64,000 bases of DNA from Actinostola sp. cb2023. Lineage: Eukaryota > Cnidaria > Anthozoa > Actiniaria > Actinostolidae. The stretch is taken from positions 83,501 through 147,500 of the forward strand of contig JAUJYZ010000860.1 in assembly GCA_033675265.1 (NCBI GenBank). The letters are read 5' to 3'. Made by a program: the position numbers and the translations under genes. Each line of letters starts with the position of its first letter. Within the stretch, counting starts at the first letter, position 1. Positions 1 to 64,000 of the stretch are shown one piece after another. The notes beneath the pieces are model-generated. The model was not told the DNA's origin. It saw only the letters and a program-made list of their open reading frames with translations, and did no database searches.

Positions 1-640
1 TATCTATAATTTAGTGGCCTTTGGGTAATTTCTTCGATCACCGATGTGCAGTCAAGAAGTCAGTATGACAGCCTGTCATTTCTGTGCATGAAAAATAATT
101 ATCTCGCGATAATGATCCGGCCATCACTTATTGATCCTTACTATATAGTCTCATTTGCAGCCGTCGGGGCGTTTAAACAACAAATTAGACAATTTCTCTC
201 AGTGATCGAAGCACCACTGCAGCTTTCACGTCATAACTTGTTTTTTTTGGTCTTTCTGATACACGCGCAAAATTCGCGTTTTCTGTTTACAACGAGAACT
301 TCGCCACAATTGTGTAACATCGACGTTCTCAATGTCTACAAATGATGGCTCGGTTTTATGTTGAACTGCAAGATTCAGAATTGGATATAGGGGTACATAA
401 TTTCGAGCGAATGATTTGTGCTACGAATTTGCAATCTAATATCCCCTTTGGTTATGACATATAAGTTTTGTATACGTTACCGGCATAGCGCGGGTGGGGC
501 AGAAATCTTCACCCTTTACGTAAGTCGATTCGATGTCTCATCTTCTTCGAATGTCTCAGGAGAATCGTCCCATTATTTCTTTTTTCTTTTTCTTTTTTCG
601 AGTTTTCTTTTTCGTCTTTCCTTTGATACGGGAGGGGTGG
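1..640. other. Unannotated left edge
   Basis: AT-rich sequence with short open frames only. I see no exon, repeat or element I can support here. Confidence 0.5.
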
Positions 641-647
641 GATCTCT

Positions 648-779
648 TTTTGAGGTATTTTGAAATAAAAAAGTTTGATTTTGACAAGGCAATGCACAGG
701 AACCCCATTAATCATTAATGGGGTTCCTGTGCATTGCCTTGTCAAAATCAAAACTTTTTTATTTCAAAATACCTCAAAG
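648..779. repeat. Near-perfect palindrome centred at 713
   Basis: About 65-bp arms with a single central base (c713). The core contains CACAGGAACCCCA (695-707) and TGGGGTTCCTGTG (719-731). Confidence 0.92.
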
Positions 780-801
780 ACAAATCCGATAAAAATGAAA
801 A

Positions 802-1148
802 CAATAAACAAAGGAAATCAGATTTTACGATTCTATCATTAATGCATAAGGTTTATAGATGTAATCAGAACTTACGGTCAAGTTATCGTTTTCAAATCCT
901 AATGCCCGACCAGATTGCAACGAAAATCTTATTAAAAGATTTGTTTTGAATTTTTGAAATCTTTGCATAGATAGTATCTATGCAAAGATTTCAAAAATTC
1001 AAAACAAATCTTTTAATATAAGATTTTCGTTGCAATCTGGTCGGGCATTAGGATTTGAAAACGATAACTTGACCGTAAGTTCTGATTACATCTATAGACC
1101 TTATGCATTAATGATAGAATCGTAAAATCTGATTTCCTTTGTTATTGG
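802..1148. repeat. Near-perfect palindrome centred at 974
   Basis: About 172-bp arms with a single central base (g974); core tgcatagata-g-tatctatgca. Very few mismatches along the arms. It begins 22 bp after the palindrome centred at 713. Confidence 0.92.
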
Positions 1149-1149
1149 A

Positions 1150-1600
1150 AATATATTACAGCAATATCTGACCATCTCTTTGAAGAGAGGGTTTTCAATA
1201 ATGAACATGCCAAATTTGAGGGCTGTATTATGCAATCTTGAAAAGTTATAGTGATTTGAATTTACAAAGATTTGTACCAGAAACCGGACTTTGGTTCTAC
1301 GTCGTATTGGTTATTCTTCATTTAACTCGTTTCCATGTATTTTGCACCTTTCAAACGCTTACTACTTTATGATGGTTTTATTTTTATTAATGCACTTTTG
1401 GGGTAATTACTAAACTGTGGATGGTCTTTCAATCTATTATTTAACCTTTACTTAACTCGTTATTCTTTCAGTTTTTGCAAATTTATGCAAAGTACAGAAA
1501 TCGAGTATTGCATAAGCCATAGGATCATTCAATCAAGCCGAATAAGAATACGAGTCAGTAAATTAAACCACAGTTGTCCGTGAGGACTATTATACTACGT
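1150..1600. other. Unannotated AT-rich stretch
   Basis: No coding pattern, repeat or RNA gene seen. Confidence 0.5.
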
Positions 1601-1603
1601 TTT

Positions 1604-1719
1604 CGAATGAATGAATGAATGAATGAATGAATGAATGAATGAATGAATGAATGAATGAATGAATGAATGAATGAATGAATGAATGAATGAATGAATGAAT
1701 GAATGAATGAATGAATGAA
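1604..1719. repeat. (GAAT)n microsatellite at a minus-strand retroelement tail
   Basis: About 29 GAAT units. The adjoining gaactttatttaaggagg reads on the minus strand as ...aataaagttc(attc)n, the usual 3' tail of a LINE. Confidence 0.85.
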
Positions 1720-1720
1720 C

Positions 1721-2550
1721 TTTATTTAAGGAGGAGACCTCGATCATCACCCGTAGATGCTTTTCATGAGGGACCTCCAAGAATCAATGAAGCTTCGCCG
1801 AATCACACCTTTTAAAATATAATATGAGTGACCAGATGGAGCATGGGTTAGAGATTGATAAATAAATAAATGAAGGACTGATCGAATGATTGGATGGATG
1901 GAGTGATGAGATGGATAAACGGATGGAAGTAATGGGGGATAGTAATGGGGGATAGATGGATGCATGACATAGAGGGGATCGAGAAGGAAGGAAGGATCCA
2001 TGGGATACGGATAAATAGAACGGAGAAATGGACTAGCTATGAAAAGGATGCGAGAAAAGGGAGGGTAAAAATAAATGGGATGTGTGGACCAATGAATGGA
2101 TGAGGCCGGCCGGATGGATGATATCATTATGGTATCAAAGGAGGGGCTAGAGTCGTAGTTCCTTGATGACTAATTTATTTCATTGTATCGTAAGTTACAA
2201 TGTTCATAAAATAAACCATTACGATTGAGTTGTCACATATTTCCTCGCGTATAAGATGCACCTCACCTATTAGGCGCACCCTCGTACCAAATACCGTGAT
2301 TCAGTTTATATTTGGGGAAAAACTCTAAAAATCCAAGCTCTCACTATTCACCTCCCTTCCCTCTCTGGACTAACCATATAAGTTCATAACTGCGATTGCT
2401 GTCGCTAGTTCATATTTCTCTGGTGCATTCAAGTCACGTACATCTATACATGACGTCATTAATGTACACGTGTCTTACAGTTTGGTCTCTTTGGATTTGG
2501 GTTCGCAAAGGATCATGGGTACATGTAGGTGACCAAAAGTTGTACACACT
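1721..2550. other. Region downstream of RBM5/10
   Basis: 1721-1800 looks like a retroelement 3' end (see the GAAT repeat). 1830-2110 is a degenerate ggatgg/gatgga-rich stretch. No gene seen. Confidence 0.45.
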
Positions 2551-2574
2551 GAATTTGTTTACAAAATGATTTCA

Positions 2575-2580
2575 TTTATT
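2575..2580 (-). terminator. Poly(A) signal AATAAA of RBM5/10
   Basis: AATAAA on the minus strand about 180 nt downstream of the TGA at 2757-2759. It is the first canonical hexamer after the stop. Confidence 0.7.
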
Positions 2581-2756
2581 TTGAACAAATATTGGAATGT
2601 TGTTTTTACAATAAGGGTGTTTTGTTTGCGGTTGTTTTTCGGCCTTGTCAGCTAAATTCTCTTGCACATCTCCAATCCTTCTCATTTTTTCTGGATTTCC
2701 TTCGAGAGAAGTGGCAGCATCTTGGACTTTGGTATGGTAACTTTGGCCGGTGAGGC

Positions 2757-3798
2757 TCACGATTCGTTGAATCTAGACATTGCCTAGAATCAGGATGAAA
2801 AGGAATTACAGAAAGGTTATTGTTCCCATGGGCGCATTCATTTCAAGAAATCTAGACAGGATACGCACGCACGCACGCAGGAAGGAAGGAAGGAAGGAAG
2901 GAAGGAAGGAAGGAAGGAAGGAAGGAAGGAAGGAAGGAAGGAAGGAAGGAAGGAAGGAAGGAAGGAAGGAAGAAGGAAGGAAGGAAGGAAGGGAAGGAAG
3001 GAAGGAAGGAAGGAAGGAAGGAAGGAAGGAAGGAAGGAAGGAAGGAAGGAAGGAAGGAAGGAAGGAAGGAAGGAAGGAAGGAAGGAAGGAAGGAAGGAAG
3101 GAAGGAAGGAAGGAAGGAAGGAAGGAAGGGAAGGAAGGAAGGAAGGGAAGGAAGGAAGGAAGGAAGGAAGGAAGGGAAGGAAGGAAGGAAGGAAGGAAGG
3201 AAGGAAGGAAGGAAGGAAGGAAGGAAGGAAGGAAGGAAGGAAACAAACAAACGAGTTTCGCAGTAGCCCATCATTGCTTTCCGAAAGAGCTAAGTTACGA
3301 TTACTTGTTTTACCAATTTTTGTCGTTTTTCTCTGGGTGTTTCAGCACCAGTTACTGAGCCGTAGGAACTCCCTGCCGATCCAAGACCCGCGTACTGGGT
3401 TCTCATTTGCGCCTGTGGATGAAATAACAAAGAACGAATTAGTAGTAATCATAGAAGTGCTATGTGTCCAAATCAAAAACAAGCAATCCGCCATGTTTTC
3501 TCCCCAAAATAATCCCATAATGCATCTAAAGAGAATTCGTGCGTCGTAGCACGTTGCATTTTTATACGAACATCTTCGAGTTTTAATTGGACTGATCGTT
3601 ACCTTGATAGGATCCACAATCCCTTGTCCATCTTTGCCTAGGCCAGTACCTTGGCTCCATCCCATAGCCTACAAGAAACAGAACGATATTGTCAAATAGC
3701 TTTAATCTAAGAGAACAAAATAGGCTCCTCTTACCCTTAGCATTTGATTGCCTATGTTCTCTGAACCGATTCCTGTTTTTGTCGGCTGTTCATATTTT
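2757..3798 (-). CDS. RBM5: RBM5/10 exons 21-24: G-patch and C-terminus
   Basis: Exon 21 (3798-3735) encodes KYEQPTKTGIGSENIGNQML. Exon 22 (3668-3603) encodes AMGWSQGTGLGKDGQGI, the G-patch core. Exon 23 (3412-3305) encodes YAGLGSAGSSYGSVTGAE. Exon 24 (2783-2757) encodes AMSRFNES and the TGA stop. The ending corresponds to KAMFARFTEME in human RBM5. The G-patch activates DEAH helicases such as DHX15. GGAA repeats fill the last intron. Confidence 0.93.
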
Positions 3799-3967
3799 CT
3801 GTAAAAGATGTGACAAACGGGATGAAAAATGGCGGTCAGACAGAAGCACCGACGAACAAGATAAACAAAATTCCAATGTTTGACAAAGAAAACACCTGTC
3901 CCTCACATTATTATTATTACCATTTATTTATTATTCAAGTGAAACGATATAATTAATACGACTTTTC

Positions 3968-3998
<31 letters not shown>

Positions 3999-6900
3999 CG
4001 TTATTTTATATCTTTTATTTTCACTTGTATACAGGGATTTGCAAAAATTCTGTAAAAGCATTATATATCAATATATCGAGTGCATTGTGGGTAATTTCCA
4101 TCATAAAATGGCTGAATAAGCCCTCTAAAGTTAAAAAATTTCAATTGTTTTTTCGCATACATACTACAGAGGCTAATTGGGTTGATCTTCAGGTTTATAA
4201 TAATAGCTAAAATCAAAGAATTAGGATTATGCAAATTACTATATATCGATATATCGACATATTAGATTTTACAGAATTTTTGACAGATTAAAGATTTAGA
4301 CAAGGGAATTGCCATGCTTGATTCTAGCACTTACGATGTTGGTTGGAATGGTTTACGAGTAAAAGTATGAGCACTTACGATGTTGGTTGGAATGGTTTAC
4401 GCTTTCTACTGGGAGCGGGAGGAGTAAAAGTATTGAGCACTTACGATGTTGGTTGGAATGGTTTACGCTTTCTACTGGGAGCGGGAGGAGTAAAAGTACT
4501 GAGCACTTACGATGTTGGTTGGAATGGTTTACGCTTTCTACTGGGAGCGGGAGGAGTAAAAGTACTGAGCACTTACGATGTTGGTTGGAATGGTTTACGC
4601 TTTCTACTGGGAGCGGGAGGAGTAAAAGTACTGAGCATTTACGATGTTGGTTGGAATGGTTTACGCTTTCTATTGGGAGCGGGAGGAGTAAAAGTACTGA
4701 GCACTTACGATGTTGGTTGGAATGGTTTACGCTTTCTACTGGGAGCGGGAGGAGTAAAAGTACTGAGCATTTACGATGTTGGTTGGAATGGTTTACGCTT
4801 TCTACTGGGAGCGGGAGGAGTAAAAGTACTGAGCATTTACGATGTTGGTTGGAATGGTTTACGCTTTCTACTGGGAGCGGGAGGAGTAAAAGTACTGAGC
4901 ACTTACGATGTTGGTTGGAATGGTTTACGAGTAAAAGTACTGAGCATTTACGATGTTGGTTGGAATGGTTTACGCTTTCTACTGGGAGCGGGAGGAGTAA
5001 AAGTACTGAACATTTACGATGTTGGTTGGAATGGTTTACGCTTTCTATTGGGAGCGGGAGGAGTAAAAGTACTGAGCACTTACGATGTTGGTTGGAATGG
5101 TTTACGCTTTCTACTGGGAGCGGGAGGAGTAAAAGTACTGAGCACTTACGATGTTGGTTGGAATGGTTTACGCTTTCTACTGGGAGCGGAGGAGTAAAAG
5201 TACTGAGCACTTACGATGTTGGTTGGAATGGTTTACGCTTTCTACTGGGAGCGGGAGGAGTAAAAGTACTGAGCACTTACGATGTTGGTTGGAATGGTTT
5301 ACGCTTTCTATTGGGAGCGGGAGGAGTAAAAGTATTGAGCCCTTACGATGTTGGTTGGAATGGTTTACGCTTTCTACTGGGAGCGGGAGGAGTAAAAGTA
5401 CTGAGCATTTACGATGTTGGTTGGAATGGTTTACGCTTTCTACTGGGAGCGGGAGGAGTAAAAGTACTGAGCACTTACGATGTTGGTTGGAATGGTTTAC
5501 GCTTTCTACTGGGAGCGGGAGGAATAAAAGTACTGAGCACTTACGATGTTGGTTGGAATGGTTTACGAGTAAAAGTATGAGCACTTACGATGTTGGTTGG
5601 AATGGTTTACGCTTTCTACTGGGAGCGGGAGGAGTAAAAGTACTGAGCACTTACGATGTTGGTTGGAATGGTTTACGCTTTCTACTGGGAGCGGGAGGAG
5701 TAAAAGTACTGCCGATATCCGGTTGGTTGTATTTTGCTCTTCGTTCCTTCGCTCTGTCTCTGTACTTGGACTGTAGATTGAATCAGAAGTCACAATATTT
5801 ACGAATACAAACAATCTAGTAATAGGAAAAGTACTCCAATCCTATTTAAAACTATGGTTCCGAGATTATATTTTTAATTATTTTAAAGGAAACTAGTGAG
5901 CAGAACAGAGAAGCAACAGAAAATGCATTGCATTTTTTGTCTTCGGTATCAGTTCAAAATATATGCTTGTTTTCATTCCTCTATCCACGATGACCTTATT
6001 ACGAGTGAAATCCATGGATGCTTTCAACATCGTAGTCAGGGCCGTACACAGCACAGGGGGGTACAGGGGGGGGGGGGGGGGGGGGGGGGGGCAGTTGCCA
6101 CCTAGCAAGGCGAAAAAGATACCAAAAAGTACTGAGAACTGTACTATTATTTTTATTTATTTTTTGCTGTTAATAAAATACGTACTGCCCCTTCTCGAAT
6201 TTTGGGTTATGTACGGCCCTGTTAGTTAGATTTGCTTGGGCTTGTCAAGTGAAGAATTGCAAAAGTTTTATAATGTGTTTATGGAGTACATCTCTCTCTC
6301 GTCGTTCAATCTCGTCCCGTTGTTTGTCTGTCATGTTCATCTTCTTGTGTATGTCGATATTTTGCTGAAAAGAGATAAACAAACTGCATTAGAAACACAA
6401 GTGTAGTGTGGCTAAAGGAATAAACGAGTGACTGAATGAAAGGATGGAAAAAGAAATGAGAAACGGAACAAATGAAGCAAACAAACGAGGAAGAAACAGA
6501 CGGAGCAAGGCGTGGGGAAAGTGGAAAAAAACAGAGAGTGAAGGAGGGAAGAGGGAAAAGGAGGATGGAAGAGAGGACGGGGAAAAAGAGCAGAGGGAAG
6601 AGATGACAGAAGAATAACAGAAGGGAGGAAATAAGGAGTAAAGAGTATAAGAAGAACACGAGTAAAACGGAGAGGGAAGGAGGAAAGTTAAAAAAGGAGA
6701 GGGGAAGATAGGGAGAGAGGAAGATAGGGAGAGGAAGATAGGGAGAGGAAGATAGGGAGAGAGGAAGATAGGGAGAGAGGAAGATAGGGAGAGAGGAAGA
6801 TAGGGAGAGAGGAAGATAGGGAGAGAGGAAGATAGGGAGAGAGGAAGATAGGGAGAGAGAAGATAGGGAGATAGGAAGATAGGGAGAGAGGAAGATAGGG

Positions 6901-9900
6901 AGAGAGGAAGATAGGGAGAGAGGAAGATAGGGAGAGAGGAAGATAGGGAGAGAGGAAGATAGGGAGAGAGGAAGATAGGGAGAGAGGAAGATAGGGAGAG
7001 AGGAAGATAGGGAGAGAGGAAGATAGGGAGAGAGGAAGATAGGGAGAGAGGAAGATAGGGAGAGAGGAAGATAGGGAGAAGATGGAATATAAAAGAGAGA
7101 AAGGAAGCAAGAACAGAGAAGTGGATAGTATTAGTTTACAAGCAGACAGACACACACCTTATGTAGATCTGAGAACTGTATGTGTCTGTCCAATCCCTCC
7201 TTATTTGGGAACTGTCGTTTGCAAAGAAGACACGCCATTAACTTGAAGTCTGCAAACGTTTGGTCAGAAGTGAAAACTGGTTCTTCTGGCTCTGGATCAG
7301 AGTCATCATCTTCACCATACTCTGCTATAAGACTAGACCACTTTGAACCTTATAAACACAACAACGAGCATGTTAGCATAAGGGGATCATTATCTTCACC
7401 ATACTCTGCTATAAGACTAGACCACTTTGAACCTTATAAACACAACAAATCCAACGAGCATGTTAGCATAAGGGGATCATTATCTTCACCATACTCTGCT
7501 ATAAGACTAGACCACTTTGAACCTTATAAACACAACAAATCCAACGAGCATGTTAGCATAAGGGGATCATTATCTTCACCATACTCTGCTATAAGACTAG
7601 ACCACTTTGAACCTTATAAACACAACAAATCCAACGAGCATGTTAGCATAAGGGGACCATTATCTTCATCCTCTTCATTCTCCTTCTCATACAATACAAT
7701 AATACAATACAATAACTTTATTTATACACGATTAGGATTAAAGCTGAAAAGCTTGTGGGGTCGTGTGTAAAACAATGGAAATAAAAATAAAAACTATGTA
7801 TATAAAATTCTCATGACTATGGACAGACAGACAGACAACAGACAGACAGACAAACAACAGACAGGCAACAGACAACAGACAGGCAACAGACATGCAGACA
7901 TGCAGACAGGCAAGAAAGACAGACAGACAGACAGATAGACAGACAGACAACAGACAGACAGACAGACAACAGACAGACAGGCAACAGACAGACAACAGAC
8001 AGGCAACAGACAGACAGACAAACAGACAACAGACAGGCAACAGACAGGCAACAAGACAGGCAACAGACAGGCAACAAGACAGGCAACAGACAGGCAACAG
8101 ACAGACAGGCAACAAGACAGGCAACAAGACAGGCAACAGACAGGCAACAAGACAGGCAACAGACAGACAACAGACAGGCAACAGACAGGCAACAGACAGA
8201 CAACAAGACAGGCAACAGACAGGCAACAGACAGACAACAGACAGGCAACAAGACAGGCAACAAGACAGGCAACAGACAGACAGGCAACAAGACAGGCAAC
8301 AGACAGGCAACAGACAGACAACAAGACAGGCAACAAGACAGGCAACAGACAGACAGGCAACAAGACAGGCAACAGACAGGCAACAGACAGGCAACAAGAC
8401 AGGCAACAGACAGACAACAGACAGGCAACAGACAGGCAACAGACAGACAACAAGACAGGCAACAGACAGGCAACAGACAGACAACAGACAGGCAACAAGA
8501 CAGGCAACAAGACAGGCAACAGACAGACAGGCAACAAGACAGGCAACAGACAGGCAACAGACAGACAACAAGACAGGCAACAAGACAGGCAACAGACAGA
8601 CAGGCAACAAGACAGACAGACAGACACAGACAGGCAACAGACAGGCAACAGACAGGCAACAAGACAGGCAAACAGACAGGCAACAGACAGGCAACAACAG
8701 ACAGGCAACAGACAGACAGGCAACAAGACAGGCAACAGACAGGCAACTGACAGGCAACAAGACAGGCAACAAGACAGGCAACAGACAGGCAACAGACAGG
8801 CAACAGACAGGCAACAGACAGGCAACAGACAGACAGACAGACAGGCAGACAGACAGGCAACAGACAGGCAACAGACAGGCAACAGACAGGCAACAGACAG
8901 GCAAACAGGCAACACAGACAGACAAACAGACAACAGACAGGCAACAAGACAGGCAACAAGACAGGCAACAAGACAGGCAACAGACAGGCAACAGACAGGC
9001 AACAGACAGGCAACAGACAGACAACAGACAGGCAACAGACAGGCAACAAGAGACAGGCAACAGACAGGCAACAGACAGGCAACAGACAGGCAACAGACAG
9101 GCAACAGACAGGCAACAGACAGGCAACAAGACAGGCAACAGACAGGCAACAGACAGGCAACAGACAGACAACAGACAGGCAACAGACAGACAACAGACAG
9201 GCAACAGACAGGCAACAGACAGACAACAGACAGGCAACAAGACAGGCAACAAGACAGGCAACAGACAGGCAACAGACAGGCAACAGACAGGCAACAGACA
9301 GGCAACAGACAGGCAACAGACAGGCAACAGACAGCCAACAGACAGGCAACAGACAGACAACAGACAGGCAACAGACAGACAACAGACAGGCAACAGACAG
9401 GCAACAGACATGCAGACAGACATGCAGACAGGCAGACAGGCAACAAGACAGGCAACAGACAGGCAACAGACAGACAACAGACAGGCAACAGACAGGCAAC
9501 AAGACAGGCAACAGACAGGCAACAGACAGACAACAGACAGGCAACAGACAGGCAACAGACAGGCAACAGACAGGCAACAGACAGACAACAGACAGGCAAC
9601 AGACAGGCAACAGACAGACAACAGACAGACAACAGACAGGCAACAGACAGGCAACAGACATGCAGACAGACATGCAGACAGGCAGACAGACAGGCAACAG
9701 ACAGGCAACAAGACAGGCAACAGACAGGCAACAGACAGGCAACAAGACAGGCAACAGACAGACAACAGACAGGCAACAGACAGGCAACAGACAGGCAACA
9801 GACAGGCAACAAGACAGGCAACAGACAGGCAACAAGACAGGCAACAGACAGACAGGCTACAAGACAGGCAACAGACAGACAACAGACAGGCAGACAGACA

Positions 9901-12900
9901 AACAACAGACACACGACAGGTAGACAGACAGACAAACAACAGACAGGCAGACAACAAACAGACAGACAGACAACAGACAAACAACGGACAGACAGACAAC
10001 AGACAGACAACAGACAGACAGACAGACAGACCAAGAAACGAAGAGTTCCTCTGCTGTACCTGGGGGAGGTTCCTCCTCCTCTTTGATTGGTTTGATTGGT
10101 ACAATCATGCCCGATAGTGGACTTGACATGACTTTTACAGACTCTACTGTTGCATCACTTGTAGTTGCTGCCTTATTGAGTACTGTTAATAGCTTAGGTG
10201 GTGGCAAAGTTGGCTTTTTGAATTCAGGTTCCTCAGCTGCAGCGGTTTTCTTCACGTCTTCAGAGGGTGGTTGGTGTTGTGCCTTTGCAGCGTTTACATT
10301 TCTGGCCCATCGCTCCATGTCCTTTGCAATCTAAGAATGTAATGCATTTAATAATTTGTCATTAGAGCAAAATAAAGGTTCGAGTCCAGCCGGACCATTA
10401 CTCAGGTTCTTAAAATACTTGAGGAGAAGGTGCTGCCTTTGTAATTACATCTACAAATGCTCAGACCTTCACGTGGCTCAGATGATCACATAAAATGGCG
10501 GTCCCGTCTCTCCACACTACTACACTTGAATAGGAGGGGGGGGGGGGGGGGGAAAAAAATAAAAAAATAAAATAAAAAGGAGGGACGTAAAAGAACCACG
10601 GAGGACGTAAACACACATCTGGCAGTGACCACCCTCAGTGTCTGCTCTCACTCTTATCGGTGTGGAAATGCAATTCAAGCGTTACCGATTAACATTCAGA
10701 ATTCAGATTCAGAAATAGTGCAATACCTTTTTGGCTTGTAGAGTTTTGGCTTTCTTTTGCTTTTCTATGTAAGAAGAAGAAGAAAAATTATTACTACTCT
10801 CTTAACTTGTCAATGAGTAACATTTAATATGGAGGTTAGGTGCCATTGTCTGCGGCAATCAGGCTAAGCAAGCAAAGGCAAGCAAGTTTACCATGGCAAA
10901 CCAAGCCAAGGGTCAAACCCACGTCACCTGTCACACTGAATTTTCAGTGGAAATTAGATACTTACCTACAACTGCAAAGAGCTAGAGAACAAAGCAACCA
11001 GAGAAGCAAGTGGGGTTCGGATCCCAGTTCTGACACCAAAATTCTCCAACGTACTGGCACGTGGGGGCCTCCCTTGCATTCCCCAAGTCTGCAAGTCCCT
11101 TAGTACAACCCCAATCACTACTACAACTCTTTGACATAAATGATTTATTAACAACTAAATAACACTTTATATACATATCTAACTCATGTAACGACTTGAA
11201 ATATCTTTGTGTCCATGCGTACGTTGGCAGTGGCGATCCTTTAGAATTAATACGGCCACTCATCATACAGAAATCCAGAAACTTTGTCTGTGCACTGGAG
11301 TAGGTTCCTGATATAAGAAGTTCAAGCATTGGTCTTCTAAGTCACTTGAGAGAGCTGGGAGATTAGCTGAGGTGGTACTTGCACAGGGTAACTCTTTGCT
11401 GCTGGGGCTAGGGTGCGGAAGGCCTGCCAATCGTAGCGAGATAAAGCATCAACAATTCCATTATGGATACTGGGAACATGAACAGCTGTGAATGAAAAAT
11501 TATGGCGAGCTGCGAGCAGAAGGAGACTTCTTAACAAGTGCATTATGTTGGGTTCCTTTGAGGTGAGCGAGTTCAAGATGTGAACAACTGCTTCGTTGTT
11601 GACGCGGAATAGAATGCGCTTGCGAGACCAACGTGAGCTCCAAATGTGAGCTGAGAGGACAACAGCAAATACCTCCTTGTAGACAATGGATAGATCCAAT
11701 TGGTGGGGGAGCCATGGGCCACTAAACCATTCAGACTCCAAGAAGATGCCATATCCAAGGGTCCCCGAGGCATCGGACCCAACGTGATAATTGGGCAAGG
11801 GCTCCAAGTCTGGGAAACAGAAGAAACTCACTCCATTCCAAGTACTGACAAATTCTTTCCACCAAGAGAGGTCTTTTTTACATTCGGCATTGAGGCGAAT
11901 AGGATGCTTGTCACTGCGGAAACAGCTAAGAAGGTCAATCATGCGACAAAGGAATGCACGGCCAGGCCAGACGATTTTACAAGCATGGTGTAAGGTGCCA
12001 ATTAAGGACTGCAGATCTTTTTTAATACACCATTTACGCTGTGACCAGTCATCTAGAGTTTGTTGAACTGCCAATAGCTTATCAGTGGGCAGGCGTGCGA
12101 TCTCGGCTGCTGTGTCTAGTTCTATTCCAAGAACAACCATGCTGGTTGTTGGTCCAACACATTTCTGAGGGTGTAGGGGAAGACCTAGTTCAGAGGTCAC
12201 GGCTGTAACTTTGTTGAGGTTGTTCAAGCAGACAAGTGAATTGCTCGGGCCAGCAAGAATAAAATCATCCTTATAATGCATGATATACTCAATGTCATAA
12301 TTGTGGAGGAGAATCCATTCGACCATCTCTGCCACAGCATTGGAAATATGGTGAGCAGAACAGAGTCCAAAGGGCAGCACCAAATCCATGTAGTACTTTT
12401 TCTTCCATTTCATACCGAGCAGGTAGCGGTCGAAAGGATTAACCGGGATATTTCTGAAAGCACTTTCAATGTCAAATTTAGCTAATAGAGCCCCTTTGCC
12501 AAAGACGGCAAGCATCTTTACAACATCGTCAATTTTATTATACTGTAGAGAACATGAAGCTTGATCGATGCCATCGTTGACTTTGTGGCCAGGAGGAGAA
12601 GGTAGATCAATAAGTAAGCGCCATTCTTTGGGTGGGCCTTTCTTACGGATGACCCCAAAAGCACATGTTTGTAGAGAAGGTAAAGGCGGATAATCAAACG
12701 GCCCGGCAACGCGACCAAGACAGACTTCATTTTTAAGGTAAGTGTCGACGATGCCAGCATGTTGATATGCAGATGGCTTGTTTTTCTTTGATTGCTTGAG
12801 GGTAATTGGAGACTCAAAACCAAGTCTGAAGCCATGTAAAATTCCTTGTAAAACATATAAAACCTGAGCCTTGTCTGGATGGGATTGGAGCTCGTGGCAA

Positions 12901-13351
12901 AACTTGGGATAGTTGAGACGACAAATTGACGCCACAGTTGGCAGGATAACTGGCAAATCTAGAATAACAAAGGCAACAAATCTAGGCAACAAAGCAACCA
13001 GCGAAGCGAGCCAGCCAAGACACCACAAGATCTGAGCAATCATGTGCATGCATACTCATAGTCTGCAGCATGAGCCTCGCCGTTAACTAATTGATTAATG
13101 AATAATCACATGTTACATGTACTTGAAGTTTTGCTTACATGTGATTTTTAACATAGAAAATGTTGTACCTTTAGCAGCTAAAGAATCAGCAGCTTCTGTT
13201 GATGGAGTCGGTGTACTTGTAGTATTTGTTGTGGGTGTTGTTGTCGTCGTGGGTGTTGAGGATGATGGTTTTGTTGTAGCATCTGTAGTGGTAGGAATGG
13301 CAGACCTGTAAATCAAACAACAAACATTTAAACATCATAAATAAAAAGTTA

Positions 13352-13392
<41 letters not shown>

Positions 13393-13409
13393 GTTTATTA
13401 TTGTTATTA

Positions 13410-13460
<51 letters not shown>

Positions 13461-14059
13461 TTATTATTATATTGAACAGTCCAAGTAACAATCCAAGCGA
13501 TTATTTCAAAATTTGTGTAAATAAGGATTTTTTATCTATTTTTTATCTCTTATTTTAAATTTGTTTTGAGAAATAAAGTTATCATTATCATTATTATTAT
13601 CCTTATTATAAACAATCTACACAAAAAAGGTCTGTGATTACATGTAGCAGGCTATAGCTAAGGAGTAGTTGGCCCAACAACAAGGCAAGATGTGCAGTAG
13701 TATTAGGACTAGATGGTGCAGTGCTATCCCTTAAGTGACTCCTTTGGGGTGAATAGGGGTTTCGTTCAGGAAAAGGGCACCTCGATTGATATGCTAAAAG
13801 CAAGCTGTGTTTACAGCCAGTCAATATTATAATTTATAGAGTGCCTTGTCCTGAATGACATCCCTGGGTGAATAAATTAAAGAAGCTACAACACAGAAAA
13901 CATGTATACTTACCCATCGGCGGCAACAGGTACATATTGCTGAATATTGGTATCCCAGTAGGAGTATTGCCCTGTTGTGCCGTTATAGTAATACTGAAAC
14001 AAACAATGCAAGTATGAAATTAGGCAAGTAAATTTCTGCCTTGGTATCTAGTACCAGGA

Positions 14060-14110
<51 letters not shown>

Positions 14111-17100
14111 GATATTGCTTTCTTCTTCCCTGACCTAACCAGGGATCTCCTTCCCTGACTTAACCAGGGTTCACCTTCCCTGACATAACCAGGGTTCTCC
14201 TTCCCTGATCTAACCAGGGATCTCCTTCCCTGACCTAACCAGGGATCTCCTTCCCTGACCTAACCAGGGTTCTCCTTCCCTGTCCTAACCAGGGTTCTCC
14301 TTCCCTGACCTAACCAGGGATCTCCTTCCCTGACCTAACCAGGGTTCTCCTTCCCTGACCTAACCAGGGATCTCCTTCCCTGACCTAACCAGGGTTCTCC
14401 TTCCCTGATCTAACCAGGGTTCTCCTTCCCTGACCTAACCAGGGTTCTCCTTCCCTGACCTAACCAGGGTTCTCCTTCCCTGACCTAACCAGGGTCTCCT
14501 TCCCTGACCTAACCAGGGTCTCCTTCCCTGACCTAACCAGGGTTCTCCTTTCCTGACCTAACCAGGGATAACCAGGGATCTCCTTCCCTGACCTAACCAG
14601 GGTCTCCTTCCCTGACCTAACCAGGGTTCTCCTTCCCTGACCTAACCAGGGTCTCCTTCCCTGACCTAACCAGGGTTCTCCTTCCCTGATCTAACCAGGG
14701 TTCTCCTTCCCTGATCTAACCAGGGTTCTCCTTCCCTGACCTAACCAGGGTTCTCCTTCCCTGACCTAACCAGGGTTCTCCTTCCCTGACCTAACCAGAG
14801 CTCTCCTTCCCTGACCTAACCAGGGTTCTTCTTCCCTGACCTAACCAGGGATCTCCTTCCCTGACCTAACCAGGGTTCTTCTTCCCTGACCTAACCAGGG
14901 TTCTTCTTCCCTGACCTAACCAGGGTTCTTCTTCCCTGACCTAACCAGGATTCTCCTTCCCTGACCTAACCAGAGATCTCATTTGTTGAAACAGTTGTAC
15001 TAAATATATGCAATCAGTAAATCAGTATCATACCTGTGTTGTAGAATCGTAGTACAGCCCTGAGACTGAGTCATAGTAATACCCTGATAATGTGTCATAT
15101 ACAAAGTTGGTCATTGGAGGGGCTGCAAATGGTAGTGCAGCAGAGGAATTAGATGTGGAGGCGGTGGAAGCAGTTGAACTGGAAGATGCTGTTTCTGAAG
15201 TTGAATAAATGCAATAAATAGTTAAAAAAAATACTGTTTTAACCCACGTCAATGTATCTAGCTAATTGGGAGCACAACTCTCGTGAGAGAGACAATTGAG
15301 GGAGGAAAACTGGAGTTCCCAGAGAAAAACCCTTGAAGCAAGGAAAACGGATGAACAAAGTCGATACACATGTAATGCCTGGTCCAGGAATTCTTTGCAG
15401 TGGTACAATTGCAAAGACAAATTAAATTACTGTATATAAAAAATATTATGAGACCAGACAGACATCCCTCTAAATGTGGACACCTCTCTTCGATGGACAT
15501 CTTTGTGTGGTCTATGGTTTTACTAAACATTTTCTCTCACAGACATCTCACTACATGGTTAAACTGGAGGATCAATATGTACTACTGTAACGGGGACTGG
15601 GTCGAGTAATGGCAGAGTGAGGTTCACAAAAAAACTCCCTCCGATAATTTGTTCTTATATGACGGGTAAATGGCCGAATGTATAGAAAATCTTAAAGCTA
15701 GAAGAAGAAATAGATCCAATCTGTCGTCAGAAAGTTCAATAGAATCTCCTGAAGCAAAAAAAACAAGGAACTCGAGTGTTGAGAGAATTTCAGATAACGA
15801 AGGCGACGAGGTGTTAACAGCATTGAATATGGCCGGGAATCTCAACGAAAAACTTCAACAGATCTTAAAGAAACTAGAGAAATTAGACACAATCGAGAAA
15901 TCGACATCCAAAATCGAGTCCAGCCTGAAGGAACTAGAGATTAGAATGGCGAAAATGGAAGAGTTTAAAATCACGGCAAGCAAGGATATCCAAGAATTAA
16001 AGGACGGTCTTTCCTATGTAGGGGATCAAGTTCAAGAAGCGAAGCTTGACGAAGTGAGTAAGAACCTAACACAGATTGACGAATTGAAGAAAGAAAGCTC
16101 CTCAAAACTTGAAGAATTAACCACCCAGAACTTATATCTTGAAGCTTATTCAAGGAGAGAAAACATTAAATTCTTTAATATTGAGGAAACACCTCGTGAA
16201 AATGTCGAAGAGGTTCTTCGTGACTTCTTGGAGGAGGAACTTGGTCACCAAGATGCAAGAGAGATCGAAATTCAAAGGGTGCATCGGGTTGGAAAGACTA
16301 AAGGAGACAAGCCAAGACCCATTTTGGCAAGATTTCTAAGGTATAAGGACTGCGAATCTATCTTATCCATGGGACGCCGTCTTCGCGACACGGATTACCA
16401 AATGTTTACAGACCTCCCTTATGAGATAATACGAAGAAGAAGACTACAGATGGATAATTTGAGGACTGCGAAACTAAATAACATTCCAGCATACTTTAGC
16501 AAGTCGCAACCGGACAAGCTGTACATAAGAGGAAAGGTTTGGCCCGTAGGCAGAGAGTTAGAAGTGATCTCAGTACGATACCCTAAAGTTTAAATATCCT
16601 AAAGAGGAGGGAAAATCATTCGTTTCAGTATTACGTCAAAATCTGGCTCTGATAAGTTACACCAGTTGTTAATGTATGTATATGTTGTGGTGTATTGTAC
16701 ATTATTAAGCCAGTCCTTATTTTTGTCAATAATATGTTGCTTAAAAGATTCTAAAACTTTAGATATTTATGTTAAGTGCTACAGTAGGAATCTATTCGTC
16801 CGGCGTAATTATGAATACGTTTAACTTTAATATATTATCACTCAACGTCCGGGGCCTAAGGGAATACAAGAAAAACAGAAAGTTATTCAACTGGATTGTT
16901 AAACACAAAGGAGACCGTGGTATTACTTTTCTACAAGAAACACATAGTACTCCAGACATTGAGGATGATTGGTCTCGTAGAACAAAGGGGGAATTAGTTA
17001 TGTCGCACGGGAGTTCAAACAGCAAAGGAGCGGCTATTTTGTTTGGTGAAAAACTGAATTTTGCTATCAAACAAAGCATAATAGATAAAAATGGCAGGTA

Positions 17101-20100
17101 TGTAATCATACTGAGTGAAATACAAGGGACTAGTTTTATGTTAGTTAACACTTATGCTCCAAACGATGAAAAAAGCCAAGTAACTTTAATTGAAGATATA
17201 GTTTGAAAAGATGAATACAATTGATTGTCCCGTGGAAACATATACCATTTGGGGAGGTGATTTTAACTTTATTTTTGATTTAGATCTTGAAGCATCAGGC
17301 GGTAATCCTAATCTTAAATTACGCTCTATTGAGACAATGAAGACAATTATGAATGATCTAGATCTTTGCGATATATGGAGAATACGCAATCCAACTACTA
17401 AACGTTTTACATGGCGCGGAACAGCACAAGGTAAAAACAGTAATCATAACCATTATCTGCACCGTAGATTAGATTTCTTTTTCATATCCGATGAGTTGCA
17501 GCCCTTCGTGGAAGATTGTGATATTATCCCGGCACCATCTACAGATCATTCAGCTCTCTCAATAAATCTCAAATCTCAAAGCATTTCAGGAAGAAAGCAA
17601 AGGGCCATCTTTTTGGAAATTTAACAACTCTCTTGCCGAAAATGAAGAATACATCACAAAGCTTAAAACAACGATCGATGCTATTAAAAAATCATTGAAT
17701 AGCGAAAATATTTTGAATTCACAAGTAAGATGGGAACTAATAAAGTATGAAGTTCGTAAATTTACTATAACATTTTCAAAATCTCTGGCAAAAAAACGTA
17801 GAACCGAATACCAAAAACTTGAATCAGAAATTAAACAGATAGAAAATACTAATGGATGGGAGAAAGAAGAAAACATGATTGTAGAACATGATAAACTCAT
17901 CAAATTACTCGAAGAAAGAAGTAACTATATTACTGAGGGAATTATTATCAGGTCTAAAGCAAAATGGTATGAATTAGGAGAGAAAAGCAATAAGTATTTT
18001 TTAACGCTAGAGAAACGAAACAAAGCTAAAACACACATTAAAAAAAATTGTGGAACCAAATAATACGGAAATTACGCAACCAAAGAAAATTCTCGGAAAA
18101 ATATATGATCACTTCAGTAAAATATATTTATCCAGATCGGATAAAACAGAAAATGAGTGTTTGGAATTTCTGTCACAGATTGATATACCAAAACTTTCAG
18201 AAGAAGATAAAGAGGCATGTGATGGTGAGATAACTATCGATGAATGTCACTATGCACTAAAACAAATGGGTACGTCTAAGACGCCAGGTAATGACGGACT
18301 GACTAAGGAATTTTATATGTGCATGTGGTCAGAATTAAAAGATGATTTAGTAAGATGTTTGAATGACGGTTATAAAAATGGTTCCTTAACTACATCCCAG
18401 AAACAAATAGTTATTACCTTACTTGAAAAACCTGGTAAGGATAACAGGCTATTGGATTCATGGCGACCGATTAGTTTGATAAATGTTGATGTAAAAATAT
18501 GCAGCAAGGTTTTAAGCAATAGGATAACTGAGTTATTACCTTCAATAATTCATCCAGATCAAGCGGCTTTTATTAAAAATAGAACAATTGATGAACCAAT
18601 AAGACTTATAGATGATATAATGGATTATGCCAGAAAGGAAAACATATCTTTGATTTTATTCGCGGCCGACTTTGAAAAAGCGTTTGATACTATCGAACAT
18701 AACTTTGTATATGGAGTATTAAAAGGTTTTGGTTTTGGAGAAGGCTTTATTAAATGGATTAAAATTCTTTTAGAAAACAACCAAAGCTGCGTAATGAATA
18801 ATGGACTAGCAACAAATTTTTTCCCAGTTTTTAGAGGAACAAAACAAGGAGACCCTATATCGCCATATATTTTAATCTTGGTAATTGAAATAATGGCTTT
18901 AATGATGAGAAAATGTAAGGATATTGAAGGAATTAAGATAAAAAATAAACATATTAAGCTGGTATTATTTGCAGATGATACAACTTTCTTTTTGAAAGAT
19001 ATTAATTCGTTGGATATCGTGTTAAATCAATTAGAAATGTATAAACAATTTTCGTCACTAAAGAGATCACTTAACAAAATCAGAGGCAGGGTGGATTGGA
19101 AGAAATAAGGATGAAAGTGAGCAAAATATTAAGTGGATAAACTTTTATGAAAAGGGTATCAAAATTTTAGGTATCTTTTTCTCCTACAACAAGATACTGC
19201 ACTACAATAATAATTTTAAACGCATATTAACGGAGTTTAAAACTACTTTATCTCTATGGCGTACCCGCACCTTAACTCTTTATGGAAAAATTCAAGTAGT
19301 TCGTTCATTAGCACTGTCTAAATTACTCTACGTATGTTCAAAGATTCATGTGAATGATGAATTCATTAAACTGGTAGAAAGCAATATCAAGGATTTCATT
19401 TGGAACGGAAAGAAGCCTAAGATAAAATATCGAACTTTAATTGGCGAATATACAGACGGTGGTTTAAAGTTACCAGATTTTTGTTCATGCATTAAAGCGA
19501 ATCGTATTAAATTGGCTATAAAATTAATGATATCGGAAGAAAGAACTTGGAATACTATTCCATTGTTTTATATCTGGATTCTATAGGCGGTGTTGAGTCA
19601 ATACGAAATAACTTCGATAAAAAAAGAATTCCAGATTCGATTCCTATTATTTACAAAATTGCCCTATTAAGCTGGGCAGAGATTTCTAGTATTATTGTAG
19701 ACAATAATCCAGATCTAATATTAGAACAACATCTATGGAATAATAAACACATTAAAATACAAAGCAAAGCGGTATTTTTTAAAACATTTTTTGAACTTAA
19801 TATTAATAGAGTTGTTGACCTTTGTAACGAACAGTATGAATTTAAGTGGGAACATGTAGGGAGCATGGGATTGCAGGACAACGATTTTATGAGATGGGCA
19901 GGTATTGTTCATGCCATACCATCTGAATGGAAAACTGCTTTGAAAAATAATGATAACACATTCAAAAACGAAGGGCTAGCGCGTAGATATTTATATCTAG
20001 GTAACAAAAAAATTGATCTTACAAAGAGTAATACTAAATTGATTTATCAATGGTTAGTTAGTAAACAAAGTTCAAAGTACCAACATCCCAAAGTCATATA

Positions 20101-20776
20101 TGTAAACGAATTGGTCAAGATACGCCTCTAGAGTGGGAAGTAATTTATGGTAGAATTTATAAAACTACAATAGATTCCTACTGTAGATTTTTTCAATATA
20201 AAATACTAAACAACTGTCTGTACTTAAATAAGGATTTGAATCGTTTTAAATTAATTGAATATTCTAGTTGTTCATTCTGTTCTCTTTACCCTGAAACTAT
20301 AGATCATTTATTTGTTGAATGTATAGATTCAAAAAACTATTACTTAGAAATTAGATCGTGGTTAGAAAAATACAATATTACTCTTCCTGAGTCTAACAGA
20401 TCCAACATTATTTTAGGAATTGAAGAAAATGTATCTAATTATGTAATTTTAATGTACAAGTTAACTATATATAAGGCAAGAGAAAAAGGAAAGGTTCCTT
20501 CATTATCTCTCTTTAAAAACTTTCTAGTTTATTCAGAGAAAATTGAATATATGGTGGCTATGGCTAAAAATAAATTATTTTCGCACACATAAAAAAATGG
20601 GAAAAATTAAAAACTGCATTAGAATCTGAGTAAAAATAATGTTGGAACTGGCGTTATTGTAATTAATGTAAATTATGTGTAAATTTGTAGTTCATTCGTA
20701 ATTCTGTGTGTATTCAGTGTAGTATAGATATATACATGTAAATTTTGTACAAACAAAGCATCAATAATAATAATTA

Positions 20777-20809
<33 letters not shown>

Positions 20810-23800
20810 AATAAAAAAATAAAAAAAAAATTAAAAAAATAAAAAAAAAAAAAAAAAAAATGTACTACTGTAACATTTACCTTGCTGGGCCGTGCCACTT
20901 GTTAGGGGCTAATAGAAGAAAAAGTAAAGAATGTCCATAAATATTGACTGTAACACTCAGTGATACAAATATAGAACAGATTTCACGATTATGAAAAGTT
21001 ACGGCATGGACGTGCTGCATGACTTGACCATGTTATATATATATGATTATAAACAAATCCTTGTCGTGCCATGATACTGACAGTGCTCTACAAGCATCAA
21101 GAGTTCCAGACTTTCAGTATGCACACAATGTATTATTATTACAAAGGAAAAGTGAGCACCAATTCTAGACACAGGGAGCCCAAGCTATGTTTTTGCTCAC
21201 TTGGTGCTCACTTTTCCTTTGTAATAATCTCAAAATGCATTGTGCTCGGCCCCGGAAGTCTGGAACACTTGATGCTTGTATTACCATGTACCATGTACAG
21301 CCTACATTTACCATCTACTAGTTCTAACCTGTTGGTACTGGGATGAGTAGGATGATTGAGATGCTGATTGTGCCTGTGCAATGGCCATTGCAGCAGCAGC
21401 TGAGTTATTCTGCTGTGGAGTGCTGGACCATTGTGCTTGTTCTATTGCTGCTGTTGCCACATTGCTAACAACACAACATAAAGGTCTGTATAAACTACTC
21501 AGCTAGCAGACAGGTCAATAATGTTATTTTTTTTAAATATATATATATATATTTTTTTTCAAGATTCGCCCATAAGGCAGGTGTTGTACAGTAGGACACG
21601 AAGTCCCCTTTAAAATACATTACACCACGTCCCACCACAGGGAGCCCAAGCATAAATTCAGTAAAAAAATAAAATTCGAAATAAAGTATTTTTTTCCGCT
21701 ATACACCTTTGTTGTCTGTTAACTTAACCTGCCTGGTGATTTTTTTTTCAGAATTTTTTTTTTTCTCGGACCAGTAAGGAAAAATGAAAAGGGTGGACAC
21801 TCCACTTCGATTATCGATTCGAAATGCCCAAATCGCTCGGGGAAATACGATTTTTTTGCTATAAATACTCAACTTATCGGCTGCAAACTCCCACAACATA
21901 TAATCAGATACCTATTCTTCTATCTCGTACTCATTGAAGAGCGAATTTCAGATTAGTTGGGAAATAAATCGCCAGCGAATTCGAAACTATTTTCAAAACT
22001 AATGCGTACCGAGGCGAATCCGTGCCGTTGGCACGAGAAAAAAAAAATTCTGAAAAAAAATCACCAGGCAGGTTAAGTTAACAGACAACAAAGGTGTATA
22101 GCGGAAAAAAATACTTTATTTCGAATTTTATTTTTTTACTGAATTTATGCTTGGGCTCCCTGTGGTCCCACCCAATAAGAAGGTTACCCAGTATACCCGA
22201 CCCCTGATGAATTCCCAATATGTTTGCACTAATATAGGAATAATTTATTTGACAGGTGATCTATCTGTTAGTTGATTAGGAGGTTGGTGTTGCAGGTGAT
22301 GATAGGACATGTAAGTGAACAGAACAACTACATGTAGTCAGTCAGTGATTCTAGTGGACTGCATCAGTAAATCAGTCAAAAGTCAGTCAGTCTGTCTGTC
22401 AGTAAATCAGTCAGTCAGTCAATCAGTCACAGAGATGGTCATTCCATCAGTGATTCAGTCAGTCAATCAATCAATCAGTCAGTCAGTCAGTCAGTCAGTC
22501 AATCAGTCACAGAGTTGGTCAGTCCATCAGTACACGGCTCAAAGGGAGAGTACTTTGCAATTAATTTTAATTTTAGTGATTTTGATTCCGTGTTTAAATA
22601 AAATTCATTCATTCATTCATTCATTCATTCATTCATTCATTCATTCATTCATTCATTCATTCATTCATTCATTCATTCATTCATTCATTCATCAGTGATT
22701 CAGTCAGTCAGTCACAGAGTTGGCCAGTCCATCAGTGATTCAGTCAGTGATTCAGTCAATCAGTCAGTCAGTCAGTCAATCAGTCACAGAGATGGTCAGT
22801 CCATCAGTGATTCAGTCAGTCAGTAAAAAAGACAGTCAGTCCATCAGTTATTCAGTGAGACAGACAGTCATTGAGTCATCAAGTCAGTCAATCAGTCAGT
22901 CAATAAAAAAGACAGTCAGTCCATCAGTGATTCAGTGAGACAGACAGTCATTGAGTCATCAAGTCAGTCAATCAGTCAGTCAATAAAAAAGACAGTCAGT
23001 CCATCAGTGATTCAATGAGACAGACAGTCATTGAGTCATCAAGTCAGTCAATCAGTCAGTCAGTAAAAAAGACAGTCAGTCCATCAGTGATTCAGTGAGA
23101 CAGACAGTCATTGAGTCATCAAGTCAGTCAATCAGTCAGTCAATAAAAAAGACAGTCAGTCCATCAGTGATTCAATGAGACAGACAGTCATTGAGTCATC
23201 AAGTCAGTCAATCAGTCAGTCAGTAAAAAAGACAGTCAGTCCATCAGTGATTCAGTGAGACAGACAGTCATTGAGTCATCAAGTCAGTCAATCAGTCAGT
23301 CAGTAAAAACGACAGTCAGTCCATCAGTGATTCAATGAGACAGACAGTCATTGAGTCATCAAGTCAGTCAATCAGTCACTCAGTAAAAAAGACAGTCAGT
23401 CCATCAGTGATTCAGTGAGACAGACAGTCATTGAGTCATCAAGTCAGTCAATCAGTCAGTCAATAAAAAAGACAGTCAGTCCATCAGTTATTCAGCGAGA
23501 CAGACAGTCATTGAGTCATCAAGTCAATTATAGTTCTTGTACCTTGGTTTACTAGCTGGCGCTGGTTCACTGTTCTTAGCATACAATGTATTAATAATGC
23601 GGCCATCTATCTCAAATGGTGGATTCATACTTGATAGCTCTTCTAAGAAATTGGTGGCATCCTGTAAAAAGAGACACAAGCACATGCATGTTTAAACTAG
23701 ACTTTCTTATGTGTACAGCGACCCAGTTTTCTTGTACATTCTATTTACTAAACATAATTAAAGTTGAAGCGAATGTCGATGCAAAATCAAGACATGGCAT

Positions 23801-26800
23801 AGTGAGTAGATTTTCAAGTTATGGTACATGTACATTGTATCTCCAAAAACTAAGGCTATGTTTATGACCAGACTATAGGATTTTGAAACCAGTACAAATT
23901 TCCACAGGAATATCTCCATGCACTCCACCAGTTGTACTCCCATCTGTTGTTTACACAAGATCACGAGAACTGGTCTATAACTCCCACTGTTAGTAATCCT
24001 CTCTACTGTCAAACTATCTCTTTACCTCTATAGAAGCGAGTTCAACAAAACAGAAGCCTCTTGACGTGCTGGTCAATTTGTCCCTTATTAGACGGATGTC
24101 GTAAATGGGTAAAGTAGTTATTGATGACAGCATCGTGCGAACCTGTCAATCAAAATCATACAATGTAAAAACCATTTGACTGATAAATTAAGGTTTTGAG
24201 TCAGACATGGTAAACATACTCGAAGACCATTTTACTGATAATTATCAATAATAATATTATTATTATTATTTGTAATTTGTTTTGAGAAATAAAGTTATTA
24301 TTATTATTTATATTATTATTATTTTCTTAATTTTTATTATTTTTGGATTAGGATTATTTCAGTTGTAAAGTGCTTTGTAAGTTATCTATGAAAGCGCTAT
24401 ATAAATAAAGTTATTACTTCTATTGTACATTATCCCTCCTGCTGACTCAATAGCAATAAGGTATGGGAATAGACTCATACGTCCAGCATTTCCCCCTTCA
24501 CTAACTCCCCCAATCCTCATAATCCAATCCCCATTCCTAACCTTATGGTCGGGTCCATACCTATAAAATATGCCCCCGATACTCATCATAAATTTAACAA
24601 TTTTGAAACGCATATAAACATATTAGTGAAAAGCACTTGTGAAACCAGTCAAGTTATTCTGTCTTTGATAAAGTTCTGATAAGTTTAAAGACATCATTGC
24701 CAACAGATCACCGGCCAGCTCCCCCCGGTAACAGCACTTGATTTAACCCGAGATATTGGTTCGTTCTTGCACATAACGACAGAGTCCAAATAAATTCGTT
24801 GAGCCATCCCGCAATCTTCGTCAATGTGTGGTTAAAAAGAAGACCCTCCTTTTCTGGGAAATAAAGGATTTCCTGGCACTTAACATGGCCTAAATCTCCT
24901 GCCCTATCGCCTGCAAAGAACATAGTTTTCAGGAAGGTCTGGTCTCTGGCTAACAACAGATCATTAATGAAGAAAGGCTCAGCTTGCAAGGGCAAAATCC
25001 TTGCTTCCAATAATTGTTCCACCCTCACAGCAGACAAATACTCTTTTACTTTCCTCGATGCTGCTGGATTCCCATATCCCGGAAGGCCCGATATGGCCGA
25101 GTCCCTCCCTAAATCACTCACAACTTGCCAATCATGGAGGTTTCTCTTTCTTCCAAACCAATACATGTCGAACAATGTACTTTGTTTTACCTGCGCTGTC
25201 CTTCCAAATTAGAAAACACTTTTCAAACCAAGGGTGAAAAGATGAGAACATGGAACGTAATACAAAGTGCAGCCTCAGCTGCGCTCCGACTGTCACGAAG
25301 GGCAGTCGGGTGAGACCAAAATCCCTCATCCGTAAAAAGTTCCCCAATTAACCTGTCATCTATGTATAATGAGCAAACCACACCTAAGTTTCGAAGGTAT
25401 CTCAAGGCCACACTACCCACTGATTGATAAATAAACAGATAATTTTTCCAACCAAATGGCAAAGTGGTGTTCACATACCAGCAACCTTCCCACTCAAAAC
25501 CGACATAAGTCCGACTCCTTCGTCAACAATATATGGTCATAACCAGAATTATCATCCAGCTTTGACATAAAGGACTCCAGGTAGACGTACCTTGGAACTT
25601 CGGCGAGCTTATCTAAAGAAAATGGAGTATCAATCATCCACAAATTGAGAAACCGAGCATCGAGACAAAGATGCGGCTTGGATGGTTCAACTGTGAGGAG
25701 TAAGACCAGCCAAAGGGGATTCAACGACACCTACTTTACCCCAAACCCTGACGGCAGCAGTTAACAGGTGACTTGATATAGACTCGGTCACAAATTCTAC
25801 AAAACTATTACAAGAAATATGGTACCGGAACCTTTTCCGCTGTGGCAAGCAACTATCATAATAACTACCCTTGAAAATCCCTTTGAAAGGGAGAAAAAAG
25901 TCACAAAAGTTCACTCCATTGTCGATATAACCTTGAATAGTGTCATGGTCTTTGTAATCGGTCAATACGACCTCCCATTGAACTCTCCTTAGTTTTGTGG
26001 CTCATTGCACCGCATAAGGACAAAAACCCTTTCCCTTATCATGAAACACTTGCATCTGGAAATCACATAAAATAAAGGGAATAAACAACCCAACACGTAG
26101 GAGATTAATAATATAACCATAACCAAAAAAGCAACAGGGAAAACCCCCACCCAGACTTAGAGAAGATGACTACCAACCGCCTGATGAATCGAGACACAAG
26201 GGCTGCCTTTTTAGACATACGCTTGCGAAGTCAACTCCTAAAGCCCAAAACGAGGAAAAAAACAAACAAACAACAAAACAAAATTGGAACTTCCATCCCC
26301 CCAGTAGTATGTATATGGGAATTAATAAAATAAATACCACACTCCCGAATAAATGATAGTGCACACAAAACAACATTTATTGCCTCTGTAATTAAACCTT
26401 TTACGTTTTACACGAGCGGGCAAAGTGGCCATACTGGCCACAGGCATAACACATGATACGACTGGGAGCTCTCTGACGTCGTCTAAATGGTAACTCATCA
26501 TTCCCTGATGGACTATGTCTTCTAGCCAAAGCTGTCAATGCCGAGTAGGGGTCAAAGAGCCCAGCCGGGCAAATAAGCTGCTGGAGGGAAGTAACAGCGT
26601 TGTCCACTAGCGCGATACTTGCAGAATCTCTTAGCTCCTTTAGCTCCTTCTGGAGCTTCGCCATGGGAGAATCCTACATAAATAGAAAACGTAACACTCA
26701 GCCAGTATTGAGCACAGAACAACTCAAATTCCATAGATGTTATGCTATAACAATGCCAACAATAAAATACCCACAAGCATGAGTAAATAGAAACAGACAC

Positions 26801-29800
26801 CTACATTCTCCAACGTCAAACCACACAGGTCTTTCTTCAAGTCACAAAGCTACTGAGCTTTTCCCAGGGCCACACAGACACACCCAGCCATATTCCTGGT
26901 GACACCCAATCACGCCGTTTCCTATTCTCTGGAGTCACACAAGACACTCCCGATTTCTATTCCACAGAGTCACAGATGCACCTGGCTTCCATTCTCTAAG
27001 GTCCAGGTTTTCTGGAATCACACAAATACGCCCAACCACTATTCTCGATCTGAGGTCACAAAGACTAGCCTAACTTCTATTGATGGGGTCACACAGATGC
27101 GCCCAACTAATTCTTGATCGGGGTCACAAAGACTCATCCAACTTCTGTATTCAACTGTATTATCTGGGGTCACATAGACATGCCCAACTTAGTACTATGC
27201 CAATCAGGGATCACACAGATTCGCCCGGCTTGTATTATTTGGGGTTACATAGACACGCCCAGCTACTATCCCTGGAATAAACACAGGAAAACACGTCCAA
27301 CTACCATTCTCGATCCGGGGTCACAGAGACTCGCCCGGTTTTATTCTCTAGGATCACATCAACAATATTGCACATTCCATTCTATAAAGCAAACAACGCC
27401 ATTCGAGAAAATAACTGCTCAACTCCAGCAACCTGGAGAAATACTCCAGCAACCTGGAGAAATAGTTAACAATCACTCAAACAAATACTAATTGAATCTC
27501 AACAGACTTCAACAAAACACGCACATTATACTGTGAATTCTGGACCGGCCCAACAGCCGTAGAATCCTCGATAGAAATCCCACCCGAAGCTATTACACAG
27601 ACACTGACAGGTTTTGTGCCGCCTCAACAGGTGGATTCTGAGGCAGAATAGGCAGCACAGCCTGTTGAATATCAGTAGCATGAACAGCAGAAGGCTGTGC
27701 TACCGGTGGATCTGTATCATCTCGACTTGTATCACCCATCGCGATCTTGGTGAACTGACACATTTACATAATTAAGTCTACCATATATAATGCTCATTAC
27801 ATCATCACACGGGATAATAATAATAATAATAATAACATTTATTTGTATAGCGCAAATTCAACATAACGTTTTCAAATGCGCTTTACAACCGATGGAGGAC
27901 TTTTTCGGGCTGCATATGAAGGCGCCTATGGCAGCAGAGCAGCTTATAATCATGAAGAGTTAGTATGTTATTATGTTATGCCTCCAATTTGAAGTAGGCT
28001 GTTGAACTGGGTAACAATCCCCTACTCTTACGAAGAGTTCAACAGGTTCTTTTAATGTCCCCCGTGAAACAGGTTAATTAATTAGCACAAAATATCTAGG
28101 TGAAATATACTCAAATGCGCATCACAAATTATATCAATAAATGAATAAATAATAATCATATAAAGACACAATCTTACTGTTTCTTCATTGGTAAGGACAT
28201 CGAGGCCTTTCAAAATAAGAACTGCGGGAAAGAAATAATAATCAATGCACATAACTATTAGAGATCAGGGAAACGTGGACACAATGTTTCCTTAGGTGAG
28301 CAAACAAGTAGGGATGGAAATAATTAAGTTTCTGTCTCCTGGAAACAAAATAATGTTGTTTCTGAAACATATGTTGTATGTGCGAGCAAATGAGGGCACA
28401 AGATATATCCATTACCTTTGCATGGTGGATTGGAACTTTCTTTGTCATCAGCTGAAACTGTATCACACATTTACATGTAGTAATTAGTGATATTGATAGT
28501 TTATAATACATATATTGTTATTGTAGTTTTTTAGTATTGAGGGCTACTAGTTAATCAGTGTAAACTGTCATGTGCTACCCATGTTAAATAAATAAAGTCG
28601 TTATTATTATTATTATTATTATTAAAGATGCAATAGTTGTTTGTAGGTTGTGTTGTAATTCATAATAAGTAAACACTTACATGTATACACATTGTAACCC
28701 TGAAGATGAGCGCGTAGCTCGAAAGCTTGGTTTATTCCCAAAATAAATTCAAGGTCGACGAAACAAGTATTTACTTATTATAATATATAAGATGATAAAG
28801 ACTACATTGTACAATACATATTGTGTTACTATTCCTGCGACATGACCCTGCATTTAGTGCCCTTGTATGTAAAATATCTCTGCAATCCCCTTGTGCGTAG
28901 CAACATTAAAACCATCAGAAATCTAAGTGAAAGCCACAATACCTTCTTTAGGAGTTCCACAGGAAAAGCATGTCGTCCGTCTTCTTGATGAGAAATTCTG
29001 CGTCCCACACTACACAAAGAACAAGATGGCAGTGTTATTTTGTCTGAAAGATCAACGTGCACTCTGCAATGTGAAACTACTCGTGATAACAACTACATGG
29101 TAAGATACCTTGGGGCAATTCCAGTCCTTATCCTGTGCATTTTTAGGTCTGCTGTAATCTGCACCAATGGAGAATCCTTGGCAAATCAAACGACCCTGAT
29201 ATAATAGCATGGAATTCTATTAAGTTCAATGGACCAATAAGCATGAAATAAAGTATAAACTATTAGACTTACTTTAATATGATCCATCCATTGCTTAGCT
29301 GATTCCACAGTATCAAACTCAACAAAACCAAAGCCTCTTGTGTAACCTTGGTAACAAGATAGAGATGAATGCATAAATGAATAAACAAATGAATGAATGA
29401 ATAAACAAATGAATGAATGCATAAATGAATGCATAAATGAATAAACAAATGAATGAATGAATAAACAAATGAATGAATGAATAAATGAATGCATAAATGA
29501 ATAAACAAATGAATGAATGAATAAACAAATGAATGAATGAATAAACGAATGAATGAATAAACAAATGAATGAATGAATAAACAAATGAAGGAAACATCAT
29601 GTCACTACTGTTGTAATCTAATCTTCTTTACCTATCTTGTTTCTAACAATCCTGACATCTTTGAAGGCAACTTCTGCAGAATAAAGCTCTTCCAGAATCT
29701 ACAAATAAATGTTAAGGTGTAAAATAATAAAGACATGCATGTAGTTTATAAGTTAATCTAATAATACTGGGAAAAAAGAACAGGGATGGAGATTAGGAGG

Positions 29801-32302
29801 ATGAGAGGAAATAGGAGAGGGGGGGAGACCCATATACATACGTCATCTTCTTTGATTTCATCACGTAATCCTCGAAGCATAATGACCGACGTTGGTTCAT
29901 TATCGCTTTTAAATTCAGCTTCTTTCTCCCGTTCAGATCTCTTCTCCTTTTCTCTTGCCTCCCTTTTCCGTTCTCTATGCTCTTCATATCCATCATCCCA
30001 ACGAGTGGTCCGTTCTCGTCGATGTCGAGGCTGAAAATAAAAAATAAAAATAAGAATCTTTTGCAATGAAAAACTGGAACTAAAAACAGTCAAGACACCT
30101 CAACCTCCTGCCTACAGCCTTGGAAAAAGTGGGAAAACAATATTATTCCAGAAAAATAGTAGCAGATTTCTAGTTGACCATGATGTAAAATTTGAAATGC
30201 TAAAAACCTCCTAAATAAAGGGAAAAACTCCAACAATCAGGAACCATATCAAAGTGAAAAGATGAATTAGACTTGACAGTGTTATCCAGAAGTGCTTTTC
30301 AGTGTCACCGTTTGTTTTGTTTCGCTACAATGTATTTCAAGTAAAGAGACCTCGCGGCATTCAAATACTTGTTTGCGCAACTAGAAAAATTGCAGCCACC
30401 ATAACTTGTAAAACACAAGACAGAGCCAATCTCTGGTTAGTATGACTCTTAGTGAACAACAATACCCGAGAGAGATACTCTTGTACATCGTATGTGGAAA
30501 ATATTGATAAATTACCTCAAATTTCTGAATCAAAAACACCACACTCGTCTCTCTAAATTATGAAAACCTCAACCTTTTTGCCAAATGAAACTATATTGAA
30601 AAATGAGTCCAAATTGTTGAAAATAAAACACCTTCCCTATGCAGCCCATAAACTATGATACTCATTAACCGATAGGATCACGTTGCTTCAGAAATAGAGC
30701 ACACCCACTGCCATGGTGTACTTACATATTCACAATAATAATATCAACTTTGTGGTGCATCACAACACTAACTGAAAGTTCTTCTGGACAACACTGTGGC
30801 AGATTTCTAGTTGTGTATTGTATGTACTGATAAGTAAACTGCTTCCCTTTATAAACCTGGGTGTCATACTCGATCATAACTGGAGTATTTGACTTTGGGA
30901 GTCAAGACTGGTAGCGATAGTAAGTGTTTCTTTGTATGTGGGAGTCATGTATTTGTAGATTTTAAGTTAGTTTCGACCACATTTCTGACAATTTTTTTAA
31001 TATGCATAGAATAGGGATATTAAAAAATTAGTCAGAAATGTGGTTGAATCTTAAAATCTACAAATACAGGTAGCTATGTTGGTTGGTATGAATAGCATTA
31101 TACAGTACAATACAAACAAGTATGGCCACTTCTATCTCGACATAAAACAATAGAACGTCTGGCCATGTTGGAATCTGATTGGATAATAATGGCAATAGAA
31201 GTCATACTTGCTTGCATTGTACAGTAGTCCTTCCATCCATCCTTCCATCCAAAACAGCTACTACACATACATGATCTCATTCAAAATTTAAGAGAAGCAG
31301 TTTACTCAATATATTATTCACTCTATACATAAATATCATTATCTCATCACTTCTTCTTTGGAGTAATCATCACGACTGCTTCTTGATCTATCCCAGTCAC
31401 GATCACGATCTCTATCTCTGCGATCATAATCCCTGCGATCGCCATCCAAGTCACGATCTCGCTCTCGTTCTCTGTCTCTTCCTCGGTAGCCACTATGATC
31501 TCTGTATCTATCTCTACCCGGTTCATCTCGGTAATCATTTTCGCGTTCCCACCTACTACTTCTTTCTCTATCTCTGTGACGATAATCAGAGTCTGATCGA
31601 TTTCTCTCGTAATCCATATCTCGTCCTCGACCTTGGCTTCTATCTGAATACTCTCTGTCATAAGATCCCCTGTCATTATATGGATCTCTGTTGGGGAAGT
31701 ATTCAGGCATGGTACTGATTCTAGGATCAGGGCCTCTAAAACGGCTCAGTTCTCTGGTAATGTCTTGTTCTAGAAAGTCCTCTCCTTCGTGGTAGTATAG
31801 ATCTCTTGGTGGTGGTATCGGTGGCGGCATTCTTGGAAAGCCCATGCAATGCATGTCAAATGGCGGTCCGTAGTCCCTGTTGTCCCTATAGCAAAGTTGC
31901 AAACCAATGACAATGTGTCAATTACAAAGAACTTGCAAAATAACTTTGGGATTGAAAAGTGGATGGTGGATTGAAACCTGGAGTACCAAAAGAGTGAGAA
32001 TAAATGGGAAATGAGAAAAGTACCATGCGATATGTAAGATATAAGCAAGATAAAGAAATGGAATGGATCTCCCTCCATTGTCTCATAAATATGCAGCCTA
32101 TAAAGTACATGCGGCTTCCCAGCGCCTGATTGCCCGGGTAGATTGGTCAGGGCTAAGGTTGGGATAATAGATCATTGTTGTTAGTGATCAGCACAGCTAC
32201 AGGACTCTAACGTCTACTGTAAGCTTACGTTTGTACATGTAACTTAGTTAATACTTATGCTGTATCATACTGTCACACAATCTCTTGCCTCATTTTTTCC
32301 AT
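2757..32302 (-). CDS. RBM5: RBM5/RBM10-type RNA-binding splicing regulator, 24 coding exons, 927 aa
   Basis: Coding exons (plus coordinates, 5' to 3' on the minus strand): 32302-32289, 31885-31351, 30030-29842, 29698-29632, 29346-29273, 29195-29109, 29009-28943, 28221-28178, 24142-24026, 23661-23543, 21464-21329, 20908-20881, 15194-15034, 13993-13914, 13305-13169, 10764-10727, 10330-10060, 7321-7158, 6364-6290, 5770-5655, 3798-3735, 3668-3603, 3412-3305, 2783-2757. All have AG acceptors. All donors are GT except exon 1 (GC). Phases match at every junction and the total is 2784 nt. Domain order is Arg/Asp-rich N-terminus, RRM1, RanBP2 finger, RRM2, OCRE, C2H2 and G-patch, as in RBM5/RBM10; from memory, length is close to human RBM10. 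The family regulates alternative splicing in the nucleus; in vertebrates OCRE binds SmN/B and the G-patch recruits DHX15. The ATG at 32302 is the first one in frame, but the frame stays open upstream, so the start is less certain. It could be called RBM10; an invertebrate single-copy ancestor is likely. Confidence 0.95.
2880..3241. repeat. (GGAA)n microsatellite in the last RBM5/10 intron
   Basis: About 90 GGAA units with a few one-base interruptions, between exons 24 and 23. Every frame is open on both strands, so the ORFs here are spurious. Confidence 0.97.
4332..5720 (-). repeat. 66-bp minisatellite made of exon 20 end plus its 5' splice site, 22 copies
   Basis: Twenty-two donor-bearing copies are spaced 66 bp apart, except three 44-bp short units (starting 4332, 4904 and 5541) and one 65-bp unit. 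Read on the minus strand, each unit is the last about 48 nt of exon 20, the donor (GTAAGT in most copies, GTAAAT in about six) and a few intron bases. The copy at 5651 is the real exon end. The long ORFs through the array arise because 66 is a multiple of 3. Confidence 0.95.
5655..6364 (-). CDS. RBM5: RBM5/10 exons 19-20: basic linker before the G-patch
   Basis: Exon 19 (6364-6290) encodes QNIDIHKKMNMTDKQRDEIE and RRERD. Exon 20 (5770-5655) encodes SKYRDRAKERRAKY and ends TFTPPAPSRKRKPFQPTS. This aligns with the MKYRDRAAERREKYG...KRKK block of RBM5. The exon 20 donor (ACATC|GTAAGT) ends in phase 2 and is completed by the first A of exon 21, which fixes it as the authentic donor. Beyond it, 21 more copies of the same exon end and donor lie in tandem in the intron. 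Confidence 0.92.
6057..6091. repeat. Poly-G run
   Basis: About 25 consecutive G after acagggggg, in the intron between exons 19 and 20. Prone to assembly error. Confidence 0.9.
6690..7080. repeat. 16-bp array gggagagaggaagata
   Basis: About 24 copies with a few 14-bp variants, in the intron between exons 18 and 19. It is purine-only on the plus strand apart from one t per unit. Confidence 0.95.
7158..7321 (-). CDS. RBM5: RBM5/10 exon 18: C2H2 zinc finger
   Basis: 164 nt, acceptor TATAGCAG at 7322 and donor AAG|GTGTGT at 7157. It encodes an acidic segment (EYGEDDDSDPEPEEP) and then the finger CLLCKRQFPNKEGLDRH...H. The C2H2 block of human RBM5/RBM10 is very similar. The 3' splice site and first bases of this exon are repeated four times just upstream, in the 90-bp array. 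Confidence 0.92.
7303..7672 (-). repeat. 90-bp minisatellite carrying the exon 18 3' splice site, about 4 copies
   Basis: Units start at about 7310, 7393, 7483 and 7573, with a partial unit at 7663. On the minus strand each holds a branch-point-like tgctaac, the acceptor gtcttatagcag and the first bases of exon 18 (agtatggtgaagat). The copy ending at 7321 is the functional one. The 28-residue repeat on the plus strand is a by-product of the 90-bp period. Confidence 0.92.
7821..10035. repeat. 11-mer satellite cagacaggcaa, 2.2 kb
   Basis: About 200 units, with variants cagacagacaa and caagacaggcaa, and occasional catgcagacagg. It fills the RBM5/10 intron between exons 17 and 18 and starts about 25 nt past the exon 17 donor. 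The period of 11 leaves open frames of over 700 codons on both strands that are not genes. Confidence 0.97.
10060..13305 (-). CDS. RBM5: RBM5/10 exons 15-17: Thr-rich and charged linker
   Basis: Exon 15 (13305-13169) is a Thr/Pro/Ser run. Exon 16 (10764-10727, 38 nt) encodes EKQKKAKTLQAKK. Exon 17 (10330-10060) begins IAKDMERWARNVN, the conserved KDMERWAK block of RBM5/RBM10, and ends in an acidic/proline stretch. Phases 1/0/1 match. The intron between exons 15 and 16 holds a DIRS-like RT/RNase H ORF. The intron after exon 17 holds the 11-mer satellite, which starts about 25 nt past the donor. Confidence 0.88.
10985..13010 (-). mobile_element. DIRS/Ngaro-like element body with candidate direct repeats
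   Basis: The string acaaagcaaccag, followed by a related gaagc-ag, occurs at about 10989 and again exactly 2000 bp away at about 12989, inside the RT ORF start. Such split direct repeats occur in Ngaro-type elements, but a chance copy or an adjacent fragment of the same family is possible. The true ends were not found. Confidence 0.4.
11337..13049 (-). CDS. DIRS-like reverse transcriptase/RNase H, uninterrupted, 570 aa
   Basis: RT motifs: LLAKFDIESAFRNIPV, LPFGLCSAHHISNAVAEMVE, and the catalytic box HYKDDFILAG (YxDD with Lys at x). RNase H follows: VGSDASG, YKEVFAVVLSAHIW, FRVNNEAVVHIL, HNGIVDALSRYDW. The type is common in DIRS/Ngaro-like tyrosine-recombinase retroelements of marine animals. 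No recombinase ORF is visible beside it. It sits in the same orientation as RBM5/10 in the intron between exons 15 and 16. The third catalytic Asp of RNase H appears as Asn (VNNEA where DN is usual). A domesticated gene is less likely. Confidence 0.85.
   Translation of the reverse strand: MHMIAQILWCLGWLASLVALLPRFVAFVILDLPVILPTVASICRLNYPKFCHELQSHPDKAQVLYVLQGILHGFRLGFESPITLKQSKKNKPSAYQHAGIVDTYLKNEVCLGRVAGPFDYPPLPSLQTCAFGVIRKKGPPKEWRLLIDLPSPPGHKVNDGIDQASCSLQYNKIDDVVKMLAVFGKGALLAKFDIESAFRNIPVNPFDRYLLGMKWKKKYYMDLVLPFGLCSAHHISNAVAEMVEWILLHNYDIEYIMHYKDDFILAGPSNSLVCLNNLNKVTAVTSELGLPLHPQKCVGPTTSMVVLGIELDTAAEIARLPTDKLLAVQQTLDDWSQRKWCIKKDLQSLIGTLHHACKIVWPGRAFLCRMIDLLSCFRSDKHPIRLNAECKKDLSWWKEFVSTWNGVSFFCFPDLEPLPNYHVGSDASGTLGYGIFLESEWFSGPWLPHQLDLSIVYKEVFAVVLSAHIWSSRWSRKRILFRVNNEAVVHILNSLTSKEPNIMHLLRSLLLLAARHNFSFTAVHVPSIHNGIVDALSRYDWQAFRTLAPAAKSYPVQVPPQLISQLSQVT
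13352..13471. repeat. (ATT)n microsatellite
   Basis: Interrupted ATT/GTT repeat in the intron between exons 14 and 15, next to a relic LINE tail (gagaaataaagttatcatt at about 13568). Confidence 0.9.
13914..15194 (-). CDS. RBM5: RBM5/10 exons 13-14: OCRE domain
   Basis: Exon 13 (15194-15034) ends with YDTLSGYYYDSVSGLYYDS and exon 14 (13993-13914) continues YYYNGTTGQYSYWDTNIQQY. This is the aromatic octamer-repeat (OCRE) fold that binds proline-rich Sm protein tails in RBM5/RBM10. The intron between them is filled by a 25-bp tandem repeat. Confidence 0.93.
14062..14985. repeat. (GA)n followed by a 25-bp array ctccttccctgacctaaccaggg
   Basis: (GA)22 at 14062-14105, then about 35 copies of a 24-25-bp unit with a/t variation at the join. 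It fills the intron inside the OCRE domain. Confidence 0.96.
15670..16593 (+). CDS. LINE ORF1 protein, intact, 307 aa
   Basis: The N-terminus is Arg/Ser-rich (KARRRNRSNLSSESS). A long coiled coil of Leu/Glu/Lys heptads covers about residues 60-160. The C-terminal half holds YSRRENIKFFNIEE, REIEIQRVHRVGK and RPILARFLRYKDCESIL, the pattern of L1-type ORF1 RNA-binding domains (Transposase_22-like). It is expected to be a trimeric RNA chaperone that coats the element RNA. The frame is uninterrupted, unlike ORF2. Confidence 0.88.
   Translation: MAECIENLKARRRNRSNLSSESSIESPEAKKTRNSSVERISDNEGDEVLTALNMAGNLNEKLQQILKKLEKLDTIEKSTSKIESSLKELEIRMAKMEEFKITASKDIQELKDGLSYVGDQVQEAKLDEVSKNLTQIDELKKESSSKLEELTTQNLYLEAYSRRENIKFFNIEETPRENVEEVLRDFLEEELGHQDAREIEIQRVHRVGKTKGDKPRPILARFLRYKDCESILSMGRRLRDTDYQMFTDLPYEIIRRRRLQMDNLRTAKLNNIPAYFSKSQPDKLYIRGKVWPVGRELEVISVRYPKV
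16769..20592 (+). pseudogene. LINE ORF2 (endonuclease-reverse transcriptase), frameshifted
   Basis: Segments in changing frames: 16769-17206 and 17211-17624 (AP endonuclease: NILSLNVRGL, FLQETH, WGGDFNF, STDHSAL), 17630-18063 (linker), 18050-19108 (reverse transcriptase: TPGNDGLTKEFY, WRPISLINVD, FAADFEKAFDTIEH, GTKQGDPISPYI, catalytic FADDT), about 19110-19586, 19547-20131 and 20140-20592 (C-terminal region with CSFCSLYPETIDHLFVEC, a CCHC-like knuckle). About six single-base shifts break an otherwise full-length reading frame. The catalytic motifs are intact. Confidence 0.9.
20881..21464 (-). CDS. RBM5: RBM5/10 exons 11-12, including a 28-nt microexon
   Basis: Exon 11 (21464-21329, 136 nt) encodes an Ala/Gln/Ser-rich linker (AIAQAQSASQSSYSSQYQQ) equivalent to the AQWA-containing linker after RRM2. 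Exon 12 (20908-20881) is a 28-nt microexon coding PLTSGTAQQ. It is supported by AG|CCCC and CAAG|GTAAAT borders and by phase agreement on both sides (9 codons plus 1 nt, then 2 nt from exon 13). A nearly complete LINE lies 6 nt past its donor. Confidence 0.85.
21088..21283. repeat. Imperfect foldback element containing CACAGGGAGCCCA
   Basis: Arms: caagcatcaagagttccagac / gtctggaacacttgatgcttg and attacaaaggaaaagtgagc / its reverse complement. The motif CACAGGGAGCCCA at 21170-21182 sits in the centre without a partner. Confidence 0.75.
21629..22171. mobile_element. MITE with TIR CACAGGGAGCCCA and 7-bp TSD gtcccac
   Basis: Left end CACAGGGAGCCCA at 21636-21648, right end TGGGCTCCCTGTG at 22152-22164. 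The terminal inverted repeats continue for over 100 bp (aagcataaattcagtaaa on the left, its reverse complement on the right). Identical 7-bp gtcccac flanks sit at 21629-21635 and 22165-22171. It is non-coding, about 529 bp, and lies in the RBM5/10 intron between exons 10 and 11, close to exon 11. Confidence 0.88.
22316..22870. repeat. CAGT-type repeat with an embedded (ATTC)n tract
   Basis: cagtcagtcaatcagtc repeats flank an ATTC microsatellite (22602-22691) preceded by aaataaaattc, which looks like a LINE tail inserted in the satellite. Confidence 0.88.
22841..23525. repeat. 80-bp satellite with 160-bp higher-order period
   Basis: ccatcagtga recurs every 80 bp from 22921 to 23481. Successive copies alternate ttcagtgaga and ttcaatgaga, so the true period is 160 bp. 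It ends about 18 bp from exon 10. Confidence 0.93.
23543..28221 (-). CDS. RBM5: RBM5/10 exons 8-10: RRM2
   Basis: Exon 8 (28221-28178) encodes RNP2-like VLILKGL, exon 9 (24142-24026) encodes RNP1-like SRGFCFVEL, and exon 10 (23661-23543) encodes the end of the fold (MNPPFEIDGRIINTLYAKN). The 4-kb intron between exons 8 and 9 hosts the decayed DIRS-like element. The donor side of exon 10 abuts the 80-bp satellite by about 15 nt. Confidence 0.92.
24290..24425 (+). mobile_element. CR1/L2-like LINE 3' tails
   Basis: ttgagaaataaagttattattatt (about 24280-24325) and gaaagcgctatataaataaagttatta (24390-24416) match the 3'-UTR style of the 41.5-kb LINE tail. Both are short relics. Confidence 0.5.
24708..25210 (-). 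pseudogene. DIRS-like tyrosine recombinase fragment
   Basis: Contains the N-terminal core-binding part and FFAGDRAGDLGHVKCQEIL, the Arg-containing box of DIRS recombinases, followed by GLLFNHTLTK. The later catalytic HxxR and Tyr are not present. Confidence 0.72.
25223..25965 (-). pseudogene. DIRS-like reverse transcriptase fragment
   Basis: Two frames (25965-25687 and 25730-25223) give VWGKVGVVE, EPSKPHLCLDARFLNLW, KLDDNSGYDHILLTKES and SLYIDDRLIGELF. The catalytic YIDD is intact but the frame breaks near 25710, near 25490 and at 25223. Confidence 0.75.
26401..26690 (-). pseudogene. Gag C-terminal fragment with CCHC zinc knuckle
   Basis: Frame begins DSPMAKLQKELKELRDSA, a short coiled coil, and ends with CYACGQYGHFARSCKT. 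An AG precedes it (ctatttatgtag|gattctcc), so the two gag parts may have been joined by splicing across the 26.87-27.4 kb repeat array. Confidence 0.7.
26870..27400. repeat. Degenerate tandem array of about 40 bp inside the DIRS-like gag
   Basis: Repeated ggtcacacagac / cgcccaactactattctc / gatcnggggtcac blocks, about 12 diverged copies. It separates the two gag pieces. Confidence 0.7.
27826..27900 (-). mobile_element. Short LINE-tail relic, minus strand
   Basis: (ATA)n followed by acatttatttgtatagcgcaaa and gcgctttacaa is the reverse complement of the same kind of LINE 3' end. Confidence 0.45.
28660..28785. other. Hairpin element with ctgaagatgagcgcg...cgaaagc core
   Basis: Terminal inverted repeats (aataagtaaacac / gtatttacttatta) enclose ctgaagatgagcgcgtagct followed by cgaaagc. 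The core resembles the CTGATGAG-stem-CGAAA pattern of retroelement-borne hammerhead ribozymes but has a 3-nt insertion, so activity is doubtful. Confidence 0.3.
28943..29195 (-). CDS. RBM5: RBM5/10 exons 6-7: RanBP2-type zinc finger
   Basis: Exon 6 (29195-29109) ends with DWNCPK and exon 7 (29009-28943) continues CGTQNFSSRRRTTCFSCGTP. This gives the W-x-C-x2-C-x10-C-x2-C pattern of the RNA-binding RanBP2 finger between the two RRMs in RBM5/RBM10. Splicing is phase 0 between the two exons and phase 1 into exon 8. Confidence 0.92.
29273..30030 (-). CDS. RBM5: RBM5/10 exons 3-5: RRM1
   Basis: Exon 3 (30030-29842) carries a charged Glu/Lys/Arg helix and then RNP2-like VIMLRGL. Exon 4 (29698-29632) continues with ILEELYSAEVAF. 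Exon 5 (29346-29273) has RNP1 RGFGFVEF. Together they make the first RNA recognition motif, about residues 233-315. The intron between exons 4 and 5 is almost entirely a TGAATGAATAAACAAA-type tandem repeat. Confidence 0.92.
29370..29588. repeat. TGAATGAATAAACAAA array inside RRM1
   Basis: 16-bp and 8-bp variants of aaatgaatgaatgaataaac fill the RBM5/10 intron between exons 4 and 5. Confidence 0.93.
30945..31076. repeat. Inverted repeat in the RBM5/10 intron between exons 2 and 3
   Basis: Arms tatttgtagattttaag...cacatttctgac and the reverse complement gtcagaaatgtgg...cttaaaatctacaaata, with a short AT-rich loop. Confidence 0.75.
31351..31885 (-). CDS. RBM5: RBM5/10 exon 2: Arg/Asp-rich N-terminal region
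   Basis: A 535-nt exon encoding residues about 5-183. It starts with a Pro/Met-rich stretch and runs into dense R/D/E/S dipeptides (DRDRDWDRSRSSRDD near the end), the low-complexity RS/RD tract that precedes RRM1 in this family. Acceptor CTATAG at 31886-31891; donor GTGATG beginning at 31350. The donor is weak but is the only choice that keeps phase 0 into exon 3, and the frame reaches a stop just beyond it. Confidence 0.88.
32284..32290 (-). other. GC-AG intron donor after RBM5/10 exon 1
   Basis: Exon 1 ends ATGAG|GCAAGAG, a GC donor with the extended GCAAG consensus typical of GC-AG introns. No GT nearby keeps the frame, while this site gives phase 2 and joins precisely to exon 2, which starts G|GAC. 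Confidence 0.65.
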
Positions 32303-32409
32303 ATCTGGCGACGTTAGTGAGCGGCCATCAACTTCTTCTACCTGTCTGTAAATAGCAAGATAGCAAGTTCAATAATCATAAAGATCGTTTAGCAAGATAT
32401 AACCCAACA

Positions 32410-32740
32410 GCCTTGGACCTTAAAGCGCGATCTGACTGATCTGACTACGTTCCTTGTCGATGATGCGAACAACAACTCGAATTCAAAATGGCGGACGGCT
32501 TTGGTCGAACAGAAGTGAAAAAAGTCCGTGAAAAAAGACTGAAGAGCCTGAAATAAAAACATCAGTATGATCCATAGATAATAATTTATTAGTTTTTAAA
32601 GTACAAACCTTTGATTTGATGAAGATAATCGGCAATCTGAAGGAAAAATCTGACAAACTCGTGTTCTTGCGACTTGCCTTTCGAGTTTCGCACGCTGCAA
32701 GGTTACCAAGCTCTTCGCCCAAAGAATTATGGGTAATATA
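32410..32740 (-). promoter_or_regulatory. Candidate RBM5/10 promoter and 5' UTR region
   Basis: Upstream of exon 1 I see ATTATGGGTAA (32726-32736) and a YY1-like AAAATGGCGGAC (plus strand, 32485-32496). The same ATTATGGGTAA plus an AAGATGGC occur just upstream of NICN1. A 5' UTR exon ending at a GCAAGT-type donor near 32677 is possible but unproven. Confidence 0.35.
32488..32559 (+). CDS. Tiny ORF opposite the RBM5/10 promoter
   Basis: ATGGCGGAC start and 23 Lys/Arg-rich codons (MADGFGRTEVKKVREKRLKS) before TAA. It may be a short exon of a divergent transcript, or just the YY1-like promoter motif read as an ORF. Confidence 0.15.
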
Positions 32741-33199
32741 AAGAATGAAGAAACAAAAAGATGGGTCATAAAAATGAGAAGAAGAAGAAATGATTATTTT
32801 TGTTCTACATAAAATAAATGAATCCCAATCAAATCATAGTTGGGATTCCTATGTTTGACATAGTGAAATCAGGTCTTGCTATACTGGGCAAGGCATCGGT
32901 CAGAGCCGTTACAGTGTCATTCGGCAATATTGATGTGGTTGCTGTTTCACCTGTTTTCGCTTTTTATCTGCTATATATAGTTTATAGTTGGTCTTTAGTT
33001 GGTCTGTACGCGCCTGCGCCCTATAGAACGCGTTCAAGCAAGTCTTCCAGTGCTTGAAGCACTCGTTTAAGAGCGTAACACGGTAGTTACTGTAGTTGTA
33101 CACTTTTGTCTTGTTTATGATAGAAGACTGTGATGTGGAACTCTTCATTTGTATCATCGGATCGTATTAACCTGAAATATTAGTCTTCCCGATACAGTA

Positions 33200-33334
33200 C
33201 ATGTGAGCTGACAGATTGCTGCGCCGCTGGTCCAGCTTCGGCTGCGATAATACCGACATAAACGCAGCATCATTGGGGGAAGATTCCACGGCAGTAGAGA
33301 ACGCTACTGATTATCAAAGCAAACGCTTCCTCGG
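33200..33334 (+). other. Possible 5' UTR exon of the PIM-like kinase gene
   Basis: GC-richer stretch ending CTCGG|GTAAGTTG at 33334, with in-frame stops so not coding. It lies between the divergent RBM5/10 promoter and the first coding exon at 33714. Assignment rests only on the strong donor and position. Confidence 0.3.
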
Positions 33335-33713
33335 GTAAGTTGATTAGCATAGAAGTGAGCGTGTAAGGAGGAGAGGAAGAGAGGGTTTGTTTGTCCTCGA
33401 CTGAACCCTCTCAGGCCAGGCAAATCGGCCTTGTTATAGTATCACTGCTTAAAGTTTCTTAAACTGATTCTTTGAGATTGAAACTATGTTTTCTTAAGAT
33501 TATAACTTGATATGGCAGTAAACTAATTCAAAACACACTCGGTTCTCTAGGAGTATCTATCGCGCGCTGAACGCAGGCTGCACGCGCGCACTACGTAACT
33601 CACGGTATAAACAACGCACCATTACCTAGACAACGCACAGTTTTTACTAAAACGTTTCATAGCGTGAATCGCAAGAAAGCCGTTGTTGAAACTACGAGAT
33701 TTTGTATTTGAAA

Positions 33714-36700
33714 ATGTCGAAACACTCAAGCGCGCAGAAAACGTGAGTGAATCTATGATCACGTGATGTGTTCTGTGTGTTTTTGTTTCTAGATAGCAGC
33801 TTTCTTTATCAAAGAAAAGTTTTAAAATGGCCAACAAGAAGTTTGCTTCGCCTAGCTAGAGAACTCGTGGTGTAACACTGTGCCTTTCTCTTAAACAGTT
33901 CCCAGTACTGCCCTGAGAATGAACTGTCCACTACGACACAAGCAGGAACTCATTACACTAGGAAGAAAGATCAACGTAGTTTTGCTGTTGAAACCAAGGT
34001 TGAATGCTTTACGCATCGTAAGAGAAGTTGTAATGGTAGCACTGCAGACGAGACAACGCCCTACAAAAAGATCATCAAGCATCAGCCAGACGTTCACGAG
34101 GTTTGGTTACTTGTTCTGTACATGAATGTTCTTCCATTAATTAGAATCAATCGTGTGCGCGATTACGTAATACTTTCCTGCTTTGATTGAGTTATGAGCA
34201 GTACGTGGTTCAAAGTAACCCGACAAAGTTAAAAGTAGATTTCCGTCATTTTACAGTGTTACGCCACATGCTCAGGTTATTCGCCTGAGACAAATCAAGG
34301 GCTCGAACAGACTGTGACAAACCGCAAAGAAGTCGAAGAAATTAAAGGACGTGAAGAAAGAAGGATTTTGAAAGCTACGAGAGGTAAATATATCGGGTTG
34401 ATTCTTGATTACTGAAAGGGAAAAAGACTGAACTGCAAAAAACTCAGTCGAGTCTGAAAACGCAGTTTCAACCGCGGTAAATGCAACGTACTATCTGTGA
34501 TACACAACGGAACTATAGACACAAGACAAGAAAGCTGTAATTCTACTTCATTCTTCTTTTCTATGTTCTTTCAGTTGAAGACAAAGTTGTTTTGCGGCGA
34601 AAGCGAAGTTGCAGTGATATCACTGCAGAGGACACAACGCCCTATAAACAAGTCATCCAGTGTCAACAGGACGATAGCAAGGTCATTTGATCATTTGTAC
34701 ATGTTCTACAGTCAATTAGAAACAGTCGCGTGTATGATGTTCATATCTCTGTGCTATGTTGTACTCTGAACAAAGTCTTTACACGACAGCACACATTGGA
34801 TTTCATTCTGCAACTGAATCAAGAAACTTGTTCCAATAATCAGGGTGTTGGTTTTGTTTTCCAGTGTTACGCCACACGCTCCAATTATAAGCCTGAGATA
34901 TCACATGAACGCGATCAGACTGTGGAGAACAACAAACCAATCGACAAGAATACACGAAAAGCAAGGAAGATCCTACGAGCCGTGAGAGGTAAACTCCTGA
35001 GACGCTGTTATGCATTTGCTATACAATTAATAAACAGAATGCTTGAGCTACTCCTTCCTCATCGAGGTGCAACACACTTGCTTTACTCCAAGCAAAGCTG
35101 ATATTTCTATTTTATCTATATTTATTATTTTTACTTTAAAAGCAATAGCAAAGAAAGATGCCTTCCTTTTGAAATATGAGCTTGGCGATCTTCTAGGACA
35201 AGGGTCCTTTGGGACCGTTTATGCAGCAACCAGGAGATCTGATGGTGCGCAGGTACTAATTAACTCTCTGCACATGGCGTTGCCAAAACTGCAACCTTGT
35301 CAGAAAGCGCTTTATTCAAAGAGCAGGTTTACAATTTCTTACCTTCATGTCTTTAGGTGGCCATCAAATTCATCCCTAAAGACAGAGCTACCCGCACAGT
35401 CCAAGTAAGCACACATAAATAGAACGATAAATACAAAACTACTTAATAGAAAAATAAGGAAAACATATTGCTTCGATCATGATCGCGCACACAATTCCAC
35501 TTGCGCACAGAATGTTGTCGACTTAGTCTTTTTACGATCCATGATGGTATCACATTACAGAATGTATTCATTGGATTACTTGTGAGCCGCGCAGTTTTGT
35601 GTAATTTCGAGACCTTTTACTTGGAATCTATTGCGCAAAATAAGATTAGAATTCAAACTTAAAAGTATCCTTATGAAGTCGAACATTCTGCGCAAACAAT
35701 TGCTGTTTGCTTTGCTATAAGCTTAATGTGGTATTGGTTTCACTAGATCAGCGGAAAACGATCTATACCAGCCGAGGCGTACTTCCTCAACCAAGTACAT
35801 CACCCAAACATCATCAAACTGATCAAGTATCACATGTTTAGTGATTGTCATGCTATTGTCATGGAGAGACCACGAGAATGCAGGAACCTTCTACAGTACG
35901 TGGAGAGTCGGAATGAACGTCTCAGTGAAGTGGAAGCCAAGCGCATTTTGCGTCAGTTGGTTGAAGCGGTTATGTACCTTGAAGATAACGGAATCCTTCA
36001 TAACGATTTAAAAGCAGAGAATATTCTTGTTGATGTCAGTGATGGAGGCAATGTAAAGATCATTGACTTTGGGTTGTCGTGGGTGCTGACTGATGAACCT
36101 ATCACGGGTTTCGTAGGTAAGATTTAAGGCCCAGACACACGATGAAACTTTTATTGCGCGCACGTTGCGCGCAACAAGGTTTTTTTTGGGGACACGATGC
36201 AACGTTGCGCATAACTGTTGTACGTAGAAGAACTCGATTCTACTTCTGCAACTAACGTTGCAGGAAAAGTTGCATCGTGTGTCCGGGTCTTTAATTGCAT
36301 GCGTGATTGAAGAATTGCGATATATGTTTAATGGCCGCTCGAGGAACCGTCAAACAACTATAAATGCGCGCAATATTGCTGGCAATGTGAGGGAATTGGA
36401 ATGTAGCATGAGTCTTAATTCCTAGCTCTGCATTACTATGCTGTATAACTACGGTGCACAATCTAGCAATGCACGAGCGCACGTTGCTACTAGATTGAGC
36501 ACCCATCGTGTACACGCCCTAGAATCCATTGCAACGATCCGCGACTATACTAATACTAGTTTTGTTCATTTTCTTATTTGCATTAATTAGGTACTTATGC
36601 ACTTTGTCCTCCTGAATATCGCGAAAACCACGAGTATTTTGGTCGTGAAGCTAACGTATGGGCACTAGGCTGTATTCTATATGACGTGTTTACTGGTAAC

Positions 36701-37100
36701 GTACCTTACTGTGGACCTAATGACGCTGCATGGCGGTCACTAACCTTGCCAAAACATATCTCAAGAGGTCAGTTATAAACTCTTCCCCCGCTTCTCCCTT
36801 CCCCCTCTCCTCCCCTCTCCTCCCCCTCTCCTCTCCTCTCCTCTCCTCCCCTCTCCTCTCCTCTCCTCCCCTCTCCTCCCCTCTCCTCCCCTCTCCTCCC
36901 CTCTCCCCCCTCGTGTCTGCTAAGTGTAGTAGGCCATACAGCTTAGGTGATCTCTATTGTTCTCTGGAAAGTTCATCATTATTTAATGTATTTTCATAAC
37001 AGGAGCAAGAAGTCTACTTCGCACGATGCTTGACAAACGACCAATCCATCGTGCTTCGCTACGCGATGTCTTGGACCATCCATGGATGAATGATAGCTAG
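33714..37100 (+). CDS. PIM-like serine/threonine kinase, 10 exons, 463 aa
   Basis: Exons: 33714-33742, 33899-34100, 34257-34383, 34575-34681, 34865-34988, 35143-35252, 35357-35404, 35747-36116, 36591-36767, 37003-37100. All are GT-AG, all phases agree, total 1392 nt. The start MSKHSSAQK is the only upstream exon ending in the required phase 2. Residues 1-196 are a Ser/Thr/Lys-rich N-terminus with a duplicated module. The kinase domain (about 205-460) has a GQGSFGTVY loop, VAIK lysine K237, helix-C E259, a PIM-type hinge ERP (289-291), the HRD position as H334-N335-D336, N341 and DFG (356-358). It ends HPWMNDS, as PIM kinases end in HPWM. PIM kinases are constitutively active, short-lived growth and survival kinases. 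Oddities are the Arg-to-Asn change in HRD and the long N-terminus. A related CAMK-group kinase is the alternative. Confidence 0.9.
33950..34988 (+). repeat. Tandemly duplicated exon pair in the kinase gene
   Basis: Exons 2-3 (33899-34100, 34257-34383) and 4-5 (34575-34681, 34865-34988) encode two related modules. The first of each pair shares RKRSC...TA-E-TTPYK and the second shares CYAT...QTV...ILKATRG / ILRAVRG. Splice phases are the same (phase 0 inside the pair, phase 1 after it), so the pair can be gained or lost without shifting frame. Confidence 0.85.
36123..36294. mobile_element. MITE in a kinase intron, TSD TTTAA
   Basis: Ends GGCCCAGACACACGATG (36128-36144) and CATCGTGTGTCCGGGTC (36273-36289), flanked by TTTAA at 36123-36127 and 36290-36294. 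It starts 11 nt after the donor at 36117. TTAA-type target sites suggest a piggyBac or Kolobok relative. Confidence 0.75.
36780..36912. repeat. Pyrimidine tract CTCTCCTCCC in a kinase intron
   Basis: Pure C/T repeats of 5-10 bp, starting about 10 nt past the donor at 36768. Confidence 0.9.
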
Positions 37101-37220
37101 ATCTAGAGGATTCCACTCGAGTCAGTATACTGCTTCTATACTAGATAGGGCGTGGTCGCTGTTGGCCCCTTGAAACTCGTTCTTGTTCCAGTTGCTTCTT
37201 TCGACTGGAGCTTGAATCAA

Positions 37221-37226
37221 AATAAA
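37221..37226 (+). terminator. Poly(A) signal AATAAA of the kinase gene
   Basis: AATAAA 121 nt after the kinase stop codon (37098-37100). Confidence 0.7.
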
Positions 37227-37229
37227 TCA

Positions 37230-37430
37230 GTAAAGTCCAGAGAATGTTGGTTCAATTTCTTACATAAAATGAGAAAATGAAAATGATTTCAAGGGAGAAT
37301 AATTAAATGTTGAACACATCGACAACAGAAATTAATAACAACTTAATTATTATGAAATGTATTACTACTTTTACAATATATATTAAAATTCATAGTTTAC
37401 AATTTGTTTCACATTCATTGTACAAGGGTG
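37230..37430. other. Kinase 3' flank
   Basis: AT-rich with no feature before the 18/19-bp satellite begins. Confidence 0.5.
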
Positions 37431-39935
37431 CGCAGTAGGGTGCGCAGGGTATACAAGGGTGCGCAGTGTCTAAAATGGCAAGCAGGATATACAATGGTGA
37501 TCAGGATGTACAATGGTGCGCAGTGTGTATAATGGTGCGCAATGTACAATGGTGCACAAGTAAAAAAAAGGGCGAGCACGGCCTAGAAAGGTGCGCAGGG
37601 TGTACAATGGAGAGCAAGGTGTACAATGGTGCGGAAGGTGTACAATGGTGTGCAGTGTGTACAATGGTGTGCAGAGCGATCTATGGTGCGCAGTTTATCA
37701 AATGGTGCGCAGGGTATACAATGGAGAGCAAGGTGTACAATGGTGGGGAAGGTGTACAATGGTGTGCAGTGTGTATAATGGTGCGCATTGTGTACAATGG
37801 TGCGCAGAGTGAACAATAGTGCGCAGTGTATCAAATTGTGCGCAAGTTTCAAATGGTGCGGAGGGTATACAATGGTGCGCAGGGTGTACAATGGTGCGCA
37901 GTGTGTACAATGGTGTGCAGTGTGTACAATGGTGCGCAGGGTATACCGTGGTGTACAGGGCGTACAATGGTGCGTAGTATGTATCCTGGTGTGCAGTGTG
38001 TACAATGGTGCGCAGAGTCTGCAATTGTGCGGAATGTGTACAATGGTGCGCAGTGTGTACCATGGTGCGCAGGGTATATAATGGTGCGGAGTTTGTACAA
38101 TGGTGCGTAGTTTGTACAATGGTGTGCAGTGGGTACAATGGTGCGCAGTGTGTACAATGGTGCGTATAGTGAACAATGGTGCGCTTTGTGTACAATGGTG
38201 TACAATAGTGTACAATGGTGCGCAGGGTGTAATATGGTGCGCATTGTACAAAATAGTTTGCTGAGTGTACAATGGTGCGCAGGGTTTACCGTGGTGTACA
38301 GGGTGTACAATGGTGCGTACTGTGTACCGTGGTACGCAGTGTGTATAATGGTGCGCATTGTGTACAATGGTGCGCGGTGTGTATAATGGTGCGCAGTATG
38401 TACAATGGTGCGTAGAGTGAACAATGGTGCGCATTGTGTACAATGGTGCGCAGGGTGTACAATGGTGCGCAGGGTTTACAATGGTGCGCAGGGTTTACAA
38501 TGGTGCGTATAGTGAACAATGGTGCGCTTTGTGTACAATGGTGTACAATAGTGTACAATGGTGCGCAGGTGTAATATGGTGCGCATTGTACAAAATAGTT
38601 TGCTGAGTGTACAATGGTGCGCAGGGTTTACCGTGGTGTACAGGGTGTACAATGGTGCGTACTGTGTACCGTGGTGCGCAGTGTGTACAATGGTGCGCAA
38701 GTATACAATGGTGCGCGGTGTGTACAATGGTGCGCAGTATGTACAATGGTGCGTAGAGCGAACAATGGTGCGCATAGTGTACAATGGTGCGCAGGGTGTA
38801 CAATGGTGCGCAGGGTTTACAATGGTGCACAGGGTTTACAATGGTGCGTAGAGTGAACTATGGTGCGCATTGTGTACAATGGTGTACAATGGTGTACAAT
38901 GGTGCGCAGGGTGTACTATGGTGCGCGGTGTGTATAATGGAGCGCATTGTGTACAATGGTGTGCATTGTGTACAATGGTGCGCAGGGTATACAATGGTGC
39001 GCAGTGTGTGCAATGGTGCGCAGTTTGTCAAATGGTGCGCAGGGTATCAAATGGTGCGCAGGGTGTACAATGGTGCGCAGAGTGTATAATGGTGCGTCGT
39101 GTATAAAATGGTGCGTAGAGTGAAAATTGTGCGCAATGTGAACAATGGTGTACAATGGTGTACAATGGTGTACAATGGTGTACAATGGTGTACAATGATG
39201 CGCATGTGTACAATGGTGCGCAGTGTGTACAATGGTGCGTATAGTGAACTGAACAATGGTGCGCATTGTGTACAATGGTGTACAATGGTGTACAATGGTG
39301 CGCAGTATGTACAATGGTGCACAGTGTGTACAATGGTGCGCATTGTGCAAAATGGTGTGCTGAGTATACAATGGTGCGCAGGGTGTACAATGGTGCGCAA
39401 TGTTTACCGTGGTGTACAGGGTGTACAATGGTGCGTACTGTGTACCATGGTGCGCAGTGTGTACAATGATGCGCAGGGTTTACAATGGTGCGCATTGTGT
39501 ACAATGGTGCGTAGTGTATATAATGGTGCGCAGTGTGTACAATGGTGCGCATTGTGTACAATGGTGCGCATTGTGTACAATGGTGCGCATTGTGTACAAT
39601 GGTGCGTAGGGTATATAATGGTGCGCAGTGTGTACAATGGTGCGCATTGTGTACAATGTGCGTAGAGTGAATAATGGTGCGCAGTGTGCTAAATGGTGCG
39701 CAAGTATCATAGGGCGTGCACGGTATAGAAAGGAGCGCAGTGTGTACAATGTTTCGCAAGTCAACAATGGTGTACAAGGTGTACACGGAGTACCAGGGTA
39801 TATAGAGGTGTATAGGTTGTACATGGATGTACAATGGTTTGCAGAGTTAAAAATGGTGCGCAAGTCAACAATGGTGTACAAGGTGTGCACGGAGTACCAG
39901 GGTATATAAAGGTGTACAAGGGTGTGTACAAGGCA
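37430..39935. repeat. 18/19-bp satellite tgtgtacaatggtgcgcag, 2.5 kb
   Basis: About 130 diverged copies of a unit joining gtacaatggtgcgcag with tg, gg or at spacers, downstream of the kinase gene. Longer blocks recur (for example around 38170-38300 and 38510-38650), showing internal duplication. The Cys/His/Tyr-rich ORFs on both strands are spurious. Confidence 0.95.
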
Positions 39936-40537
39936 CAAATTAATAACATACGCCATGGTCATGGGGTTCCTGTGGAATTTATTGATTTGGCGCCAATAAC
40001 ACAGGAAGCCCAAACTGATGACAGTCAATTTTCTGAGGTCGCCATTTTGATGTGACCTGAACCTGATGTGAACTATTTGTAGTTCTTTTAGTTATTATTC
40101 ATGATGTCAAAGAAAACCAATTCAAATTTCAAGAAATGGTAAGTGCAAATTCTAGCTAGACATTCATTACTGACATCAGCTGTACATACATGTAGGTTAC
40201 CAAAAATATGCATGTAAGTTACATGTAGCAAGACGACACTCAACTGCCTCAGCACTAGCGAGAGTACAGCGTACCTAGAGTATTATTGATTTATTTATTT
40301 ACTGTTAATGTTTTACAATGAAAGAATCTTATATGTGGATGCTCAAGGGGAATGACACATGGTCTGAAATGGGGAAATTCCCGCATTCGTTTCGATTACC
40401 AACGAATAATGGCTTCAGGTCTAGATTGGGGTAGACAAAATACAGTGAATGTATAAATGTAAAATGAATGGAAATTTCTAGTATTATTCGTGGATATTGG
40501 AGCAGAATGCTGGACAGGTTTATAGACCGAATGCAAT

Positions 40538-40669
40538 AATGGCGTCCAATTTCAATTGCCATTGTTCTGGATTGACTAGCCTCTCATACAGGTGAAAATG
40601 CTTTTGTGTTTCCACATGAACACGAGGCTAGTCAGTCCAGAACAATGGCAATTGAAATTGGACGCCATT
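40538..40669. repeat. Inverted repeat, 46-bp arms
   Basis: Left aatggcgtccaatttcaatt...gactagcctc (40538-40583), right its reverse complement (40624-40669), with a 40-bp loop. Confidence 0.8.
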
Positions 40670-40787
40670 AAGGGTCTATTGCAGTTCAGGGAAGAATATT
40701 CCTTGTTGAAAGTACATTTCTCACAAATGTACAGTTTATTTTTACTTTAACAAAATCAAAATATATAGTCTATAGATGTAAGGGCAA

Positions 40788-40915
40788 TAAGGCCTGAGTT
40801 CAAACGCTGTACTTTCCAAGAGCCGTTCTTAATTACTTCAAAAGAAGCCATCTTATTATATATTGTTTGAAATGAGAACGGCTCATGATTAGCACGACGT
40901 CTGAACTTGGCCTAA
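40788..40915. mobile_element. Small MITE with TAA target duplication
   Basis: Ends GGCCTGAGTTCAAACGC (40791) and a near-complementary GTCTGAACTTGGCC (ending 40912), flanked by TAA on both sides. The internal inverted repeat gagccgttct/agaacggctc strengthens the call. A TAA duplication fits PIF/Harbinger-type insertion. Confidence 0.6.
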
Positions 40916-41028
40916 GTCAGTGAGATAATCCAACAACAAAAACTTTATTAGTTTAGTTAGCTGTGCTAAAATCAACATTTAATAGAGAGGTTTTCATAAA
41001 CCTGTGAAATAGACATAGAGGATATTAC

Positions 41029-41560
41029 ATGAGTGCGTGGAGATACAAATGTTATCTTCGAGTGTTGAATATGATCACATCACATGTTGAGTATGATCAC
41101 ATCACGCCCATTCTTATTCAGTTGCACTGGCTTCCGGTCGAAGAACGCATCAAGTTTAAGATGTTGCTTTTAACATACAAGGCTATGAACAAACTTGTCC
41201 CAAGTTACATCAGTCACAGTATTATTATCAGTGATCTGATCACCAGATATTCTCCAAAGCGAATCCTACGTTCCTCATCTGATCTTTTCTTAAACCACGT
41301 CAATTTCAACCTCAAATCCTATGGACGCAGAGCCTTTTCTGTGGCTGCCCCACAACTTTGGAACAATCTTCCACCTGATCTACGTAGATGTACTTCTCTT
41401 GTCAGCTTCAAGTCCCAACTAAAGACCTTTCTATTTAAATCGGCCAACAAGCTGCAATAGTCCTATTTACCTTTATATTATATTATTTTATTTTCTTTGT
41501 CAGCGCTTAGAACAGTCCTGTATAGGCGCTATATAAGTAATTATTATTATTATTATTATT
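41029..41560 (+). mobile_element. 3' end of a non-LTR retrotransposon (RT C-terminal region plus tail)
   Basis: ORF 41029-41460 encodes ITPILIQLHWLPVEERIKFK, LLTYKAMNKLVPSYIS, YGRRAFSVAAPQLWNNLP and FKSQLKTFLF, the C-terminal end of CR1/jockey-type RT proteins found in many invertebrates. A 3' UTR with gcgctatataag and an (ATT)n tail (41540-41563) follows, as expected for the 3' end of such elements. The rest of the element is absent (5' truncated). Confidence 0.85.
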
Positions 41561-41662
41561 ATTGAAAATATCTCTCACGAGTGAGCGTAAACGAGTGAGA
41601 GATTCAACACAAGAAGATAAAATTTGCATCTCCAAGCGACCATATGTACATGTAATATTCTG

Positions 41663-41778
41663 TTTAATATATAATTATCGATGAAACATTTTTTTGTCAT
41701 GTTATTCTTCATGTGTGAAGATACATTTTTTGAATCTGAAGAGAAATAGAGATATTTCATCGATAATTATATATTAAA
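41663..41778. repeat. Inverted repeat with 22-bp AT-rich arms
   Basis: ttaatatataattatcgatga (41663) and its reverse complement (to 41778). A diverged copy, taattatcaatgaaac, occurs near 42266. Confidence 0.65.
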
Positions 41779-41799
41779 TTAGTTTAAGAGGATATTTTT

Positions 41800-44770
41800 T
41801 ATGAGTGTTAATCCAAAGTGAAAATTTGATTTGAAAACTGTCCACATGGGCTAGCTCTGTATAAGGTACAAATCAGAAAACTAAAGTGAACTGCTCAAGA
41901 AGCAATAGTTTTCTAATTTCTACCGAGGTTCAGTAGTAACTCGTTTACTTCAGTAAACCACCAAGTGTAAACACAGCTAAGTACGCCCTAATTCCATTGT
42001 GTTCTTTTGACTATTTGCCCACTAACTAACAGTTTTTGTTTCACGGGTTTATGAAACTGAGAGTAACATCTAATTTTGCAGTCATTTCCCATTTTTCTCA
42101 TTTATTTATTCTCATTCTGAGCTTCACATGGGATGCAACATGTAATTCAACGATTGCTCATACATAACACACTCTAGCCTAATTGCAATAAGATTAGAAG
42201 CACATGGTTCATACATACTGTAGAGGATATTACATCTCGTTTCAACATTATATGTACGCAATGTGTAATTATCAATGAAACATCTTAGTTTTTAGTAAAG
42301 GTTTCGTCAAGCATGAAAAGTCTCCATTATGACAGACAGTACTATAATAAAAGGAAAGCTATTCCGAATATATTCATTTTGTTGTACTGTACTATTATGT
42401 ACTGTGCTTCAGTCTTTCATATATAATAATAAACTTGCTTTAACCTGCAATGGTTATTGCAACAACTGTACTTTTCCAGTAATCACCATTGAAAGTAGGA
42501 TGACACATGTCACCAATATGTCTAAACTGTGATCGACCGACTCTACATAAAAACTATTTTGGTAGTTGTATCATCTCTGCACATCAACCAGCCCACACAA
42601 TCCAATCTGGGAATTGCACCCAGTCCTCAAGACAACAACTACACAAGTAGAGGTCAAGTGTGCTCTTTTACACTAACTAGATTGATGTGTGGGTTGTGGT
42701 TGTGCCAGTCATGTTTTCTTTCTAACTGAAAAATAAGAGAAAAGTAATTTAAATAGAGTTAGTGACAGTACATGTTGCAGTGAAATTTCCAAGGCTTAAC
42801 ACCTCGATTCCCCATGACCTTTCTACATAGCATACGTATATGGCCTTTTAAACACTTTGACTGTTACTGCTCACATGTATTCAGGATCTCCAGCAGTTAC
42901 AGTTGGGACCCTACTAAGAGGCCAACCCCCTAAACGACCAGTTATCAAAGTCCTGAAGCTATTATTTACTGTAAAAACTTCCTCTATTAATACAAGTGCC
43001 CAACCTCTGGCTATCCATTTTGCCGAGGGTGACGTATCAGTAGTTGTATTGACCCTTGCTCGAGACATTACCCTGATGCAGACAGTGCAGCTTGCAACTT
43101 CAAGTGAGACTATGCTAACTTTTGAGCCGTTTCATTCTCTGCTTGGTTTGTCAAGTGAATGATGGTTATGTTTAGACATCTTTTTGTGTTGAATGGTGAT
43201 TCGTAGGAGTGCCATAATCATGAAGTGATTTTGTACAAAATATACAACTACCAATGATTATGACACCCCTTCCCTGCTACGCCACGAGGAGGCTACCATT
43301 CCTGTAGCAGAAATTTATGTGTGTATGCCAATTGGTGTTCCTAAACAGCAGCCAATAAAATGTTCCAAAATAATCCTACCACTGGAATGTTCTAGAACTT
43401 GAAGGTCCCTATGTCTATTGACTATATGATTATGAATCAGGGTTACGATTGCAAAACCCAGCCTTTACGAACATTTGCATAAATATGATTAATACAGCTA
43501 CACCAAGGCTACAATGATGCGCATTCATTGCAAATCTCCCAGTGTATCTGCATTTCATTATATTTACACAGTGTCCATTTATGTAAGGGTTAATGTTAAG
43601 GTTAGTTGTTAGTTTTACTGGTTAGGTGTTATAGGTTATGGATTATTGTATAAACAAAGGCTAGGTGTTGCAAAGGTATCTAAAACACCATCATATAGAC
43701 CATCATCATCATATACTCCGCACGTCTTAACTACTTAATGAGTGTGATAGTCGTATGTAATCCGGCATAGAGTATTGACTCTCTTTCATTATCCCTAACT
43801 CCGACTGAAGTTTCTCAACTAAATTTCTTAATTCTTGCACTTCAGCCATTTTTCTAATTGAACCTCGCCGTTTTTTTCTTCTGTCTGACTTTCAGGATCT
43901 GGTTTACTGGTCTACGGATTTCAACTTTGAATCCTGCTCGTGATGCCAAAATGTGACCAAGGGAACCAATGACAACAACAAAGACAGTGAGACTTGACTT
44001 TTGATATTCGCAGAAAACATATTTTATCTCCACAAAAACGACGAGAACAATTTCGCTTTTTAAGAATCCTTGATAAATGAACTGAAAACTTTGAAGAGGG
44101 AAAACAAACAACGACCAAACTTGACGACGAACTCAAAAACTTGAATTTCAGAAACGTGATCAGAGTGCACGAGCTCTATAGCGTGAAACTAGACTACAGT
44201 CAGTCTACCTCGCCACATACAGTTAGAGAAGATCCTTTATATAGAGTCAATATAACTCAGTCAACTTCAAATACAGCTCTGTGAACAGACAAATTCGGGA
44301 ATTCTTCCCATTTGTTAGTAAGTGCACATTGTATAATAATAATAATAATAATAAATATTTATAAAGCACAACTATTATGTACTCAAGAGATATGATCTGA
44401 AAATCTATAGACGGCATCCAACCTCCCCTCGCAGCCGCCTCTTTCGTCTCGTGCATTTGAGTTGCAATTTGAATTGAATGGTGGTACATATACTGTATAT
44501 AATAACAACTTTATTTATCAACGTGGCACTTCAGAGCTATAATACAAGTCTTGTGCATTATGCTCAACAAAAATAATAATAGAAAGTACAAATTACTGAC
44601 AATCATTCTCAACTTAAATATGTATTCTAAATGCATCCTGTTCAACATTATTCTCTCTAAATTTCTACTCACCATGTATTCAGCTGTGCAGAAATTGGAT
44701 GAAACATCTGTGTCCATAGGGTTGTCATCAAAGCTATGAAGGCCAATTATCATTGGATCAATTCATTCCA
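41800..44770. other. Intergenic stretch, mostly unannotated
   Basis: Apart from the 40-aa ORF at 43727-43849 and short ATA repeats near 44335 and 44505, I see scattered short open frames (for example 42857-43162) with no recognisable domain or splice structure. Confidence 0.4.
43727..43849 (-). CDS. Short ORF of 40 aa with coiled-coil start
   Basis: MAEVQELRNLVEKLQSELG followed by a short tail and TAA. It has a heptad-like Leu/Val pattern. It could be a first exon or the start of a gag-like ORF; nothing continues it nearby. Confidence 0.2.
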   Translation of the reverse strand: MAEVQELRNLVEKLQSELGIMKESQYSMPDYIRLSHSLSS

Positions 44771-44779
44771 GCGACGATT

Positions 44780-45405
44780 CTCTTTATATTAATGGAATAC
44801 TGACCACCATGATTGCCATTGTTGGTTCTATGTCCATGGAATACTGACCACCACGATTGCCATTGTTGGTTCTATGTCCATGGAATACTGACCACCATGA
44901 TTGCCATTGTTGGTTCTATGTCCATGGAATACTGACCACCACGATTGCCATTGTTGGTTCTATGTCCATGGAATACTTACCACCACGATTGCCATTGTTG
45001 GTTCTATGTCCATTGTATCACCAGTAACTCCATCCAGACTGTATTGACCTTGGATTTCTGTTATGCATGAATACTTACCTCCACGATTGCCATTGTTGGT
45101 TCTATGTCCATTGTATCATCAGTAACTCCATTCCAGACTGTATTGACCTTGGATTTCTGTTATGCATGAATACTTACCTCCACGATTGCCATTGTTGGTT
45201 CTATATCCATGGAATACTGACCACCACGATTGCCATTGTTGGTTCTTTGTCCATTGTATCATCAGTAACTCCATCCAGACTGCATTGATCTTGGATTTCT
45301 GTTATGCATGAATACTGACCACCACGATTGCCATTGTTGGTTCTATGTCCATGGAATACTGACCACCACTATTGTCATTGTTGGTTCTATGTCCATTGTT
45401 GCTGC
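44780..45405. repeat. 44-bp tandem repeat with longer compound units
   Basis: ccatggaatactgaccacca plus gattgccattgttggttc repeats every 44 bp. Some copies carry an extra block with ctccatccagactg and ggatttctgttatgcatgaa. Confidence 0.92.
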
Positions 45406-45640
45406 CGCAGCGAGTGAGCCTGAAGCGAGCGAGCAAGGCAGCTCTCTAATTGACATATATAAACAATATATAGGGGTCTTTGGCCTTTTGGGCATTTTGC
45501 TTGCAAAACGCAAGGAATTGTGGTTAACGGCAAGATCAAAGGTGCAAGGCAGGCTGGTTGATGCGCAAAGTGAAATAACTGAATGTGCAGAGACCACAAT
45601 GCAAGGCGTCACTAACACACGTGTAACGTCTTTCGCTTGA
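45396..45640 (+). CDS. Hypothetical ORF, possible exon
   Basis: After the 44-bp repeat the frame reads AAAASEPEASEQGSSLIDIY, then a hydrophobic stretch IGVFGLLGILLA, a basic/amphipathic tail and a stop at 45640. The antisense frame is also open. No family recognised. Confidence 0.25.
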
Positions 45641-45659
45641 AACTTAGCACGGGACGGAG

Positions 45660-46840
45660 GATAAAGAAATAATAAGTTTACTGTCAAATCGGCTGATGCG
45701 TTCCTGTCAAAGTTGGAAACATTCAATTTGTTTTTCGAAATGATTCGATCTTGTTTTGAAGCTTGCATTACGTGTGACTCAACATTGCTTCGAAACTGGA
45801 ATTCTGATTAATATTTCGGTCTCGCTGGTCCCAGACAACTACAGCGCAAATATGAAGTGTACCGAGCCTAAATGAAGAGCAGTAATTCGTGCTATTCATA
45901 ATATTTCTTGGTCGATCTAACAAAACCATATTCACGAACTATTTGACAATGCTCAAAGCAATCCGCTAATGAAACAACAATGTCGCGACGGAATGTCACA
46001 ATGTTGTAGGTCAACTTATTTAGTCACGCTAGTCCCTTCAACTTTTAAAAAGCTGGTTTCCAAGAGGGGCGTGAATACAATAATAATTTCCAAAATTGTT
46101 TAACACTTATACTACTACACGAATAATGTGCTGAAAGTGGATGTTTGCAGACTGTTTACTGACGAAACAAAAACCTTATTGCTTGGTTTCAATTAGCTGT
46201 TAAACCTCCTTGAATCTCATTATTTGCTTCAAATGACGGGCAAACACTGCCCTCCGTGTGCTATGGCAATCAGAGAGTATTCTATTGAAAAGGTGCAATT
46301 CAGCTGATGAAAACATTTACAGAATTGGACTGAAACAATTATTTCTCGACTAACAATGCATTCAGTACTTTTGCATTATGGCCACATTTGCGGCATAACA
46401 TTTTGCACATGGCAGCATTCACTGCATTCACTAACGGTAGACTATAGTATCATCAGTAACTCCATCCGTACAAAGATTTTTGATTTGCATGCATCAATTT
46501 CAAGAACAATTATTTTTCGAATCTAAGTGCACAAGAAATTCCTTTTGATCAATGGTTCCAGAACCTGAGCAAATGTTTTTCAATCAAACAAAGAAATCAG
46601 ACACTTTGTCCAATAAACAGAGTTATCCAAAATCTAATTTCTATTTAGATTTAGTTGTTTAGTTACTAGTGTTTTAAAATAATTTAGTTAAAAGGAATTT
46701 AATGGTTTTTTTAATAACTTTAAGATTTATCATTGTTTAAGTTTAGTTTAGCTTGGCATGTACATGCATAGTTTATTGGTAATACTCACTCCACTCATTT
46801 AAATCATATTGGATAACTCTGATAATGAACAAATGAATAA
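45660..46840. other. Unannotated intergenic sequence
   Basis: AT-rich single-copy-looking DNA between two satellites; nothing supportable seen. Confidence 0.45.
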
Positions 46841-46849
46841 GAGCCTTGT

Positions 46850-49800
46850 TTGAGAAAAATGAGATCTATGAATATTGCAAGTGTCGATGTTATCCTATGC
46901 TAATCAAGTGCCGTCATCTGTTATCACTTATATCCATGATGTTATTGCATGTTGTCCTTATTATCCTCTATGTACTTCTATGAATATTGCAAGTGTCGAT
47001 GTTATCCTATGCTAATCAAGTGCCATCATCTGTTATCACTTATTTCCATGTTATTGCATGTTGTCCTTATTATCCTCTATGTACTTCTATGAATATTGCA
47101 AGTGTCGATGTTATCCTATGCTAATCAAGTGCCATCATGTTATCACTTATATCCATGATGTTATTGCATGTTGTCCTTATTATCCTCTATGTACTTCTAT
47201 GAATATTGCAAGTGTCGATGTTATCCTATGCTAATCAAGTGCCATCATCTGTTATCACTTATTTCCATGTTATTGCATGTTGTCCTTATTATCCTCTATG
47301 TACTTCTATGAATATTGCAAGTGTCGATGTTATCCTATACTAATCAAGTGCCATCATCTGTTATCACTTATATCAATGATGTTATTGCATGTTGTCCTTA
47401 TCCTCTATGTACTTCTATGAATATTGCAAGTGTCGATGTTATCCTATACTAATCAAGTGCTGTCATCTGTTATCACTTATATCCATGATGTTATTGCATG
47501 TTGTCCTTATCCTCTATGTACTTCTATGAATATTGCAAGTGCCGATGTTATCCTATGCTAATCAAGTGCCGTCATCTGTTATCACTTATATCCATGATGT
47601 TATTGCATGTTGTCCTTATCCTCTATGTACTTCTATGAATATTGCAAGTGTCGATGTTATCCTATACTAATCAAGTGCCGTCATCTGTTATCACTTATAT
47701 CCATGATGTTATTGAATGTTGTCCTTATCCTCTATGTACTTCTATGAATATTGCAAGTGCCGATGTTATCCTATGCTAATCAAGTGCCGTCATCTGTTAT
47801 CACTTATATCAATGATGTTATTGCATGTTGTCCTTATCCTCTATGTACTTCTATGAATATTGCAAGTGTCGATGTTATCCTATGCTAATCAAGTGCCATC
47901 ATCTGTTATCACTTATATCCATGATGTTATTGCATGTTGTCCTTATCCTCTATGTACTTCTATGAATATTGCAAGTGTCGATGTTATCCTATGCTAATCA
48001 AGTGCCATCATGTTATCACTTATATCCATGATGTTATTGCATGTTGTCCTTATCCTCTATGTACTTCAATGAATATTGCAAGTGTCGATGTTATCCTATG
48101 CTAATCAAGTGCCATCATCTGTTATCACTTATATCCATGATGTTATTGCATGTTGTCCTTATCCTCTATGTACTTCTATGAATATTGCAAGTGTCGATGT
48201 TATCCTATGCTAATCAAGTGCCGTCATCTGTTATCACTTATATCCATGATGTTATTGCATGTTGTCCTTATTATCCTCTATGTACTTCTATGAATATTGC
48301 AAGTGTCGATGTTATCCTATGCTAATCAAGTGCCATCATCTGTTATCACTTATTTCCATGTTATTGCATGTTGTCCTTATTATCCTCTATGTACTTCTAT
48401 GAATATTGCAAGTGTCGATGTTATCCTATGCTAATCAAGTGCCATCATGTTATCACTTATATCCATGATGTTATTGCATGTTGTCCTTATTATCCTCTAT
48501 GTACTTCTATGAATATTGCAAGTGTCGATGTTATCCTATGCTAATCAAGTGCCATCATCTGTTATCACTTATTTCCATGTTATTGCATGTTGTCCTTATT
48601 ATCCTCTATGTACTTCTATGAATATTGCAAGTGTCGATGTTATCCTATACTAATCAAGTGCCATCATCTGTTATCACTTATATCAATGATGTTATTGCAT
48701 GTTGTCCTTATCCTCTATGTACTTCTATGAATATTGCAAGTGTCGATGTTATCCTATACTAATCAAGTGCTGTCATCTGTTATCACTTATATCCATGATG
48801 TTATTGCATGTTGTCCTTATCCTCTATGTACTTCTATGAATATTGCAAGTGCCGATGTTATCCTATGCTAATCAAGTGCCGTCATCTGTTATCACTTATA
48901 TCCATGATGTTATTGCATGTTGTCCTTATCCTCTATGTACTTCTATGAATATTGCAAGTGTCGATGTTATCCTATACTAATCAAGTGCCGTCATCTGTTA
49001 TCACTTATATCCATGATGTTATTGAATGTTGTCCTTATCCTCTATGTACTTCTATGAATATTGCAAGTGCCGATGTTATCCTATGCTAATCAAGTGCCGT
49101 CATCTGTTATCACTTATATCAATGATGTTATTGCATGTTGTCCTTATCCTCTATGTACTTCTATGAATATTGCAAGTGTCGATGTTATCCTATGCTAATC
49201 AAGTGCCATCATCTGTTATCACTTATATCCATGATGTTATTGCATGTTGTCCTTATCCTCTATGTACTTCTATGAATATTGCAAGTGTCGATGTTATCCT
49301 ATGCTAATCAAGTGCCATCATGTTATCACTTATATCCATGATGTTATTGCATGTTGTCCTTATCCTCTATGTACTTCAATGAATATTGCAAGTGTCGATG
49401 TTATCCTATGCTAATCAAGTGCCATCATCTGTTATCACTTATATCCATGATGTTATTGCATGTTGTCCTTATCCTCTATGTACTTCTATGAATATTGCAA
49501 GTGTCGATGTTATCCTATGCTAATCAAGTGCCATCATGTTATCACTTATATCCATGATGTTATTGCATGTTGTCCTTATCCTCTATGTACTTCTATGAAT
49601 ATTGCAAGTGTCGATGTTATCCTATGCTAATCAAGTGCCATCATCTGTTATCACTTATATCCATGATGTTATTGCATGTTGTCCTTATCCTCTATGTACT
49701 TCTATGAATATTGCAAGTGCCGATGTTATCCTATGCTAACCAAGTGCCGTCATCTGTTATCACTTATATCCATGATGTTATTGCATGTTGTCCTTATCCT

Positions 49801-50462
49801 CTATGTACTTCTATGAATATTGCAAGTGCCGATGTTATCCTATGCTAATCAAGTGCCATCATGTTATCACTTATATCCATGATGTTATTGCATGTTGTCC
49901 TTATCCTCTATGTACTTCAATGAATATTGCAAGTGTCGATGTTATCCTATGCTAATCAAGTGCCATCATCTGTTATCACTTATATCCATGATGTTATTGC
50001 ATGTTGTCCTTATCCTCTATGTACTTCTATGAATATTGCAAGTGTCGATGTTATCCTATGCTAATCAAGTGCCATCATGTTATCACTTATATCCATGATG
50101 TTATTGCATGTTGTCCTTATCCTCTATGTACTTCTATGAATATTGCAAGTGTCGATGTTATCCTATGCTAATCAAGTGCCATCATCTGTTATCACTTATA
50201 TCCATGATGTTATTGCATGTTGTCCTTATCCTCTATGTACTTCTATGAATATTGCAAGTGCCGATGTTATCCTATGCTAACCAAGTGCCGTCATCTGTTA
50301 TCACTTATATCCATGATGTTATTGCATGTTGTCCTTATCCTCTATGTACTTCTATGAATATTGCAAGTGCCGATGTTATCCTATGCTAACCAAGTGCCGT
50401 CATCTGTTATCACTTATATCCATGATGTTATTGCATGTTGTCCTTATCCTCTATGTACTCGC
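46850..50462. repeat. 109-bp satellite, about 33 copies, with higher-order repeats
   Basis: The unit runs from ctatgaatattgcaagtg to tgttgtccttatcctctatg. Variant markers repeat at fixed distances: short tatttccatg at 47041/47271 and 48352/48582, and ttcaatgaat at 48065/49376, give a 1311-bp period. ttcaatgaat at 49376/49917 and ctaacc at 49737/50278 give a 541-bp period. There is no long ORF. Confidence 0.96.
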
Positions 50463-50469
50463 CACTTGT

Positions 50470-53400
50470 CATTTCCATCTGTCACCACTGATCTCTTCGA
50501 TGTCATCATCATCATGTTACCACTGATATGTCATTGCCATCTGTCACCACTGATATCTCTGTCATTCACTGTATTCAAGGTATTGGGAGTCAATGTCAAT
50601 CTGAAATGATAAACTATATACAGAGAAAAAGTGCTCAAACTAATATCTAATGGATAGAGTTTATAACCTATTGTTTTCTTGATTTCCAATGGTAGTGGCA
50701 CATGTTGCCATTTGAATTGTGCAAATATTATAATCATTATTCTTCATCATCCAGCAGAATTCAATCCCAGGTTCTGTTCAGTACATCAATGTTTTTCTTA
50801 TTTATTTTCAATGTCATTTCAATTGTAATCTGTGTTCATTGTGTGGATTGATTTTTCAAGTATTTCTTTCAGTTCACTTTCTTTTTCTCAATATTTCTTT
50901 GTCATCAATATATTTCAAGTATGTATCAGTTGATTCCGTATATATCGATCTGCCTTTAAAATTTGCATTACTTTAGTATTTAAACTGTGATACATTATAT
51001 TTACCATTCAGCGCAACCTTATCTTACCTCTTGGTAGATTCATCTGTAACAATAAAACTAGAATTAAATATGCAATAATAATATTATTTTCATATATTCA
51101 ATAATACAAGATTGTCATTCAGATTGCAGCTGTATTTAGCATCCATTTCAGTGGTTTTGTAATCCACAATCCATCAAGTTTGAATCAACATTTCTCTGTA
51201 ATTTGCACTTGCTGTACATCATCTATTTGATTTGCAATCACTTTTCATATTCATTTATGTGCCATTGTTCAGATTCATCCAGTTTGCATTTATTACATTT
51301 CTCATATTTTCCTTTTTGAAATTTCATCAGTTGATTGATGATCGTTGTTTTAGCTAAATATTCTATTTCATAATTAGATAATTTGTATGTGACACATGAT
51401 ATTACCTCTTCGCTAGACCTAACTTACCTCTTGGATGAATTTCTTAAAAGGAAAAGAAATGGGAATGAGTATTGTGAATTGCCAGATTGTGCATATACTT
51501 ACCAAATCCTCTATCATGCAATGATAACTTGCAGCCATTGAAGAGATGAAATAGCATGAAACCAAGCTGACGTCCATATAGTGAATGCAACCACACACAC
51601 TCTCTCTCTCTCTCTCTCTCTCTCAGCCATAACAAGTTGTACAGTATCAACAGTCACTGCATGTATAATATACACTATACATGTATAATATACACTATAC
51701 TTGACAAGTGTAGTGTATATTATCAACTTGAAACAACGACACCAAACCAAGATGAAGAGCCAAGACGTATCACCATTGAAGAAATTTATTTTTATGCCAA
51801 AATAATTGTCAGAGTACTTTTTGTCCGAGGATTCAGACAGACACAGAAACGAAGCGCACAGCCAATAATTAACAGCCTAATTAACTTAGTCCGCAAACAC
51901 ATTCTACTGTATGATTATTGATTATTATTATAATCCCTGGAAGGGGAACTGCCGGAGATCCACCCGACCTTTAATGGGCCCAACTTAAAGTTTAAAATAT
52001 TAGATCAAGCTTTTTTCAAGTACTCTGACAGGCCAAAATTGTATTAATAATTAATATTAATTTAATTAATTAATTTAACTATTAAAACTAGCTATTAAAT
52101 TTAGAACATAACATGAATATTAATCATGCACTTGGTGTATTTAAGATGTAAAGCATCTCAAATTGAACCAAGTAAACTTTGTCATGCTTCCCATAGCTAA
52201 TTTAATGTATGATCGAATGCGCAGCCGGAAATACATGTAGACACACAGCTAATTAAATCACTAATAATCTATGTTTGAACTAAAATCCAACCCCCACAGC
52301 CAATCATTTAAACAAAGTTTAAACCAAGGATGGGATCATCTATTGTTACACAAACTGTGAAACAATAGATGAACTCCGCCCAGTGTTTAAGTTTATTTAA
52401 ATAATCAACCCGGCATGACAAAGTTTCCATGAATTTTGAAGTACAATATTTGAAACCATGCACACAAAGAGAGCTTAATTAGCTTTCTTGTATACATTCA
52501 AGTTTCGTGGGAATTACTAAGCACCATTTCCTAAGCCTTAACCTATGAACTTTACAAAAGGAGGAATTACAGTAACCAAAAATAATAATAATAATAAAAA
52601 ATATTATTATTATTAACATGATGTCATATCCATTAAAGAGGAGGTCCAGTCTATGGCTTCACAGGCTAGTCCCACCATATAAAGGACCCTCAGTAAGAAT
52701 ACACTTGGAAATATAAGAACAGTCTTAATCCTAACAATGGCCTACCTTTAACCCAATGCGATGTCATCATCCTCCACTACATATATTGGTACATGTAGTA
52801 TAAAACTACATGAATAAGATATGTAGGTCCAAGTGCAACTGCCTCAATGATGGATATGACATAGTAATTCCCCATCTAACTAATAGCTTTCATCTTGACT
52901 GGCAAAATATGGTGTTTTGCCACAGGAGAAATTGATCACCATGAAATAACAGCCAAATACCACCAAGTAACTCAGGACAACGAGATGTGATAACAGGTCA
53001 AAAATGATCCAACCCTAACTTCCCATTTCCTCAAATTTGGAGTTATCAATCTCAGCAAAATTTGGAACCATTTTCTTATTCATAATAACAGAAACGTGAG
53101 GTAATTAAAGAGATGCCAGAGTGCAAAAAAACAAAACGTTTTACGAATAAGAAATAGTTTTTTCTTACCACTGCCAGCAACAAAGGATTCTTCTAACCTT
53201 ACCTAAGAGCCTGTGTGCAGATCAACTAAAATTTGAAGACGAATGTGGCGTGTGGACGAGAGATCAAAACTGAGCACAGATTTACTTAAATCCCCAAAAA
53301 CTGAATTAAGTTAAAAAGAAGAATCCTCTATCTCTGTCAGGGTGTATGGTGTCAAGATAAAAGCCCTAGACCTGAATGCGTAGTCACTGCAATTTCCAGT

Positions 53401-53570
53401 GACTACGAAACAAATAACTACACAACAACGTACAGACATGCTAAGTAGGTAATTGCCAAATTTTGAAAAAGTCTAAGAGAGGAATACCCCAAATAAGAAA
53501 AGTTCAATGAACCTTGCATGTGGGTTTTACGCCACATGTTCGAAGTCTTCATCTGTCCTTTTTTCTTTAC
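50470..53570. other. Unannotated AT-rich intergenic sequence
   Basis: The 3' edge of the 109-bp satellite gives way to AT-rich DNA. A 94-codon open frame at 51637-51921 contains a plausible segment (ITIEEIYFYAKIIVRVLFV) but has no recognised family or splice support. Confidence 0.4.
51599..51622. repeat. (CT)n microsatellite
   Basis: About 12 CT units, followed by duplicated atgtataatatacactatac blocks (51660-51700). Confidence 0.9.
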
Positions 53571-53574
53571 TTGA

Positions 53575-53715
53575 ATCCATGACATATCACACTTGTGCTT
53601 GTACTTGTAGATGCTGTAATATATGCAATCCATGTCATCATCCTGGGCTTGTACTTGTAGATGCTGTAATATATGCAATCCATGACATCACTCTCGTGCT
53701 TGTAGATCACTGCTG
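53575..53715. repeat. About 55-bp repeat, 3 copies
   Basis: tgcttgtacttgtagatgct followed by gtaatatatgcaatccatga, two full copies and one partial. Confidence 0.85.
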
Positions 53716-53989
53716 TAATTAATATATGCAAACAGAGAAGTTAGAATAAATACTTATGTTAAAATTAAAAAGAGGTTCAGTTGCAATACCCAACGCAGGA
53801 AGCATTCCTCCCCCCAAATATGGAAGCCCTACCTCAAAACTGAATGCTAATAATATAATACCAGGGACCACGGAGAGGGCCGACCAGGGACTTTAGCCCC
53901 ACATTTTCTATAAAGTCAACCATTTTCAGGGGTTTTGAAGGCTTCAGCCCCCCAGATACGAAACTCACTCTGCAGTCTCTGAATACTTC

Positions 53990-56790
53990 TTCACCCAACC
54001 ACGGAAAAAATATACTCATCCCCTCTCTCCCTACCACCCCCACACCTCCCCAAAATAATTTCAAACATTTACATCTGAAATTGTAGCACAAACAACATTG
54101 CTCCCTCTTCTTAAAAAACCTTTACCTCCCTCCTCACTATAACACTCCTTTCCCCTACCCCCTCCTCACTTAAAGAAGAACTAACCCCTATTCATTCTCA
54201 AAGGTCTACCCCTCCCTCCAAATGGCCCAAATGAAATTCTTATGAAATTTAAATCAGAAATTTTGTCAAAAAATTCCCCTACCCCCTACCCCCTCCTCGC
54301 TCAAATGTGAAATAATAACTCCTACCCTCTTCTCAAAAAATAAACCCAGAAAAATTAATATACCCAAACATTTACGAGACTTTTACCTTGTCTGTCGTAT
54401 TTATCTGCTTGGGCGACAGTCACATGACGAGACCCTTCGCCTCGAGGAGTTTCAACCGAATTCCAATGATTTTGGAGTCCTGAAAATAAGAAATAAAGAC
54501 CAGATAAGTCAAATTATTGTATTTATAAAAGACAAAAATATCTCTTTAATACCCCTCCTAAAATAAAAACTCTACCCCCACCCCTGGCTTCCCCCTCCCA
54601 ACCTCACTAAAAAAAACCCATAAAATTTGCCAAAAAGAAATTCCCGCGCTTTTGACCAAAAATTCTAAACAACTCCTCTCCTCTTTCCTTCTAAAACATC
54701 TTTACTCCCTTCCCTCCAAAAACCTCCCTTCCCTCACCGCACTTAAAAATATACTGAAATAAATACGTACTGAATACAAAGCTTTTCGAGATGTTTACCT
54801 TAGTGGTCATATTTATCTGCTTGGGCGACAGTCACATGACGAGACCCTTCGCCTCTCGAGGAGTTTCAGCCGAATTCCAATGATTTCGGAGTCCTGAAAA
54901 TAAGAAATAAATACCAGATAAGTAAAATAGCATTTATAGAAAAACAACAATTAAGATCTCTTACCCTCCTGAAATAAAAACTCTAACCCCTCCCCTGGCA
55001 TTACCCCCACCCTGTCTACACTATAAAAATCTGCACATAAAATTTGCCAAAAACAAATTCCCTCTTTCCTTCTAAAATATCTGTACTCCCCTTTGATCCT
55101 CCAAAAACTTCCCTTTCCCCACCCCATCCACACTTTAAAATATACTGAATATTTGACATGAAAGAAATTCCTGCCCTTTCCGATTTAAATTCGAAAGGAC
55201 TACTCTCTCCTCTTTCCCTCTAAAACAGCTTTACTCCCTTCCCTCCAAAAACCTCCCTTCCCTCACCCCCTTCGCATTAAAAAATATAATGCATTTTTGA
55301 CGTGAAAGAAATTCCCGCGCTTTTCAATGAAAATTGGAAGCAACTCTTCCCTCCTCTTAAATATCTTTACTCCCTTCCCTCCAAAAACCTCCCTTCCCCC
55401 ACCCCCTCCGCACTTAAAAATATACTGAATCAGTTTGGAGTGAAAGAAATTCCCGCTTTTCGATGAAAATTAATTCGAACTGATAACTCCTCCCGGCCAC
55501 CTCTTCCCCTCTCTAAAATTTCGTGTACCCATTTTCAAAATAACAAAATCCTCACTTCCCCAGCCCCACCGCACACTCGAAAATATTCCGAAATTATGGC
55601 GTGAAATTAAAGAATTGCCCGCGCGCTTTTCGACGAAAATTCGAAACAACTCCTCTTTACCCCCTTCCAACCTAAACCGTCCCTTTTCCCATCCTCTCTG
55701 CATAAAAAACTCGAGAAAATTTTAAACGCGAAAGAATTGAAATTTCCCCACTTGAAAATATTCCGCCATTTTATTTGGTGCAATAAAAAATTTTCGACGA
55801 AGTTCGAAATAACGGCCTTTCGATCCCCTCTTTCTCTCTCAAACTGAGTTTTATTCCCCATTCCCTCCAAAACTTTCCCTTTCTCCACTCACTCCGCACT
55901 TGAAAATATTCCGACTTTCCTTATTCCTCCCTTATACCCGAATGTACCGAAATTTCCGCGCTTTTCGAAAAAAAAAACCCGCAAGAACAAACACAATGAA
56001 TGCTATAAAAATAAGCAAAAAACAAAGATTTACAAGACTTTTACCTTGTCCGTCGTATTCAGTCTGCTCGGGCGACAGTCACATGACGAGATCCTTCGCC
56101 TCGAGGAGTTTCAACCGAATTGCAGTGAATTTGACTCCTGAAAAGAAGAAATAAATACCTGGTAAGAAGTGGAATTGTAATGATAAAATGCACAAATATA
56201 TCGTACTCCCCCCCCCCCTCCCCCAGAAACCAAATTTGGTCCCCTCCCCCTCCATACCGAAAAAATAAACCAGAGAATATTAGCAACGAAAAGAAATTTC
56301 CGCGCTTTTCGACGAAAATTCGAAATAACGGCCTCTCCCCTCTTTCTCTCTCAAACTGAGTTTTACCCCCTTCCCTCCAAAACTTTCCCTTTCTCCACCC
56401 ACTCCGCACTTGAAAATATTCCGACTTTCCCTATTCCTCCCTTACCCGAATGTACCGAAATTTCCGCTTTTCGAAAAAAAAACCCCGCAAGAACAAACAC
56501 AATGAATGCTATTAAAATAAGCAAAAACAAAGATTTACAAGACTTTTACCTTGTCCGTCGTATTCAGTCTGCTCGGGCGACAGTCACATGACGAGACCCT
56601 TCGCCTCGAGGAGTTTCAACCGAATTCCAGCGACTTCAGAGTCCTGAAAACAGGAAATAAATATTTAGGAAAAAGTCATGATAAGAAGTAGAATTGTATA
56701 TTTATATTAAAAAGATATAGAATTCCTTTTTACGCCTTTTAAAGTTTACCGTCAAAAGTTGGGCGGGAAACGACCTCGGTACAAATACAC
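53990..56790. repeat. Modular CT-rich repeat region
   Basis: Blocks with ttccctccaaaaacctccc, ccgcacttgaaaatattccg and gaaattcccgcgcttttcga recur many times, with diverged copies roughly every 110-150 bp. They separate the four exon-like cassettes. Confidence 0.8.
54387..56643 (-). other. Four tandem copies of an exon-like cassette
   Basis: Copies at 54387-54479, 54799-54893, 56045-56137 and 56550-56643 (93-95 bp). On the minus strand each has a T-rich acceptor ending CAG|GA, a conserved body (gaattcggttgaaactcct, cgtcatgtgactgtcgccc) and a donor AAG|GTAAAA or AAG|GTAAAC. Lengths differ by 1-2 nt, so they do not keep one reading frame. In the frame of the upstream candidate exon, copies at 54479 and 56643 read DS...GIRLKLLEAKGLVM and stop. 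They are either alternative last exons or non-coding RNA exons. Confidence 0.5.
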
Positions 56791-56898
56791 AAAGTTTGAA
56801 GAATGACTTCATTTATTCTTTTTAAAGTTGAACAAGAAACTCTTTTTCAAAGAGAAAACTACGAAAAAGCGTGCTCGAAGTCGAAGCAGTGTACGTAC

Positions 56899-57035
56899 CT
56901 TGTATGATACACGTTGCTCGTCGGCCAAAGCGACTCGAGGCTGGCCGTGAATCAAAAGCTTTCTAAACGCCTTAAAATGTCTTCTGCGGAGGTTTCCGCG
57001 AGCGTATTGAACACCATGAGGCATGAAAACTGTTT
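56899..57035 (-). CDS. Candidate coding exon of an unrecognised minus-strand gene
   Basis: Acceptor TTTTGCAG at 57036 (or AAACAG at 57030) and donor ACAAG|GTACGTAC at 56898. From an ATG at 57024 it reads MPHGVQYARGNLRRRHF and ends DEQRVSYK in phase 0. Spliced to the cassette at 56643 it would give a 61-aa protein. A further donor (GGAAG|GTAAGAAT at 57501) suggests an upstream exon around 57502-57620. I do not recognise the product, and the frame choice is uncertain. Confidence 0.3.
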
Positions 57036-57774
57036 CTGCAAAAGGAATACAATAAACAAACTTAGTATTGCACTAGGTTTACGTTCGAAGGCCGAGTTTT
57101 GAAGAATATTTAAGACGGCTTCACGGCTTCATTCAAGGTTTCAATTTGGCGCCAACTCGACGTTGCAAAATTTTGGGCAACATTTTTTACACAAAAAACA
57201 CATTCGAACGGGTAGAAACTGCTCAAACTTATACAAAACAGTATTTTCTAAAGGAAGAGGTAGGAATAATACGGACTTGCACTCACATTTAAGAAGTTTT
57301 CGTGGACAACTTTCGCCTCAAGCTGTGTTCGCCATGTGCTTCGGAATTGCGACAAAATTTTCGCAAAATTCCATTTGAAAAATGCATCTCAGATGTAGCC
57401 ATTAGCAAGTTCGGTCGAAGAACGTTCCGAAAACTGCAATTTAAGGAAAATAGATTGAATTTTGTGAAATTTTTTGATAAAAATTCACAGAAGATTCTTA
57501 CCTTCCTGCTACACTGTCCATGCTCTTCTTCCAAGTGACAAACGCTGCCAGGAAGGAAGCCCTTCGAGTGCACATATCCCCGTGCACTTGTGGTTCCAGC
57601 CAATCAGGAGCGATCTAGGAAAATCGACGAATTTAAGGAGCCAATCACAATCCAACAGGTCATACGGTGATTGACAGGTTTGAAAATCTATGGGGCGGAC
57701 GACATAATTTTTGAGGGGAAACACAGGTAACCCACAATAAGAAGAACACCGAAGTTCAAGCGTGCGTTTCTCGG

Positions 57775-58208
57775 CAAAGACCACAGGCAGCCCAACCATT
57801 GCTTTTGAGGCTACTAATTCAATAAAATGATATTTGCGTCTTTTTTTGATGGGTTTCCTGTGGTAGAGCGCGCGTGCGCTCAATATATAATACGTAGATA
57901 TGTTGGGTTCCCTGTGCTGAGTAATATCCTATATTGGGCTTCCTGTGCACATCCCGCGCGTCCCGCACTACATGTGTATATTCATTATATTCACACAAGT
58001 GTGTAAATATACACATTTGCTGCGGGCGCGTCCCGCAGGAGGTACACAGGGATCCCAACATTATATGTTACTCAACACAGGGAACCCAACATATAAATGC
58101 GCGCGCGCGTGCTCTACCACAGGAAACCCATCAAAAAAGACGCAAATATCATTTTATTTCATTATTTAGTAGCCTCAAAAGGAATGGTTGGGCTGCCTGT
58201 GCAAAGAC
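57775..58208. mobile_element. Foldback MITE with TIR CACAGGCAGCCCA and 7-bp TSD caaagac
   Basis: Left end CACAGGCAGCCCA at 57782-57794 and right end TGGGCTGCCTGTG at 58189-58201, with 7-bp caaagac at 57775-57781 and 58202-58208. Almost the whole 420 bp folds on itself around 57991. Each arm also carries three internal motifs of the TGGGnnnCCTGTG type. It lies upstream of NICN1. Confidence 0.88.
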
Positions 58209-58456
58209 CCGGAACTTTGCAGGACCGAAAACTCACTTGTAAAGCTAAAAATTTTCAAAACTGAAGCAAATTGAGAAGTTTTCGGGTGTACGTATCTGCA
58301 AAGACTTTTATTTGTGAAATAGGGTCTGACTTTGAATTTGGCAGGGTCAATCAGTTCTTTTAGAAGATGTAAACGTAGCAAGGGAGGGGTTGGGAAGTGG
58401 TTGCACCTGCACAAACTCTAAAATAATGCGGGTTTCCTGTGTCTGAATCAGAATGC

Positions 58457-58480
58457 ATTATGGGTAAATTTCAAGATGGC
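58457..58480 (+). promoter_or_regulatory. Candidate NICN1 promoter motifs
   Basis: ATTATGGGTAA (58457-58467) followed by AAGATGGC (58473-58480), about 85 nt upstream of the NICN1 start codon. The same 11-mer lies upstream of RBM5/10. Confidence 0.35.
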
Positions 58481-58550
58481 TTCCTAACAACAGCAACCCT
58501 AAAAAACTTATCAAAATGTTCAGTGTTATTTATACCTAAGAAGCCTATAA

Positions 58551-58894
58551 ATGGACAACCTACTGGACTGTATCGTACGTAAACCTGTACTACTAAAAGT
58601 TGGCGATTTAACATCGGGAACACCATTCAAATCAGGATGTGCAGTGGTTGACATTCTGTTCCCAGGTTGCGATACTGTCAATGTAAGATAACATGCTTTG
58701 CAAACATAATGGTTTTTATTTTATCATCACGCAGGCTTGTCCGAGTCCATTGCCAATGTTAGTGTTTATAAAAGAGCTCTAAGCAAATTATTTACAGTAT
58801 AGTAATTTAATAATAATACTATACACTGTAACCTTTCCATAAGTGAACACCATATTATGTCATTGATATCAGTCAAGGTGGGTGTGTGTGTGTG

Positions 58895-58925
<31 letters not shown>

Positions 58926-61848
58926 AGGGTGGGCTTGGGAGGGGGGTGGGGGGGGGGGTGGGCTGCGGGAGGGGGGTGTGGGGGGTATGGTTATCCTGAT
59001 CCCTGGATGTACACACCTTCCCTGTAATTAACTGCCATTGTGAACCTTACACAACAGTTCCAAAGACATTTGGAATAGCCAGCAGTGTTACATTTGGGTT
59101 AGTTGGTGAAATGCGCCAGTTGCTGTAATTTTAATGGACTGCCAATCCTTGCTCGTTCAGGATTATTTTCTCTTGTTCTGAACTGAGTCTCGAGGGAAGA
59201 GTTATATTTGCAAACTACAAGTGACTGTTTTACATGTAAGTAATTCTGTGTGCCTTTAATTTCCAGATTGACTGTATAACATTTCAAAATAACTACACAG
59301 CATCAATTGAAATCAAGCTAAGGTTAAAGGTTAGTTAAAACATGCATGTACATGGGATAATCTAATAATGTGCATGTATAATATGCATTCACATGTTGTA
59401 ACTTTTAGAAGAATTAGGGGAAAATGATGTCTGGAAAGTTTGTCTGAAGCGACATACCTTGATGTCTCGACCTCATTATGAGGCTGGTAGTCAAGATTAC
59501 ATCACCATAACTACTGATATGGTAAGTTAAGGGGTCTGTACAAGAAACAATGTAAGTGATCTCTGATCAAAATCTAAATTCTCCTGGAAGCCTTTTGAAA
59601 TCTAAAGGAGAATTTAGATTTTTATCACAGGTCACTCGTACTGTTCTTGCACTAAAAGTATCAAGTCACACCTTGTCCCTGGCTGACATGACAGGTTTAG
59701 AAGAAATAATTTACCAAGGGCAGAATTCGAGGTTTTTTGTAGTTGCATCATTAAAAAAAACACATCAGAACATGGTTTATGTAGGTATTTATAAGCCAGT
59801 AGGTGTATTTTTGAAAGAATTGCATAAAATTTTAAAAATTCATCAAAAATGTCACTTAGGCCGTTTTCATGGGAAACCCTTCAATTTATTGTACATGTAT
59901 GTGTAGGTTTGGGATAGACATTGAGAATCTTGTAGAAGCATGATTAATCACTTTACTTGTTTGTTTGAAGATGTCATGTCCAACTGATGAAGTCATCTTG
60001 CTAAGACTTATTCTTCGTCAGCCATCTCCACACTGGGTCAACTTTGGTGTTGAAAATATAAGGTGCTACATGCCTTCAAATCTTGTAAGTACATTGTAAA
60101 ATAAAACAAATCAAATTGTTTTGCCTTGAAGATAATTATGCTGTATGCTTATAAAAGAAATTGTATGCTCCTGATAGAAGACTTTATTAAATAATTATGA
60201 TATATAATTAACGCACACTCTGATTGGCCAAAGGATGTGTATGCTGCATGCTTTATGAGAGCACACAGCAGTGATTATTATTATTATTATTATTATTATG
60301 GGAGTGCATGTATTCAAACATTTTTGTAAAGAGCAAAATTGAAAATATCCTTTAAAATCATAATATTATTGTATTTTACATGACTTTGTATAAAAGAAAT
60401 AGGAAACTTGTCTGCTGTGCTATGTGCAGTTATAGAGCACTTGGGTATATACTGATCAGAACACTCTAGAAGTGTCAAGAAGCACTCCGCTATGCGTCAT
60501 GCTTCTCCTGACACTTCTCTTGTGTTCTGATCAGTCCCGCATGCTCTACAATGCTTGCTTTCTATTTCTTCAGTACACTGTACACTGATAAAAGAATGTA
60601 GCTGTCCTTTCTATGTTACATTGTGCTTCAATGTTGAGTTGTAGACAATAATAAAATTACTGTAGCTTGATTGAATTCTAGAGTCTTGTATCATCACCGT
60701 CATGGTTGAATGTTGATAGTGAAGATTCATTGGCAGCTTCAAAAATAAAAGATCAGGTAAAACATACATAATATCTATCAATATATTAAAGAATGAAAAT
60801 ATATACTCATTTCAGAACTATGTTAATCACACTTGAGTCACAAAGGTCTAAGCCCAGAGAATCATACATAGACTTGGTAAATCACTATTTATCAAGTCTT
60901 TCTACCAACATTTCTGATTTTTTCACAAAATGATCCTGAAGTCAACTCGTTTTGAATGCCACTTTGTGTCTCACTTCGCTTCACTTTAATAATAAGTACG
61001 ACCTCACACAAATGTAATATCACAATGCACTGTGGATGGTCAGCGGTAAAAATAAAATTAATTATAATAGAATTGCAATGTTCTTGTTTGTGTCCTTGAA
61101 TACCTGGTTTCATTATCTTTCGGTGTAACTGGGGATGGGTCTGATTGGGGTTTTATCAGCACCATGCATTTATTGGAAATATAAATGAAATAAATAAGAT
61201 GTTCATCAAGATTATGGCTATATGATCACACCTACTTTCAGTGTGTAAATAACTCTTCTTGATGTGTGTTAGGGTCTACCTGAATCTGATGATGTAGCTG
61301 AACTAATGCAACACATGTGGGCTGTGACGCAGGAAATGAAAGCTGTTACAAAGCCTGAGAGACCTATTGGACGATTTTGATGTGAGTCATACATTTTGAG
61401 GGACAAGAGCATTGCGTGATGACCTTAAAAACTGCTGTGAGAGACTAAGCATTAAGCTACCTGCAAATGCTCCCAGTAGGCAGAGGAATGGGAAGAGAGG
61501 AAGAAGAGGAAGAGAGGAAGAAGGGGAAGAGAGGAAGAAGGGGAAGAGAGGAAGAAGGGGAAGAGAGGAAGAAGGGGAAGAGAGGAAGAAGGGGAAGAGA
61601 GGAAGAAGGGGAAGAGAGGGAAGAAGGGGGAAGAGAGGAAGAAGTGAAAGAAGAGGAAGAGAAAGGGAGGGAGGGCTAGTTACTCAAAATGCCACTGAGT
61701 TAGACTTTAGCCATTAAACATTCCACACCTTGTACTACTACATGTATTTTGCTATTTGACATGACTTCAGAGTTGTTAATATTCATACCATTTCTTTCTA
61801 ATCCAGGTGGATGGTTGCTATGATATTAATTTGCTTTCTTACACATAA
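58551..61848 (+). CDS. NICN1: Nicolin-1 homologue, 7 exons, about 216 aa
   Basis: Exons: 58551-58682, 59267-59333, 59409-59521, 59971-60084, 60682-60756, 61273-61381, 61807-61848. The protein opens MDNLLDCIVRKPVLLKVGDL, has ITFQNNYTASIEIKLRL, LRLILRQPSPHWVNFGVENI and KPERPIGRF, and ends DVDGCYDINLLSYT, closely like human nicolin-1 (213 aa). In mammals this is a subunit of the tubulin polyglutamylase complex. The ATG at 58551 is the first not followed at once by a stop. Two oddities: exon 2 must use a weak donor (A|GTTAAA at 59334) to stay in phase, and exon 6 carries one extra T so that TGA (61378-61380) follows GRF. The last exon still encodes the conserved tail, so a sequence error is as likely as a real truncation. 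Confidence 0.92.
58888..58990. repeat. G-rich run in NICN1 intron 1
   Basis: gtgtgtgtgtg then about 38 nearly uninterrupted G and further ggggtggg blocks, a candidate G-quadruplex and an assembly-risk site. Confidence 0.9.
60449..60537. repeat. Inverted repeat in the NICN1 intron between exons 4 and 5
   Basis: actgatcagaacactctaga...agtgtcaagaagca and the imperfect reverse complement ending gttctgatcagt. The outer gagca/tgctc blocks extend it. Likely a small MITE relic. Confidence 0.65.
61484..61675. repeat. gaggaagaaggggaaga array in the last NICN1 intron
   Basis: About nine copies of a 17-18-bp purine unit. Confidence 0.9.
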
Positions 61849-61974
61849 TATGAAAAGAGGAGACTTGGACAATGACTGTTTAAAGGTAATATTCATATAC
61901 ATTTATATTAGATCGTACAAGAGACTACTAACAGTTGAACCTCCACACAATGACCACCTTGGGACATGATTTTT

Positions 61975-63420
61975 GTGACTGTTGTGTAGAGGTGGCCATT
62001 TGTGTAGAGGTGGCCATTGTGTAGAGAACCGGTGGCCATTGGTAGAGGTGGCCATTGTATAGAGGTGACCATTGTGTAGAGGTGGCCGTTGTGTAGAGGT
62101 GGCTGTTGTGTAGAAGTGGCTGTTATGTAGTGGTGACCGTTATGAATAGGTGGCCATTGTGTAGAGGTGGTCGTTATGTAGAGGTGGTCGTTGTTAGAGG
62201 TGTGTAGAGGTGGCTGTTGTGTAGAGGTGGGGATTGTGTAGAGGCAGCTGTTGTGTAGAGGTGGTCATTGTGTAGAGGCAGCTGTTGTGTAGAAGCGACT
62301 GTTGTGTAGAGGTGGCTGTTGTACAGAGGTGACAGTTGTGTAGAGGTGACCATTGTGTAGAGGTGGCCATTGTGTAGAGGTGGCTGTTGTGTAGAGGTGG
62401 CCATTGTGTAGAGGTGGCTGTTGTACCAAGGTGACAGTTGTGTAGAGGTAGCCATTGTGTAGAGGTGGCCATTGTGTAGAGGCGGCTGTTGTGTAGAGGT
62501 GACCATTATGTAGAGGTGGCCGTTGTGTAGAGGTGGCCATTGTGTAGAGGTGGTCATTGTGTAGAGGTGACCGTTGTGTAGAGGCGGCTGTTGTGTAGAG
62601 GCAGCTGTTGTGTAGAGGTGATCATTGTGTAGAGGTGGCCATTATGTAGAGGTGGCCATTGTGTAGAGGTGGTCGTTGTGTAGAGGTGACCATTGTGTAG
62701 AGGCGGCTGTTGTGTAGAGGCAGCTGTTGTGTAGAGGTGATCATTGTGTAGAGGTGGCCATTATGTAGAGGTGGCCATTATGTAGAGGTGGTCGTTATGT
62801 AGAGGTGGTCATTGTGTAGAGGTAGCTGTTGTGTAGAGGTGGCCATTATGTAGAGGTGGCCATTGTGTAGAGGTGGTCGTTATGTAGAGGTGGTCGTTGT
62901 GTAGAGGTGGCTGTTGTGTAGAGGTGGCCATTATGTAGAGGTGGCCATTGTGTAGAGGTGGTCGTTATGTAGAGGTGGCTGTTGTGTAGAGGTGGCTGTT
63001 GTGTAGAGGTGGCCATTATGATTAGAGGTGGCCATTGTGTAGAGGTGGTCGTTATGTAGAGGTGGTCGTTGTGTAGAGGTGGCTGTTGTGTAGAGGCGGC
63101 TGTTGTGTAGAGGTGACCGTTGTGTAGAGGTGGCCATTGTGTAGAGGTGGTCGTTATGTAGAGGTGGTCGTTGTGTAGAGGTGGCTGTTGTGTAGAGGCG
63201 GCTGTTGTGTAGAGGTGACCGTTGTGTAGAGGTGGCCATTGTGTAGAGGCGGGTGTTGTGTAGAGGTGGCCATTATGGAGAGGTTTCAATAGCAATAAAT
63301 ACTTATTATTATTTATGGGCTGGCTGCCGGCTGGGGACCAGACAAAAAGGAAACCTGGCCGTTTCAAAGAAGTGGCCATTGTGAGGAGGTGACCATTAGT
63401 AGAGGTTCAACTGTATTTAC
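61975..63420. repeat. 17-bp satellite gtagaggtggccattgt, 1.4 kb
   Basis: About 80 copies with variants ctgttgt, tcgttat and accgttg, downstream of NICN1. The minus-strand ORFs rich in Thr/Ser/Gln/Asn/His are repeat artefacts. Confidence 0.95.
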
Positions 63421-63424
63421 AAGT

Positions 63425-64000
63425 CTCTTTGATTGGTTAGAGTTGAAAGTCGAGTCAGACATTTGAGCTGGAAGAAATAAAATGAGAGTGGAAGGATGCA
63501 AGAAATAATGCAGAATGGGAGAGACACTTTTCCTTCTCATTTTTGAAAACATCTGACATCTGAAAAAAATGAAAAACTTTGTTGGCGGGAAGCACTTGAA
63601 AGACTTTCTCGTGCACTTAAATGGTATTTTGTAAACTATCATACCTACAAAAACTAAGATGAATATCAAAGAAATTATTTATTCAAAAAACTATTTTAAA
63701 TTAGTGACTTCTTGTCGTTAATATTTGATGGCAAACTTGAGCCAGCCTAATAGATCGTACCTAATATTTCAACTTTTGTCAACAAAACTCTTGTTCTTGA
63801 GCTTTTATAATTTTGGACTTTTTCTGAATTTTTCTGAGTGCATTTTACCACTGTGACATGTAGAATCTCTTTGAATGGAAACATTGGAAATAGTTAAAAC
63901 TGTTCTCAGCCCAACAATTTATATTACGTATTTGTGTCAGCCAATCAGCGTTGATTAACCTGCTTTAATATTCAGTATTAACGAGAGTATTAAAACTTGG
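63425..64000. other. Unannotated right edge
   Basis: AT-rich sequence after the 17-bp satellite; no feature supported. Confidence 0.5.

Follow-up and report, generated by a model that had tools for sequence, protein, structure and literature searches.

What does it mean for a gene when one of its own 5' splice sites stands 22 times in tandem? The question is raised by a locus in the window analyzed here, a 64,000-nucleotide stretch of contig JAUJYZ010000860.1 of the sea anemone Actinostola sp. cb2023 (assembly GCA_033675265.1). In this window, a minisatellite crosses an exon/intron boundary of a splicing-factor gene. An initial annotation had noticed the array and proposed that its copy number could tune isoforms.

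The host gene is RBM5/10, as had been proposed. Its joined protein has Pfam matches to RRM, RanBP2-type zinc finger, OCRE, and G-patch domains, in the order expected of an RBM5/RBM10 orthologue, and the human RBM5 chain 9ze0 matches two parts of it (5.1e-53 and 8.2e-56). Among 1454 homologues found, RBM5 of Nematostella vectensis ranks first, with 54% identity. Two proteins of stony corals and four unnamed proteins take the next six places. Over the aligned C-terminal part, the Nematostella protein shares 63% identity with that of Actinostola, and those six share 54-57%. We drew the gene model by eye, guided by splice signals and homology. It places 21 exon pieces on the minus strand (2757..31854) and is incomplete: the phases of neighboring exons do not match around the OCRE1 and K pieces, and small exons are therefore probably missing near the OCRE region. 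The exon of interest, E4, is the 17th piece (5655..5770, minus strand, 116 nt). Frame and collinearity with Nematostella RBM5 indicate that it encodes SKYRDRAKERRAKYNQPDIGSTFTPPAPSRKRKPFQPT(S), and its final 57 nt belong to the first repeat copy. The next exon, E5 (KYEQPTKTGIGSENIGNQMLR; 3735..3798, minus strand), begins the G-patch and joins the donor at 5654 in frame. We shifted the end of E5 by one base, to the donor AGG/GTAAGAGG, to keep the frame running; with this shift, no intron inferred in the gene is shorter than 66 nt (67 nt before it). The exon upstream of E4 has a very weak inferred donor at 6289 (minus strand, GAT/GTACTC; U1 pairing -0.7 kcal/mol).

A tandem-repeat scan and a listing of the units place the minisatellite at 4326..5711 on the minus strand; the top Tandem Repeats Finder row over 4326-5711 scores 2132 against a threshold of 50. 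The 22 copies initially counted were all recovered, but the span 4332..5770 first given for them was not, as 5770 is where the exon starts. Each full unit has 66 bp, namely 57 exonic nt (CAGTAC...ACATC) followed by the 9 intronic nt GTAAGTGCT. The unit had correctly been described as an exon end with its donor and a few intron bases, although its exonic part is longer than the 'about 48 nt' suggested. Every unit (22 of 22) ends in ACATC/GTAA and carries a donor, so that an authentic exon end and its 5' splice site are indeed repeated in tandem. With exon end, 5' splice site, and intron start in one unit, this is a boundary repeat of the type known from the human CBS gene. Eighteen units are 66 bp long and one is 65 bp; the other three (units 3, 13, and 22) are 44-45 bp long, having lost the pyrimidine tract and AG through an internal deletion of 21-22 nt. 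The donor reads GTAAGT in 15 units, GTAAAT in six, and GTAAGG in one. Full-length units differ from each other at an average of 1.3 of 66 positions, and 8 of the 22 units, including copy 1, are identical across 66 nt.

Such uniformity raises the question of whether the copy number is trustworthy. An array that is real in itself might have been expanded or collapsed during assembly, to which 1.4 kb of near-identical units would be prone. Furthermore, the array is reported once in the assembly, and there is thus no second haplotype for comparison; when the 66-bp unit was searched for across the 424-Mb assembly, at least 23 matches came up, and 23 of 23 lie inside 4326-5711. Against an artefact, the array contains 11 distinct unit types, and these are intermixed rather than repeated as one simple block. 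We consider a miscounted array very unlikely.

Which of the 22 donors ends the exon? Frame and homology point to that of copy 1 (GTAAGT, 5649..5654, minus strand). Splicing from this donor, at 5654, leaves the 116-nt exon open and joins it in frame to E5 at 3798. From any of donors 2-22, translation runs into the TAA within the first GTAAGT and so stops at exon codon 40, ahead of the G-patch. From the unit listing and the frame, these 21 sites are decoys (4326..5645, minus strand; 14 GTAAGT, six GTAAAT, and one GTAAGG). This agrees with two claims of the initial annotation: that only the first copy keeps the frame, and that every later copy reads into the TAA of GTAAGT and removes the G-patch. 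The product of copy-1 splicing, ...SRKRKPFQPTS-KYEQPTK..., is collinear with Nematostella ...NRKRKAGFTPTS-PYEQPTK..., where the segment is present in a single copy. The stretch from YRDRA to NIG measures 44-53 residues in 120 of 120 homologues among the matches listed and 54 residues in the Actinostola protein made by copy-1 splicing. These lengths fit copy-1 splicing, which indicates that the conserved product contains one repeat copy. As in CBS-type arrays, the first copy is the functional exon end by both frame and homology, with the remaining copies intronic. The productive mRNA is accordingly predicted from the sequence to use copy 1 and to give the ancestral protein. Between equal donors, the intron-proximal one is often preferred. 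Heavy decoy use would be predicted on that basis, which counts against the use of copy 1. Copy 2 matches copy 1 at all 66 nt, so that only position or exon length, and not the unit sequence, can explain why copy 1 would win. With 22 copies of the donor, eight of them in units identical across 66 nt, the array is a natural experiment on how the spliceosome chooses among identical donors by position alone.

The initial annotation had described about 21 decoys of near-equal strength. This holds for the 14 that share the sequence of the real donor, all of which pair with the 5' end of U1 at -6.8 kcal/mol, as the real donor does. It does not hold for the six GTAAAT decoys, which are weaker both by U1 pairing (-1.9 kcal/mol) and by a donor matrix built from the 19 other inferred donors of the gene, a small set (1.9, compared with 2.9 for the real site). 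The GTAAGG decoy is weaker by U1 pairing (-5.1 kcal/mol) and slightly better by the matrix (3.3), which means that not all variant decoys rank lower than the real donor. The other inferred donors of the gene score 3.5-10.2 in the same 19-site matrix, in comparison to 2.9 for the real donor, whose low score is due to its poor exon side, ATC. Across the gene, 326 of 1957 GT positions score at least 2.9. With so low a score and so many equals, the real donor is therefore not a strong one. We also considered whether RNA structure hides the decoys. This was ruled out, because an array trimer folds at the level of shuffled sequence (-26.4 kcal/mol vs -25.7 +/- 3.8 kcal/mol for 100 mononucleotide shuffles).

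Most probably, then, the array is a boundary minisatellite in which copy 1 provides the real exon end and copies 2-22 are mostly neutral passengers. In an anthozoan genome rich in minisatellites, a 66-bp segment made up of the 57-nt exon end and the 9-nt intron start would have been tandemly duplicated and then expanded to 22 copies through slippage or unequal exchange. Copies 2-22 would leave with the intron. Where a decoy was used, a premature stop before the G-patch would follow, and nonsense-mediated decay would be expected. We infer this mechanism of expansion from genomic sequence, together with donor usage in cells, decay, and neutrality. For the most part, the array appears to be a by-product of the genome's richness in repeats. 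Minisatellites of at least 100 bp (31 arrays) make up 10.0% of a 150-kb genome sample, which consists of 15 stretches chosen by contig number rather than drawn at random, two of them flanking the window, and includes 5,000 bases of N. Their share in the window is 23%.

The same gene carries a second array over a splice junction, which the initial annotation had missed. It has a 90-bp unit in about four copies (7303..7668, minus strand) and spans the 3' splice site of the ZnF2 exon (7158..7324, minus strand), with the acceptor ggtctagtcttatag/CAGAGTATGG inside the unit. The four acceptors share the same 15 nt and precede positions 7588, 7498, 7408, and 7324. Only the one before 7324 leads into an open frame, and this is where the exon was placed; the other three are decoys leading to a stop. 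Near-identical short repeats, GATGAAGATAATG and GGTGAAGATGATG, mark the edges of the array and could have served as a substrate for slippage. The 90-bp units also read CAGAGTATG/GTGAAG, so that in-frame micro-exons of 9 nt with introns of ~81 nt are formally possible. The two RBM5/10 arrays demonstrate that a minisatellite-rich genome can bear arrays over splice junctions.

Do these arrays regulate the gene instead? The 21 decoy donors may compete with the real one and divert a fraction of transcripts to nonsense-mediated decay, in which case copy number would set RBM5/10 dosage, perhaps in an autoregulatory way. We regard this idea as coherent yet unlikely, although several observations are in its favor. 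Fourteen decoys share the sequence of the real donor, any decoy leads to a stop ahead of the G-patch, and the second array supplies acceptor decoys in the same gene. There is also a parallel within the gene family, where premature stops arise by splice choice: human RBM10 reportedly reduces both its own expression and that of RBM5 through splicing coupled to decay (PMC6547761). However, that loop, as the source describes it, runs by exon skipping and not by alternative donors, whereas the anemone arrays offer possible alternative donors and acceptors.

The units and the placement of arrays also count against a regulatory role. No conservation of the decoy splice signals is apparent across units. 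Substitutions occur at six positions when the 18 full-length units are compared, a count that omits the four shorter ones. Three of the six, namely +5, +6, and the G of the acceptor, are splice-critical, a class that comprises 9 of the 66 positions (hypergeometric test for three or more of six, P = 0.029, with small numbers, as only six positions vary). Substitutions thus fall on splice-critical positions, and there is no sign that the decoys are protected. A selective function inferred from decoy conservation was rejected on this count of three in six. Boundary overlap is likewise at chance level. The RBM5/10 gene has eight minisatellites of at least 100 bp and 40 modelled exon boundaries; two of the eight arrays overlap a boundary, compared with a mean of 3.1 under random placement (P for two or more = 0.90), although this random model takes no account of selection against arrays in exons. 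The idea that arrays specifically target splice junctions was therefore also rejected (2 of 8 vs 3.1 expected). Neither the 18 full-length units nor the boundary overlap in this one gene gives any sign of selection for decoys, and the proposal that array copy number tunes isoforms is not supported. A broader version, in which variable arrays of the gene's own 5' and 3' splice sites determine by their decoy number what share of transcripts is sent to decay, seems less likely still. If true, the dosage of a splicing factor would be a heritable, rapidly mutating repeat-length trait.

The closest precedent of the RBM5/10 array, which the initial annotation had not named, is the 31-bp variable number tandem repeat (VNTR) of human CBS, at the boundary of exon 13 and intron 13 (PMC1395315, PMC5188458). 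Its name, c.1444_1467+7(16_21), which we read as 24 exonic and 7 intronic nt, denotes 16-21 copies, and substitutions within units are described as possible (PMC2630376). Both repeats therefore combine an exon end with the donor side of an intron, with 57+9 nt in 22 copies in the anemone and 24+7 nt in 16-21 copies in CBS. They differ in gene, phylum, and unit, and polymorphism and an effect on activity are reported for CBS. There, more units are reported together with lower enzyme activity (PMC5188458), which favors a regulatory role for the RBM5/10 decoys. The second array also has its counterpart in CBS, namely 844ins68, where 68 bp across the junction of intron 7 with exon 8 are duplicated and, of two competing sites, one is strongly favored (PMC2630376). 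The source terms these sites donors, although a junction of intron 7 with exon 8 would be an acceptor. As in 844ins68, the 90-bp array duplicates an acceptor junction, but with about four copies rather than the one extra copy in CBS. The pair of arrays in RBM5/10 thus parallels the CBS pair of 31-bp VNTR and 844ins68.

Could the copies, in contrast to neutral passengers, be exons? Each unit may act as a 30-nt micro-exon with its own acceptor and donor, adding in-frame RKRKPFQPTS repeats to the protein. The initial annotation had proposed that every unit has a pyrimidine tract and CAG; the acceptor-like CCCAG is in fact intact in 16 of 22 units and lost in 6, which leaves these six without an acceptor. 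Its arithmetic of 30-nt micro-exons and 36-nt introns is correct, as 14 pairs of a donor and the next acceptor enclose an intron of 36 nt and one pair an intron of 35 nt. The frame also works. Inclusion adds 10 residues per micro-exon and yields SRKRKPFQPTS repeats without a stop. Introns of 35-36 nt are, however, about half the length of the shortest intron inferred in the gene (66 nt). Longer introns, of 101-102 nt, which the initial annotation had not mentioned, are formally supplied by 12 pairs that skip one unit. The acceptors themselves are low-scoring. In a matrix from the gene's own 20 inferred acceptors, the score is 2.0 for 15 of the units and 3.3 for the sixteenth, close to the lower end of the range of those 20 (1.6-14.4, leave-one-out), and 453 of the 1476 AGs in the gene reach 2.0. 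Moreover, a 10-residue insertion finds no room in any of the 120 homologues among the matches listed. Unit-by-unit micro-exons are thus formally possible and unlikely, and an array acting as a generator of micro-exons appears highly improbable. The route as such has been described: in the potato RdRp gene, an intron was gained after tandem duplication across an intron/exon boundary, and such duplication is presented as a route to new introns (PMC4974935). In both cases, boundary duplication gives each new copy its splice signals. The potato case involved one duplication and a new intron that was detected, whereas the RBM5/10 array is a minisatellite in which separate splicing of any copy is hypothetical.

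The window contains further repeats and coding stretches. An array at 44792-45399 (minus strand) has units of 44-99 bp with GGTAAGT or GGTCAGT and may be another boundary-type repeat. We rejected it as a third boundary array, because two open reading frames (ORFs) overlapping the array lack a Pfam match and no exon can be named. Nearby, a 3.6-kb array (46865-50459) consists of about 33 copies of a 109-bp unit. Within RBM5/10, a 2.2-kb array of ACAGACAGGCA type (7822-10031) lies just past the donor at 10059. Modelled introns of the gene also contain stretches of reverse-transcriptase elements at 11340-13055 (minus strand) and 15670-20592 (plus strand), in which the ORFs at 11340-13055 and 18011-19105 match PF00078. 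Last, an ORF at 35747-36124 (plus strand) matches a protein-kinase domain (PF00069, 3.5e-25) and is probably part of a neighboring gene.
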